A DNA stretch of 50,507 bases from Gemmatimonadaceae bacterium (GTDB lineage Bacteria; Gemmatimonadota; Gemmatimonadetes; Gemmatimonadales; Gemmatimonadaceae): contig DASUHB010000002.1 of the NCBI GenBank assembly GCA_036273715.1, positions 1 through 50,507 of the forward strand, read 5' to 3'. Shown in pieces: positions 1 through 50,507 of this stretch. The translations under genes were made by a program, and so were the position numbers. Below the pieces are notes generated by a model. That model made no database searches and had not been told where the DNA came from. It saw only the letters and a program-made list of their open reading frames with translations. Each line of letters opens with the position of its first letter. Within the stretch, counting starts at the first letter, position 1.

Positions 1-4607
<4,607 letters not shown>

Positions 4608-4710
4608 TCCCAATTCCCCATTCTGCAAGCAGAGCATCACGCTTCATTGATGTCTCCATTCCAAGATCTACACCAACTCCGATTGTCGTTCGCCTAACGT
4701 CCGACTTTCG
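4608..4710 (+). other. 23S-5S spacer with 3' half of the 23S processing stalk
   Basis: Non-coding. Bases 4624-4647 pair with 1595-1621, and 4665-4687 pair with 1528-1550, so the spacer closes a long-range stem around 23S. The copy of GCCTAAC at 4692-4698 sits just outside that stem, as does the copy at 1514-1520 on the other side. The two are direct rather than inverted, so they are not part of the base pairing. Confidence 0.8.
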
Positions 4711-4826
4711 CTGGCGACTAGAGCGTAGGGGCCACACTCGTTCCCATCCCGAACACGATCGTTAAGCCCTACAGCGCCGATGGTACTCCGCCCGAGAGGG
4801 CGCGGGAGAGTAGGCCGTCGCCGGCA
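4711..4826 (+). rRNA. rrf: 5S ribosomal RNA
   Basis: The helix I strands CTGGCGAC (4711-4718) and GTCGCCGG (4817-4824) pair with one G-U. Inside are the conserved CCCATCCCGAACACG and the GCGCCGATGGTACT segment, followed by GGGAGAGTAGG. Length (about 115 nt) and position behind 23S are standard. No tRNA follows 5S before the terminator. Confidence 0.95.
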
Positions 4827-4833
4827 CTCCTTT

Positions 4834-4871
4834 GAAGCCCCCAGTCGGGAATACTCCCGACTGGGGGCTTC
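4834..4871 (+). terminator. rRNA operon terminator hairpin
   Basis: A perfect 17-bp stem (4834-4850 with 4855-4871) with the 4-base loop ATAC, eight bases after 5S. There is no proper T-tract after it (the sequence continues CGTCATCTG), so termination may rest on stem strength or need a factor. era starts 27 bases later and so is probably insulated from rRNA transcription. Confidence 0.85.
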
Positions 4872-4898
4872 GTCATCTGACCCAATGCCCCTCACTCT

Positions 4899-5783
4899 AT
4901 GACCCACGCCGGCATCCTCACCCTCTGCGGGAAACCCAACGCCGGCAAATCCACACTCCTCAACCGCCTCGTCGGCCAAAAGCTCAGCATCGTCAGCTCG
5001 AAACCACAATCCACCCGCGACCGCATCCTAGGAATCTTCACGCGCCAGGATCTCCAGGTCGTCCTGCTCGACACACCGGGACTGCTCGACCCGCACTACG
5101 CGCTCCAGCGCGCCATGCGCCACACCGCGCGCCGCGCACTCGAGGACGCCGACGTCATTGCATACCTGGTCGATGCAAATGAGCGCAACGTTGCGTCTCT
5201 CGTGGACGCCGCCGGCCTGGATGCACCGCCGCGCGCGCCAGTGCTCACCGTATTCAACAAAATCGACGCACTCGACCCGCCGCGCCTGGACGCGCTGCGC
5301 GCCCAGCAGCCCGATGCGCTCTTCGTTTCGGCACTCACCGGCGAAGGCATCGATGCGCTCATCGCGCGCGTCGCATCAGCCCTGCCCGAGAGCCCTTTTC
5401 TCTATCCCGAAGACGACATCGCCGAGCAACCGCTGCGCTTCTTTGCCTCCGAACTCATTCGCGAGACGGCGCTCGAGCAGCTGGAGCAGGAGGTTCCGTA
5501 CAGCATTGCATGCACGATCGAGGAGTTTCGCGAGGAGCGTCGGCCCGTGTACATTCGAGCGGTGCTCTACGTCGAGCGCGACAGCCAGAAGCGAATCGTG
5601 ATCGGCGAGGGTGGGGCTCGGATTCGCGAAATCGGTCGCGCGTCGCGAGAGAAGATCGAGGCGTTGATCGACGCCCCGGTCTATCTCGATCTCTGGGTGA
5701 AGGTGCTTCCTAACTGGCGGCGTGATTCCGCCGCGCTGCGACGACTCGGCTTCACGCACACTGATGAGGAGACACGGCCATGA
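4899..5783 (+). CDS. era: Era, ribosome-assembly GTPase
   Basis: Era binds GTP and the 3' end of 16S rRNA and helps mature the 30S subunit. The 294-residue length is standard. G1 is GKPNAGKS at residues 11-18, G3 is DTPG at 58-61, G4 is NKID near 124, and a SALTGEG motif gives G5. The C-terminal half carries the KH RNA-binding domain, with the GEGGARIREIG loop typical of Era. The start at 4899 puts the P-loop ten residues in, as in the family; no strong ribosome site is visible ahead of it. The stop overlaps the next start as ATGA, so the two genes are co-translated. It follows the rRNA operon directly, which suits its role but is not evidence of co-transcription. Confidence 0.97.
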   Translation: MTHAGILTLCGKPNAGKSTLLNRLVGQKLSIVSSKPQSTRDRILGIFTRQDLQVVLLDTPGLLDPHYALQRAMRHTARRALEDADVIAYLVDANERNVASLVDAAGLDAPPRAPVLTVFNKIDALDPPRLDALRAQQPDALFVSALTGEGIDALIARVASALPESPFLYPEDDIAEQPLRFFASELIRETALEQLEQEVPYSIACTIEEFREERRPVYIRAVLYVERDSQKRIVIGEGGARIREIGRASREKIEALIDAPVYLDLWVKVLPNWRRDSAALRRLGFTHTDEETRP

Positions 5784-5947
5784 GTCTCTCGCCACAGTTG
5801 CTCGAGGTGCTCGTTTGCCCCAAGTGCAAGGGTGAGCTCGAGTACCGGGAACAGGAACAGTGCCTCGTCTGCCACGCGTGTCGTCTTCGGTATGCGATCC
5901 GCGATGACATTCCGATCATGCTTATCGATGAGGCGACCGCGATCTGA
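5780..5947 (+). CDS. Trm112/YcaR-type small zinc protein
   Basis: A 55-residue protein beginning MSLSPQLLEVLVCPKC. Two CxxC pairs (CPKC at 13-16 and CHAC near 34-37) form the zinc ribbon of the Trm112/UPF0434 family. The ending DDIPIMLIDEA is the family hallmark. Eukaryotic Trm112 activates methyltransferases; the bacterial role is poorly defined. The start overlaps the era stop by ATGA, so it should be expressed with era. I trust the call because every conserved position is present, but the function is only by family. Confidence 0.93.
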   Translation: MSLSPQLLEVLVCPKCKGELEYREQEQCLVCHACRLRYAIRDDIPIMLIDEATAI

Positions 5948-6151
5948 GGCGGCGTCGCATCGCGGCGCACAAAGAAAATCATCGCGGCCGCCACTCGACG
6001 CACATCAGGCGGCCGCATAGTGTATGTGCCGCTTGGAGTTGCGTTCTCCGAGCGGAGATCGTCGAGCAGAGTACTCAATTCCCCGTGTCACCGGCGACGT
6101 GCGCGTGTCCGCGTCGCGATCCGGTGCCGAGAGAGCCGAGGACCGCCCAGG
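5948..6151 (+). other. 204-base spacer before the GGDEF gene
   Basis: No RNA gene or clear terminator seen. An open frame extends from 6020 into the GGDEF gene, but its first 44 codons give an arginine-rich translation unlike a protein domain. I treat it as leader sequence. Confidence 0.5.
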
Positions 6152-7117
6152 GTGGCCCACCCCCACGCCATCTTCTTTTCTCCAGACTCCGGCCGGCCGC
6201 CTGAAGGCGTGCGCGGCTGGCTCGCGGCGCGCGGTCTTCCGATCGTCGTGTCGTGCGACGTGGCGGATCTCATGGCTCGCACGCTCCGCGGCCGGCCAAC
6301 CGTGGTCGTGTTCGACGCACGCACGAACGCGGCGGTGGTGCTCAGTGCGTGCCGACGGCTCAAGAGCGATTCCTACACGGGCGTGGTGCCGGGCGGCGTG
6401 CTCACCGGCGATGATGAGAGCGACGTGACGGGAGCGCTCGATGCGTTGGCGGACGAGGTCTTCCCCGCGAGCATGCGGCCGGCTGAAGCAGCGCTCCGAT
6501 TCGACGCCATGCTGCGCCGCGCGGATCGCGATGTACACGTGCATCCGTCCACCCGGCTTCCCGGCGCGCCGGAGATCGAGTCCGAGATTGGACGACGCAT
6601 TGCGAGCGGCGAGCCGTTCGCGGTGTGCTACGCGGACCTCGATCACTTCAAGGAATACAACGATCGCTACAGCTACTATGAGGGCGATCGCGTCATTCGC
6701 ATCGTGGCGACGATTCTCCACGACGTCGTGCGCGGATCGAGCGGCGACGATGGATTTGTCGGGCATATCGGCGGCGATGATTTTATCTTCGTGGTGCCGA
6801 TGCGTGATGCGGTGGAGATCTCGCGCGAGATCATCGAGATCTTCGATGCACTTGCGCCGTTCCAGTACTCCGAGCAGGATCGGCACGCTGGATATTTCTT
6901 CGGAAAGGATCGGCGCGGGCAACTGCACCGCGTGCCGCTGATGACGCTGAGCATTGGCGTGGTAACGACCGAACGCCGGAACTTCACGCATCCAGCGCAG
7001 GTCAGCGAGTTGGCCACGGAGATGAAGAGTTATGCGAAGACGCTGCCTGGTTCCGTGTACGTCGTCGATCGTCGCCAAGACCGAGTGGAGTCGGGCGTCG
7101 GCGCGTCGGACCACTGA
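6152..7117 (+). CDS. GGDEF-domain protein with GGDDF variant
   Basis: About 321 residues from the GTG at 6152. An upstream ATG at 6020 in the same frame would add 44 unlikely residues. The N-terminal ~120 residues look like a degenerate receiver-type alpha/beta domain (PTVVVFDARTNAAVVLSACR). The C-terminal part is a GGDEF domain: YADLDHFKEYND holds the metal-binding aspartate and substrate-contact region, and the signature reads GGDDF instead of GG(D/E)EF. There is no RxxD inhibitory site upstream of it. Diguanylate cyclases make c-di-GMP from GTP. The E-to-D change in the fourth signature position may lower or abolish activity, so this could be a nucleotide-binding sensor instead. No transmembrane segment is evident. 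Confidence 0.8.
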   Translation: MAHPHAIFFSPDSGRPPEGVRGWLAARGLPIVVSCDVADLMARTLRGRPTVVVFDARTNAAVVLSACRRLKSDSYTGVVPGGVLTGDDESDVTGALDALADEVFPASMRPAEAALRFDAMLRRADRDVHVHPSTRLPGAPEIESEIGRRIASGEPFAVCYADLDHFKEYNDRYSYYEGDRVIRIVATILHDVVRGSSGDDGFVGHIGGDDFIFVVPMRDAVEISREIIEIFDALAPFQYSEQDRHAGYFFGKDRRGQLHRVPLMTLSIGVVTTERRNFTHPAQVSELATEMKSYAKTLPGSVYVVDRRQDRVESGVGASDH

Positions 7118-7159
7118 GCTCGGGCGGCGAGCGCGCACCGCGGAGAAGAGAATGGCGCG

Positions 7160-8149
7160 ATGAACGTCGTCTGCCCCGAATGCGGATCGATCTTTCGAGT
7201 CGACCCGGCGAAGATACCGCTCGCCGGCGTTCGTGCACGGTGCTCGGTGTGCGGAGGTGTGATCGCCATCGGCGAGCGCGGTCGCATCGACGACGACTTC
7301 GCCTCCCCGCAGCCGGCAGCAGCGCACGGCGGAGTGGCGGCGCGAGCAGGTGCGGGAGCGGCGCCTTCGCCGCTGTCGCCGCGACCGGCGACAACCATGC
7401 CGACGCCGCCGCAGCCATCGCGCGCGCAAGTCGACGCGTTGCTCTCGGGGATGAGTCGGCGCTCGATGCCCAACGCAGAAAATTCGGCGGCTGCGTCGAC
7501 GGCGCCCGCCGCGCCAAGCAAGCCACAGGGGTCGGGCGCAGTACCCATCGTGCCGGCGTCACCGCCGGTGCCTGCGGCGGGCGCCGCCGCCGCACCGCGT
7601 CCGACCGCTGCGCCTGCCGCACCGTCGCGGCCGGGGTTTCCGTTTTCGCACTCGCCGTCTGCGCCGGGCGCGACCGGCGGTGGACCGGGGCCGAGACCTG
7701 CGCCACGCGTGCCGACGCCCGCAGCGCCGGCGCCGTCCGTTGGGCATGCCGGGCCAGCGGCGCCGCAGGCGCCGCCGGCCGGCATCCCCTTCGCCCAACG
7801 CCCGCCCGCAGCTCCCGCTTCCGCACCGACCGGTGCGCCCCGCGCCACCGCCCCGGTCCAGCGGCCGTCCACCGGCTCGCGCGCCCCGATCAATCCCTTC
7901 CTGTCCAACGATCCCAACGTCAAAGCGAAGCGCCTGGCGCGCGCGTTGGTCTCCGACATTGTCGCGTACTTCCCCGACAAGCATCGCGAAGGACTGCGCA
8001 ACGGCACGCTGCGCGAGCTCTTTCGTGAAGAGATCAAGAAGAGCTACGAGGAATACGTCGACCAGATGACTCGCGAGTTCGCCGAGAGCACCACCCACTT
8101 CCAGGACGCGCTGAACGACGTCCTCGCGGGTGGCAAGCGGATTTTCTGA
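7160..8149 (+). CDS. Zinc-ribbon protein with long Ala/Pro linker
   Basis: A 329-residue protein of three parts. Residues 1-40 are an MJ0042-type zinc ribbon (C5xxC8 ... C28xxC31). Residues ~45-245 are a low-complexity Ala/Pro-rich linker, probably disordered. The last ~75 residues are a charged helical domain starting near NDPNVKAKRLARALV and ending ALNDVLAGGKRIF. MJ0042 ribbons of this type begin many deltaproteobacterial and Gemmatimonadota proteins of unknown function. The ribosome site GGAGAAGAG lies ~13 bases upstream. Closer to it, an ATG at 7152 opens a three-codon frame (Met-Ala-Arg-stop) whose stop overlaps this start. The gene stands between signalling (GGDEF) and translation genes. 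I do not assign a function. Confidence 0.75.
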   Translation: MNVVCPECGSIFRVDPAKIPLAGVRARCSVCGGVIAIGERGRIDDDFASPQPAAAHGGVAARAGAGAAPSPLSPRPATTMPTPPQPSRAQVDALLSGMSRRSMPNAENSAAASTAPAAPSKPQGSGAVPIVPASPPVPAAGAAAAPRPTAAPAAPSRPGFPFSHSPSAPGATGGGPGPRPAPRVPTPAAPAPSVGHAGPAAPQAPPAGIPFAQRPPAAPASAPTGAPRATAPVQRPSTGSRAPINPFLSNDPNVKAKRLARALVSDIVAYFPDKHREGLRNGTLRELFREEIKKSYEEYVDQMTREFAESTTHFQDALNDVLAGGKRIF

Positions 8150-8192
8150 CGAACGGTCGTTGGTCGCAGTAGGGCGTTTCCCATCGTTGGTC

Positions 8193-8198
8193 TATATT
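8193..8198 (+). promoter_or_regulatory. -10-like TATATT before prfB
   Basis: TATATT stands out in a GC-rich spacer 33 bases ahead of the prfB start. Similar TATATTT elements precede uvrC (32052) and the 45002 gene (44974). I do not see a convincing -35 at 17 bases. The GGGGAAG at 8222-8228 is the likely prfB ribosome site. Confidence 0.5.
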
Positions 8199-8230
8199 TC
8201 CCCCTCGGTCACACACTCAACGGGGAAGTC

Positions 8231-9347
8231 ATGTCAGAATCAGAGCGGGCCCGCCGGCTGCACCATTACGAGGAACGGCTCGGCGAGCTGCGGAGGTATC
8301 TTTGACGTCGATGGCAAACGGCGTGAGCTCGAAGCGCGCGAAGCGCGCATGGGCGAGCAGGGATTCTGGGACGACCAGGAGCGCGCACGCGAAGTCATAG
8401 CGGAAATCAAGAAGCTCAAGGAAGTCGTCGAGCCGTTCGACACCCTGTCGAACAAGGTGCAGGAGCTGCTGGAGATGGAAGCGCTGCTCGACCAGGAGCC
8501 GGACGACTCGTTGTCGGCGGAGCTCGAGCGCGAAGTATCGGCGCTCGACGAGCAGGTGCCGGCGTTCGAAGTGCGGTCGCTGCTGGCCGGCCCCGACGAC
8601 CGGCGCGATGCGATGCTCGAAATCAGCGCCGGCGCCGGCGGCACCGAAGCGCAGGACTGGGCATCGATGCTCATGCGCATGTACGAGCGTTGGGCGGCGC
8701 GCCACGGATTCGCGTGGGAAGTACTCGACATGAGCGAGGGCGAAGAAGCCGGGATCAAGGGCGCGATGATCGAGATTCGCGGGCCGTACGCCTACGGATT
8801 TCTCCGTCCGGAGACGGGGGTGCATCGGCTGGTTCGCATTTCGCCGTTCGACGCACAGGCGCGGCGTCACACGAGCTTCGCGTCGGTGTTCGTGTATCCC
8901 GAGGCCGACGAGGACATCAACATCGAGGTGCGCGACGAGGACATCAAAATGGATGTCTTCCGCGCCTCGGGCGCCGGCGGCCAGCACGTCAACAAGACCA
9001 GCTCGGCCGTTCGCCTAACGCACATCCCCTCGGGCATCGTGGTGAGCTGCCAGCAGGAGCGGTCGCAGTTCAAGAACAAGGCGACGGCGATGAAGATGCT
9101 GCGCAACGCGCTCTATCAGCGCGAGGTGGCGGAGCGGGAGAAGAAAAAGGCGGCGATCGACGCGGCCAAGACCGATGTTTCGTTCGGGAACCAGATCCGG
9201 AGCTACGTGTTCCAGCCGTATACCATGGTCAACGATCATCGCACCGAGCTCAAAATTCCCGACGTGCGCAAGGTGATGGACGGCGGCATCGACCCGTTCA
9301 TCGAGGCCTACCTGCGCAAGTTCGGCGCAAGCGTTGGTGCCGCGTGA
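8231..9347 (+). CDS. prfB: Peptide chain release factor 2, programmed +1 frameshift
   Basis: RF2 reads UGA and UAA and releases the finished peptide. Translation starts at ATG 8231, runs 24 codons to CTT, meets an in-frame TGA at 8303-8305, and must slip +1 to continue from GAC at 8304. The product is then 371 residues, close to the 365 of E. coli RF2. The SPF stop-recognition tripeptide falls at about residues 204-206 and the catalytic GGQ at 249-251, almost the E. coli numbering. The slip site has the expected Shine-Dalgarno-like GGAGG three bases before CTT TGA C. A simple ORF caller would place the start wrongly at 8130 in the shifted frame. The stop overlaps lysS by GTGA. Confidence 0.96.
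8293..8306 (+). promoter_or_regulatory. RF2 autoregulatory frameshift site
   Basis: The segment reads GGAGG, TAT, CTT, TGA, C. The internal Shine-Dalgarno, the slippery CTT and the weak TGA-C stop are the three known parts of the RF2 feedback switch: when RF2 is scarce, ribosomes pause at TGA and slip to complete RF2. Confidence 0.95.
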
Positions 9348-10843
9348 CGTCGGCCGAAGCCAGTGCGGTGCTGCTGGCGCGCCGCGCGAAGCTGGACCAG
9401 CTCCTCGAGCGCGGGATCGCGCCCTTCGCCTACCGGTACGAGCGGACGCACGATGCGCGGCAGGCGGTTGCTGCGTTAGGCGACGGATCCGGGGACGCAC
9501 CGGGCCCCGAGGTGCGCGTGGCCGGCCGCCTCGTCGCCTGGCGCGCCCACGGCAAGACCGCGTTCGCGCACCTGGCCGACGCGTCGGGACGGCTGCAGCT
9601 CTATTTCCGCCGCGATGAGTTAGGCGAAGAGCGGTTCGCCGCCCTCGACCTGCTCGATCTGGGCGACGTGATCGGCGCCGAGGGTCCGCTCTTCCGCACG
9701 AAGACCGGCGAAGTCACGGTGCGCGTCCGGTCGTTCGAGCTGCTCGCCAAATCGCTCCGCCCGCTGCCCTTCGGCAAAGAAGAAATCGTCGACGGACGGG
9801 CGGTGATGCACAGCGGCTTCGCCGACGCAGAGCAGCGATCGCGCCAACGCTATGCCGATCTCGCCGTGCACCCGGACGTGCGCGAGCTGTTCATCGCCCG
9901 CTCGCGCATGGTGTCGGCCATCCGGCGATTCCTCGATGCGCGCGATTTCATCGAGGTCGAGACGCCGGTCCTGCAACCACTGTATGGCGGCGCAACGGCG
10001 CGCCCGTTCGTCACGCAGCACGAAGCGCTCGACATGCCGCTCTATTTGCGCATCGCCGACGAGCTGTACCTCAAGCGGCTCATCGTCGGCGGTCTCGAGC
10101 GCGTGTACGAGATCGGGCACGACTTCCGGAACGAGGGCATCGATCGGACGCACAATCCGGAATTCACCATGCTCGAGTTCTATCAGGCGTACGCGGACTA
10201 TCGCGACATGATGGGCGTCGTCGAAGCGCTGCTGGTCGCGGCAGCCGATGCGATTCGCTCGGACGCCTCGTTAGCCGAGCGCGTCCCGGTGTTCCAACCG
10301 CCGTTTCCGCGGGTCGAGTGGGTACCGGCGCTCAACCATGCGCTCGGCTTCGACGCGATGGCACTCGACGTCGCGGCGCTGCGCAGTGCGGCCGATCGGA
10401 TCGGCATCGAGCACGTGGCGAGTCTGAGTCGTCCCAAGATTCTGGATGAAATGTTCCAGGCGCTGGTCGAGGCGCAGCTCGACGCGCCGACCTTCGTGAT
10501 CGATTATCCGCGTGAGTTGTCTCCGCTGGCCAAGCCCAAGCGCGGCGATCCCCGGCTCACCGAACGGTTCGAGTTGTTCGCGCACGGCAAGGAAATGGCA
10601 AACGCATTCAGCGAGCTGAACGATCCCATCGATCAACGCGCGAGATTCGAGGCGCAGGCAGCGCTGCGCGCGGCCGGGGACGCGGAAGCAAGCGGCGTGG
10701 ACGAAGACTATCTTCGCGCTATGGAGTACGGCATGCCGCCGACCGGCGGCGTGGGGATCGGGATCGACCGACTGTTCATGTACCTGAGCGGCACGGCGCA
10801 CATCCGCGACGTGATTCTGTTTCCAACCATGCGTCCCGAATGA
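9344..10843 (+). CDS. lysS: Lysyl-tRNA synthetase, class II
   Basis: Charges tRNA-Lys. The start is GTG 9344, overlapping the prfB stop as GTGA; 499 residues, normal for the class II enzyme. An N-terminal OB fold binds the anticodon (VRVAGRLVAWRAHGKTAFAHL). The class II core follows: motif 2 is FRNEGIDRTHNPEFTMLE near residue 261, and motif 3 is GVGIGIDRLFMYL near the C-terminus. The frame opens far upstream, inside prfB, but that part is shadow sequence. prfB-lysS adjacency is common in several phyla. Two GTTAGGC words (9475, 9619) lie in the N-terminal third. Confidence 0.97.
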   Translation: MTSAEASAVLLARRAKLDQLLERGIAPFAYRYERTHDARQAVAALGDGSGDAPGPEVRVAGRLVAWRAHGKTAFAHLADASGRLQLYFRRDELGEERFAALDLLDLGDVIGAEGPLFRTKTGEVTVRVRSFELLAKSLRPLPFGKEEIVDGRAVMHSGFADAEQRSRQRYADLAVHPDVRELFIARSRMVSAIRRFLDARDFIEVETPVLQPLYGGATARPFVTQHEALDMPLYLRIADELYLKRLIVGGLERVYEIGHDFRNEGIDRTHNPEFTMLEFYQAYADYRDMMGVVEALLVAAADAIRSDASLAERVPVFQPPFPRVEWVPALNHALGFDAMALDVAALRSAADRIGIEHVASLSRPKILDEMFQALVEAQLDAPTFVIDYPRELSPLAKPKRGDPRLTERFELFAHGKEMANAFSELNDPIDQRARFEAQAALRAAGDAEASGVDEDYLRAMEYGMPPTGGVGIGIDRLFMYLSGTAHIRDVILFPTMRPE

Positions 10844-12090
10844 ATCGACTCGAGCTGGCGATTGCGTGGCGGTATCTGCGAACGAGGGGCGGCTCGCGAC
10901 TGTTTTCGTTCATCAGCGCCATCGCGATCGGCGGCGTGCTCGTGGGCGTGAGCGCGCTGATCGTGATCAACGGTGTGATGACGGGCATGCAGACCGATCT
11001 GCGCGACAAGATTCTCGTCGGCAGTCCCGACCTGCGCGTGCTGACGTTCGGCGATGATCTCGTGATGCCCAAGTGGCGCGATGCGCTGGCGCGGGTGGTG
11101 CACGAGCCGGGGGTTGTGGCCGTCGCGCCGTTCGTCCTAACGCAGGGGCTCGCGCAAGCGGGACACAATTATCCGTCGGCGGTGCAGGTGGAAGGCATCG
11201 AGCCCGAAGCGCGCGGCGTCCCGCAAATCACGACCATTCGGCAGAAGGCGCTCAAGGGCGACTTCCGATTCGCGAGCGATGACGGCACCGGACACGGCGC
11301 CGTGTTGGGCTCGAGTCTCGCGAATCGTCTCGATCTGACTGTGGGCGACACGTTCACCATCATCTCGCCGGCCGGCGCCAAGTTCAGCGCATCTGTCGGG
11401 ATGGTCGTGCCGCGGATCTTTCAGTTTCAGGTCACCGGGATTTTCGAGACGGGCATGTTCGAGTACGACGACTCGTACATCTACATCTCGCTGCCGGTGG
11501 CGCAGCAGTTCGCGAATCTGGGCGATGCGGTGACTGGGTTGGAAGCGCGCACCACGTCGCGCGAAACGGCCGGCGCCGTTGGCGTACGCATTCGTACGAT
11601 GCTCGGGTACCCGTATCGGGTGGTCGATTGGCAGCAGCAGAACTCGTCGCTGTTCCACGCGCTCAAGCTCGAGAAGCTGGCGATGGGCGTGATTCTGTTG
11701 CTGATCGTGGTGGTCGCGGCGTTCAACATTGTGAGCACGCTCACAATGGTCGTGACGGACAAGACGCGAGAGATAGGGATTCTCAAGGCGATGGGGCTGC
11801 GGTCGGCGGCGGTGCTGCGCGTCTTTCTCGTGCAGGGGCTCGTGATCGGTCTTCTGGGAACGGGAATTGGACTCGTGCTCGGTGTGACGGTGGGCGTAGT
11901 GATCGACCACTTCAAGCTCATCGCGCTCGATCCGAGCGTATATTTCATCGACCATCTGCCAGTGTCGATTCAGCCGTTGGACGTGTTGTGGATCGTGCTG
12001 GCGAGCGTCGCGATCGCCATGTTGGCCACGTTGTATCCGTCTCTGCAGGCGGCGAATCTCTATCCGGTGGAAGCCATCCGTCACGAATGA
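10840..12090 (+). CDS. LolC/LolE-family lipoprotein-releasing permease
   Basis: Inner-membrane subunit of the ABC transporter that extracts lipoproteins for delivery to the outer membrane. The 416-residue protein has one transmembrane helix near the N-terminus (LFSFISAIAIGGVLVGVSAL), a long periplasmic domain, then three helices in the FtsX domain (KLAMGVILLLIVVVAAFN onward). The cytoplasmic EIGILKAMG coupling segment is typical. Only one permease gene is present, so it may act as a homodimer (LolF-like) rather than a LolC-LolE pair. The start overlaps lysS by ATGA and the stop overlaps lolD by ATGA. Confidence 0.93.
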   Translation: MNRLELAIAWRYLRTRGGSRLFSFISAIAIGGVLVGVSALIVINGVMTGMQTDLRDKILVGSPDLRVLTFGDDLVMPKWRDALARVVHEPGVVAVAPFVLTQGLAQAGHNYPSAVQVEGIEPEARGVPQITTIRQKALKGDFRFASDDGTGHGAVLGSSLANRLDLTVGDTFTIISPAGAKFSASVGMVVPRIFQFQVTGIFETGMFEYDDSYIYISLPVAQQFANLGDAVTGLEARTTSRETAGAVGVRIRTMLGYPYRVVDWQQQNSSLFHALKLEKLAMGVILLLIVVVAAFNIVSTLTMVVTDKTREIGILKAMGLRSAAVLRVFLVQGLVIGLLGTGIGLVLGVTVGVVIDHFKLIALDPSVYFIDHLPVSIQPLDVLWIVLASVAIAMLATLYPSLQAANLYPVEAIRHE

Positions 12091-12785
12091 GCATTGTCGA
12101 GGCGAGAGATCTGTCGAAATCGTACGTCGGCGGCGACGGCACGCCGATCCGTGTGCTCGACGGCGTGGATCTCGACGTGGCGCGCGGTGAGATGCTCGCG
12201 ATCGTGGGCGCAAGCGGCGCGGGGAAGAGCACGTTGTTGCATTTGTTGGGCGGACTGGATCGTCCGACGCGCGGGTTCGTGGTCCTCGATGGCGAACCGC
12301 TGCACGGCTTGAGCGACGAGGCGTTGGCGCGCGTGAGGAACCGCAAGGTTGGATTTGTCTTTCAGTTTCACCACCTGCTGCGGGAGTTTTCGGCGCTCGA
12401 GAACGTGATGATGCCGTTGCGTATTGCGGGATGGGATGCGAAGCGGGCGCGTTCGCGCGCCGAGGAATTGTTGGCGAGGGTGGGGCTCGAGGGGCGGATG
12501 ACGCATCGGCCGGCCGAGCTGTCGGGGGGCGAGCAGCAGCGCACCGCGGTCGCGCGTGCGTTAGCCATCGATCCCAAGGTGGTGTTGGCGGACGAGCCGT
12601 CGGGCAATCTCGACAACGCGAACGCCGAGCGGCTGCACGAACAGTTCGTGGCGCTCGTGCGGCAGCTCGAGATTGCGATGGTGGTGGTGACTCACAATCG
12701 CGCGCTGGCGGCGCGTGCGGATCGGACGCTGTTGCTGGACGGCGGTCGGCTGCGCGAGACGGATGTGCGAGAGGTCGTAGCCTGA
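12087..12785 (+). CDS. lolD: LolD, lipoprotein-release ATPase
   Basis: ATP-binding subunit pairing with the permease immediately upstream. 232 residues. Walker A is GASGAGKS at 41-48; the Q-loop lies in VFQFHHLL; the ABC signature LSGGEQQR and Walker B VVLADEPSG follow, and the switch histidine is in VVVTHN. These match the MacB/LolD subfamily. Its stop TGA shares one base with the mcsA start (TGATG), so lipoprotein export and the Mcs genes may be in one transcript. Confidence 0.96.
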   Translation: MSIVEARDLSKSYVGGDGTPIRVLDGVDLDVARGEMLAIVGASGAGKSTLLHLLGGLDRPTRGFVVLDGEPLHGLSDEALARVRNRKVGFVFQFHHLLREFSALENVMMPLRIAGWDAKRARSRAEELLARVGLEGRMTHRPAELSGGEQQRTAVARALAIDPKVVLADEPSGNLDNANAERLHEQFVALVRQLEIAMVVVTHNRALAARADRTLLLDGGRLRETDVREVVA

Positions 12786-13273
12786 TGTTGTGCGACAGCT
12801 GCAAGGAGCGGGATTCGGTCGTGACGCTCACGCGGTCCAACGCCGACGGCGTCGTGACGGAAGAGCACCTGTGCGAGCGCTGCGCGCTGGAGCGCGGCAT
12901 CGAGACGCACATCACGCAACCGAAGCAGCCGCTGGCCGATTTCATCGGCGCGCTGCACAAGCAGCTGCCGGCGTCGCCGCACGACAGCGGACGGTGTGGG
13001 TTCTGCTCGGGGACGCTGCGCGATTTCCGCAGCACCGGCCGGTTAGGCTGCCCCTACTGTTACACGACCTTCGAGGCCACGCTGCGCGACTGGCTGCGCC
13101 GCATCCACGGCACGTCGAAGCACGTGGGCAAGCGCTACCAACCGCCGGTTCCGTTAGTCGAGGAAGGCGCGACGGTGTTGGCCGAGCTGCGCGACCGCTT
13201 GCGTCGGGCGGTGGAGCAGGAGCAGTTCGAGGAAGCGGCGCGTCTTCGCGATCAGATCAAGGTGTTGGAATGA
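12785..13273 (+). CDS. mcsA: McsA, activator of arginine kinase McsB
   Basis: A 162-residue zinc-binding adaptor. Four CxxC pairs are visible: CDSC (3-6), CERC, CGFC and CPYC. The C-terminus ends with a UVR motif (LRRAVEQEQFEEAARLRDQI), the hallmark of McsA. In Bacillus, McsA binds and activates McsB and joins it to ClpC. It is translationally coupled to lolD upstream and mcsB downstream (ATGA). Confidence 0.95.
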   Translation: MLCDSCKERDSVVTLTRSNADGVVTEEHLCERCALERGIETHITQPKQPLADFIGALHKQLPASPHDSGRCGFCSGTLRDFRSTGRLGCPYCYTTFEATLRDWLRRIHGTSKHVGKRYQPPVPLVEEGATVLAELRDRLRRAVEQEQFEEAARLRDQIKVLE

Positions 13274-14355
13274 CGTTGGACCTGTCGCTGCTGCCGGACG
13301 GCGGCGTGAGTTGGCTCGATGCGTCGGGCGATCACGCGGGCATCGTGCTGTCCACGCGCATCCGTCTCGCGCGCAATCTCGAGGGCTTTGCCTTTCCGGG
13401 TCGCGCGCGCGACGGCGAACGATTGCGGGTGTTATCGCGGGTGCGCGAGGCGGTGGGCACGGCGCCGAGTCTCGAGCATCACGTGCTCGTGCGCGTGGAC
13501 GATCTGCCGAGTGAAGACCGGCTGCTGCTCCACGAGCGGCATCTGGTGAGTCGAGAGCTGGCCGGGTTGGATCCGCAGCATCCTGTGCGCAGCGGCGCCG
13601 CCGTGTTTCTCGGGGCAGGGACAGGCGTCATGGTAAATGAAGAGGATCATCTGCGACTGCAGGCGCTGCGCTCGGGGTTCGCCCTGTCCGAAGCGTACGC
13701 CGCGCTCGAGCGGATCGACGAAGAGCTGGGCGCGACGGTACCCTTCGCCTACCACCAGGAGTTCGGGTTTCTCACCTCCTGTCCGACCAACACGGGAACC
13801 GGAATGCGGGCTTCGGTGATGATTCATCTACCGGGGCTCAACGCCACAAAAGAGATTTCGAAGACGTTAGCCGGTTTGCAGCAGATGGGATTGACGTACA
13901 GAGGGCTGTACGGTGAGGGGAGCGAAGTCGTCGGGAATTTCTTTCAGATTTCCAATCAGACGACGCTTGGGCGGTCGGAGGATGAAATCATCGACCAGCT
14001 GATGTACGTGCTGCGCACGGTGATTTCTCGCGAAGAGGATGCGCGGCGTGTCTTGCTTCGCGACGCCGGTTATATTATTGAGGACAAGCTCTGGCGAGCT
14101 TATGGCACCCTCCGGTACGCACGAAGCCTCACGTTCGACGAGGCGATGAGTTACCTCAGTGGCGTACGACTGGCCGTTGGATTGAAACTGATCACCGGCC
14201 TCAGTGTATATACCCTCAACAAGCTCCTGATTTTTTCCCAATCTGCGCATCTGGCACAGGCCGAGGGGAGAGCGCTCACAGACAGTGAGGCAAACCTCGT
14301 CCGCGCACGATATGTGCGACAGTTGCTGGCAGAAGAGGCAGGGACGAACGGCTGA
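13270..14355 (+). CDS. mcsB: McsB, protein arginine kinase
   Basis: Phosphorylates arginine residues on proteins and so marks them for ClpC. 361 residues, family length. The guanido-kinase fold shows the phosphate-binding STRIRLARNLEGFAFP near residues 29-44, the NEEDHLRLQ loop, and the GTGMRASVMIHLPGL segment. Direct coupling with mcsA (ATGA) and clpC (33 bases later) gives the same order as in Firmicutes, but without the repressor gene ctsR in front. Confidence 0.96.
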   Translation: MTLDLSLLPDGGVSWLDASGDHAGIVLSTRIRLARNLEGFAFPGRARDGERLRVLSRVREAVGTAPSLEHHVLVRVDDLPSEDRLLLHERHLVSRELAGLDPQHPVRSGAAVFLGAGTGVMVNEEDHLRLQALRSGFALSEAYAALERIDEELGATVPFAYHQEFGFLTSCPTNTGTGMRASVMIHLPGLNATKEISKTLAGLQQMGLTYRGLYGEGSEVVGNFFQISNQTTLGRSEDEIIDQLMYVLRTVISREEDARRVLLRDAGYIIEDKLWRAYGTLRYARSLTFDEAMSYLSGVRLAVGLKLITGLSVYTLNKLLIFSQSAHLAQAEGRALTDSEANLVRARYVRQLLAEEAGTNG

Positions 14356-14388
14356 CCCGACGCAGGGCTGTCCGGCACTGAGGGACCT

Positions 14389-16875
<2,487 letters not shown>

Positions 16876-16900
16876 CCGGCCCGCCAGGAGCCACAAATAA

Positions 16901-16936
16901 AAACGGCGGAGTGCCCAGTGGGGCATTCCGCCGTTT
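16901..16936 (+). terminator. Terminator after clpC
   Basis: A 16-bp stem (16901-16916 with 16921-16936, one G-T pair) with loop AGTG. It is preceded by an A-rich run and its 3' arm ends in TTT. It closes the lol-mcs-clpC unit. Confidence 0.88.
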
Positions 16937-16942
16937 CGTGTG

Positions 16943-16948
16943 TATCTT
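16943..16948 (+). promoter_or_regulatory. Candidate -10 (TATCTT) directly before bamA
   Basis: TATCTT, preceded by TG (extended -10), ends only seven bases before the bamA ATG at 16956. If used, the transcript would start at or next to the ATG and be leaderless. The -35 region would fall inside the clpC terminator. No Shine-Dalgarno is visible. Confidence 0.45.
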
Positions 16949-16955
16949 ATAGGCC

Positions 16956-19358
16956 ATGTTTCGACGACTGTTTCTGCCCATCGCCCTTTGCACGGTGACG
17001 GCCGGGGTGCATGCACAGGCCTCCGGCCCATGTGCAACGCCCGATTCCGTGATCATCCGGGGCAACAGCCGCGTGTCGACGTCGACGGTGCTCTCGGACA
17101 TCGGGATTACGAAAGGCGATACACTCAATTTCCGCGTCCTGCAGCGCGCCATCCGCAACCTGTATGCGACGGGGCAGTTCAGCACCGTACAAATGAGCTG
17201 CGAGATGGGGACGAGCGGACATGCGGCGGCTGTCTTTACCGTCGTCGAGCGTCCGCTCCTCGGCCATTTCTCGGTGCAGGGCGAGGACGTGATCGGCGAG
17301 GGGGCGCTGCGCGACAAAATCGAGCTGCTGTCCGGCAAGCCGATCGACCCCTCGTTAGTCGCACGCGCCGTGGAGCGCATCGACTCCATGTACGAAGCCA
17401 AGGGGTATTACCTGGCGAGCGTGCAGCCGGAGAGCACGGTGTCGAACGGATTCACGAACATCACGTTCAAGGTGAGCGAGGGCCGGCGGCTCGCGGTGTC
17501 GGGTGTGCAGATCGACGGCGGGAAGAAACTGCCGCCGGCCGATGTGGTTGGCGCGATGAAGACCAAGCCGGAAGGATTCTGGTTCTGGCAGAAGGGCGAG
17601 TTCGACGAGGACAAGTTCCAGGCGGACATCAACGACCGCATCCCCAAGCTGTATCAATCGAACGGCTTCATCGACTTCCAAGTCCAGAAGGACACGCTGC
17701 TCGTGGACAAGCAGAACGGGAAGGCGATGGTGCAGGTAAACGTGAAGGAGGGGCCGCAATACCACGTCGGGACATTCGAGGTGGTGGGAAACCGGCACTT
17801 CTCGACGGCGGACATTGACCGCTTCTATCCGTTCGTCCCGCGGTCGCCATCGTTAGGCGACAAGGTGAAGGGCCTGTTCGGCGGCGGGTCGAGCGACGAG
17901 AACGTGTTCGATGCGGCCGCCTGGAACGATGCCACCGACAAGCTGCGCACGGCGTACGCGAACGACGGCTACATCTACGTGCAGATCCGCCCGGTGATCG
18001 AGCGGGAGGTGAGCAAAGACTCGGTGCCGACGGTGAATCTCCGCTGGGAAATCGCGGAGGGCTCGCCGGCGACGATCAACCGGATCGACATCGCGGGCAA
18101 CGACTACACGTCGGATCAGTGCATCCGGAACGCGTTAGTCATCTTGCCGGGCGACGTGTTCAGCCAGGACCGCCTGATCCGCAGCTATGAGAACATCCAG
18201 AACCTGGGCTTCTTCGAGTCGCCGCTGCCGCCGCCCGAGACGCCCCGTGTGAACGACAAAGGCGACGTGGACGTGGTCTTCCACGTGAAGGAGAAGCACA
18301 CCGGGAGTGTGAACTTCGGCGCGTCCGTGGGCGAGGGCACGGGGCTGGGCGGATTCATCGGGCTCGATCAGCCTAACTTGTTCGGCTTGTGCAAGAAGGC
18401 GTCGGTGCAGTGGCAGTACGGCAAGTACGTGAACGACTTCCAGCTGAGTTACACCGACCCGTCGATTCGCCAGACGCGCATTTCGGGAACGGCGACGGCG
18501 TACAGCACGTATTCGCGGTACCTGATTGCGGACCTCGGACAGAGCCAGGCATCGGGTGGATCGCTGCAGTTGGGCTTCCCCGTACACGGCTCTCCGTTCA
18601 CGATGTTCTTCGTGTCGTACGGCGGCGAGGCGGTGCGGTTCACCGGCGGTCTGGCGTCGCGCGACACTGCCATCGATACGCGGCAACACTTCCGGTCGAC
18701 CGTTGGTTTTCAGTTGACGCACGACAACCGCATCGACCTGCCGTTCCCGTCGGGCGGATCGCTGCGGACGATCGACGCGCAGTTCAACGGCGGGCCGCTG
18801 GGTGGCACGTCGAGCTTCCAGCGCTACACCACGGAATTGCGTAACTATTCCACCCTGGCGCAGTGGGGCGGCAGTGCGCTGGGCTCGCAGTCGATGAAGC
18901 TCGTGTTCGGGCTTACGGCTCGGGCCGGCATGTTGTTTGGCGACGCGGGGCCTTTCTTCTATTCTCAGAAGTTCGCCATGGGCGGCACGCAATACGGCGA
19001 GCAACTGCGCGGTTACGAGGAATTTTCGATCACGCCGGCGGGATTCGTACCCGGAACGAACAGCAACGCCACCGTCCAATCCTTCGGAAACGCATTTTTC
19101 AGCACGACAGCCGAGCTCGGCGTTCGCTTCAATTCCATGCTGTACTCGGACCTCTTCTACGACGCGGGGAACGTGTACGATTCGCCGCGTGACTTCGATC
19201 CGACGCGGTTATTCCGGGGTGCCGGCATCGGTGTCGCGATCGTGACGCCGCTCGGGCCGCTTGGCCTCGATTGGGCGTATGGGTTCGACCGGGTCGACGT
19301 GAACGGGCGCCCGGATCCGAAATGGATGCTGCACTTCAAGCTCGGACAAATTTTCTAA
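16956..19358 (+). CDS. bamA: BamA, outer-membrane protein assembly factor
   Basis: Inserts beta-barrel proteins into the outer membrane. 800 residues. The signal peptide MFRRLFLPIALCTVTAGVHA is followed by several POTRA repeats (for example SVIIRGNSRVSTSTVLSDIG and GTFEVVGNRHFSTADIDRF). From about residue 440 there is a C-terminal beta-barrel ending in phenylalanine (KLGQIF), the usual beta-signal. It is the first gene of an operon continuing through skp and the lpx genes, the classic bamA-skp-lpxD order of Proteobacteria. No ribosome site is seen; see the promoter entry. Confidence 0.95.
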   Translation: MFRRLFLPIALCTVTAGVHAQASGPCATPDSVIIRGNSRVSTSTVLSDIGITKGDTLNFRVLQRAIRNLYATGQFSTVQMSCEMGTSGHAAAVFTVVERPLLGHFSVQGEDVIGEGALRDKIELLSGKPIDPSLVARAVERIDSMYEAKGYYLASVQPESTVSNGFTNITFKVSEGRRLAVSGVQIDGGKKLPPADVVGAMKTKPEGFWFWQKGEFDEDKFQADINDRIPKLYQSNGFIDFQVQKDTLLVDKQNGKAMVQVNVKEGPQYHVGTFEVVGNRHFSTADIDRFYPFVPRSPSLGDKVKGLFGGGSSDENVFDAAAWNDATDKLRTAYANDGYIYVQIRPVIEREVSKDSVPTVNLRWEIAEGSPATINRIDIAGNDYTSDQCIRNALVILPGDVFSQDRLIRSYENIQNLGFFESPLPPPETPRVNDKGDVDVVFHVKEKHTGSVNFGASVGEGTGLGGFIGLDQPNLFGLCKKASVQWQYGKYVNDFQLSYTDPSIRQTRISGTATAYSTYSRYLIADLGQSQASGGSLQLGFPVHGSPFTMFFVSYGGEAVRFTGGLASRDTAIDTRQHFRSTVGFQLTHDNRIDLPFPSGGSLRTIDAQFNGGPLGGTSSFQRYTTELRNYSTLAQWGGSALGSQSMKLVFGLTARAGMLFGDAGPFFYSQKFAMGGTQYGEQLRGYEEFSITPAGFVPGTNSNATVQSFGNAFFSTTAELGVRFNSMLYSDLFYDAGNVYDSPRDFDPTRLFRGAGIGVAIVTPLGPLGLDWAYGFDRVDVNGRPDPKWMLHFKLGQIF

Positions 19359-19369
19359 CCGGAGTCACA

Positions 19370-20023
19370 ATGCGTTCGTTTGTCCATGCCGCGCTCTCGG
19401 CGCTGGCAATCTCCACCCTCATGGCTGGAACAGTGTTGGCGCAGGGAGGCACCGTGTCGCCGCCGGCGAGTGCGTCGAGCGGCACGATCAAGATCGCCTA
19501 CGTCAACTCGCAAAAGATTCTGGCCGAAGTGCCCGGCCGCAGTGATGCCGAAGCGCAGATGCAGAAAGAGATGGAGGGCTATCGCGCCGAAGTGCAGAAG
19601 ATGAGCGATTCGCTCAACGCCATCGTCTCGGCGTACAACAAGGCGGAGCCGACGCTGAGCGCGACGGCGAAGGCGACGCGGCAGAAGGACATTCAGACCA
19701 AGGAGAGCGCGTACCAGCAGCGGGTGCAGCAGCTCGAGCAGCAGGCGCAGCAGCGGCAGGCCGAGCTCATGCGTCCGATCATGCAGCAGATCAACAAGGT
19801 GATCGAGCAGATTCGGAGCGAGAACGGCTACGCGATGGTGTTCGACGCCGGGAATCAGTCCGGCGTGGTGGTGGCGGCCGACTCGTCGCTCGACATCACG
19901 GACAAGGTGATCCAGCGACTGAAGGCAGCCGGTCCGGTGTCGACGACGCCGCAGAAGCCGCCGGCTGGACCCACGGACAAGCCGCTCGGCGCGTCGCGAT
20001 CGCCGGATCCCAGCAAGCCGTAA
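19370..20023 (+). CDS. skp: Skp/OmpH-family periplasmic chaperone
   Basis: Holds unfolded outer-membrane proteins in the periplasm. 217 residues. The signal peptide (residues ~1-24) ends TVLA. The OmpH core begins [17 protein letters not shown] and runs into a long Gln/Glu-rich coiled coil ([18 protein letters not shown]). After the core comes [24 protein letters not shown], as in the family. The tail after residue ~190 is Pro-rich and probably disordered. The start ATG 19370 has GGAG seven bases upstream. The stop TAA overlaps the lpxD ATG by one base. Confidence 0.93.
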
Positions 20024-21093
20024 TGCCCAACGACGTGACGCACATGCGCCTCGGCGATGAGAGAGAAGAAGGCCCTTCACTCACCGCCGAGGCGATTGCG
20101 CGTTTGGTAGGCGGTACGATTCGGGGGAACGGCGGGGCGCGCGTGCGCGGTGTCGCGCCGTTGGACCGGGCGACGACCGACGATCTGAGCTTCCTCGCGC
20201 AGCCACGGTACGCGGCGCTGTTCGAGCGGTCGCAGGCCGGCGTCGTGCTGGTGGCGCCGGATCTCGCCGATGCGCCGGGCGCCGCGGCGTGCCGGATCGT
20301 GGTGCGGCAGCCCCACGAGGCGATGCTGCGCGTGCTGCCCGCGCTCTATCCGCCGCCGCCGCGGGAATCCGGCGTGCACGGCACGGCGGTCATCGGCCGC
20401 GGCGCTCGGTTAGGCGCCGGCGTGGCGATCGGCCCGTACGCGGTGATCGGCGACGGCGTGCAGTTGGGCGAGGATGCCGTCGTGGGCGCCCACACGACGA
20501 TCGGGGCCGGCGTGACGGTGGGTGCGCGAACCTGGCTGGCCGACGGCGTGACGCTGTACGCGGGCACTGCGTTAGGCGAACGCGTTCGGGTGCACGCGGG
20601 AACGCGCATCGGGTGCGACGGGTTCGGTTACGTGCCGGGCGAAGATGGCCATCGCAAGATTCCGCACGTCGGCCGGTGCATCATCGGCGACGATGTGGAG
20701 ATCGGCGCCAACTCGACCATCGACCGCGGGAGCGTCGATGACACGGTGATCGGCGCCGGAACGAAGATCGACAACCTCGTGCACATCGCGCACAACGTGC
20801 GCATCGGCCGGCTCTGTCTCATCATGGCGCAGGTGGGCATCGCGGGATCGGTGCACATGGGCGACGGGTGCATTCTCGCGGGGCAGGTGGGGGTGAGCGG
20901 GCATCATGACATCGGCGCCGGGGCGCGCCTGGCGGCACAGGCCGGGGTGTTCGGCGACATTCCCGCGGGACAGACCTGGTCGGGCTACCCGGCGCGTCCG
21001 CACGGGGAGCAGCTGCGCGCGCACGCCGCGCTGTACAAGTTGTCGGGGCTCATGCGGCGCATCGAGAAATTGTTGGAGCGCGACACCGGGTGA
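20023..21093 (+). CDS. lpxD: LpxD, UDP-3-O-acylglucosamine N-acyltransferase
   Basis: Third step of lipid A synthesis: adds the N-linked hydroxyacyl chain. 356 residues. The N-terminal uridine-binding domain includes [16 protein letters not shown] left-handed beta-helix of hexapeptide repeats then runs from ~110, with the active-site HIAHNVRIG segment, and a short helical tail ends [12 protein letters not shown]. Overlaps lpxC by GTGA. Two GTTAGGC words (20409, 20571) encode Leu-Gly in the hexapeptide coils. Confidence 0.96.
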
Positions 21094-22370
21094 GCGACCA
21101 GCGTCATTCGATTGCGCAGGCGGTGTCGCTCGAGGGGATCGGACTGCATCTCGGGCAGGCGTGCCGACTCACGTTCCGGCCGGCGGAGGCGGGCACGGGC
21201 GTGGTGTTCCGTCGCGTGGATGTCTCGGGGGAGCCGACGATTCCGGCGCGTGCGGACTTCGCGGTGCTGAGCGACCGGCGGACGCAGCTCGGCAGCGGGC
21301 CGGCGGCGCTGCACACGGTGGAGCACGTGCTGGCGGCCGTGGCGGCGCAGGACATCGACGACCTGGTGATCGAGATGGACGGGCCGGAGCCGCCGATTCT
21401 GGACGGCAGCGCGGCGCCGTACTTCGATGCGTTAGGCAGGGCGGGGATTGCCGATCGCGGCGGGGCGGTGCAATATCTCGCCGTCACGCGCCCGATGTCG
21501 GTCAAGTGCGGCGAGTCGAGGTACGAGGTGCTGCCGGCGCCGTCGTTGTCGCTCAAGGTGACGATCGACTTTCCGCATCCGCTGATCGGCCGGCAGACGT
21601 TGGACATGGGCGTCACGCGCGATTCGTTCGCGCGCGAGCTGGCCGGCGCGCGGACGTTCGGATTCACGCGCGAGGTCGAGATGCTGTCGCGGATGGGCTT
21701 GATCCGCGGGGCGTCGACGGCGAATGCGCTGGTGTTGGACGACACGGGGCTCGTGGATGCGGAGCTCCGTTGGGCGGACGAGTTCGTGCGGCACAAGACG
21801 ATGGATTGCGTGGGCGATCTGGCGCTGGCCGGTGCGCGGGTGCGGGCGCGCGTGATCGCGGTCAAGCCGAGCCATCGCGGCACGGTCACGCTGGTGCAGC
21901 AGATGGTCACGCAGGCGAGCCGGGAGGGCGAATCGCGGATGCTTGGGATCGAAGACATCATGAAGGTGTTGCCGCACCGATATCCGTTTTTGCTGGTGGA
22001 TCGCGTCCTCGAGATGGAGCCGCGGAAGCGGATCGTCGGTATCAAGAACGTGACGATGAACGAGCCGTTCTTTCAGGGGCACTTTCCGGGGCATCCGGTG
22101 ATGCCGGGCGTGCTGATCGTCGAAGCGATGGCGCAGGTGGGCGGCATGCTGCTCATGGGCGCGGTCGAGGATCCGGAGAACAAGATCGTGTACTTCATGT
22201 CGCTGGACAACGTGAAGTGGCGGAAGCCCGTTCGGCCGGGCGACCAGCTGCGGTGCGAGTTGGAGATGGTCCAGATTCGCGGGCGCGTGTGCAAGATGCG
22301 GGGGCTGGCGAAGGTCGAGGGCGACCTGGTGTGCGAGGCGGACATGGCGGCGATGGTCGTCGACCGATGA
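21090..22370 (+). CDS. lpxC: LpxC-FabZ bifunctional fusion
   Basis: 426 residues joining two enzymes. Residues ~1-280 are LpxC, the zinc deacetylase committing UDP-3-O-acyl-GlcNAc to lipid A: H75TVEH79 carries a zinc ligand, ILDGSAAPY is the substrate loop, and [14 protein letters not shown] holds the other ligands. Residues ~283-426 are FabZ, the 3-hydroxyacyl-ACP dehydratase: [14 protein letters not shown] and catalytic H331 in [12 protein letters not shown]. The fusion is known from Bacteroidetes and related phyla. It couples two enzymes that compete for the 3-hydroxyacyl-ACP pool. The GTG start overlaps lpxD and the stop overlaps lpxA. Confidence 0.97.
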
Positions 22371-23143
22371 GCGCGCGCATCCACCCGTCGGCGATCGTGT
22401 CGCCCGATGCGCAGTTGGGCGACGGGGTGGAGGTGGGGCCGTGGGCCGTGATCGGTCCGTCGTGTGTGTTAGGCGACGAGTGCGTGGTGGCGGTGCGCGC
22501 GGTGCTCGAGCGAAACGTGACGCTGGGCGACGGCGTGCGCATCGGCATCGGGTCGGTGATCGGCGGCGACCCGCAGGATCTCAAATTCCAGGGCGAAGAG
22601 ACGCGCGTCGAGATCGGCGATGGGACGGTGGTGCGCGAATATGCGACGATCAACCGCGGCACTTCGGAATCGTTCAAGACCTCCGTTGGGCGCGACTGCT
22701 TCATCATGACGTACGTGCATCTGGCGCACGACTGCCACGTGGGCAACGGCGTGATCATCTCGAACGGCACGCAGCTCGCGGGACACATCACGGTCGAGGA
22801 CCGCGCGATCATTTCCGGGCTGTGCGCGATCCATCAGTTCGTGAAAATCGGCACGCACAGTTTCATCGGCGGCGCGTCGCGGGTGCCGCAGGACATTCCG
22901 CCGTATCTCAAAGCCGTCGGGAATCCGATCAGACTGTACGGGCTCAACAGCGTCGGCTTGCAGCGCGCGAACTTCGAGCCGGCGGTGCTCCGCGAATTGA
23001 AGCGGGCCTATCGGCTCGTCTTTCGCTCGGAGCTGAACGTGTCGCAGGCGATGGAGCGGGCGAACACGGAGCTCGAGATGTTCCCCGAGGTGCGGCACTT
23101 TCTATCGTTCGTGGACGGCAGCGGCCGCGGCGTGGCGACGTGA
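22367..23143 (+). CDS. lpxA: LpxA, UDP-GlcNAc acyltransferase
   Basis: First step of lipid A synthesis. 258 residues, standard length. The hexapeptide left-handed helix is clear (VSPDAQLGDGVEVGPWAVI). The catalytic-histidine segment reads HLAHDCHVGNGVIISN, followed by the C-terminal helical domain starting near LNSVGLQRANF. It overlaps lpxC/fabZ (ATGA) and the oxidoreductase (GTGA). Whether it acylates a hydroxyl or an amine at position 3 of the sugar is open, given the GnnA-like neighbour. Confidence 0.97.
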   Translation: MSARIHPSAIVSPDAQLGDGVEVGPWAVIGPSCVLGDECVVAVRAVLERNVTLGDGVRIGIGSVIGGDPQDLKFQGEETRVEIGDGTVVREYATINRGTSESFKTSVGRDCFIMTYVHLAHDCHVGNGVIISNGTQLAGHITVEDRAIISGLCAIHQFVKIGTHSFIGGASRVPQDIPPYLKAVGNPIRLYGLNSVGLQRANFEPAVLRELKRAYRLVFRSELNVSQAMERANTELEMFPEVRHFLSFVDGSGRGVAT

Positions 23144-24132
23144 GCGCGCCGCGCATCGGCGTCGTCGGCGCAGGGAGCCTGGGCTACCACCACGTCCGGC
23201 TGCTGCGCGAGCTGCCTAACGTAGACTTCGCGGGCTTCTACGACATCGACGCGACGCGCGTCGCCGCGGTGCAGGCGGAGCTCGGCGCCACCGCGGCGCC
23301 GTCGCTCGCGGCGCTGCTGGACCGCGTGGACGCCGTCACGGTCGTCGTGCCGACGCCGGCGCACCACGCCGTCGCCAAGCAGGCGCTGGCGCGCGGCGTG
23401 CACGTGCTGATCGAGAAACCGATCGCGACCACGCTCGACGAAGCGGACGACCTGCTGGCGACCGCTCGCTCGACCAAGGCGCTGGTGCAAACGGGACACG
23501 TCGAACGGTTCAATCGCGCGATCCGCGCCGCGCTGCCGCACATCGCCGAGCCGCGATTCGTCGAGAGCAATCGCCTGGCGCCGTTCAATCCGCGCGGATC
23601 CGATGTCGCGGTGGTGCTGGATCTGATGATCCACGACATCGACCTGGTGCGCACGCTCGTCGGCGGACAGGTGACCGAGCTGGCTGCCGCGGGCGTGCCG
23701 GTGTTGACGCCGTCGGTGGACATCGCCAACGCGCGGTTAGGCTTCGACTCCGGCGCTGTGGCGAACATCACCGCGAGCCGCGTGTCGCGCGACCGGTTCC
23801 GCAAGCTGCGGATCTTTCAACGCAGCGGGTATCTGTCCCTGGATCTCGCGCAGGGGACGGGCGAGTTCTACCGGCTGCGCGACGATCTCAACGTGGCGGC
23901 GCTCGCCGCCGCTCCGCGGCAGCTCGAGGACTTCATGGAGCGCGTGCCGCTCGACGCGCCGGCGGGCGAGCCGCTCCGCCTCGAGCTCGAGAGCTTCGTG
24001 GCCGCGGTGCAGGGTACGCAGCCGGTGCTGGTCAGCGGCGACGACGGGCGCGAGGCGCTCGCCCTGGCGCTGCGCATCATGCGTGCGATCGAGCGATCGA
24101 TGCCGGTGCTCGCCGGATCGCCCGGTGCGTGA
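23140..24132 (+). CDS. Gfo/Idh/MocA-family oxidoreductase, GnnA-like by position
   Basis: 330 residues from GTG 23140. A Rossmann fold (IGVVGAGSLGYHHVRLL, residues ~5-21) with the family EKP motif (HVLIEKPIATT near 92) is followed by the alpha/beta C-terminal domain. It lies between lpxA and lpxB with coupled start and stop. In Acidithiobacillus ferrooxidans that slot holds gnnA and gnnB, which turn UDP-GlcNAc into the 3-amino sugar used for amide-linked lipid A. GnnA belongs to this family, but no GnnB-type aminotransferase is present here. The role in lipid A is therefore inference from position; the family alone does not fix the substrate. Confidence 0.85.
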   Translation: MSAPRIGVVGAGSLGYHHVRLLRELPNVDFAGFYDIDATRVAAVQAELGATAAPSLAALLDRVDAVTVVVPTPAHHAVAKQALARGVHVLIEKPIATTLDEADDLLATARSTKALVQTGHVERFNRAIRAALPHIAEPRFVESNRLAPFNPRGSDVAVVLDLMIHDIDLVRTLVGGQVTELAAAGVPVLTPSVDIANARLGFDSGAVANITASRVSRDRFRKLRIFQRSGYLSLDLAQGTGEFYRLRDDLNVAALAAAPRQLEDFMERVPLDAPAGEPLRLELESFVAAVQGTQPVLVSGDDGREALALALRIMRAIERSMPVLAGSPGA

Positions 24133-25240
24133 GGTGCTGTTCGTCGCCGGCGAAGCGTCCGGCGACCTGCACGCGTCCGGAGTCGCCGAAGAGCTGCGCC
24201 GCCGAGTGGCGGATCTGCCGCTCGCGGGCATCGGCGGCGCGCGCATGGAGCGCGCAGGCGTTCGCCTCATCGAGCACACCGACCGTCTTGCGGTGATGGG
24301 GTTTTTCGAGGTGCTCAAGCACGTACCGCGGCACTACGTCCTGCTGGCCGCGCTCAAGCGGCGGCTGCGGTCCGGCGCGGTGGGTCTGGTGGTGCTGGTC
24401 GACTACCCGGGCTTCAACATGAAAGTCGCCGCGGCGGCGCACGCGGCGGGCGTGCCGGTGCTCTACTACATCACGCCGCAGGTGTGGGCGTGGGGCGCCG
24501 GTCGCCTCCGCGCGCTGGCGCGGACGGTGACGCGGGCGGCGGTGATCCTGCCCTTCGAGGAGGCGCTGCTGCGGTCGCACGGCGTGCAGGCGACGTTCGT
24601 TGGGCATCCGCTGCTCGACCGCGCGGCGGCGTCCATGCCGTCGCGCACGGCCGCGCGCCGCGCACTCGGCCTAACGGACGCGGAGCGCGTGCTGGCGCTC
24701 TTTCCGGGAAGCCGCGCCCAGGAGATCGCCCGCCACCTGCGGCCGTTCCTCGACACGGCGCGGATGCTCGAGCGGCGGGTGCGCGGTCTGAAGGTGGTGG
24801 TGAGCGTTGCGCCGGGCATTGCGCTCGACGGCGCGCGGTCGCCGTATCCCCTGGTGCAGGACTCCTCGTTCTCGGTGTGGCGCGCGGCGGATGCGGCGCT
24901 CTCGAAGAGCGGGACGTCCACGCTCGAGGCCGCGGTGGCGGGGTGTCCGTTGGTGGTTGCCTACCGCACCGGCGCGGCGAGCTACGCGATCGCGCGGCGC
25001 GTGGTGACCATCCCGCGGATCGGGCTCGTGAACGTCGTGGCCGGCGAGTCGCTGGCGCCCGAATTTCTGCAGGACGCGGTGAATCCGGCCGCGATGGCGG
25101 ATGCGATCGAGCCGCTGCTCGACCCGAACAGCCTGGCGCGTGCGGCGCAGGTGGCCGGACTCGCTCGCGTCCGGGACAAGCTCGGCACGCCCGGCGCGGC
25201 GGCGCGCGTGGCCGACATGGCGCTGGCGCTCGCGCAATGA
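24125..25240 (+). CDS. lpxB: LpxB, lipid A disaccharide synthase
   Basis: GT19 glycosyltransferase joining UDP-2,3-diacylglucosamine and lipid X. 371 residues from GTG 24125, eight bases inside the previous gene; a GTG three codons later is an alternative. Family landmarks: VLFVAGEASGDLHA at the start, the MGFFEVLKH segment, YYITPQVWAWG, LALFPGSRAQEI, and the ALSKSGTSTLEAAV donor-binding region. Confidence 0.96.
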   Translation: MREVLFVAGEASGDLHASGVAEELRRRVADLPLAGIGGARMERAGVRLIEHTDRLAVMGFFEVLKHVPRHYVLLAALKRRLRSGAVGLVVLVDYPGFNMKVAAAAHAAGVPVLYYITPQVWAWGAGRLRALARTVTRAAVILPFEEALLRSHGVQATFVGHPLLDRAAASMPSRTAARRALGLTDAERVLALFPGSRAQEIARHLRPFLDTARMLERRVRGLKVVVSVAPGIALDGARSPYPLVQDSSFSVWRAADAALSKSGTSTLEAAVAGCPLVVAYRTGAASYAIARRVVTIPRIGLVNVVAGESLAPEFLQDAVNPAAMADAIEPLLDPNSLARAAQVAGLARVRDKLGTPGAAARVADMALALAQ

Positions 25241-25896
25241 CGGCCGCGGCCGTCGACACCCGGCGCGCGCGCCGCCGCGCGGTCCTCAGTTGGTTAGGCG
25301 GCGGCCTCCTGCGGGTGCTCGCGCGCACGTGGCGGATCCGCTACGTGAATCGCGGCGCGCTCGACGCGCTGCGCGCGGCCCGGCAACCCGCGATCCTCTG
25401 CCTGTGGCACGGCGAGATGCTGCCGCACCTGTGGGCGCACCGCGGTCAGGGCATCACGGTGCTCATCAGCGAGCACGGCGACGGCGAGATCATCGCGCGC
25501 ATCGCCACTTCGTTAGGCTGCAAGACCGTGCGGGGATCGTCGTCGCGCGGCGCCGACCGGGCATTGTTAGGCATGTGCCGCGCCGTGGACGGCGGCGGGG
25601 ACGCGGCGTTCACACCCGATGGCCCGCGCGGACCCGCACATACGTTCGCGCCCGGCGTGCTCATCGTCTCCCAACGCACCGGGGCGCCGGTCGTTCCGCT
25701 CGGCGCCGGCGCGTCGCGCGCATGGCGTCTCGCGAGCTGGGACCGGTTTCTCATCCCCAAGCCGTTTGCGCGCGTGACCATCGCCTACGGTACGCCAACT
25801 ATCGCCGACGCGGGGAGTGCGCGCGAGGCGGTGAGCCAGGCCCCGCGCTTCGAGGCGCTCATGGCGGAGACCAACGCGGTAGCAACGCGTGATTGA
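25237..25896 (+). CDS. DUF374 lysophospholipid acyltransferase-like protein
   Basis: 219 residues. The acyltransferase signature histidine lies in AILCLWHGEMLPHLW, and the second block TPDGPRGPAHTFAPGV is the DUF374 hallmark. A hydrophobic N-terminal stretch (VLSWLGGGLLRVLA) probably anchors it to the inner membrane. Between lpxB and lpxK the likely substrate is a lipid A precursor, which would make it a late acyltransferase, but that is inference. No waaA (Kdo transferase) gene is seen next to it. Overlaps lpxB (ATGA) and lpxK (8 bases). Confidence 0.85.
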   Translation: MTAAAVDTRRARRRAVLSWLGGGLLRVLARTWRIRYVNRGALDALRAARQPAILCLWHGEMLPHLWAHRGQGITVLISEHGDGEIIARIATSLGCKTVRGSSSRGADRALLGMCRAVDGGGDAAFTPDGPRGPAHTFAPGVLIVSQRTGAPVVPLGAGASRAWRLASWDRFLIPKPFARVTIAYGTPTIADAGSAREAVSQAPRFEALMAETNAVATRD

Positions 25897-26968
25897 TCCG
25901 CGCACGACGGACCACGTCTGGTACAGCGACGACGCGCGCGCACGCGCCGCACGCGCCTTGCTATGGCCGTTCGCGGCCGTGTATGCGGGCGCCGTCGCCG
26001 TGCGCGGCGCGCTCTTCGATGCCGGACTCGTCGAGCAAGTCAGGCTGGCGCTTCCCAGTGTGAGCGTCGGCAATCTCACGGTCGGTGGAACGGGGAAGAC
26101 TCCGACTGCGGCGTGGCTCGCGGCGCGGCTCGTGGAGCGAGGCGCGCACCCGGCGATCGTGATGCGCGGATACGGAAGCGACGAGCCGCTCGTCCACCGG
26201 GAGGTGAATCCCGAGATCCCGGTAGTGATCGCGGCCGACCGAGTAGCAGGCGTGAGGCGCGCTCGTGCCCTCGGCGCCGACGTTGCGGTCCTCGACGATG
26301 CATTTCAGCACCGCCGCGCGCGGCGCGATGCGGACGTCGTCCTCGTCAGCGCCGATCGCTGGCGGCTTCCCGCGCGGCCGCTGCCCGCGGGACCATGGCG
26401 TGAACCATTGAGCGCGCTGGCGCGGGCGTCGATGGTGATCGTGACACGCCGCGCCGTGCCGGATACGGTTGTGGCTGCAGTAATAGGCGAGCTCGGCCGC
26501 TCGTGGCCGGACTTGCCGACGGCTGTTGCGTCGCTGACGCTCGGCGACCTGCATCGTGTGAGTGGACCAGAAGTCCGCCCGCTGTCGTCGCTGCGCGGCG
26601 AGCGCGTCTATCTGGCGGCCGCCATCGGCGATCCGCTCACGCTCGTGGCGCAGCTTCGGGCCTCAGGTGCAGATGTCACGCTCCACGCCTTCGAGGATCA
26701 TCATCGGTTCACCGACGATGACGTCACCGCTGTCCAGCGCGGAGCAGGCGAGACGCGTCTCGTCCTGTGCACGCTCAAGGACGCCGTGAAGCTCGCGCCG
26801 CTCTGGCCTCGCGCGGCGCCGTCGTTGTGGTATGTTTCCCAGCAGTTCGCGCTGGAGTCCGGGCAAAGCACAGTGGATTCTCTTCTTGCCTCACTGCTCG
26901 ATGCGCGACGCGACCAACCCGGAGTGCGGCCGCCCGCGTTGGGCCATCCGTCCTTACCAAACTCATGA
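25889..26968 (+). CDS. lpxK: LpxK, tetraacyldisaccharide 4'-kinase
   Basis: Phosphorylates the 4' position of the lipid A disaccharide at the inner membrane. 359 residues from GTG 25889. A membrane-associated N-terminal helix ([19 protein letters not shown]) precedes the Walker [15 protein letters not shown] near residue 60; [10 protein letters not shown] is the family's catalytic DDxxQH block. It ends the operon and overlaps the dehydrogenase start by four bases (ATGA). Confidence 0.96.
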
Positions 26969-28272
26969 CAACCGATCTCAGACTCTCTACCGACAAGATC
27001 GTCAGGCCCGATAAGGACCGCTTCCTGAACGAGGACAACCCTTTCGAGGACATGATGTCGCGGTTCGACCGGGCAGCCGAGCTGCTCGATCTGGAACCGG
27101 GCCTCTACAAGATCCTCCGCCACCCCGAAAAAGAGATCACGCTGTCGATCCCCGTCCTCATGGACAACGGGGAGATCGAGGTGTTCACCGGCTATCGCGT
27201 GCTGCACAACACGTCGCGTGGTCCGGCCAAGGGAGGGATTCGATTCGATCCGAACGTCAATCGCGATGAAGTGAAAGCGCTCGCCGCGTGGATGACGTGG
27301 AAGTGCGCGGTGGTGAACATTCCCTTTGGCGGCGCCAAGGGCGGCGTGATTTGCGATCCGCTCAAGCTGAGCGTCGCCGAGCTCGAGCGCATCACGCGCC
27401 GGTATACGGCGGGTCTCATCGGGGTCCTCGGACCGGATTCGGACGTGCCGGCGCCCGACGTCAATACGAACGAGCGCGTGATGGCGTGGGTGATGGACAC
27501 CTACTCGATGCACATGCGGCACACGGTGACGTCGGTGGTGACGGGCAAGCCGGTGGAGATGGGCGGCTCGTTAGGCAGGCGGGAAGCGACCGGCCGCGGG
27601 TGCATGCTCGTCACGCTTGCGGCGCTGGAGCATCTGGGCATGCGCGCCGCCGGCGCAACGGTGGCGGTGCAGGGTTTCGGCAACGTGGGTTCCGTCGCGG
27701 CGCAGCTGCTGCACACGCAGGGCTGCAAGGTGATCGCGATCGGCGACCGCTCGGGCGGCATTGTGAACACGAACGGCATCGACGTCAACGACGCGATCGC
27801 GTACGTGAAGCAGAATCGCTCGCTCGAGGGCTACTCGAAGGGCGACCGCATCACCAACGACGATTTGTTGACGCTCGAGGTCGACGTGCTCGTGCCCGCG
27901 GCGCTCGAGAACGTGATCACGCGCAAGAACGCGCCCAAGATTCGCGCGCGCGTGATCTGCGAAGGCGCGAACGGGCCGACCACGGCGCCCGCCGACGCGA
28001 TCCTCGATGACAAGGGCGTGTTCGTGATCCCGGACATCCTCGCCAACGCGGGCGGTGTGACGGTGTCGTACTTCGAGTGGGTGCAGGACCGGGGCGGCTA
28101 TTTCTGGACCGAAGCGACCGTGAACGATCGTCTGCAGCAGATCATGCAGGACAGCTTCCGCGCGGTGCTCGAGTTGTCGCGGCGGCACAAGGTGAACATG
28201 CGCACGGCCGCGTACATGTTGTCGATTTCGCGCGTCGCTACGGTGCACCGGCTGCGCGGGATCTACGCCTAA
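26965..28272 (+). CDS. Glu/Leu/Phe/Val dehydrogenase, probably glutamate dehydrogenase
   Basis: 435 residues. Interconverts glutamate and 2-oxoglutarate with NAD(P). The substrate-binding lysine lies in GPAKGGIRF, the catalytic region in [15 protein letters not shown], and [14 protein letters not shown] follows. The Rossmann domain has [14 protein letters not shown]. It resembles RocG/GudB-type enzymes, though cofactor preference cannot be told by eye. The start ATG 26965 sits inside the last codons of lpxK. The stop TAA at 28270-28272 is itself part of a GCCTAAC word (28267-28273). Confidence 0.93.
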
Positions 28273-28314
28273 CGCTGGCGCCCGGGCGCCGCGGGCCGCG
28301 CGTGCGCCGCGCTG

Positions 28315-28779
28315 ATGCGCGTGCTCGTCGCGGCCGTGGGCCGGCCGAGGGATCGCGACCTGGCGGCCGTGATCGAGGAATACGAGCGACGCGCGGCGCG
28401 GTACTGGCCGCTCGACATCCGCGCGGTCCGCGAGGAGCCGGCGCGCGGGCGCCCGTCCACCGAGGTGCAAGAGCGCGAAGGGGAGCGCTTGCTGGCCGCG
28501 GCCGGCTCGGCGACGGTGCTCGTGGCCTGTGACGCCGAGGGAACTCTGATGCGGTCCGAGGAGTTCGCCGGTTGGCTCCGCGACCACCGCGACGGCGGAC
28601 GCGATGTGGCGTTCATGATCGGCGGTGCGTACGGGTTGTCGGAGAGCGTGCGGCGCCGGTCGGCGATGCGGTTGGCGTTCGCGCGATGGACGCTGCCGCA
28701 CGAGCTCGCGCGGTTGGTGCTCGCGGAACAACTCTATCGCGCCGGTACGATCGGGCGCGGCGAACCGTACCACAAGTGA
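28315..28779 (+). CDS. rlmH: RlmH, 23S rRNA pseudouridine-1915 methyltransferase
   Basis: A small SPOUT methyltransferase modifying helix 69 of 23S rRNA. 154 residues, typical. The AdoMet-binding trefoil knot shows VAFMIGGAYGLSESV, and the protein ends with GEPYHK, the conserved family terminus. The 42-base spacer before it is very GC-rich and contains the 14-base palindrome GGCGCCCGGGCGCC (28277-28290). Confidence 0.95.
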   Translation: MRVLVAAVGRPRDRDLAAVIEEYERRAARYWPLDIRAVREEPARGRPSTEVQEREGERLLAAAGSATVLVACDAEGTLMRSEEFAGWLRDHRDGGRDVAFMIGGAYGLSESVRRRSAMRLAFARWTLPHELARLVLAEQLYRAGTIGRGEPYHK

Positions 28780-28867
28780 TGCCATCTTCTCGAGTCGAAA
28801 CCGCCGTGCATCAGCATCGCATCCGATGTCGGGCGCGGCAGTGGGTTCGCACGTTCCGGGGACGCGC

Positions 28868-30442
28868 GTGAGCGAGCTTCGCGTCCTGTCGCTGCCGCCC
28901 GCGGTGCCGGACATTGTGCGCGCGGCGCGCGACGGCGGGCCGGAATCGGCGTGGTACGAGACTCCGCCGCGCGATGCGTCGGCGTGGCGTGAGCGGGCGT
29001 CGCGCCTGCGCAGCGACGGCAGATGGGCGCGGGTGCTCGGTCCGGCGATCGAGGCGCGCGGCGCGGCAGCGGATCGTCTGGCGCGAGCGGCCGACGGCGG
29101 CGTGGTGGTGACGACGGGCCAGCAGCCCGGGCTGTTCGGCGGCCCGATCTACACGTGGAGCAAGGCGCTCAGCGCGATCGCGCTCGCGGATGCGATCGAA
29201 GAGTCGTCAGGGATCCCGACCGTGCCGGTATACTGGGCGGCGACCTACGACGCGGACTACGCCGAGTCGAGCGTGACGCACGTGGCGCTCGAGGATCGCG
29301 TGGTGACGTTGTCCTCGCCGCCGGCGGCGGTCGAGGGCCGTGGCATGCGGGACACGCCGTTAGGCGACGTGCGGGGCGCGATGCAGACGCTCGCCGATGC
29401 GGCCGGCGCAGCGGCCGCGCCGCACGTGCTGGACGACGTGCGCCGGGCCTACGCGCCCGATCAGACGGTGGGCGGCGCGTTCGTCGCGCTCCTGCGCGCG
29501 ATACTGGAGCCGTTAGGCATGCCGGTGCTGGATGCCGGCCACCCGGCGGTGCAGGCGGCGTCGCGTCCGGCGCTGGCGCACGCGTTGGCCGACGCGGCGC
29601 CGGTGGACGCGGCGCTCCGCTCGCGAAGCGCCGCGCTCGTCGAGGCGGGGTACGAGCCGCAGGTGGCGCACGTGGACCGGTTGTCGTTGGTGTTCGCGGC
29701 GGGGGACGGCGCGCGGCGGCGGCTGCCGATCGGCGCGGCGCTCGGCGATGCGCAGGGCGCACTCGAGCCCAACGTGCTGCTGCGGCCGGTCGTGGAGCGC
29801 GCGATCCTGCCCACCGTGGCCTACGTGGCGGGTCCGGCCGAGCAGGCCTACTTCGCGCAATCGACGGCGGTGGCCGATGCGTTAGGCATGGCGCGTCCGC
29901 TGGCGGTGCCGCGGTGGTCCGGCGTGATCGTCGAGCCGCACGTGCAGCGGATTCTCGACCGATACGGCCTCGACGTGGACGCGCTGCGCGATCCGCACGC
30001 GGTGCTGGGCCATCTGGTGCGCGAGCGCGTGCCGGCCGAGATCGCGGCAGCGCTCGTGCGCTACCGGCAGGCGCTCGAAGCGGCGGCGTCCGAGCTCGAT
30101 GCGGCGCTCGAGCAGTCCGCGCCGCCGCTCGTCGACCGCGCGGTGGCGGAGGGGACGCGGCGCAACATCGCGCACCGGCTGGACCGTTTGGAGCGCCGGG
30201 TCGCGGCCGCGACCAAGCGGCGCGAGACCGAGCTCACGAGGCACATCGGGATCGCGCGCGCCTCGCTGTTTCCTTTCGACCGTCTACAGGAGCGCGTGCT
30301 CAACCTGATGCCGCTTTTGGCGCGGCACGGGCTGCCGTTGCTCGATGGGATCTCGGCGCGCGCCCGCGAGCACGTCGCGGGGCTGGGGCTGGCGCCGGCA
30401 GGGCAGGCTGCGTATTCGCACGATGCCGGTGGCGGCCGCTGA
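28868..30442 (+). CDS. bshC: BshC, bacillithiol synthase (cysteine-adding)
   Basis: Adds cysteine to glucosaminyl-malate in the last step of bacillithiol synthesis. About 524 residues from GTG 28868; an in-frame ATG at 28826 would add 14 residues. Family landmarks are VVTTGQQPGLFGGPIYTWSK near residue 80 and PVYWAATYDADYAE near 120, with a coiled-coil stretch near 390-450. bshA and bshB are not in the window. The last 20 bases overlap murJ. Confidence 0.93.
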   Translation: MSELRVLSLPPAVPDIVRAARDGGPESAWYETPPRDASAWRERASRLRSDGRWARVLGPAIEARGAAADRLARAADGGVVVTTGQQPGLFGGPIYTWSKALSAIALADAIEESSGIPTVPVYWAATYDADYAESSVTHVALEDRVVTLSSPPAAVEGRGMRDTPLGDVRGAMQTLADAAGAAAAPHVLDDVRRAYAPDQTVGGAFVALLRAILEPLGMPVLDAGHPAVQAASRPALAHALADAAPVDAALRSRSAALVEAGYEPQVAHVDRLSLVFAAGDGARRRLPIGAALGDAQGALEPNVLLRPVVERAILPTVAYVAGPAEQAYFAQSTAVADALGMARPLAVPRWSGVIVEPHVQRILDRYGLDVDALRDPHAVLGHLVRERVPAEIAAALVRYRQALEAAASELDAALEQSAPPLVDRAVAEGTRRNIAHRLDRLERRVAAATKRRETELTRHIGIARASLFPFDRLQERVLNLMPLLARHGLPLLDGISARAREHVAGLGLAPAGQAAYSHDAGGGR

Positions 30443-32024
30443 GCCGGCGCGGCCGCGTGCGCCGGAGCGCACGGGCCGCGCGGCGCTATTGGTGGCGTCG
30501 GGCATCTTCCTCAGCCGCATCTTCGGACTGATTCGCCAGCGGTTCCTCGGCCACTATCTCGGGTTAGGCGACGCGGCCGACGCGTTCAACGCCGCGTTCA
30601 AGATCCCGAATTTTCTCCAGAACCTGTTTGGCGAGGGCGTTCTGTCCGCGTCGTTCATTCCGGTGTACGCGCGGCTGCTGGCCGAGGGCGACGAGCAGGA
30701 AGCGCGGCGGGTCGCGGGCGCGGTGGCCGGACTGCTGGCCGTGACGACGTCCATCATCGTGCTGTGCGGCGTGCTGGCTACGCCGTGGCTCATCGCCATC
30801 ATCGCCCCGGGGTTCGCCGGCGCCAAGCGCGATCTGACGATCGAACTGGTCCGCATTTTCTTCCCGGGCGCCGGCGTGCTCGTGATGTCGGCGTGGTGCC
30901 TGGGCGTGCTCAACAGCCACCGCCGGTTCTTCATCTCGTACACGGCGCCGATTTTCTGGAACCTCGCGATCATCGTCACGCTAATTGCGTTAGGCAGCAA
31001 GCGAGCGCAGTCGCCGCTGGCCATCGCGGCGGCGTGGGGATCGCTTGCCGGCAGCGTGCTGCAGCTGCTGGTGCAGCTGCCGACCGTCCTCAGCCTGCTC
31101 GGCCGCCTGCGGCCCTCGCTGGACGTGGCCGGCCGGAACGTGAGGACGGTGATCAACAACTTCATGCCGGTGTTCGTCGGGCGCGGGGTGGTGCAGATCA
31201 GCGGCTACGTGGATGTGGTGCTCGCCAGTCTGTTGCCGGCCGGCGCCGTCGCCGGCCTCACCACCGCGCAGACGCTCTACGTGCTGCCGGTGAGCTTGTT
31301 CGGCATGTCGGTGTCGGCGGCCGAGCTGCCGGCCATGTCCAGTGCGTTAGGCGACGAACACGAGATCGGCGAGTACCTGCGCGTGCGCCTCGACGCTGGG
31401 TTGCGGCGCATCGCCTTCCTGGTGGTGCCGTCGGCCGTGGCATTCCTTGCGTTAGGCGACGTGCTCGCGGCGGCGTTGTTCCAGACCGGGCGGTTCACCC
31501 GCGCCGACTCGGTGTACGTGTGGGGGATCCTCGCCGGCTCGGCCGTGGGATTGCTCGCCTCGACGCTCGGGCGCCTGTACTCGTCGGCGTATTACGCGCT
31601 GCGCGATACCAAGACGCCGCTCCGCTTCGCGCTCGTGCGCGTCACGCTGACCACGGGGTTGGGCGCGGTGTTCGCGCTGCTCGTGCCGCCGCTTCTCTCG
31701 CTCGATCTCAAATGGGGCGCGGCGGGCCTCACCGTGTCGGCAGGCATCGCGGGTTGGGCCGAATTCCTCCTGTTGCGCCGCACGCTGAACCGCCGGATCG
31801 GGCGCACGGGTCTCCCGGCTGCGTTCGTCGCCAAGCTCTGGTGTTCGGCGCTCGTCGCGGCGGCCGCCGCCTGGGGTGTCAAGCTGCTCGTGGGAGTCGC
31901 GCATCCGATCCCGCTCGCGATACTCGCGCTCATTCCGTACGGCCTCGTGTACTTCGGTCTCACCACGTCGCTCTCGATTCCCGAGTCGCGCACCGTACTG
32001 GCGGCGGTGTTCCGGCGGCGCTGA
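30423..32024 (+). CDS. murJ: MurJ, lipid II flippase
   Basis: Moves lipid II across the inner membrane for peptidoglycan synthesis. 533 residues with about 14 hydrophobic helices. The N-terminal IFLSRIFGLIRQRFLGHYLG and the FKIPNFLQNLFGEGVLSASFIPVYARL block are MVF/MurJ signatures. The frame is open earlier, but the start at 30423 gives a short cytoplasmic head before helix 1. Four GTTAGGC words lie in it (30563, 30989, 31346, 31451). Confidence 0.95.
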   Translation: MPVAAAEPARPRAPERTGRAALLVASGIFLSRIFGLIRQRFLGHYLGLGDAADAFNAAFKIPNFLQNLFGEGVLSASFIPVYARLLAEGDEQEARRVAGAVAGLLAVTTSIIVLCGVLATPWLIAIIAPGFAGAKRDLTIELVRIFFPGAGVLVMSAWCLGVLNSHRRFFISYTAPIFWNLAIIVTLIALGSKRAQSPLAIAAAWGSLAGSVLQLLVQLPTVLSLLGRLRPSLDVAGRNVRTVINNFMPVFVGRGVVQISGYVDVVLASLLPAGAVAGLTTAQTLYVLPVSLFGMSVSAAELPAMSSALGDEHEIGEYLRVRLDAGLRRIAFLVVPSAVAFLALGDVLAAALFQTGRFTRADSVYVWGILAGSAVGLLASTLGRLYSSAYYALRDTKTPLRFALVRVTLTTGLGAVFALLVPPLLSLDLKWGAAGLTVSAGIAGWAEFLLLRRTLNRRIGRTGLPAAFVAKLWCSALVAAAAAWGVKLLVGVAHPIPLAILALIPYGLVYFGLTTSLSIPESRTVLAAVFRRR

Positions 32025-32051
32025 GGCGCGCCCGAGCACAACGGTTCGGCG

Positions 32052-32057
32052 TATATT
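32052..32057 (+). promoter_or_regulatory. -10-like TATATT before uvrC
   Basis: TATATT in a short GC-rich spacer after murJ. Transcription would begin near 32064, which argues for the uvrC start at 32106 rather than at ATG 32064. Confidence 0.5.
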
Positions 32058-32105
32058 TCATCGATGCGCCCGTCGCGACGGTTGCGACGCGGCCCAGCCT
32101 TGCCG

Positions 32106-33953
32106 ATGACTGAATCCGATTTCCATCCGCTCGCGCACAAAGTCGCGAATCTGCCCGAGTCGCCCGGCGTCTACCTGTGGAAGAACGCCGAGGGACGCGT
32201 GCTGTATGTCGGCAAGGCCAAGCGTCTGCGGTCGCGTGTGCGGAGCTATCTCGCCGGCGATCGCATCGAGAGCATCAAGACCATCGCGCTCATGCGACAG
32301 GTCGTGGATGTGGACACGATCGTCGTTCCGTCGGAAGCGCACGCGCTGATCCTCGAGAACAATCTCATCAAAGAGTATCGGCCGCGGTTCAACATCGCGC
32401 TCCGCGATGACAAGTCGTATCCGTACATCAAGGTCACGGTTCAGGAACCGTTTCCGCGCGTGATCGTGACGCGCCGGCTCGTCGACGACGGCGGCCGATA
32501 CTTCGGTCCGTACACCGACGTCGGCGCGATGCGCCGCGCACTCAACGTGGTGAAGCGCATCTTCACCGTGCGGTCGTGCAACTACGACATGCCGCGCGAA
32601 ATGCCCGAGCGGCCGTGTCTCGATTACCACATCGGCCGGTGCAAGGCGCCGTGCATCTTCGCGCAGTCGCAGCTGGAATACCGTGCGATGATCGACGAGG
32701 TGCTGTTGTATCTGGACGGCCGCACGGACGAGGTCACGCGTCGTGTGCGCGCACGCATGGAGGAAGCGTCGGTGCGGCTCGACTTCGAGCGCGCGGCCGA
32801 GCTGCGAAATGCCCTACGACATCTCGAGCTGCTCGAGGAGCCGACGGTGGTCGTGGAAGTCGAGGGCGGCGACCGCGACGTCATCGGCTACGCGCGCGAT
32901 GGCGACGAGGCGTGTGTCGTCGTGCTCCGCATTCGCGCGGGCAAGCTGTTGGCGCGCGAGCAGCAGGTGCTGGAGAACCTCGAGGGCGAGAGCGACGCGG
33001 CCGTGTTGTCGGCCTATCTCGTGCGCGGCTACCTGGCATCGCCGGAGCACGCGAGCGAGCTGCTGGCGCCGTTCGAGTTCGATGATCGCGAGCTGATCGA
33101 GCAATCGCTGCCGAACACGGCCCTTCGTATTCCGCAGCGCGGGCCGAAGCGCGAGCTGATCGATCTTGCCGAGCAGAACGCGCGGCACCTGCTCGAGGAG
33201 CAGAAGCTCGCGTCGTTCGAGGCCGGCGAGCGCGCCGTCGATCCGGTGTACGAGCTGCAGCGGGAGCTCGGCCTAACGACGGTGCCGCGGGCGATCGTCT
33301 GCTTCGACATCTCGACGGCGCAGGGGACGGACACCGTCGCGTCGTGCGTCTGGTTCGAGAACGGCCGGCCCAAGCGCGGCGAGTATCGCAAGTTCAAGAT
33401 CAAGACCGTCGAAGGCACCGACGATTTCGCATCGATGCGCGAAGTGGTCACGCGCTACTTTCAGCGACGTATCGAAGAAGAGAAGCCGCTGCCCGATCTG
33501 GTGATGATCGACGGCGGCAAGGGGCAGTTGGGCGCGGCGCGGGCGGCACTCGAGTCGTTGGGTCTGGGCGCGCTCCACACCGTGAGTCTCGCCAAACGCG
33601 AAGAAGAAGTATTCGTGCCGGGCCGCGCGGAGCCATTGCGATTGTCGCGACGGTCACCCGGTCTGCGATTGTTGCAACGCGCGCGAGACGAAGCGCACCG
33701 CTTTGCGATCACATACAACCGAAAGCGCCGCGCGATGCGCACGGTCACGTCGGAGCTCCTCAAGATTCCGGGTATCGGGCCGCAGCGCCGCCGCGCGTTG
33801 CTGCACGCCTTCGGAAGCGTGCAAGGCGTGCGCGATGCAAGCGAAGCCGACATTGCGCGACTGCCGGGTTTCAGCGCTGCGAGCGCGCGCCGCGTACTCG
33901 AAGCGTTGGGCGTTGCGACGGTCACTCCGACTTCAACCACATCCGATTCGTGA
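32106..33953 (+). CDS. uvrC: UvrC, excision nuclease subunit
   Basis: Makes both incisions in nucleotide excision repair. 615 residues from ATG 32106; an ATG at 32064 in frame would add 14 Arg-rich residues. The GIY-YIG nuclease appears as GVYLWKNAEGRVLYVGK (residues ~20-36). A UVR motif for UvrB contact lies near 205-240 (RLDFERAAELRNALRHL). The RNase H-like nuclease core has CFDISTAQGTDTVAS and MIDGGKGQLGAA. Two helix-hairpin-helix motifs end the protein (IPGIGPQRRRALL and LPGFSAASARRVLE). The stop overlaps thrC (GTGA). Confidence 0.96.
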   Translation: MTESDFHPLAHKVANLPESPGVYLWKNAEGRVLYVGKAKRLRSRVRSYLAGDRIESIKTIALMRQVVDVDTIVVPSEAHALILENNLIKEYRPRFNIALRDDKSYPYIKVTVQEPFPRVIVTRRLVDDGGRYFGPYTDVGAMRRALNVVKRIFTVRSCNYDMPREMPERPCLDYHIGRCKAPCIFAQSQLEYRAMIDEVLLYLDGRTDEVTRRVRARMEEASVRLDFERAAELRNALRHLELLEEPTVVVEVEGGDRDVIGYARDGDEACVVVLRIRAGKLLAREQQVLENLEGESDAAVLSAYLVRGYLASPEHASELLAPFEFDDRELIEQSLPNTALRIPQRGPKRELIDLAEQNARHLLEEQKLASFEAGERAVDPVYELQRELGLTTVPRAIVCFDISTAQGTDTVASCVWFENGRPKRGEYRKFKIKTVEGTDDFASMREVVTRYFQRRIEEEKPLPDLVMIDGGKGQLGAARAALESLGLGALHTVSLAKREEEVFVPGRAEPLRLSRRSPGLRLLQRARDEAHRFAITYNRKRRAMRTVTSELLKIPGIGPQRRRALLHAFGSVQGVRDASEADIARLPGFSAASARRVLEALGVATVTPTSTTSDS

Positions 33954-35095
33954 ATTCCTGGACGCTCGAATGTTCGGCGTGCGGCCACACCGAGGCCGGC
34001 ACCACGCGCGCCACCGTCTGCCCATCGTGCGGACAACCCTATCTCGTTCGGTACGCCGAGCTCCCGGCGTCGCGCGACGTGTTGCGCGGTCGATGGGACA
34101 TGTGGCGATACGCCGCACTGCTGCCGCTCTGTGACGGCGAGACGCCGGTCTCGCTCGGCGAAGGGGCCACACCGCTGCTCGAATCGGGCGAGCTGTCGCG
34201 CGAGTTAGGCGTTGGACGCTTCTGGATCAAGGACGAAGGACTGAATCCGACCGGTTCCTTCAAGGCGCGCGGCATGAGCGCGGCTGTCACGCGCGCCAAA
34301 GCGCTGGGTGTTCCGGGATTGGTCGTGCCGACCGCCGGCAATGCGGGCGCGGCGCTCGCGGCGTACGCCGCCGCTGCCGGCCTGCCGGTGCGCGTGTACG
34401 CGCCCGAGACCACGCCGCGCGGCATTCTGGCGACGATCCGTACGTTAGGCGCTGACCTGCATACGGTGCCCGGGCACATCGGCGACGCCGGCGCGAAAGC
34501 CAAGGCGTTCGCCGCCGAGTCGGGCTACTTCGACGTGTCGACGCTGCGGGAGCCGTACCGCATCGAGGGAAAGAAAACCATGGGACTCGAGCTGGCCGAG
34601 CAGCTGGGATGGCGCTTGCCCACGGTAATCGTGTATCCGACGGGCGGCGGCACGGGGCTGATCGGCATGTGGAAAGGCTTTGCGGAACTGCGCGAGATGG
34701 GCTGGCTCGATCCCGCGGCGCGGCTGCCCAGGATGGTGACCGCGCAGGCGGAAGGGTGCGCGCCGATCGTGCGCGCGTTCGCCGAGCACGCCGACCGGGC
34801 GCGTCCGTGGGAGAATCCGGCCACCCATGCGAGCGGGCTGCGCGTTCCCGGTCCGTTAGGCGACCGGCTCATTCTGCGCGCGCTGTACGAGAGCAATGGC
34901 GCCGCGGTCGCCGTGTCGGAAGCAGCGATCCGGGAGGGGACGGCGCGCATCGCCCGCACCACGGGCATAGACGCCGCGCCAGAAGGCGGCTGCGCGTTCG
35001 CCGTCTGTCAGGCGCTCGCGGCGGCCGGCCAGCTCTCGGCTGCCGACGAGGTGGTGGTCTACAACACCGGCGGCGGCGTCGCCTATCGCGAGTGA
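33950..35095 (+). CDS. thrC: Threonine synthase
   Basis: PLP enzyme converting O-phosphohomoserine to threonine. 381 residues from GTG 33950. A rubredoxin-like N-terminal zinc ribbon (CSACG ... CPSCG) is typical of one ThrC subclass. The PLP lysine is in NPTGSFKARGM. The phosphate loop is PTAGNAGAALAAYAA, where many relatives have SSGN, and PTGGGTGLIGMWKG follows. No other threonine gene is adjacent. Three GTTAGGC words (34204, 34444, 34855). Confidence 0.93.
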   Translation: MNSWTLECSACGHTEAGTTRATVCPSCGQPYLVRYAELPASRDVLRGRWDMWRYAALLPLCDGETPVSLGEGATPLLESGELSRELGVGRFWIKDEGLNPTGSFKARGMSAAVTRAKALGVPGLVVPTAGNAGAALAAYAAAAGLPVRVYAPETTPRGILATIRTLGADLHTVPGHIGDAGAKAKAFAAESGYFDVSTLREPYRIEGKKTMGLELAEQLGWRLPTVIVYPTGGGTGLIGMWKGFAELREMGWLDPAARLPRMVTAQAEGCAPIVRAFAEHADRARPWENPATHASGLRVPGPLGDRLILRALYESNGAAVAVSEAAIREGTARIARTTGIDAAPEGGCAFAVCQALAAAGQLSAADEVVVYNTGGGVAYRE

Positions 35096-35160
35096 GGTCT
35101 TAGCTCTGGGCAAGTGACGCTGCTTCCGAGGCCGCTGTTTTCGCCGGTTGGCCTTGGACG

Positions 35161-35199
35161 TTGAAATTGATCCGCTAGCGATCGTATCGAGCGCTAGCG
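35161..35199 (+). promoter_or_regulatory. Promoter with twin CGCTAGCG operator-like sites, before larC
   Basis: TTGAAA (35161-35166) and TATCGA (35185-35190), 18 bases apart, make a credible sigma-70 promoter. The palindrome CGCTAGCG occurs twice, at 35173-35180 inside the -35/-10 gap and at 35192-35199 just behind the -10, with centres 19 bases apart (about two helical turns). That placement suits a repressor. An alternative -10, CATAAC at 35217-35222, would give a nearly leaderless larC transcript. Confidence 0.5.
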
Positions 35200-35232
35200 T
35201 CGCAACGCCACTCGTGCATAACTTTTACAGCT

Positions 35233-36423
35233 ATGCGCGTTGCCCTCCTGGATCCTTTCAGCGGCATAGCCGGCGACATGACGCTCGGCGCCTTGATCGA
35301 CGTCGGACTCGACGCCGAGTGGCTCCGCGCGCTGCCGTCGCGGCTTGGGCTCGAGGGCGTCACCGTCCGGATCGAACGCGTCAAGCGCTCATCGGTGGCC
35401 TGCACCAAGGTGGACTTCGACATTCCACCGCAGCCGCATTCGCGCGGCATTCACGAGATTCGCGAGCTCGTCTCGCGTGCGGACGTCCCGGAGGCCGTGC
35501 GCGAGCGCGCCGATGCGGCGTTCGTCGCCATTGCGACGGCAGAGGGTGAAATTCACGGCATCGCGCCGGAACGCGTGCATCTGCACGAAGTCGGTGCCGT
35601 CGACGCGATCCTCGATGTCGTCGGATCCGTGTGGGGCTTCGAGCAGATCGGCGTCGAGCGTGTGTTCTGTGGACCGGTAAGTATCGGTGACGGGACAGTC
35701 GCGACAGCACATGGGATACTTCCAGTGCCGGCTCCTGCGACGCTGAAACTGCTCGAGGGGATCGAGATTCGTCCCGGACCTCAGGGATCAGGTGAGCTGG
35801 TGACGCCAACGGGCGCCGCACTCATTCGCGTGTTGTCGAGCGGTCCGGCCCCGGCTTCGCTCACGCCGGTTCGCAGCGGATTCGGCGCGGGTACCAAGGA
35901 TCCCAAGGGACGCCCCAACGCGCTCCGCATCGTGATCGCCGAGATGGCGGCCGCCCAAGGGGTTGCGGTGGAACACCTCGTGCAGCTTGCCACCGACATC
36001 GACGACATGGACGGCGAGCAGCTCGCCGCCGTGGCGGAGCGCCTCCGCAACGAAGGCGCGCTCGATGTGGTACTGCTTGCAACGTTGATGAAAAAAGGCA
36101 GGCCGGGCACGCGCATCGAGGTGCTGGCCGGCCGTGAAATGGCGGACCGCCTCGAGGAGCTGCTCTTTTCGCACAGCTCTTCTATCGGCGTGCGCCGCAC
36201 CCTCGTCGAGCGACATGCCTTGCCGCGCGCCGTTCACACGGTGCATGCGCTCGATCACGACATTCGGGTAAAGGTGGTGACGCTGCCGACGGGGGAGCGC
36301 CGCGCCAAACCGGAGCACGAGGATGTCGCGCGCGTGGCAACGGAAACGGGGCGATCGCTGCGAGAAGTGGCGGCGTCTGCCCGAGCCGCCGGAGAACGGC
36401 TGATCCACGAACGGGTACCATGA
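35233..36423 (+). CDS. larC: LarC, nickel insertion protein for nickel-pincer cofactor
   Basis: Completes the nickel-pincer nucleotide used by lactate racemase-type enzymes. 396 residues in one uninterrupted frame, unlike the split or frameshifted larC of some Lactobacilli. It begins MRVALLDPFSGIAGDMTLGAL, the DUF111 hallmark, and contains HLHEVGAVDAILDVVG and the ferredoxin-like C-terminal half. larB and larE, and any racemase (larA), are outside the window. There is no clear Shine-Dalgarno in front of the ATG. Confidence 0.93.
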   Translation: MRVALLDPFSGIAGDMTLGALIDVGLDAEWLRALPSRLGLEGVTVRIERVKRSSVACTKVDFDIPPQPHSRGIHEIRELVSRADVPEAVRERADAAFVAIATAEGEIHGIAPERVHLHEVGAVDAILDVVGSVWGFEQIGVERVFCGPVSIGDGTVATAHGILPVPAPATLKLLEGIEIRPGPQGSGELVTPTGAALIRVLSSGPAPASLTPVRSGFGAGTKDPKGRPNALRIVIAEMAAAQGVAVEHLVQLATDIDDMDGEQLAAVAERLRNEGALDVVLLATLMKKGRPGTRIEVLAGREMADRLEELLFSHSSSIGVRRTLVERHALPRAVHTVHALDHDIRVKVVTLPTGERRAKPEHEDVARVATETGRSLREVAASARAAGERLIHERVP

Positions 36424-36470
36424 ATGGCGGGCAGTCGCGCTCGCTCAACGCTCTCAGTGAGGAACGGTAG

Positions 36471-37997
36471 ATGAACGCTTGGCGCAATGTGATCGGCTGC
36501 GTGCTTGTCTGGTCCGCCTTCGCGGTCCCGACTGCAGCGGCTCAGAAAAACGACAAGCAGGGCGATGCCGGCAAGTGCACTATTGACTTCGGCTCGAACG
36601 ACCAGGTCAAGAGCGCGTACAACCAGATGACCGTGCTGGGGTTGTCGTCGGGGAAACCGGACGACGCGCGCAAGAAGATCAAGAGCGCGATCTCGTCGCT
36701 CACATCGAAGTCCGATTTTGGCAAGGACCAGATGGCGCGTGACGCGGTCCTCGGGCAGGCTCTCGTGACGTGGTACGACACGCCGGGCTCGCCCGCGGTC
36801 GCGCCCGCGGCAGATCTCGGCTATCCGTCGTCGGCCGGGCAGGTGGACGTACTTGCTGCGGCGGACTCCGCGTTCACCGCGGTGGAAACGTCGCATCCCG
36901 ACTGCGTCGATCAGATGGACGGGTATCGGCAGCAGCCGTGGGCCCGCTTGATCAATCAGATCGGTCCGCTCATCAACGGCAACAAGGACGACTCGGCGCA
37001 GGTGATCCTGAATCACGCGATCACGATTTATCCGAAGTCGCCGTACGACTACTACTTCCAGGGACAAATCGCGCAGCGCAAGAAGGACTGGCAGACGGCG
37101 GCGACCGCCTACTCGAAAGCGGTCGAGCTGTCGACGCCCGACATCGTGGCCAAGGACACGAGCGTCAAGGCGGTGAAGGAGTTCAGTGAATTCAGCGCGG
37201 CGTATGCCCAACTTCAGGTTGGGCAGGCGGCGTCCGGCCCGCAGCAGCAAGAGGCAATGAAGAAAGCTGCCGATCTGTATCGGCAGTACCTCAAGGATTA
37301 TCCGAGCGGTGACAACGTGCAGCCCGCGCAGGCCGGCCTAACGGTGGCGCTCAAGGCGTCGGGCGACACGGCGTCGCTCGGAGAGATGTGGAAGGACATG
37401 GCCGCCAACCCGACCAAGTACACCGACGCACAATTGTTCGACGCCGGCACGCAGGCATTCACGGCGCAGAAGTACGCCACGGCGGTGCAGTTGATGGAGT
37501 TTGGCCAGAAGTCGAACCCGTATCTTCGCGCGGGGCTGTTCAACCTCGCGAACGCGTACTGGAAGAACAATCAGTTCGACAAGATGCAGCCCGTGGCCGA
37601 CACCCTGACGAAGATCGATCCGGACAACCCAGACAACTACCAGCTGCTCGCGATCGCGTATCAGGGCATGGAGAAGGGCGCCGACCCGAAGCAGAAGAAG
37701 GCACTCGCAGACTCGGTGAACAAGTATGTGACCGCAGGCGACCAGCTGCCGGTGCACGTGCAGTTCTCGCAGTTCACGCACGACGGCGACAAGTACACGC
37801 TCACCGGCCAGGTGCAGAACACGGGCACGAAGCCGGAGACGGCCGCGCTCAACGTCAAGTTCCTGGACAAGACGGGCCAGGTCGTGACGAGCCAGTCGAC
37901 CTCGGTGCAGCTCGGCGCCAACGAGACCAAGCAGTTTACCCTGAACGCGACCGGCGCGAACATCGCCGCGTACCGGTACGATCCGATCAAACCGTGA
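36471..37997 (+). CDS. Periplasmic TPR-repeat protein
   Basis: 508 residues. The signal peptide (about 1-24) ends TAAAQ. The middle is helical with TPR-like units (for example YYFQGQIAQRKKDWQTAATAYSKAVEL and the repeat near residue 340). The last ~90 residues form a beta-rich FxLYD-like domain (YTLTGQVQNTGTKPETAALNVKF). Ribosome site GAGGAA lies ~9 bases upstream. It probably acts as an exported scaffold or envelope protein, but I cannot name it. It ends at a strong hairpin. Confidence 0.75.
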   Translation: MNAWRNVIGCVLVWSAFAVPTAAAQKNDKQGDAGKCTIDFGSNDQVKSAYNQMTVLGLSSGKPDDARKKIKSAISSLTSKSDFGKDQMARDAVLGQALVTWYDTPGSPAVAPAADLGYPSSAGQVDVLAAADSAFTAVETSHPDCVDQMDGYRQQPWARLINQIGPLINGNKDDSAQVILNHAITIYPKSPYDYYFQGQIAQRKKDWQTAATAYSKAVELSTPDIVAKDTSVKAVKEFSEFSAAYAQLQVGQAASGPQQQEAMKKAADLYRQYLKDYPSGDNVQPAQAGLTVALKASGDTASLGEMWKDMAANPTKYTDAQLFDAGTQAFTAQKYATAVQLMEFGQKSNPYLRAGLFNLANAYWKNNQFDKMQPVADTLTKIDPDNPDNYQLLAIAYQGMEKGADPKQKKALADSVNKYVTAGDQLPVHVQFSQFTHDGDKYTLTGQVQNTGTKPETAALNVKFLDKTGQVVTSQSTSVQLGANETKQFTLNATGANIAAYRYDPIKP

Positions 37998-38003
37998 CCC
38001 CGC

Positions 38004-38039
38004 CACGCCGAGCGCGCGCTGCATGCGCCGCTCGGCGTG
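38004..38039 (+). terminator. Hairpin after the TPR gene
   Basis: A perfect 11-bp stem, CACGCCGAGCG with CGCTCGGCGTG, seven bases after the stop, with a 14-base loop. No T-tract follows directly. Confidence 0.7.
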
Positions 38040-38063
38040 AGTGGCGGAAGTGTCCGATTCGTC

Positions 38064-38092
38064 TTGCTTTCCGGGCATTGATCTCCTAGTTT
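38064..38092 (+). promoter_or_regulatory. Candidate promoter of the DUF512 gene
   Basis: TTGCTT (38064-38069) and TAGTTT (38087-38092) are 17 bases apart. It lies in a locally AT-richer stretch between the terminator hairpin and the leader hairpins. Confidence 0.45.
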
Positions 38093-38103
38093 ACTTGATG
38101 CTC

Positions 38104-38176
38104 CCGCACCGCCAGGTGCGGTGATGCGTGCCCAACGCACGCCCAAAGGGGGAGGCCGCAGAGGGCGGTCTCCCCC
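38104..38176 (+). promoter_or_regulatory. Three-hairpin leader of the DUF512 gene
   Basis: Three stem-loops follow one another: CCGCACC/GGTGCGG (38104-38121), GCGTGC/GCACGC (38126-38142), and a 12-bp stem GGGGGAGGCCGC/GCGGTCTCCCCC with one G-T pair (38148-38176). The last ends two bases before the ATG at 38179, and its 5' arm contains GGAGG, so it could hide or present the ribosome site. Part of the leader may be translated if the GTG at 38128 is used. Confidence 0.45.
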
Positions 38177-38178
38177 TC

Positions 38179-39498
38179 ATGCACACAGCCGGGTTCATGA
38201 TTCGCGTCAGTCGCGTCGCATCAGGCAGCATCGCCGACGAGATCGGCATCGTGCCGGCCACCGAACTACTCACGGTGAATGGTCGTGCGCTGGACGACTT
38301 CCTCGATTGGGAGTTCCTGTCGGCGGACGACGCGCTCGTCATCGAAGCGCGCCTGCCCGATGGGCAGGCGCTCGTCGCAGACGTGGAGCGCCCCGACGGC
38401 GAGCCGTTAGGCATCGAGCTGGAACCGCCGCGCGTTCGCCGCTGCGCGAACCGTTGCGAGTTCTGCTTCATCGAAGGGTTGCCGACGGGGCTCCGCAAAT
38501 CGCTCTATGTGCGCGACGACGACTACCGGCTCTCCTTCGCCTACGGCAATTTCGCCACGCTGTCCAATGTGAAGGAGAAGGACATTGCGCGCATCCTGGA
38601 GTACCGGTTGTCGCCGCTGTACGTGTCGGTGCACGCGACTCCCTGGGAAGCGCGCAAGGTGCTGCTCAACAACCCGAAGGTGCCGAACATCGTCGCGCAG
38701 TTGAGCCGATTGGCAGAGGGCGGCATTCAGTTTCACGGGCAGATGGTGATCGTGCCCGGGCTGAACGACGGCGACGTGCTCGAGCAGTCGCTCGAGGATT
38801 TGTGGTCGTTCGGCGACGCCGTGCTGTCGGTGGCGGTGGTGCCCGTCGGGCTCACGCAGTTCTCGCACCTGTACACCGGCAAGACCATGGATGCCGAGAC
38901 GAGCGGCGCGCTCGTCGCCCATGTGGAGCGGTGGGAAGGGCGCGCGCTCGCCGCGCGCGGCGAGCGGTGGGTGTACGGTTCGGACGAGCTCTACTTGCTG
39001 GCCGGGCGCGAGTTGCCCGCGGCGGCGCACTACGGCGATTTTCCGCAAATCGAGAACGGGGTGGGTGCGGTGGCGCATCTTCGCCAACGCATCGCCGACG
39101 CGATCGGCGAGCGGGCCTTGCCGCGTCTCGACGGCGCGCGCATCGGTGTGGTGACCGGTGTCGCCATGGGTCCGCGCATCATGCCCGATCTGCTCGACCG
39201 CCTAACGGAAGCCACGGGCGCCCGCTTCGAGCTGCTCGTCGCCGAGAATTCCCTGTTCGGACCAACCACCACGACGGCGGGGCTGCTCGTGGGCGCCGAC
39301 ATCCGGCGCGTTCTCGCCGGCCGGGCCGATCTCGACGTCGCGCTCATCCCCGCCGAGACGATCAACGACGACGGCCTCTTCCTGGATGACACACCGTTCG
39401 CCGCGCTGCGGGACGCGCTGCCGATACCCGTGCATCCGTCGTACGACTTCGTCGACGTCCTCCAGCAGAACGGCCTCGCGGCCGTGGCGGCGCGGTGA
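38179..39498 (+). CDS. DUF512 protein, PDZ plus radical-SAM-like cysteine motif
   Basis: 439 residues from ATG 38179; in-frame alternatives are GTG 38128 and ATG 38197. An N-terminal PDZ-like domain (GSIADEIGIVPATELLTVNG) comes first. Next is a CANRCEFCFIEGLP segment with a CxxxCxxC arrangement, like the iron-sulfur motif of radical SAM enzymes, followed by SLYVRDDDYRLSFAYGNFATL. DUF512 makes up the C-terminal half. The family is widespread and commonly sits next to der, as here (GTGA overlap), but its reaction is unknown. Confidence 0.85.
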   Translation: MHTAGFMIRVSRVASGSIADEIGIVPATELLTVNGRALDDFLDWEFLSADDALVIEARLPDGQALVADVERPDGEPLGIELEPPRVRRCANRCEFCFIEGLPTGLRKSLYVRDDDYRLSFAYGNFATLSNVKEKDIARILEYRLSPLYVSVHATPWEARKVLLNNPKVPNIVAQLSRLAEGGIQFHGQMVIVPGLNDGDVLEQSLEDLWSFGDAVLSVAVVPVGLTQFSHLYTGKTMDAETSGALVAHVERWEGRALAARGERWVYGSDELYLLAGRELPAAAHYGDFPQIENGVGAVAHLRQRIADAIGERALPRLDGARIGVVTGVAMGPRIMPDLLDRLTEATGARFELLVAENSLFGPTTTTAGLLVGADIRRVLAGRADLDVALIPAETINDDGLFLDDTPFAALRDALPIPVHPSYDFVDVLQQNGLAAVAAR

Positions 39499-40808
39499 CC
39501 ATTCCCGTCGTCGCCCTGGTCGGCCGGCCCAACGTCGGCAAGTCCGCGTTGTTCAACCGGCTCGTCGGCGGCGACGCGGCGATCGTGAGCGACGAAGCGG
39601 GCACGACGCGGGACCGGCACTTTGCGCGCGCCGAATGGAACGGCCGCGCGTTCTGGCTCGTCGACACCGGCGGCCTAACGGAGGATCCGTCGGTGCCGAT
39701 CGACGTCGAGATCCGCCGCCAGGTGCTGCAGGCGGTCGACGAGGCCGACCTGCTGCTGCTCGTCGTGGACGCGCAGGCCGGCGTGCACCCGCAGGACGCG
39801 CGCGTGGTGGAGCTGCTGCGCGGCACGGGCAAGCCGTGGCTGCTGGTCGCCAACAAGGTGGATGACCCAGCCTCGGCCGACTTCTACGAATTCTATCATC
39901 TCGGCGCCGGCGACCCGGCGCCGGTGTCGGCGCGCAACGGCAAAGGATCGGGCGATCTGCTCGACGCGATCGTGTCCCGGTTCCCCGAGCGGAGCCCGGA
40001 GGAGCCCGATGCGCTGCACGTCGCCGTCATCGGCCGGCCGAACGTGGGCAAATCGTCGCTCGTGAACCGGTTGTTAGGCGAAGACCGGCTCGTCGTGGCC
40101 GCCGAGGCGGGCACGACGCGCGATGCGATCGACACGCCCATGCAGTATCACGGCCGTACGCTGGTGTTCATCGACACCGCGGGGCTGCGCCGTCAATCGC
40201 GCATTGCGGATGGCGTCGAATTCTACTCGGCCTTGAGGACGCGCCGCGCCATCGAGCGGGCCGACATCTGCCTGCTCGTGATCGACGCGGCCGTGGACCA
40301 GGGCATCGAGAACCAGGATCTCAAGATCGCATCGCTGGCCTGGGAACGGGGCACCGGCCTCATCCTCGTCGCCAACAAATGGGATCTGGTCGAGAAGGAC
40401 GATAAGAGCGCCGCGCGGTTCATGAAGGCGTCGCAGGAGAAGGCGCCGTATCTGCGATTCGTGCCGTTCCTGTTCACGTCGGCGCTCACGGGACAGCGCG
40501 TGACGCGTGTGCTCGATCAACTGATGCAGGTGGACACGGAGCGGCGGAAGCGCATTTCCACGTCGCAGGTGAACGCGTGTCTCGAGGAGCTGGTCGCGCG
40601 ACTGCAGCCCCCGCAGGCGGCGGGACGCGAAGTGAAGCTGATGTACGCGACGCAGGTGCAGGTGGCGCCGCCGACGATCGCGGTGTTCGGCAACCATCCG
40701 GAGCTGGTGGAAGAGCATTACGTGCGCTACCTGCACAATGGCTTTCGCGACGCGTGGGGGTTCACGGGAAGCCCGCTCCGCGTCGTCATGCGGAGACGCG
40801 CCGCCTGA
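39495..40808 (+). CDS. der: Der (EngA), tandem GTPase of 50S assembly
   Basis: 437 residues from GTG 39495. There are two G domains, GRPNVGKSALFN (near residue 10) and GRPNVGKSSLVN (near 180), each with its DTGG or DTAG switch, NK(V/W)D specificity motif and SA motif. A C-terminal KH-like domain ends FTGSPLRVVMR. Promotes 50S subunit assembly and is essential in most bacteria. plsY starts immediately after its stop. Confidence 0.97.
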   Translation: MTIPVVALVGRPNVGKSALFNRLVGGDAAIVSDEAGTTRDRHFARAEWNGRAFWLVDTGGLTEDPSVPIDVEIRRQVLQAVDEADLLLLVVDAQAGVHPQDARVVELLRGTGKPWLLVANKVDDPASADFYEFYHLGAGDPAPVSARNGKGSGDLLDAIVSRFPERSPEEPDALHVAVIGRPNVGKSSLVNRLLGEDRLVVAAEAGTTRDAIDTPMQYHGRTLVFIDTAGLRRQSRIADGVEFYSALRTRRAIERADICLLVIDAAVDQGIENQDLKIASLAWERGTGLILVANKWDLVEKDDKSAARFMKASQEKAPYLRFVPFLFTSALTGQRVTRVLDQLMQVDTERRKRISTSQVNACLEELVARLQPPQAAGREVKLMYATQVQVAPPTIAVFGNHPELVEEHYVRYLHNGFRDAWGFTGSPLRVVMRRRAA

Positions 40809-41432
40809 ATGCGCGCCAGCCCGTTCCTCTGGCTCATCGCCGCGTATCTGATCGGCGGGATCCCGTGGGCATATGTAGCCGGACGTCTCGTGGGCGGCCT
40901 CGACCTCCGGCAGCACGGCTCAGGCAATCTCGGCGCGACCAACGTGTATCGTGTGTTAGGCGCTCCGGCGGCGGTGGTCGTGGTGCTGCTCGATGTGGCC
41001 AAGGGATTCGGCCCGGCGTTCCTCTTCCCGCAGTGGACCATCGCGGCGTCGTCGCCGTACTGGGCGCTGGCGTACGGGCTGGCGGCGATCGCGGGGCACG
41101 TGCGGAGTCCGTATCTGTTGTGGAAGGCCGGCGGCAAAGGCGTGGCGACCGGGTGCGGCGTGTTCCTCGCGGTCGCGCCGCTCGCGACGCTGATCGCGAT
41201 CGTCGTCTGGGCGGCGGTGCTGCGGGTGTGGCGATACGTCTCGGTGGCGTCGCTGGCCGCCGCGGCGGCGCTGGTGATTGCGTTAGGCGTGCTCGACGGC
41301 CCGCGTGCGCCGGTGTTTGCGTTGGGCGTGGTGGTCGCGGGATTCGTCGTGTGGACGCACCGCGCGAACCTCGGCCGTCTGCGCCGGGGCGAGGAGCACC
41401 GCGTGGGACGCCGGCCGGCGGCGGGCGACTGA
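40809..41432 (+). CDS. plsY: PlsY, glycerol-3-phosphate acyltransferase
   Basis: Integral membrane enzyme using acyl-phosphate for the first acylation of phospholipid synthesis. 207 residues, five or so hydrophobic helices. The three family motifs are seen: SGNLGATNVYRVLG near residue 38, GHVRSPYL, and GGKGVATGCG near residue 109. The start touches the der stop, and the stop shares a base with gpsA. Its partner PlsX is not in the window. Confidence 0.95.
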   Translation: MRASPFLWLIAAYLIGGIPWAYVAGRLVGGLDLRQHGSGNLGATNVYRVLGAPAAVVVVLLDVAKGFGPAFLFPQWTIAASSPYWALAYGLAAIAGHVRSPYLLWKAGGKGVATGCGVFLAVAPLATLIAIVVWAAVLRVWRYVSVASLAAAAALVIALGVLDGPRAPVFALGVVVAGFVVWTHRANLGRLRRGEEHRVGRRPAAGD

Positions 41433-42427
41433 TGCGCTGTGCCGTCGTCGGGGCGGGGGCGTGGGGCACCGCGCTGGCGGATCTGCTCGTGCGCAACGAG
41501 CACGAGGTTGCGCTGTGGGCGTTGGAGCCGGATGTGGCCGAGGCCGTGAACACCCGCCACGCCAATCCGCGGTTTCTGCCGGGCGCGTCCATCGCGCCGG
41601 CGGTCCGCGCGACCTGTTCGTTAGGCGAAGCGACGGCCGGCGCCGAGCTGATCGTCTATGTGACGCCGTCGCACGTGCTGCGCGCGGTGCTGCGCGGCAG
41701 CCGCGACGCGGTGCCGGGCAGCGCGACCCTCGTCGTGGCCAGCAAGGGCATCGAGCGCGGGACGCTCGTGGTGATGACCGACGTCGTCCGCGAGGAGCTG
41801 CCGGGGCGTCCGGTGGTCGCGTTGTCCGGCCCCAGTTTTGCCACCGAGGTCATCGCCCGGCAACCGACCGCGGTCGTGGCGGCATCGACGAACGAGGCCG
41901 CCGCGCAGCTCGCCCAACGCGCGCTCAGCAACGAGACGTTCCGCGTGTATTCGCACGATGACGTGATCGGCGTCGAAATCGGCGGCGCGCTCAAGAACGT
42001 CATCGCGGTGGCCACCGGGATCGCCGAAGGATTGGGATTGGGGTTCAACCCGCGCGCGGCGCTGATCACCCGCGGGCTCGCCGAGATCACTCGGTTAGGC
42101 GTGGCCATGGGCGCGTCGCCGCGCACGTTCGCCGGCCTCGCCGGACTGGGCGACCTCGTCCTCACGTGCACCGGCTCGCTGAGCCGCAACCGGGCCCTCG
42201 GCCTCGACATGGCCCGCGGCGCGTCGCTCGACGATGTCCTCGCCAGCCGCGAGACCGTCGCCGAAGGCGTCGTCACCACAGAGAGCGCGCACGCCCTCGC
42301 CGCGCGCGCCGCCATCGAGATGCCCATCGTGGCCGCGGTGTATCGCATTTTGTTCGAGCACCACCATCCCCGCGATGCGATTGCCGAACTGATGTCGCGC
42401 GAGCTCCGCGCGGAGGTCGACTCATGA
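41432..42427 (+). CDS. gpsA: GpsA, glycerol-3-phosphate dehydrogenase [NAD(P)+]
   Basis: Supplies glycerol-3-phosphate, the substrate of the PlsY encoded just upstream. 331 residues. The nucleotide fold is VVGAGAWGTALADLL (residues 5-19). The catalytic lysine lies in GVEIGGALKNVIAVATG near 190, and ALITRGLAEITRLG is typical. plsY-gpsA coupling is functionally sensible and common. Confidence 0.97.
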   Translation: MRCAVVGAGAWGTALADLLVRNEHEVALWALEPDVAEAVNTRHANPRFLPGASIAPAVRATCSLGEATAGAELIVYVTPSHVLRAVLRGSRDAVPGSATLVVASKGIERGTLVVMTDVVREELPGRPVVALSGPSFATEVIARQPTAVVAASTNEAAAQLAQRALSNETFRVYSHDDVIGVEIGGALKNVIAVATGIAEGLGLGFNPRAALITRGLAEITRLGVAMGASPRTFAGLAGLGDLVLTCTGSLSRNRALGLDMARGASLDDVLASRETVAEGVVTTESAHALAARAAIEMPIVAAVYRILFEHHHPRDAIAELMSRELRAEVDS

Positions 42428-42879
42428 GTCCACAGTCCCCACGCTCGGCGCACTCGAATGCCCAGGGCCATCACCGCGACCCGGTGCAGGAGTTTTTCTC
42501 CATCGGCGAGGTGTGCGAGCTGACCGGCCTCAAGCCGCACGTCCTGCGCTACTGGGAGAGCCAGTTCCGGTTCCTGAGCCCGGCAAAGAATCGCTCCGGC
42601 AACCGCGTCTACCAGCGCCGCGAGATCGAGTTGATCATGCTCGTCAAGCATCTGCTGTACACCGAGAAGTACACGATCGACGGCGCCCGGCAGAAGGTCG
42701 ACCAGCACCGCCGCAAGGGCGAGCTGCGGCCGGCGGCCCGCACCGCGCTCGACCTGCAGACCATCGAAACGATGGAGCAGGAGCTGCGCGAAGTCCTCGG
42801 CTTGTTAGGCGGAGACGGCGCGGAACCGGCTCCCTCGGCGGCCAAGCCCCCGTCGGGAGGCGGGGGCCGCGGCCGGTGA
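42424..42879 (+). CDS. MerR-family transcriptional regulator
   Basis: 151 residues. The helix-turn-helix and wing read FFSIGEVCELTGLKPHVLRYWE ... NRSGNRVYQRREIELI (residues ~24-75). A short helix-rich tail follows and no metal-binding cysteine cluster is seen, so it is not a classical metal sensor. It overlaps gpsA (ATGA) and the glycosyltransferase (GTGA). The target is unknown; autoregulation of this lipid and glycan operon is possible. Confidence 0.9.
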   Translation: MSPQSPRSAHSNAQGHHRDPVQEFFSIGEVCELTGLKPHVLRYWESQFRFLSPAKNRSGNRVYQRREIELIMLVKHLLYTEKYTIDGARQKVDQHRRKGELRPAARTALDLQTIETMEQELREVLGLLGGDGAEPAPSAAKPPSGGGGRGR

Positions 42880-43550
42880 TCGCGCCGCTCGCATGCGTGA
42901 TTCCCGCGCTCGATGCGGCGCCGACGCTGCCGCTCGTGGTGACCGCGCTCCGCGACGCGCTCGCCGGCGCGTGCATCATCGTGGTGGACGACGGGTCGCG
43001 CGATGACACCCATGCGGTCGCACGGGCCTGTGCCGACACCGTGATGCGGTTCGAACGCAACCGTGGCAAGGGCGCGGCCCTTCGCGCCGGGACGAGCGCG
43101 GCGCTCGCCCACGGTGCGCGGGCGGTGGTGACCATGGATGCCGACGGCCAGCACGACCCGTGGGCGGCGCCGCGACTGGTCGCCGCGCTCGACGACGCGG
43201 ACATGGCGGTCGGCACACGCGCGCGCGGGGCCGGCGCGATGCCGATGGGCCGGCGCATCACGAACGCGCTCGCGAGCCGAGCCGTGGGCGCGATCGTGCA
43301 CTCCCGGGTGCCGGACGCGCAGTGCGGGTTTCGCGCGATGCGCCGCGCCGTGCTCGAGCGCGTCCGTGCGAGCGGCGACCGATACGAGTTCGAGACGGAA
43401 TTTCTCATCGGCGCGGCGCGCGCCGGGTTCACGATTGCCGCCATCCCGGTGCCCACGATGTACGGCGCGCCGAGCCACTTTCGCGCGGTGCGGGACACGG
43501 CGCTGGTGGTCCGCGCCATCTGGCGACAGCGCGCCGGAGCGTTCGCCTGA
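42876..43550 (+). CDS. Family 2 glycosyltransferase (DPM1/DPG-synthase-like)
   Basis: 224 residues from GTG 42876. A GT-A fold with IIVVDDGSRDDT near residue 35, RNRGKGAALRAG near 65 and the metal-binding VTMDADGQHDP near 86; later DAQCGFRAMRR and YEFETEFLI, as in polyprenol-phosphate sugar transferases. It lacks transmembrane helices. Sugar and acceptor cannot be read from sequence. Confidence 0.88.
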   Translation: MIAPLACVIPALDAAPTLPLVVTALRDALAGACIIVVDDGSRDDTHAVARACADTVMRFERNRGKGAALRAGTSAALAHGARAVVTMDADGQHDPWAAPRLVAALDDADMAVGTRARGAGAMPMGRRITNALASRAVGAIVHSRVPDAQCGFRAMRRAVLERVRASGDRYEFETEFLIGAARAGFTIAAIPVPTMYGAPSHFRAVRDTALVVRAIWRQRAGAFA

Positions 43551-44314
43551 TGCGGCTGTTGTGCACCAACGACGACGGCATCCTCGCGTTCGGTCTGGAG
43601 TGTCTGGCCAAGGCCGCCGCTCCGTTAGGCGAGGTGACGATCGTCGCGCCCGATCGCGAGCAGAGCGCCACCAGCCACTCGCTGACGCTGCACCATCCGA
43701 TCCGGCCGGTGATGCGGGGCGAGCACCGATGGCAGGTGGATGGCACGCCGACCGACTGCGTCATGCTCGCCGTCGAGGCGCTCATGCCCGAGCGGCCGGA
43801 CTTCGTGCTGAGCGGCATCAACCACGGGCACAACATGGGCGAGGACGTGCTCTACTCGGGCACGGTGGCCGCGGCGATGGAAGGGGTCACGTTAGGCATT
43901 CCCGCCATGGCGCTGTCGTTCGCCGGCGGAGAGCTCAAGGCCGATCCGGCGCTGCTCGCCGACCAGGTCCAGGTCGTGTCCAAGCTGCTCGGCCACCTGG
44001 TGCACCTCGAGCACATCCCGCGCGACACGCTGCTCAACATCAACCTGCCGCCGCTGCCGGCGGCGCAGATCAAGGGCATCCGCCTAACGCGGTTGGGCAG
44101 GCGGGTGTACTCCGACTCGCTGGTGCGCATGCACGACCCGCGCGGCCGCGAGATCTTCTGGATCGGGGGCGGCTCGGCGGAGTGGAGCGGGGCCGACGAC
44201 TCGGACTTCCGCGCCGTCAACGAGGGATACGTGTCCGTCACGCCGTTGACGCTCGACCTCACGCACACCCGCATGCTGGAGGACGCGACGTCGTGGTGGA
44301 TGGAACTGCCATGA
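43550..44314 (+). CDS. surE: SurE, 5'/3'-nucleotidase
   Basis: Metal-dependent nucleotidase associated with stationary-phase survival. 254 residues. LLCTNDDGILAFGL carries the metal-binding aspartates at the N-terminus. SATSHSLTLHHPIRP, GTPTDCVMLAV and LSGINHGHNMGEDVLYSGTV are the family blocks. surE next to pcm is a widespread pair, here with ATGA overlap. Confidence 0.96.
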   Translation: MRLLCTNDDGILAFGLECLAKAAAPLGEVTIVAPDREQSATSHSLTLHHPIRPVMRGEHRWQVDGTPTDCVMLAVEALMPERPDFVLSGINHGHNMGEDVLYSGTVAAAMEGVTLGIPAMALSFAGGELKADPALLADQVQVVSKLLGHLVHLEHIPRDTLLNINLPPLPAAQIKGIRLTRLGRRVYSDSLVRMHDPRGREIFWIGGGSAEWSGADDSDFRAVNEGYVSVTPLTLDLTHTRMLEDATSWWMELP

Positions 44315-44952
44315 GCCAGTACGCCGGCGCGCGCCGCCGGCTGGTCGAAGCCCTGCACGACGGCGGTGTGGGCGATCTCAACGTGCTGCGCGCGTTCGAT
44401 CAGACGCCGCGGCATCTGTTCGTGCCCACCGGCATGCGCCACCGCGCGTACGAAGACAGCGCGCTGCCCATCGGCAACGGCCAAACCATCTCGCAGCCGT
44501 CCACCCATGCGCGCTATCTCGAGCTGTTGCGCCTCACCGGGTCCGAGCGCGTGCTCGAGATCGGGACTGGCTCCGGCTATCAGACCGTGCTGCTGTCACA
44601 CCTGTCGAGCCAGGTCTTCTCGATCGAGCGCGTGGGCGGTCTGCTCGAGCGGGCACGCGATGCGATCCGCGAATCGGGCGCCCGGAACGTCTCCCTGCTG
44701 AGCGGCGACGGAACGCTGGGGTGGCGAGAATATGCTCCATTCGACGCGATTCTGGTGACGGCGGGCGCGCCGGCGGAGCCGCAGCCGCTCGTCGAGCAGC
44801 TCGCCGACGGCGGCCGCATGTTGATTCCGCTGGGCGATCGCGAGGAACAGCGGCTCACGCTCGTGACGCGTCGCGGCGAGGCCGTGGAGCGCCGTGACAT
44901 GGGGCCAGCGCGATTCGTCCCGCTCGTGGGGATGCACGGCTGGCCGTCGTAG
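44311..44952 (+). CDS. pcm: Pcm, protein-L-isoaspartate O-methyltransferase
   Basis: Repairs isoaspartate damage with AdoMet. 213 residues. ALPIGNGQTISQPSTHA near residue 50 is the substrate loop; VLEIGTGSGYQTVLL near 80 is AdoMet motif I; FDAILVTAGAP and GGRMLIPLG follow. It is the last gene of the der-to-pcm run. Confidence 0.96.
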   Translation: MSQYAGARRRLVEALHDGGVGDLNVLRAFDQTPRHLFVPTGMRHRAYEDSALPIGNGQTISQPSTHARYLELLRLTGSERVLEIGTGSGYQTVLLSHLSSQVFSIERVGGLLERARDAIRESGARNVSLLSGDGTLGWREYAPFDAILVTAGAPAEPQPLVEQLADGGRMLIPLGDREEQRLTLVTRRGEAVERRDMGPARFVPLVGMHGWPS

Positions 44953-44973
44953 CCGGCCCAACGCCACGCGCGC

Positions 44974-44979
44974 TATATT
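44974..44979 (+). promoter_or_regulatory. -10-like TATATT before the 45002 gene
   Basis: TATATT followed by TTCCC, 22 bases before the ATG, with GGGAG at 44992-44996 as ribosome site. No T-rich -35 is visible. Confidence 0.5.
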
Positions 44980-45001
44980 TTCCCACCTTTCGGGAGCCTC
45001 G

Positions 45002-46297
45002 ATGCCCGATCAGTCGGACGAGACGCAAAAGCAGCAACGCCGCAGCACGGCTTTACCGCCGTTTTTCGCGCCGCGCACCGCCCGCCCAACGACGCCGTCG
45101 CAGTCGGCCACGGCGACGCCGCCGCGCCGGACGCTGTTCACCCCTCCGGGCGTCCCGAAACAGCGCCCGGCCTTCACGACACCGTTGGCCACGCCGCGGG
45201 TGACACCGTTCGCGGCGCCCGTCGTGTCGTCGCCGCCACCGACTGACCTCGATGCGTCGTACGAGCCGCCGCCGCTCCCCATGTTTGACGCTCCAGTCGG
45301 CGCCGACGACGCGATGGCGACCGGGCTGGAGGCGGCCACGGGCGCGGCGGTTAAGGAGGAGCCCGCCGTTGCGGATCCAGCCCGGTTGCCTAACGCAGAA
45401 ACGCCGTCCGAGGCAGGGCGGGGGACCGTGGCGCACGATGCCCGCGATGGCTTCGTGATCGAGCGGTACGAAACCCCGCCGATCTCGCTCAGCGCGACGG
45501 GTGAGCAGGGGGTCGTGAGCGACGATCCGTCCATGGCCTTCCAGGTCTACGACGATGCGTCGCGGTTGCTCGAGCGCGGCGCGCGCCCGGTGCCGTCCGA
45601 GGGCGGGGGCCTCGAGATCGAACGCACGGAAGTCACGTTCGAGGCAGCGTCGCCCGACGTCGCGCCGCTGGAGGTGGAGAGCTTCTGGGCGCCCCAGGCG
45701 ATGCCGCAGCCGGAGGCGCCGCGGGACGCGTCCACGCCTCCGTTAGGCAACGAGGCCGTCGTCCAGCCGCAGGCGGCGGAACCGGCGCCGGAGCCGCCGG
45801 TGCCGGTCGCCCCGCAGGCGCCGGACGATGCCGAGGAAGCGCTCGCCGAAGCCTTCGCCGAACCGGCGCCTAACGAGAGCGTGCCGCGGTGGGCCACGCC
45901 GCGGATGGTGCCGGCCGTCGAGCACGGCGCGCCGTCGCCGCGCGAGCCGTGGGACCTGCCCGCCGCTCCGCCGCCGCCGGACGAGCTGGCTGCGGCGCTC
46001 GCGTGGCCCGATTCCGGGCTGCGCGCCCGGACGCCCGCCGCCGGAATCGCCGCGCACGGCCAAACCGGCGACACATCGCATGAGCTCGCGGCGAGCGCCG
46101 AAGGATGGCCGCTGTCGGTGGCCGGCCGTCCCGGCATGCCGGACACGATCGCCGAGGCGCTGGAGCGCATCGCGCAGCGCGTGCGCGCCGGAGAAGTGCC
46201 GTTGCCGGCCGACGTCGCGCTCGCCAAGAGCGACGAGAGCGCGCTCGCGCTCACGCTGGCCGCGCTGCTGCGCGCCGGCGCGTCCACGCGTGCGTGA
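45002..46297 (+). CDS. Proline/alanine-rich, mostly disordered protein of unknown function
   Basis: 431 residues, no family recognised. The first ~90 residues are Thr/Pro/Ala-rich and basic. The middle (~100-370) is acidic and Pro-rich (for example PAPEPPVPVAPQAPDD), predicted disordered by composition. The only compact-looking part is the last ~60 residues, starting near PDTIAEALERIAQRV and ending LAAALL-like helices. No signal peptide or membrane helix. Codon pattern and GTTAGGC words match the neighbours, so it is native and expressed. The acylphosphatase starts two bases after. Confidence 0.65.
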   Translation: MPDQSDETQKQQRRSTALPPFFAPRTARPTTPSQSATATPPRRTLFTPPGVPKQRPAFTTPLATPRVTPFAAPVVSSPPPTDLDASYEPPPLPMFDAPVGADDAMATGLEAATGAAVKEEPAVADPARLPNAETPSEAGRGTVAHDARDGFVIERYETPPISLSATGEQGVVSDDPSMAFQVYDDASRLLERGARPVPSEGGGLEIERTEVTFEAASPDVAPLEVESFWAPQAMPQPEAPRDASTPPLGNEAVVQPQAAEPAPEPPVPVAPQAPDDAEEALAEAFAEPAPNESVPRWATPRMVPAVEHGAPSPREPWDLPAAPPPPDELAAALAWPDSGLRARTPAAGIAAHGQTGDTSHELAASAEGWPLSVAGRPGMPDTIAEALERIAQRVRAGEVPLPADVALAKSDESALALTLAALLRAGASTRA

Positions 46298-46298
46298 C

Positions 46299-46574
46299 AT
46301 GCTGCGCCTGCACTTGCGTGTCCGCGGCGCGGTGCAGGGCGTCGGCTTCCGATGGTTCGCCCGCGAGACGGCGCAACGGCTCGGCGTATCCGGGTGGGTG
46401 CGAAATTGCGACGATGGCAGCGTGGAGATCGGCGTCGGCGGCGACGATGAGCGGGTGGAGAAGTTCGCCGCCGCGATGGCGCGCGGCCCGCGGAACGCGT
46501 CAGTCAGCGATGTTTCCCGGAACCCGTTAGGCGACGACGAGCCGCTCGCTCGCCCCTTCGAGATCAGACGGTGA
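46299..46574 (+). CDS. Acylphosphatase
   Basis: 91 residues. Hydrolyses acyl phosphates. The phosphate loop VRGAVQGVGFRWFA (residues ~8-21) includes the catalytic arginine, and VSGWVRNCDDGSVEI holds the catalytic asparagine. Length and fold pattern are standard. Starts right after the previous stop, probably co-transcribed with apt. Confidence 0.95.
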   Translation: MLRLHLRVRGAVQGVGFRWFARETAQRLGVSGWVRNCDDGSVEIGVGGDDERVEKFAAAMARGPRNASVSDVSRNPLGDDEPLARPFEIRR

Positions 46575-46581
46575 GGCACCC

Positions 46582-47130
46582 ATGAACCGAAGCGAGCTCA
46601 CGTCGAGCGCCCTCGCGGGAGAGTTGCGGCGCGCGATCCGGGACGTCCCGGACTTTCCGAAGTCGGGCATTGTCTTCAAGGACATCACGCCCATTCTGCT
46701 GGACGCGACGCTGTTTCACCATGCGACCGAGGCCATGGCGGCACCGTTCGCCGCGGACGCGATCACGCACGTGATCGGCATCGAGAGTCGCGGGTTCATC
46801 CTCGGCGCCCCGGTCGCGCAGCATCTGGGCGCAGCGTTCGTTCCGGTCCGCAAGCCGGGCAAGCTGCCCTCTACGGTGGAGCGGGTGCAGTACGCGCTCG
46901 AGTACGGCACCGACGCGCTCGAGATGCACCGCGATGCCTTGGGCCCGAGCGATCGAGCGCTCATCGTGGACGACGTGCTGGCCACCGGTGGGACGGCGCG
47001 CGCGACGTGCGAGCTCGTGGAACGCACCGGTGCGCGTGTCATCGGGTGCAGCCTCCTGATGGTGCTCACGTTCTTGTCCGGCGTGCAGGCGCTGTCGTCC
47101 AGGCGCGTCGAGTCGCTGCTCGAGTACTGA
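46582..47130 (+). CDS. apt: Adenine phosphoribosyltransferase
   Basis: Salvages adenine to AMP with PRPP. 182 residues. The N-terminal IRDVPDFPKSGIVFKDITPIL and the PRPP loop ALIVDDVLATGGTA near residue 133 are diagnostic. GIESRGFILGAPVA binds the pyrophosphate side. GTGAGG ahead of ATG 46582 is the ribosome site. Confidence 0.97.
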   Translation: MNRSELTSSALAGELRRAIRDVPDFPKSGIVFKDITPILLDATLFHHATEAMAAPFAADAITHVIGIESRGFILGAPVAQHLGAAFVPVRKPGKLPSTVERVQYALEYGTDALEMHRDALGPSDRALIVDDVLATGGTARATCELVERTGARVIGCSLLMVLTFLSGVQALSSRRVESLLEY

Positions 47131-47142
47131 CCGGGCGCCTAA

Positions 47143-47165
47143 CTCCGGCCGTCGGCGCGCCGGAG
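47143..47165 (+). terminator. Hairpin after apt
   Basis: CTCCGGC (47143-47149) pairs with GCCGGAG (47159-47165), followed by GGTTT. The 5' arm begins on the last base of a GCCTAAC word (47137-47143). Confidence 0.6.
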
Positions 47166-47191
47166 GGTTTCCGCACAAAGGAGTGGGGTAC

Positions 47192-47197
47192 TATACT
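47192..47197 (+). promoter_or_regulatory. Candidate promoter -10 (TATACT) for tRNA-Arg
   Basis: TATACT in a GC-rich spacer, with TTTCCG (47168-47173) 18 bases upstream as a possible -35. It lies ~90 bases ahead of the tRNA, so a processed 5' leader is implied. Confidence 0.5.
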
Positions 47198-47287
47198 TCC
47201 GGCGGCGACTGGGGATCGGCGCACGCACAGCCGGTGGCGCGCTGGATCTCGAAAAGTCGTGCGAATCGAGGCGGGGTACCCCTCACA

Positions 47288-47361
47288 GCCCCTGTAGCTC
47301 AGGTGGATAGAGCAGCGGTTTCCTAAACCGTTGGCCGGGTGTTCGAGTCACCCCAGGGGCA
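47288..47361 (+). tRNA. tRNA-Arg(CCU)
   Basis: 74 bases. The acceptor stem GCCCCTG pairs with CAGGGGC (47354-47360), discriminator A. The D arm contains GCTCAGGTGGATAGAGC. The anticodon stem GCGGT/ACCGT holds the loop TTCCTAA with anticodon CCT at 47322-47324, and the T-loop is TTCGAGT. CCA is not encoded. Reads AGG codons, which are rare here. Confidence 0.95.
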
Positions 47362-47440
47362 CTGTCGGGGCATCGGGTGGCGTACCAACGAGTCTCTTTG
47401 CAGGCATTCATTCTTCACGTTCACGCAGACGAGCCAGGCT

Positions 47441-48106
47441 ATGACCAAGACAGGTGCAGCTGCACGCCCCGATCTGGAAGACCGCGCTGAGGACCTCAAG
47501 GAGTGGGCGCTGATCCACAGCAAGGGCCTATCGATCGCCGCTCTCGTCGTGGTGGTCCTGGTTGGCATCGGGTTCTTGTACGTGAAGTCGCAGCAGGCGC
47601 AAGCGCGCAATGCGTCGTCGGCGCTGCTGCAGGCGGAGCAGGCGTTAGGTGCTGGCAACTCAGCACTTGCGCAGAGCGACCTCGAGCGACTTGTGAACAG
47701 ATACGGGTCCACGGACGCGGGTCGGCAGGCTCAGCTGCTCCTCGCGCAGACCTACTTCGATGCCGGCAAATACGCCGAGGGCGTGGAGGGACTGCAGAAG
47801 CTGATCGCGGAAAAGCCGAAGTTCATCGAGGCGTCGGCGTACAACCTGTTGGGTGCCGGGTACGAGCAGCAGAACAAGTTCGACGACGCGGCGAACGCGT
47901 ACCAGAAGGCCGCAGCGATGGCGCAGGGCAAGGCGGATCGCGATACGTACCTCGCGAACGCGGCCCGGGCGCTCACAGCGGGCGGCAAGACGGCCGACGC
48001 GGTGAAGATCTGGTCGAAGCTCGCAACTGATCCAACGAGTCCGGCGGCCGCCGAGGCGCGCGTGCGGCTTGGAGAGCTCCAGGCGAAGGCGGTGAAGGCT
48101 GGGTGA
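47441..48106 (+). CDS. YfgM-like membrane-anchored TPR protein
   Basis: 221 residues. A single transmembrane helix at ~29-48 (LSIAALVVVVLVGIGFLYV) follows an N-terminal cytoplasmic stretch, and the remainder is periplasmic TPR repeats (AQLLLAQTYFDAGKYAEGVEGL and AYNLLGAGYEQQNKFDDAANAYQKA). The architecture equals that of E. coli YfgM, a SecYEG-associated chaperone factor, but similarity in detail is not established. It is the last plus-strand gene of the window. Confidence 0.8.
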   Translation: MTKTGAAARPDLEDRAEDLKEWALIHSKGLSIAALVVVVLVGIGFLYVKSQQAQARNASSALLQAEQALGAGNSALAQSDLERLVNRYGSTDAGRQAQLLLAQTYFDAGKYAEGVEGLQKLIAEKPKFIEASAYNLLGAGYEQQNKFDDAANAYQKAAAMAQGKADRDTYLANAARALTAGGKTADAVKIWSKLATDPTSPAAAEARVRLGELQAKAVKAG

Positions 48107-48144
48107 GTAGCCGATAATCGGAGTGACCTTGGCGCAAGACTCGG

Positions 48145-48169
48145 GGGCGGCTGCGATCTGCGGCCGCCC
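48145..48169 (+). terminator. Hairpin after the YfgM-like gene
   Basis: GGGCGGC pairs with GCCGCCC, and the stem continues inward three more pairs around the loop GATCT. TCGGTTCGTTG follows, so the U-tract is weak. Confidence 0.75.
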
Positions 48170-48221
48170 TCGGTTCGTTGAAGCAGCCGGTTTTCCAGAG
48201 CGCTCGGATCGCCAGCAAAGT

Positions 48222-48249
48222 ACTTCGTATAAGATATGTTATGTAAACT
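48222..48249 (+). other. dif: dif site for XerC/XerD chromosome-dimer resolution
   Basis: 28 bases in the 11-6-11 layout of dif. The left (XerC) arm is ACTTCGTATAA, the centre GATATG, and the right (XerD) arm TTATGTAAACT. The right arm equals, base for base, the one I recall for Bacillus subtilis dif; the left arm differs from it at two positions and the centre at two. The match is judged from memory of published dif sequences. Supporting context: AT-rich island, non-coding position, and gene orientation switching from plus to minus across it. Confidence 0.85.
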
Positions 48250-48282
48250 AGCATCGTGGAAAACTGTGGAAATCTCGATGCT
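48250..48282. repeat. Inverted repeat enclosing a tandem GTGGAAA decamer
   Basis: AGCATCG (48250-48256) and CGATGCT (48276-48282) flank GTGGAAAACT followed by GTGGAAATCT. On the minus strand the units read TTTCCACA and TTTTCCAC, close to DnaA-box variants. It touches the right end of dif. Function unknown. Confidence 0.6.
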
Positions 48283-48422
48283 CGCTGCTTAGCAAGGGTT
48301 TCGACTCCACTGTCGCCACCCCAGAGTGCAACTGCTCGGTACGGGAGCGCTCTATGGCTTGGCCGATGGGTTGAATGCGCTGATCGAGCTATAACGCCAA
48401 TGGAGCCGCCTGACTGTCGTCC

Positions 48423-48452
48423 TACTGTCGCGACAAGCATTTCGCGACAGTA
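48423..48452 (-). terminator. 11-bp inverted repeat just after the dapF stop
   Basis: TACTGTCGCGA (48423-48433) and TCGCGACAGTA (48442-48452) are perfect inverted copies around the 8-base spacer CAAGCATT, five bases beyond the end of dapF on the minus strand. Position fits a terminator for the minus-strand unit, but there is no T-tract, so a protein-binding palindrome is equally possible. Confidence 0.5.
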
Positions 48453-48457
48453 TCGCG

Positions 48458-49282
48458 TCACCCAATCGGCAGCAGCCCCCGAAAGACGACGCGGCCCTCA
48501 CCGCGCAGCGTCGGCAGCCACGCGCTCCCCTCGCGCCGAAGCGTGATCGTCAGCGACCGGCCGGACCGCGTCCTGAGCGTCGTCTCGAGACCAGCCTCGC
48601 CCCAGGCGGCCAACAAAATCGCCGTCGACACCGACCCCGTGCCGCACGCGAGCGTCTCCGCTTCCACTCCCCGTTCGTACGTGCGGATGTCGAATCCGCC
48701 ATCCGGCCGACGCGCGACGAAGTTTGCGTTCGCGCCGCCGCCAGGCCGAACGTACTCGTGCAGCCGGATCGCGCGACCGCGGCGCACGATCTCCAGCGTC
48801 TCGAGCTCGTCGCGCAAAATCACGACGTGCGGGTTGCCAACGATTGCGTAGCCAATTCGCTGCTCGCCCGGCTCCAGCGCGATCTCCGCAGCGGGCCGGA
48901 CGTCCGTCACCGGCCAAAGGTCGACCTCCGGCTGGCCGTCGCACATGCGTGCCGACGCAATCCCGGAGTCGGTTTCGAAACGCATCCCTGCCGCGCTGCC
49001 CGCACCCAACTGCGACGCCAAGCTCGTAACGCACAGCGCGGCGTTGCCGCACATCTCGGCGACCGATCCGTCGCTGTTGAAGTAGCGCATGCGGAACTGT
49101 GCGCCGTTCGTGCTGGTAGGCTCGATGAACACCATGCCGTCCGCGCCCACACCGGTCCCTCGCGCACAGACGTCACGTATCACCCGAGGTGTGGCCAATT
49201 GACCTGCCGGCTCGGTGCGGGCGTCGAAGACGACGAAGTCGTTTCCCGAGCCGGACATCTTGAAAAACTCCCGGTCACTCAT
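48458..49282 (-). CDS. dapF: Diaminopimelate epimerase
   Basis: Converts LL- to meso-diaminopimelate for lysine and peptidoglycan. 274 residues from the ATG at 49282; the frame opens 16 codons earlier, but this start overlaps the upstream stop as ATGA. The two catalytic cysteines lie in EMCGNAALC and LACGTGSVS. FFKMSGSGNDFVVFD begins the protein, as in the family. Confidence 0.96.
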   Translation of the reverse strand: MSDREFFKMSGSGNDFVVFDARTEPAGQLATPRVIRDVCARGTGVGADGMVFIEPTSTNGAQFRMRYFNSDGSVAEMCGNAALCVTSLASQLGAGSAAGMRFETDSGIASARMCDGQPEVDLWPVTDVRPAAEIALEPGEQRIGYAIVGNPHVVILRDELETLEIVRRGRAIRLHEYVRPGGGANANFVARRPDGGFDIRTYERGVEAETLACGTGSVSTAILLAAWGEAGLETTLRTRSGRSLTITLRREGSAWLPTLRGEGRVVFRGLLPIG

Positions 49283-50004
49283 TTGATGCGTCCCGTGATC
49301 GCCAGCCATCTGAGACGCCAGACCATCCACACAGCCTCACGCACGATCTTGCGCGACATCTTGCTTTCGCCCTCGGTACGATCCACGAAGACGATCGGAA
49401 TCTCGACGATGCGAAATCCCTTCTTCCATACGCGGAAGCTCATCTCGATCTGGAACGCGTAGCCGTTCGATCGCACCGCGTTCAGGTCGATTGCCTCGAG
49501 AACGGACCTGCGAAAGCACTTGAACCCGCCCGTGGAATCCTCGAGAGGAAGCCCAGTTACAGTTCTCGCGTATATGTTGGCGAAGAAGCTCAGGATGAGG
49601 CGCGTCATCGGCCAATTCACCACGGTCACCTTGCCGCGGCGGTACCTCGAGCCCAACACGAGGTCGGCGTTCACGATCGCGTCGAGAAACTGGGGGAGGT
49701 GGGCTGGGTCGTGCGAGAAGTCTGCGTCCATCTCGAAGAGATAGTCGTAGCCGTTCTCGAGTCCCCATCGGAAGCCCGCGATATAGGCTGTGCCGAGTCC
49801 CATCTTGCCTGCACGATGCAACACGTGCACACGCGGATTCTCGGCCGCCATTGACTCGACGATCTGTCCGGTACAGTCCGGCGACGCGTCGTCGACCACC
49901 AGGATCTCGAGTCGCGGATCCTTTTCGAGTACCGCGGGAATGAGTCGCTGGATGTTCTCCCGCTCGTTGTACGTCGGGATGATGACGATGGCGCGCTCAG
50001 GCAT
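49279..50004 (-). CDS. Polyprenol-phosphate mannosyltransferase-like GT2
   Basis: 241 residues. IVIIPTYNERENIQRL starts a GT-A fold; ILVVDDASPDCTGQIV and FEMDADFSHDPAHLP provide nucleotide and metal binding. The C-terminal DSTGGFKCFRRSVLEAI and ...EIPIVFVDRTEGESKM blocks are those of DPM1-type dolichol/polyprenol monophosphomannose synthases. No C-terminal membrane helices. It follows the membrane protein below by a short overlap, and may make the lipid-linked sugar that such a protein uses. Confidence 0.9.
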   Translation of the reverse strand: MPERAIVIIPTYNERENIQRLIPAVLEKDPRLEILVVDDASPDCTGQIVESMAAENPRVHVLHRAGKMGLGTAYIAGFRWGLENGYDYLFEMDADFSHDPAHLPQFLDAIVNADLVLGSRYRRGKVTVVNWPMTRLILSFFANIYARTVTGLPLEDSTGGFKCFRRSVLEAIDLNAVRSNGYAFQIEMSFRVWKKGFRIVEIPIVFVDRTEGESKMSRKIVREAVWMVWRLRWLAITGRIK

Positions 50005-50507
50005 GCTGCTTTTTGTCGAGAGCGATCCCGGCGGCCAGCATCGCCAGCGCGATGAGGATGGCCACGATGGTGATCACTTTTCCGCGTTCGTAGGCGGCGC
50101 TCGTGAACGTGAGATCGATGTGCCGCGCGCCCTCAGGCAGCGCTACGCCGATGAGCACGTAGTCGGCGCGTCCGACGACGGCCGGCTTCCCGTCGGCTGT
50201 GGCAACCCAGCCCGGATAGTAGTTCTCCGACACCATAAGCGCGGAACCACGCGGCGCAGGCTGTCTGAGATCGACGTCGATGTGTCCTGGATCGTAGCGC
50301 GTGACCGTCGCCTCCACCGCACTCGGCTCGGGTAGCGAGGTGATCCTGGCGCCCTGCACTGCGGCAGACGTGTCGAAGATCGCGCCGCGTCTGATGTCGA
50401 ATCGCGGATCGAGCACGGCGGACAGCGTCTGATCGTCGGACGCTTTGACGATGACAGGAGCGACCCACGCCGGCGGATCATCGGTCGGCACGGTGTAGAG
50501 GTACGTC
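49997..50507 (-). CDS. C-terminal part of a large membrane protein (YfhO-like), cut by window edge
   Basis: The frame is open to the window end, so only the last ~169 residues are seen. They form a beta-rich periplasmic domain (ALMVSENYYPGWVATADGKPAVVGRADYVLIGVALPEGARHI split over several strands) and one final transmembrane helix (VITIVAILIALAMLAAGIAL) with a short basic tail. The ENYYPGW segment and the closing helix are typical of YfhO-family proteins and related lipid-linked glycosyltransferases. A GTG at 50491 is internal, not the start. Confidence 0.75.
   Translation of the reverse strand, partial: TYLYTVPTDDPPAWVAPVIVKASDDQTLSAVLDPRFDIRRGAIFDTSAAVQGARITSLPEPSAVEATVTRYDPGHIDVDLRQPAPRGSALMVSENYYPGWVATADGKPAVVGRADYVLIGVALPEGARHIDLTFTSAAYERGKVITIVAILIALAMLAAGIALDKKQHA

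Follow-up and report, generated by a model that had tools for sequence, protein, structure and literature searches.

A 28-bp sequence that is very probably the chromosomal dif site at the replication terminus of a Gemmatimonadota bacterium, and a candidate KOPS motif

The 28-mer ACTTCGTATAAGATATGTTATGTAAACT, on the plus strand at 48222-48249 of the window, by which we mean the whole stretch of 50,507 nucleotides analysed here, has the 11-6-11 layout of a dif site and is almost certainly the chromosomal dif of this Gemmatimonadota bacterium, on which XerCD and FtsK would act at the replication terminus. This reading is directly supported by the site and its uniqueness, by Xer and FtsK genes in the assembly, by a switch of GC skew and gene orientation, by a conserved locus and, in relatives, by the polarity of a motif. 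As such, the dif described here is an ordinary example of a well-known element, and what is of specialist interest lies in its surroundings, which are mostly published. The new increments are the placing of dif no farther than about 130 bp from the switch in most relatives, the fixed gene junction in which it lies and a candidate for the FtsK-orienting motif (KOPS).

The site and its recombinases

The site is composed of two arms and a centre:

48222..48232, plus strand: XerC-side arm of dif, ACTTCGTATAA (from the sequence and from relatives at the same gene junction)
48233..48238, plus strand: central 6-bp spacer of dif, GATATG (from the sequence; varies among relatives)
48239..48249, plus strand: XerD-side arm of dif, TTATGTAAACT (from the sequence; the assembly's only exact copy)

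Sought as ACTTCGTATAA-N6-TTATGTAAACT with at most three mismatches, the arm pattern has a single match in the window, at 48222-48249, and no match in any of 100 dinucleotide-shuffled windows; the XerCD dif site claimed by the first-pass annotation thus lies exactly there. The genome-wide search proposed along with that annotation likewise finds the 28-mer in single copy at up to three mismatches in the whole assembly (4.34 Mb in 81 contigs, a draft that is 98.7% complete), in which the XerD-side arm TTATGTAAACT is present once. Neither a second dif-like copy nor phage or mobile genes at the site were found by the copy search of the assembly, by Pfam or among the gene neighbours. The dif of Bacillus subtilis closely resembles ACTTCGTATAAGATATGTTATGTAAACT, and the arm sequence is near the Bacillus type.

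XerD is encoded on contig C15 (above the XerD NCBIfam equivalog cut-off), a XerC-like protein on contig C33, for which the XerC model is the best match at 325.7 bits (cut-off 335.2), and contig C31 carries the gene for an FtsK that has a gamma domain. The three genes that had been named for a follow-up are hence all in the assembly, xerC with a score just under the cut-off. The same assembly also encodes an integron integrase of 355 aa (contig C62; L005, 1066-2133), which scores well above its NCBIfam cut-off.

Genes and hairpins around the site

The surroundings of dif in the window comprise the following features:

1..4826, plus strand: rRNA operon (16S cut at its 5' end, 23S, 5S), 43 kb from dif, transcribed in the direction of replication and in the same place in complete relatives
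4899..47130, plus strand: conserved housekeeping block from era to a phosphoribosyltransferase gene, on the leading strand and reading toward dif
47288..47362, plus strand: tRNA-Arg (CCT), 0.9 kb before dif
47441..48106, plus strand: gene for a TPR/YfiO-like protein (Pfam TPR_21), the last gene pointing at dif and its conserved left neighbour
48140..48173, no strand assigned: strong hairpin, rich in G+C, that follows the TPR gene, a possible terminator
48423..48452, no strand assigned: hairpin at the dapF 3' end with a perfect stem of 11 bp, TACTGTCGCGA, a possible terminator without a T tract
48458..49330, minus strand: dapF, diaminopimelate epimerase (PF01678; TIGR00652 above cut-off), the first gene right of dif, pointing at it, and its conserved right neighbour
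49279..50004, minus strand: family 2 glycosyltransferase (GT2) gene (PF00535), conserved
49997..50491, minus strand: C-terminal part of a YfhO-family membrane protein gene (PF09586 positions 757-835), cut by the contig end

All Pfam-recognised genes left of dif lie on the plus strand (Era, RF2, LysS, McsAB, ClpC, BamA, Lpx genes, MurJ, UvrC, Der, PlsY/GpsA, SurE, PCMT and the TPR protein), and dapF, the GT2 gene and the YfhO fragment to its right are all on the minus strand. The TPR gene, which ends at 48106, and dapF, which ends at 48458, stand tail to tail with dif between them; the start of the former was chosen as the ATG at 47441 within an ORF open from 47339, which avoids an overlap with the tRNA. 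Nine long minus-strand ORFs left of dif have no Pfam match and overlap plus-strand genes or rRNA, and one conserved minus-strand ORF of the reference relative G022, at about -25 kb, was rejected as a gene, being judged from its position to be antisense to lpxD. The first-pass annotation had assigned all protein genes before the site to the plus strand and all genes after it to the minus strand. Its first half stands for every Pfam-recognised gene, while its second half amounts to three genes here, since the window, a complete contig (C2), ends 2258 bp beyond dif; the strand flip was therefore checked in relatives, which supply the rest.

The rRNA operon and the conserved housekeeping block at this terminus had been overlooked in that annotation. 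Two 16S genes in the assembly, at 1-1380 of the window and at 316-1849 of contig C19 (L036), are mutually only 89% identical; one of the contigs may be mis-binned from another member of the Gemmatimonadaceae, or the genome may be unusual.

A canonical terminator was looked for beside dif in the window and not found. Hairpins with 9 bp or more are commoner beside dif (17/69 on the left and 8/69 on the right) than in random background stretches (9/445). Terminators framing dif as a conserved feature were rejected, as hairpins occur on both sides in only 3/69.

Conservation of the locus among relatives

A loose pattern (18-base core, at most two mismatches) has matches in 228 of the 300 phylum genomes searched, each at least 90% complete, compared with 1/300 for the reversed control. 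Among the named loci that share this core, some carry the label Gemmatimonadetes or Gemmatimonadaceae, and further ones belong to other phyla. A set of 211 loci that share a dif-like core, other phyla and viral contigs included, contains 89 with the conserved neighbours; 85 of these 89 have dapF as the immediate right neighbour and 71 have a TPR gene on the left, and the orientation of dif relative to its neighbours is constant in them. The CGTATAA of the XerC-side arm is kept in 89/89 pattern-selected relatives at the same gene junction, where the outer four bases differ, a conservation to be read with the core having belonged to the search pattern that selected them. Viral stretches with a dif-like core number 39, where a rough chance estimate gives one, and one of them, L193, has two copies 389 bp apart.

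In a neighbour comparison that covered the family of the window, the sister family f2 and the genome G148, dif is located between the TPR gene on the plus strand and dapF-GT2 on the minus strand across the family of the window and the sampled f2, in which dapF adjoins dif in 28 of 30 loci and is 1.1 kb off in one more. G148 keeps the order phosphoribosyltransferase-dif-GT2 without dapF. The XerD arm varies by family, with TTATGTAAACT in the genome of the window and TTATGTTAAGT in f2.

Nine relatives share a conserved gene order over about 40 kb on each side of dif, with the genes pointing at dif. Place and strand of the G022 genes within 40 kb are kept in eight relatives for 23-26 of 28 genes left of dif and 26-29 of 30 genes right of it, and 24 of the 28 left-side genes are at matching distance and strand in the window, counts that are approximate as they stem from a simple gene caller with G022 as reference. 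Neighbour conservation is 0.81-0.82 near dif compared with 0.39-0.40 in one distal 400-kb stretch, which with few tests (5 and 23) is indicative only. The ribosomal genes belong to this arrangement: the single 23S gene of G022 and of G070 lies 43 and 49 kb from dif respectively, and G048, G016 and G098 have one 23S copy 43-47 kb from dif and a second copy farther off.

Two dif-like matches occur in eight of the 228 matching genomes (G107, G120, G093, G164, G209, G236, G238 and G241), which could reflect contig overlap or elements integrated at dif. Where the matches of these genomes are listed, several are within about 120 bp of contig starts.

Such duplicates, some of them at contig ends, together with the 39 IMG/VR viral contig stretches (L159-L197) that carry the dif-like core CGTATAA-N6-TTATGTAAACT, would fit a 28-mer that is not the chromosomal dif but an attachment site of dif-like sequence left behind by a mobile element that integrates at dif, an IMEX or a phage. 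The conserved gene junction and the single copy in this assembly make this origin very improbable: other genera and the sister family keep the housekeeping flanks, TPR gene and dapF, on either side, and the cumulative GC-skew maximum sits at the site. Still less credible, to the point of being negligible, is a chance A+T-rich sequence whose strand switch would be merely that of two convergent operons. A+T-rich DNA is indeed frequent in convergent intergenic regions, but the shuffled windows gave no match, the site itself persists in relatives despite flanking spacers of 8 to over 1,000 bp, and the switch of orientation and skew extends over tens of kb. A chromosomal dif remains the reading that we adopt.

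GC skew and distance from dnaA

The cumulative GC skew of the window reaches its maximum at 48388, 139 bp past dif, on the side where the window extends for 2.3 kb only. With 40-60 kb taken per side, seven of nine relatives have their maximum no more than about 130 bp from dif (G022 +111, G048 +131, G116 -28, G149 +55 and G092 -129 bp; G098 and G070 within about 70 bp). Exceptions are G016, with the maximum 13 kb away from dif, and G035 (contig C29), in which gene orientation flips at dif and the GC skew is negative on both sides. Between dnaA and dif lie 1.93 of 4.64 Mb (41.6%) in G022, 2.12 of 4.72 Mb in G048, 2.55 of 5.31 Mb in G016, 2.27 of 5.18 Mb in G098 and 1.50 of 3.14 Mb in G070, that is 42-48% of the chromosome in these five complete chromosomes. 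These were used as references because G148 (CP070670.1, a MAG; L051, L201) is erratic, with no more than 446 kb separating dif and dnaA on a chromosome of 2.96 Mb and a sampled skew without clear arms, a deviation that may be due to misassembly or rearrangement.

Skew maximum, orientation switch and distance from dnaA together bear out the assignment of the window to the terminus region in the first-pass annotation, which had also suggested looking for the skew extremum. The two outcomes it had named as speaking against a chromosomal dif, multiple copies at integrated elements and a distant skew extremum, are absent for this genome.

The site can be dif and the forks can still normally meet elsewhere, as dif and the fork meeting point need not coincide. 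That dif is not exactly opposite dnaA, as the value for G022 illustrates, and that G148 and G035 deviate would agree with such a separation, but the seven relatives whose skew maximum is no more than about 130 bp from dif make it rather unlikely. We thus keep to a dif at or near the place where the forks would meet.

A candidate KOPS

The E. coli KOPS, GGGNAGGG, was chosen beforehand as the motif to be counted. In about 1.02 Mb around dif from the nine relatives and the window, it is distributed 137:17 between leading and lagging strand, an 8-fold preference toward dif, compared with 1.5:1 for purine-rich octamers in general. Without the window the distribution is 135:16, the highest strand ratio of the 7,889 patterns of the form xxxNxxxx that were seen at least 80 times. 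Samples of 520 kb distal to dif in G022 and G048 give 60:8; the window alone gives 2:1, too few to be informative. This strand distribution makes GGGNAGGG a candidate KOPS of the Gemmatimonadota. A literature search found no paper on KOPS in Gemmatimonad bacteria among the papers listed, which is no proof of absence.

Discussion

By homology with E. coli and B. subtilis, XerC and XerD would bind the two 11-bp arms, and strand exchange across the 6-bp centre would resolve chromosome dimers. FtsK would pump DNA toward dif along the oriented GGGNAGGG motifs and activate XerCD at the division septum. Replication forks probably meet at or near dif, so that the leading-strand gene bias and the GC skew would both reverse there. 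The 11-6-11 site in single copy at the terminus, the genes for XerD and a XerC-like protein and the gamma domain of FtsK are shared with the XerCD/dif systems of E. coli and B. subtilis, from which no functional difference was found, while the arm sequence varies by family within the phylum. With the E. coli KOPS, the candidate motif shares the consensus and, in relatives, a KOPS-like polarity.

A dif has been predicted in the sole Gemmatimonadetes genome then available (Kono et al., 2011; PMC3025954). In Gemmatimonadota, the 600 kb around ter have been described as a conserved region of leading-strand genes that includes rRNA and core genes, and replication was concluded to end at the switch of gene orientation (Tomasch et al., 2024; PMC11237797). 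In that work ter was inferred from skew and gene orientation, and the text is without XerCD, FtsK or KOPS. The window shares with the published region the phylum, the leading-strand genes around ter, the rRNA and core genes near it and the switch at the sign change of the GC skew; leading-strand genes, rRNA and core genes around a skew switch, the features of a terminus of high strand bias, are all found here. Added here is where the dif sequence lies, together with the fixed gene junction around it.

For a phylum that has been little studied, this pins the terminus to a point of 28 bp and supplies a concrete KOPS candidate. Essential and rRNA genes beside the terminus are opposite to the usual trend. 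It is conceivable, if doubtful, that dif and KOPS polarity help to hold the terminus of Gemmatimonadota, through selection against moving dif or flipping nearby DNA, and so contribute to a frozen, rRNA-bearing terminus. In combination with the published strand-biased terminus, it becomes testable whether constraint by FtsK and Xer or replication-transcription conflict is the keeper of the terminus-adjacent essential and rRNA genes.
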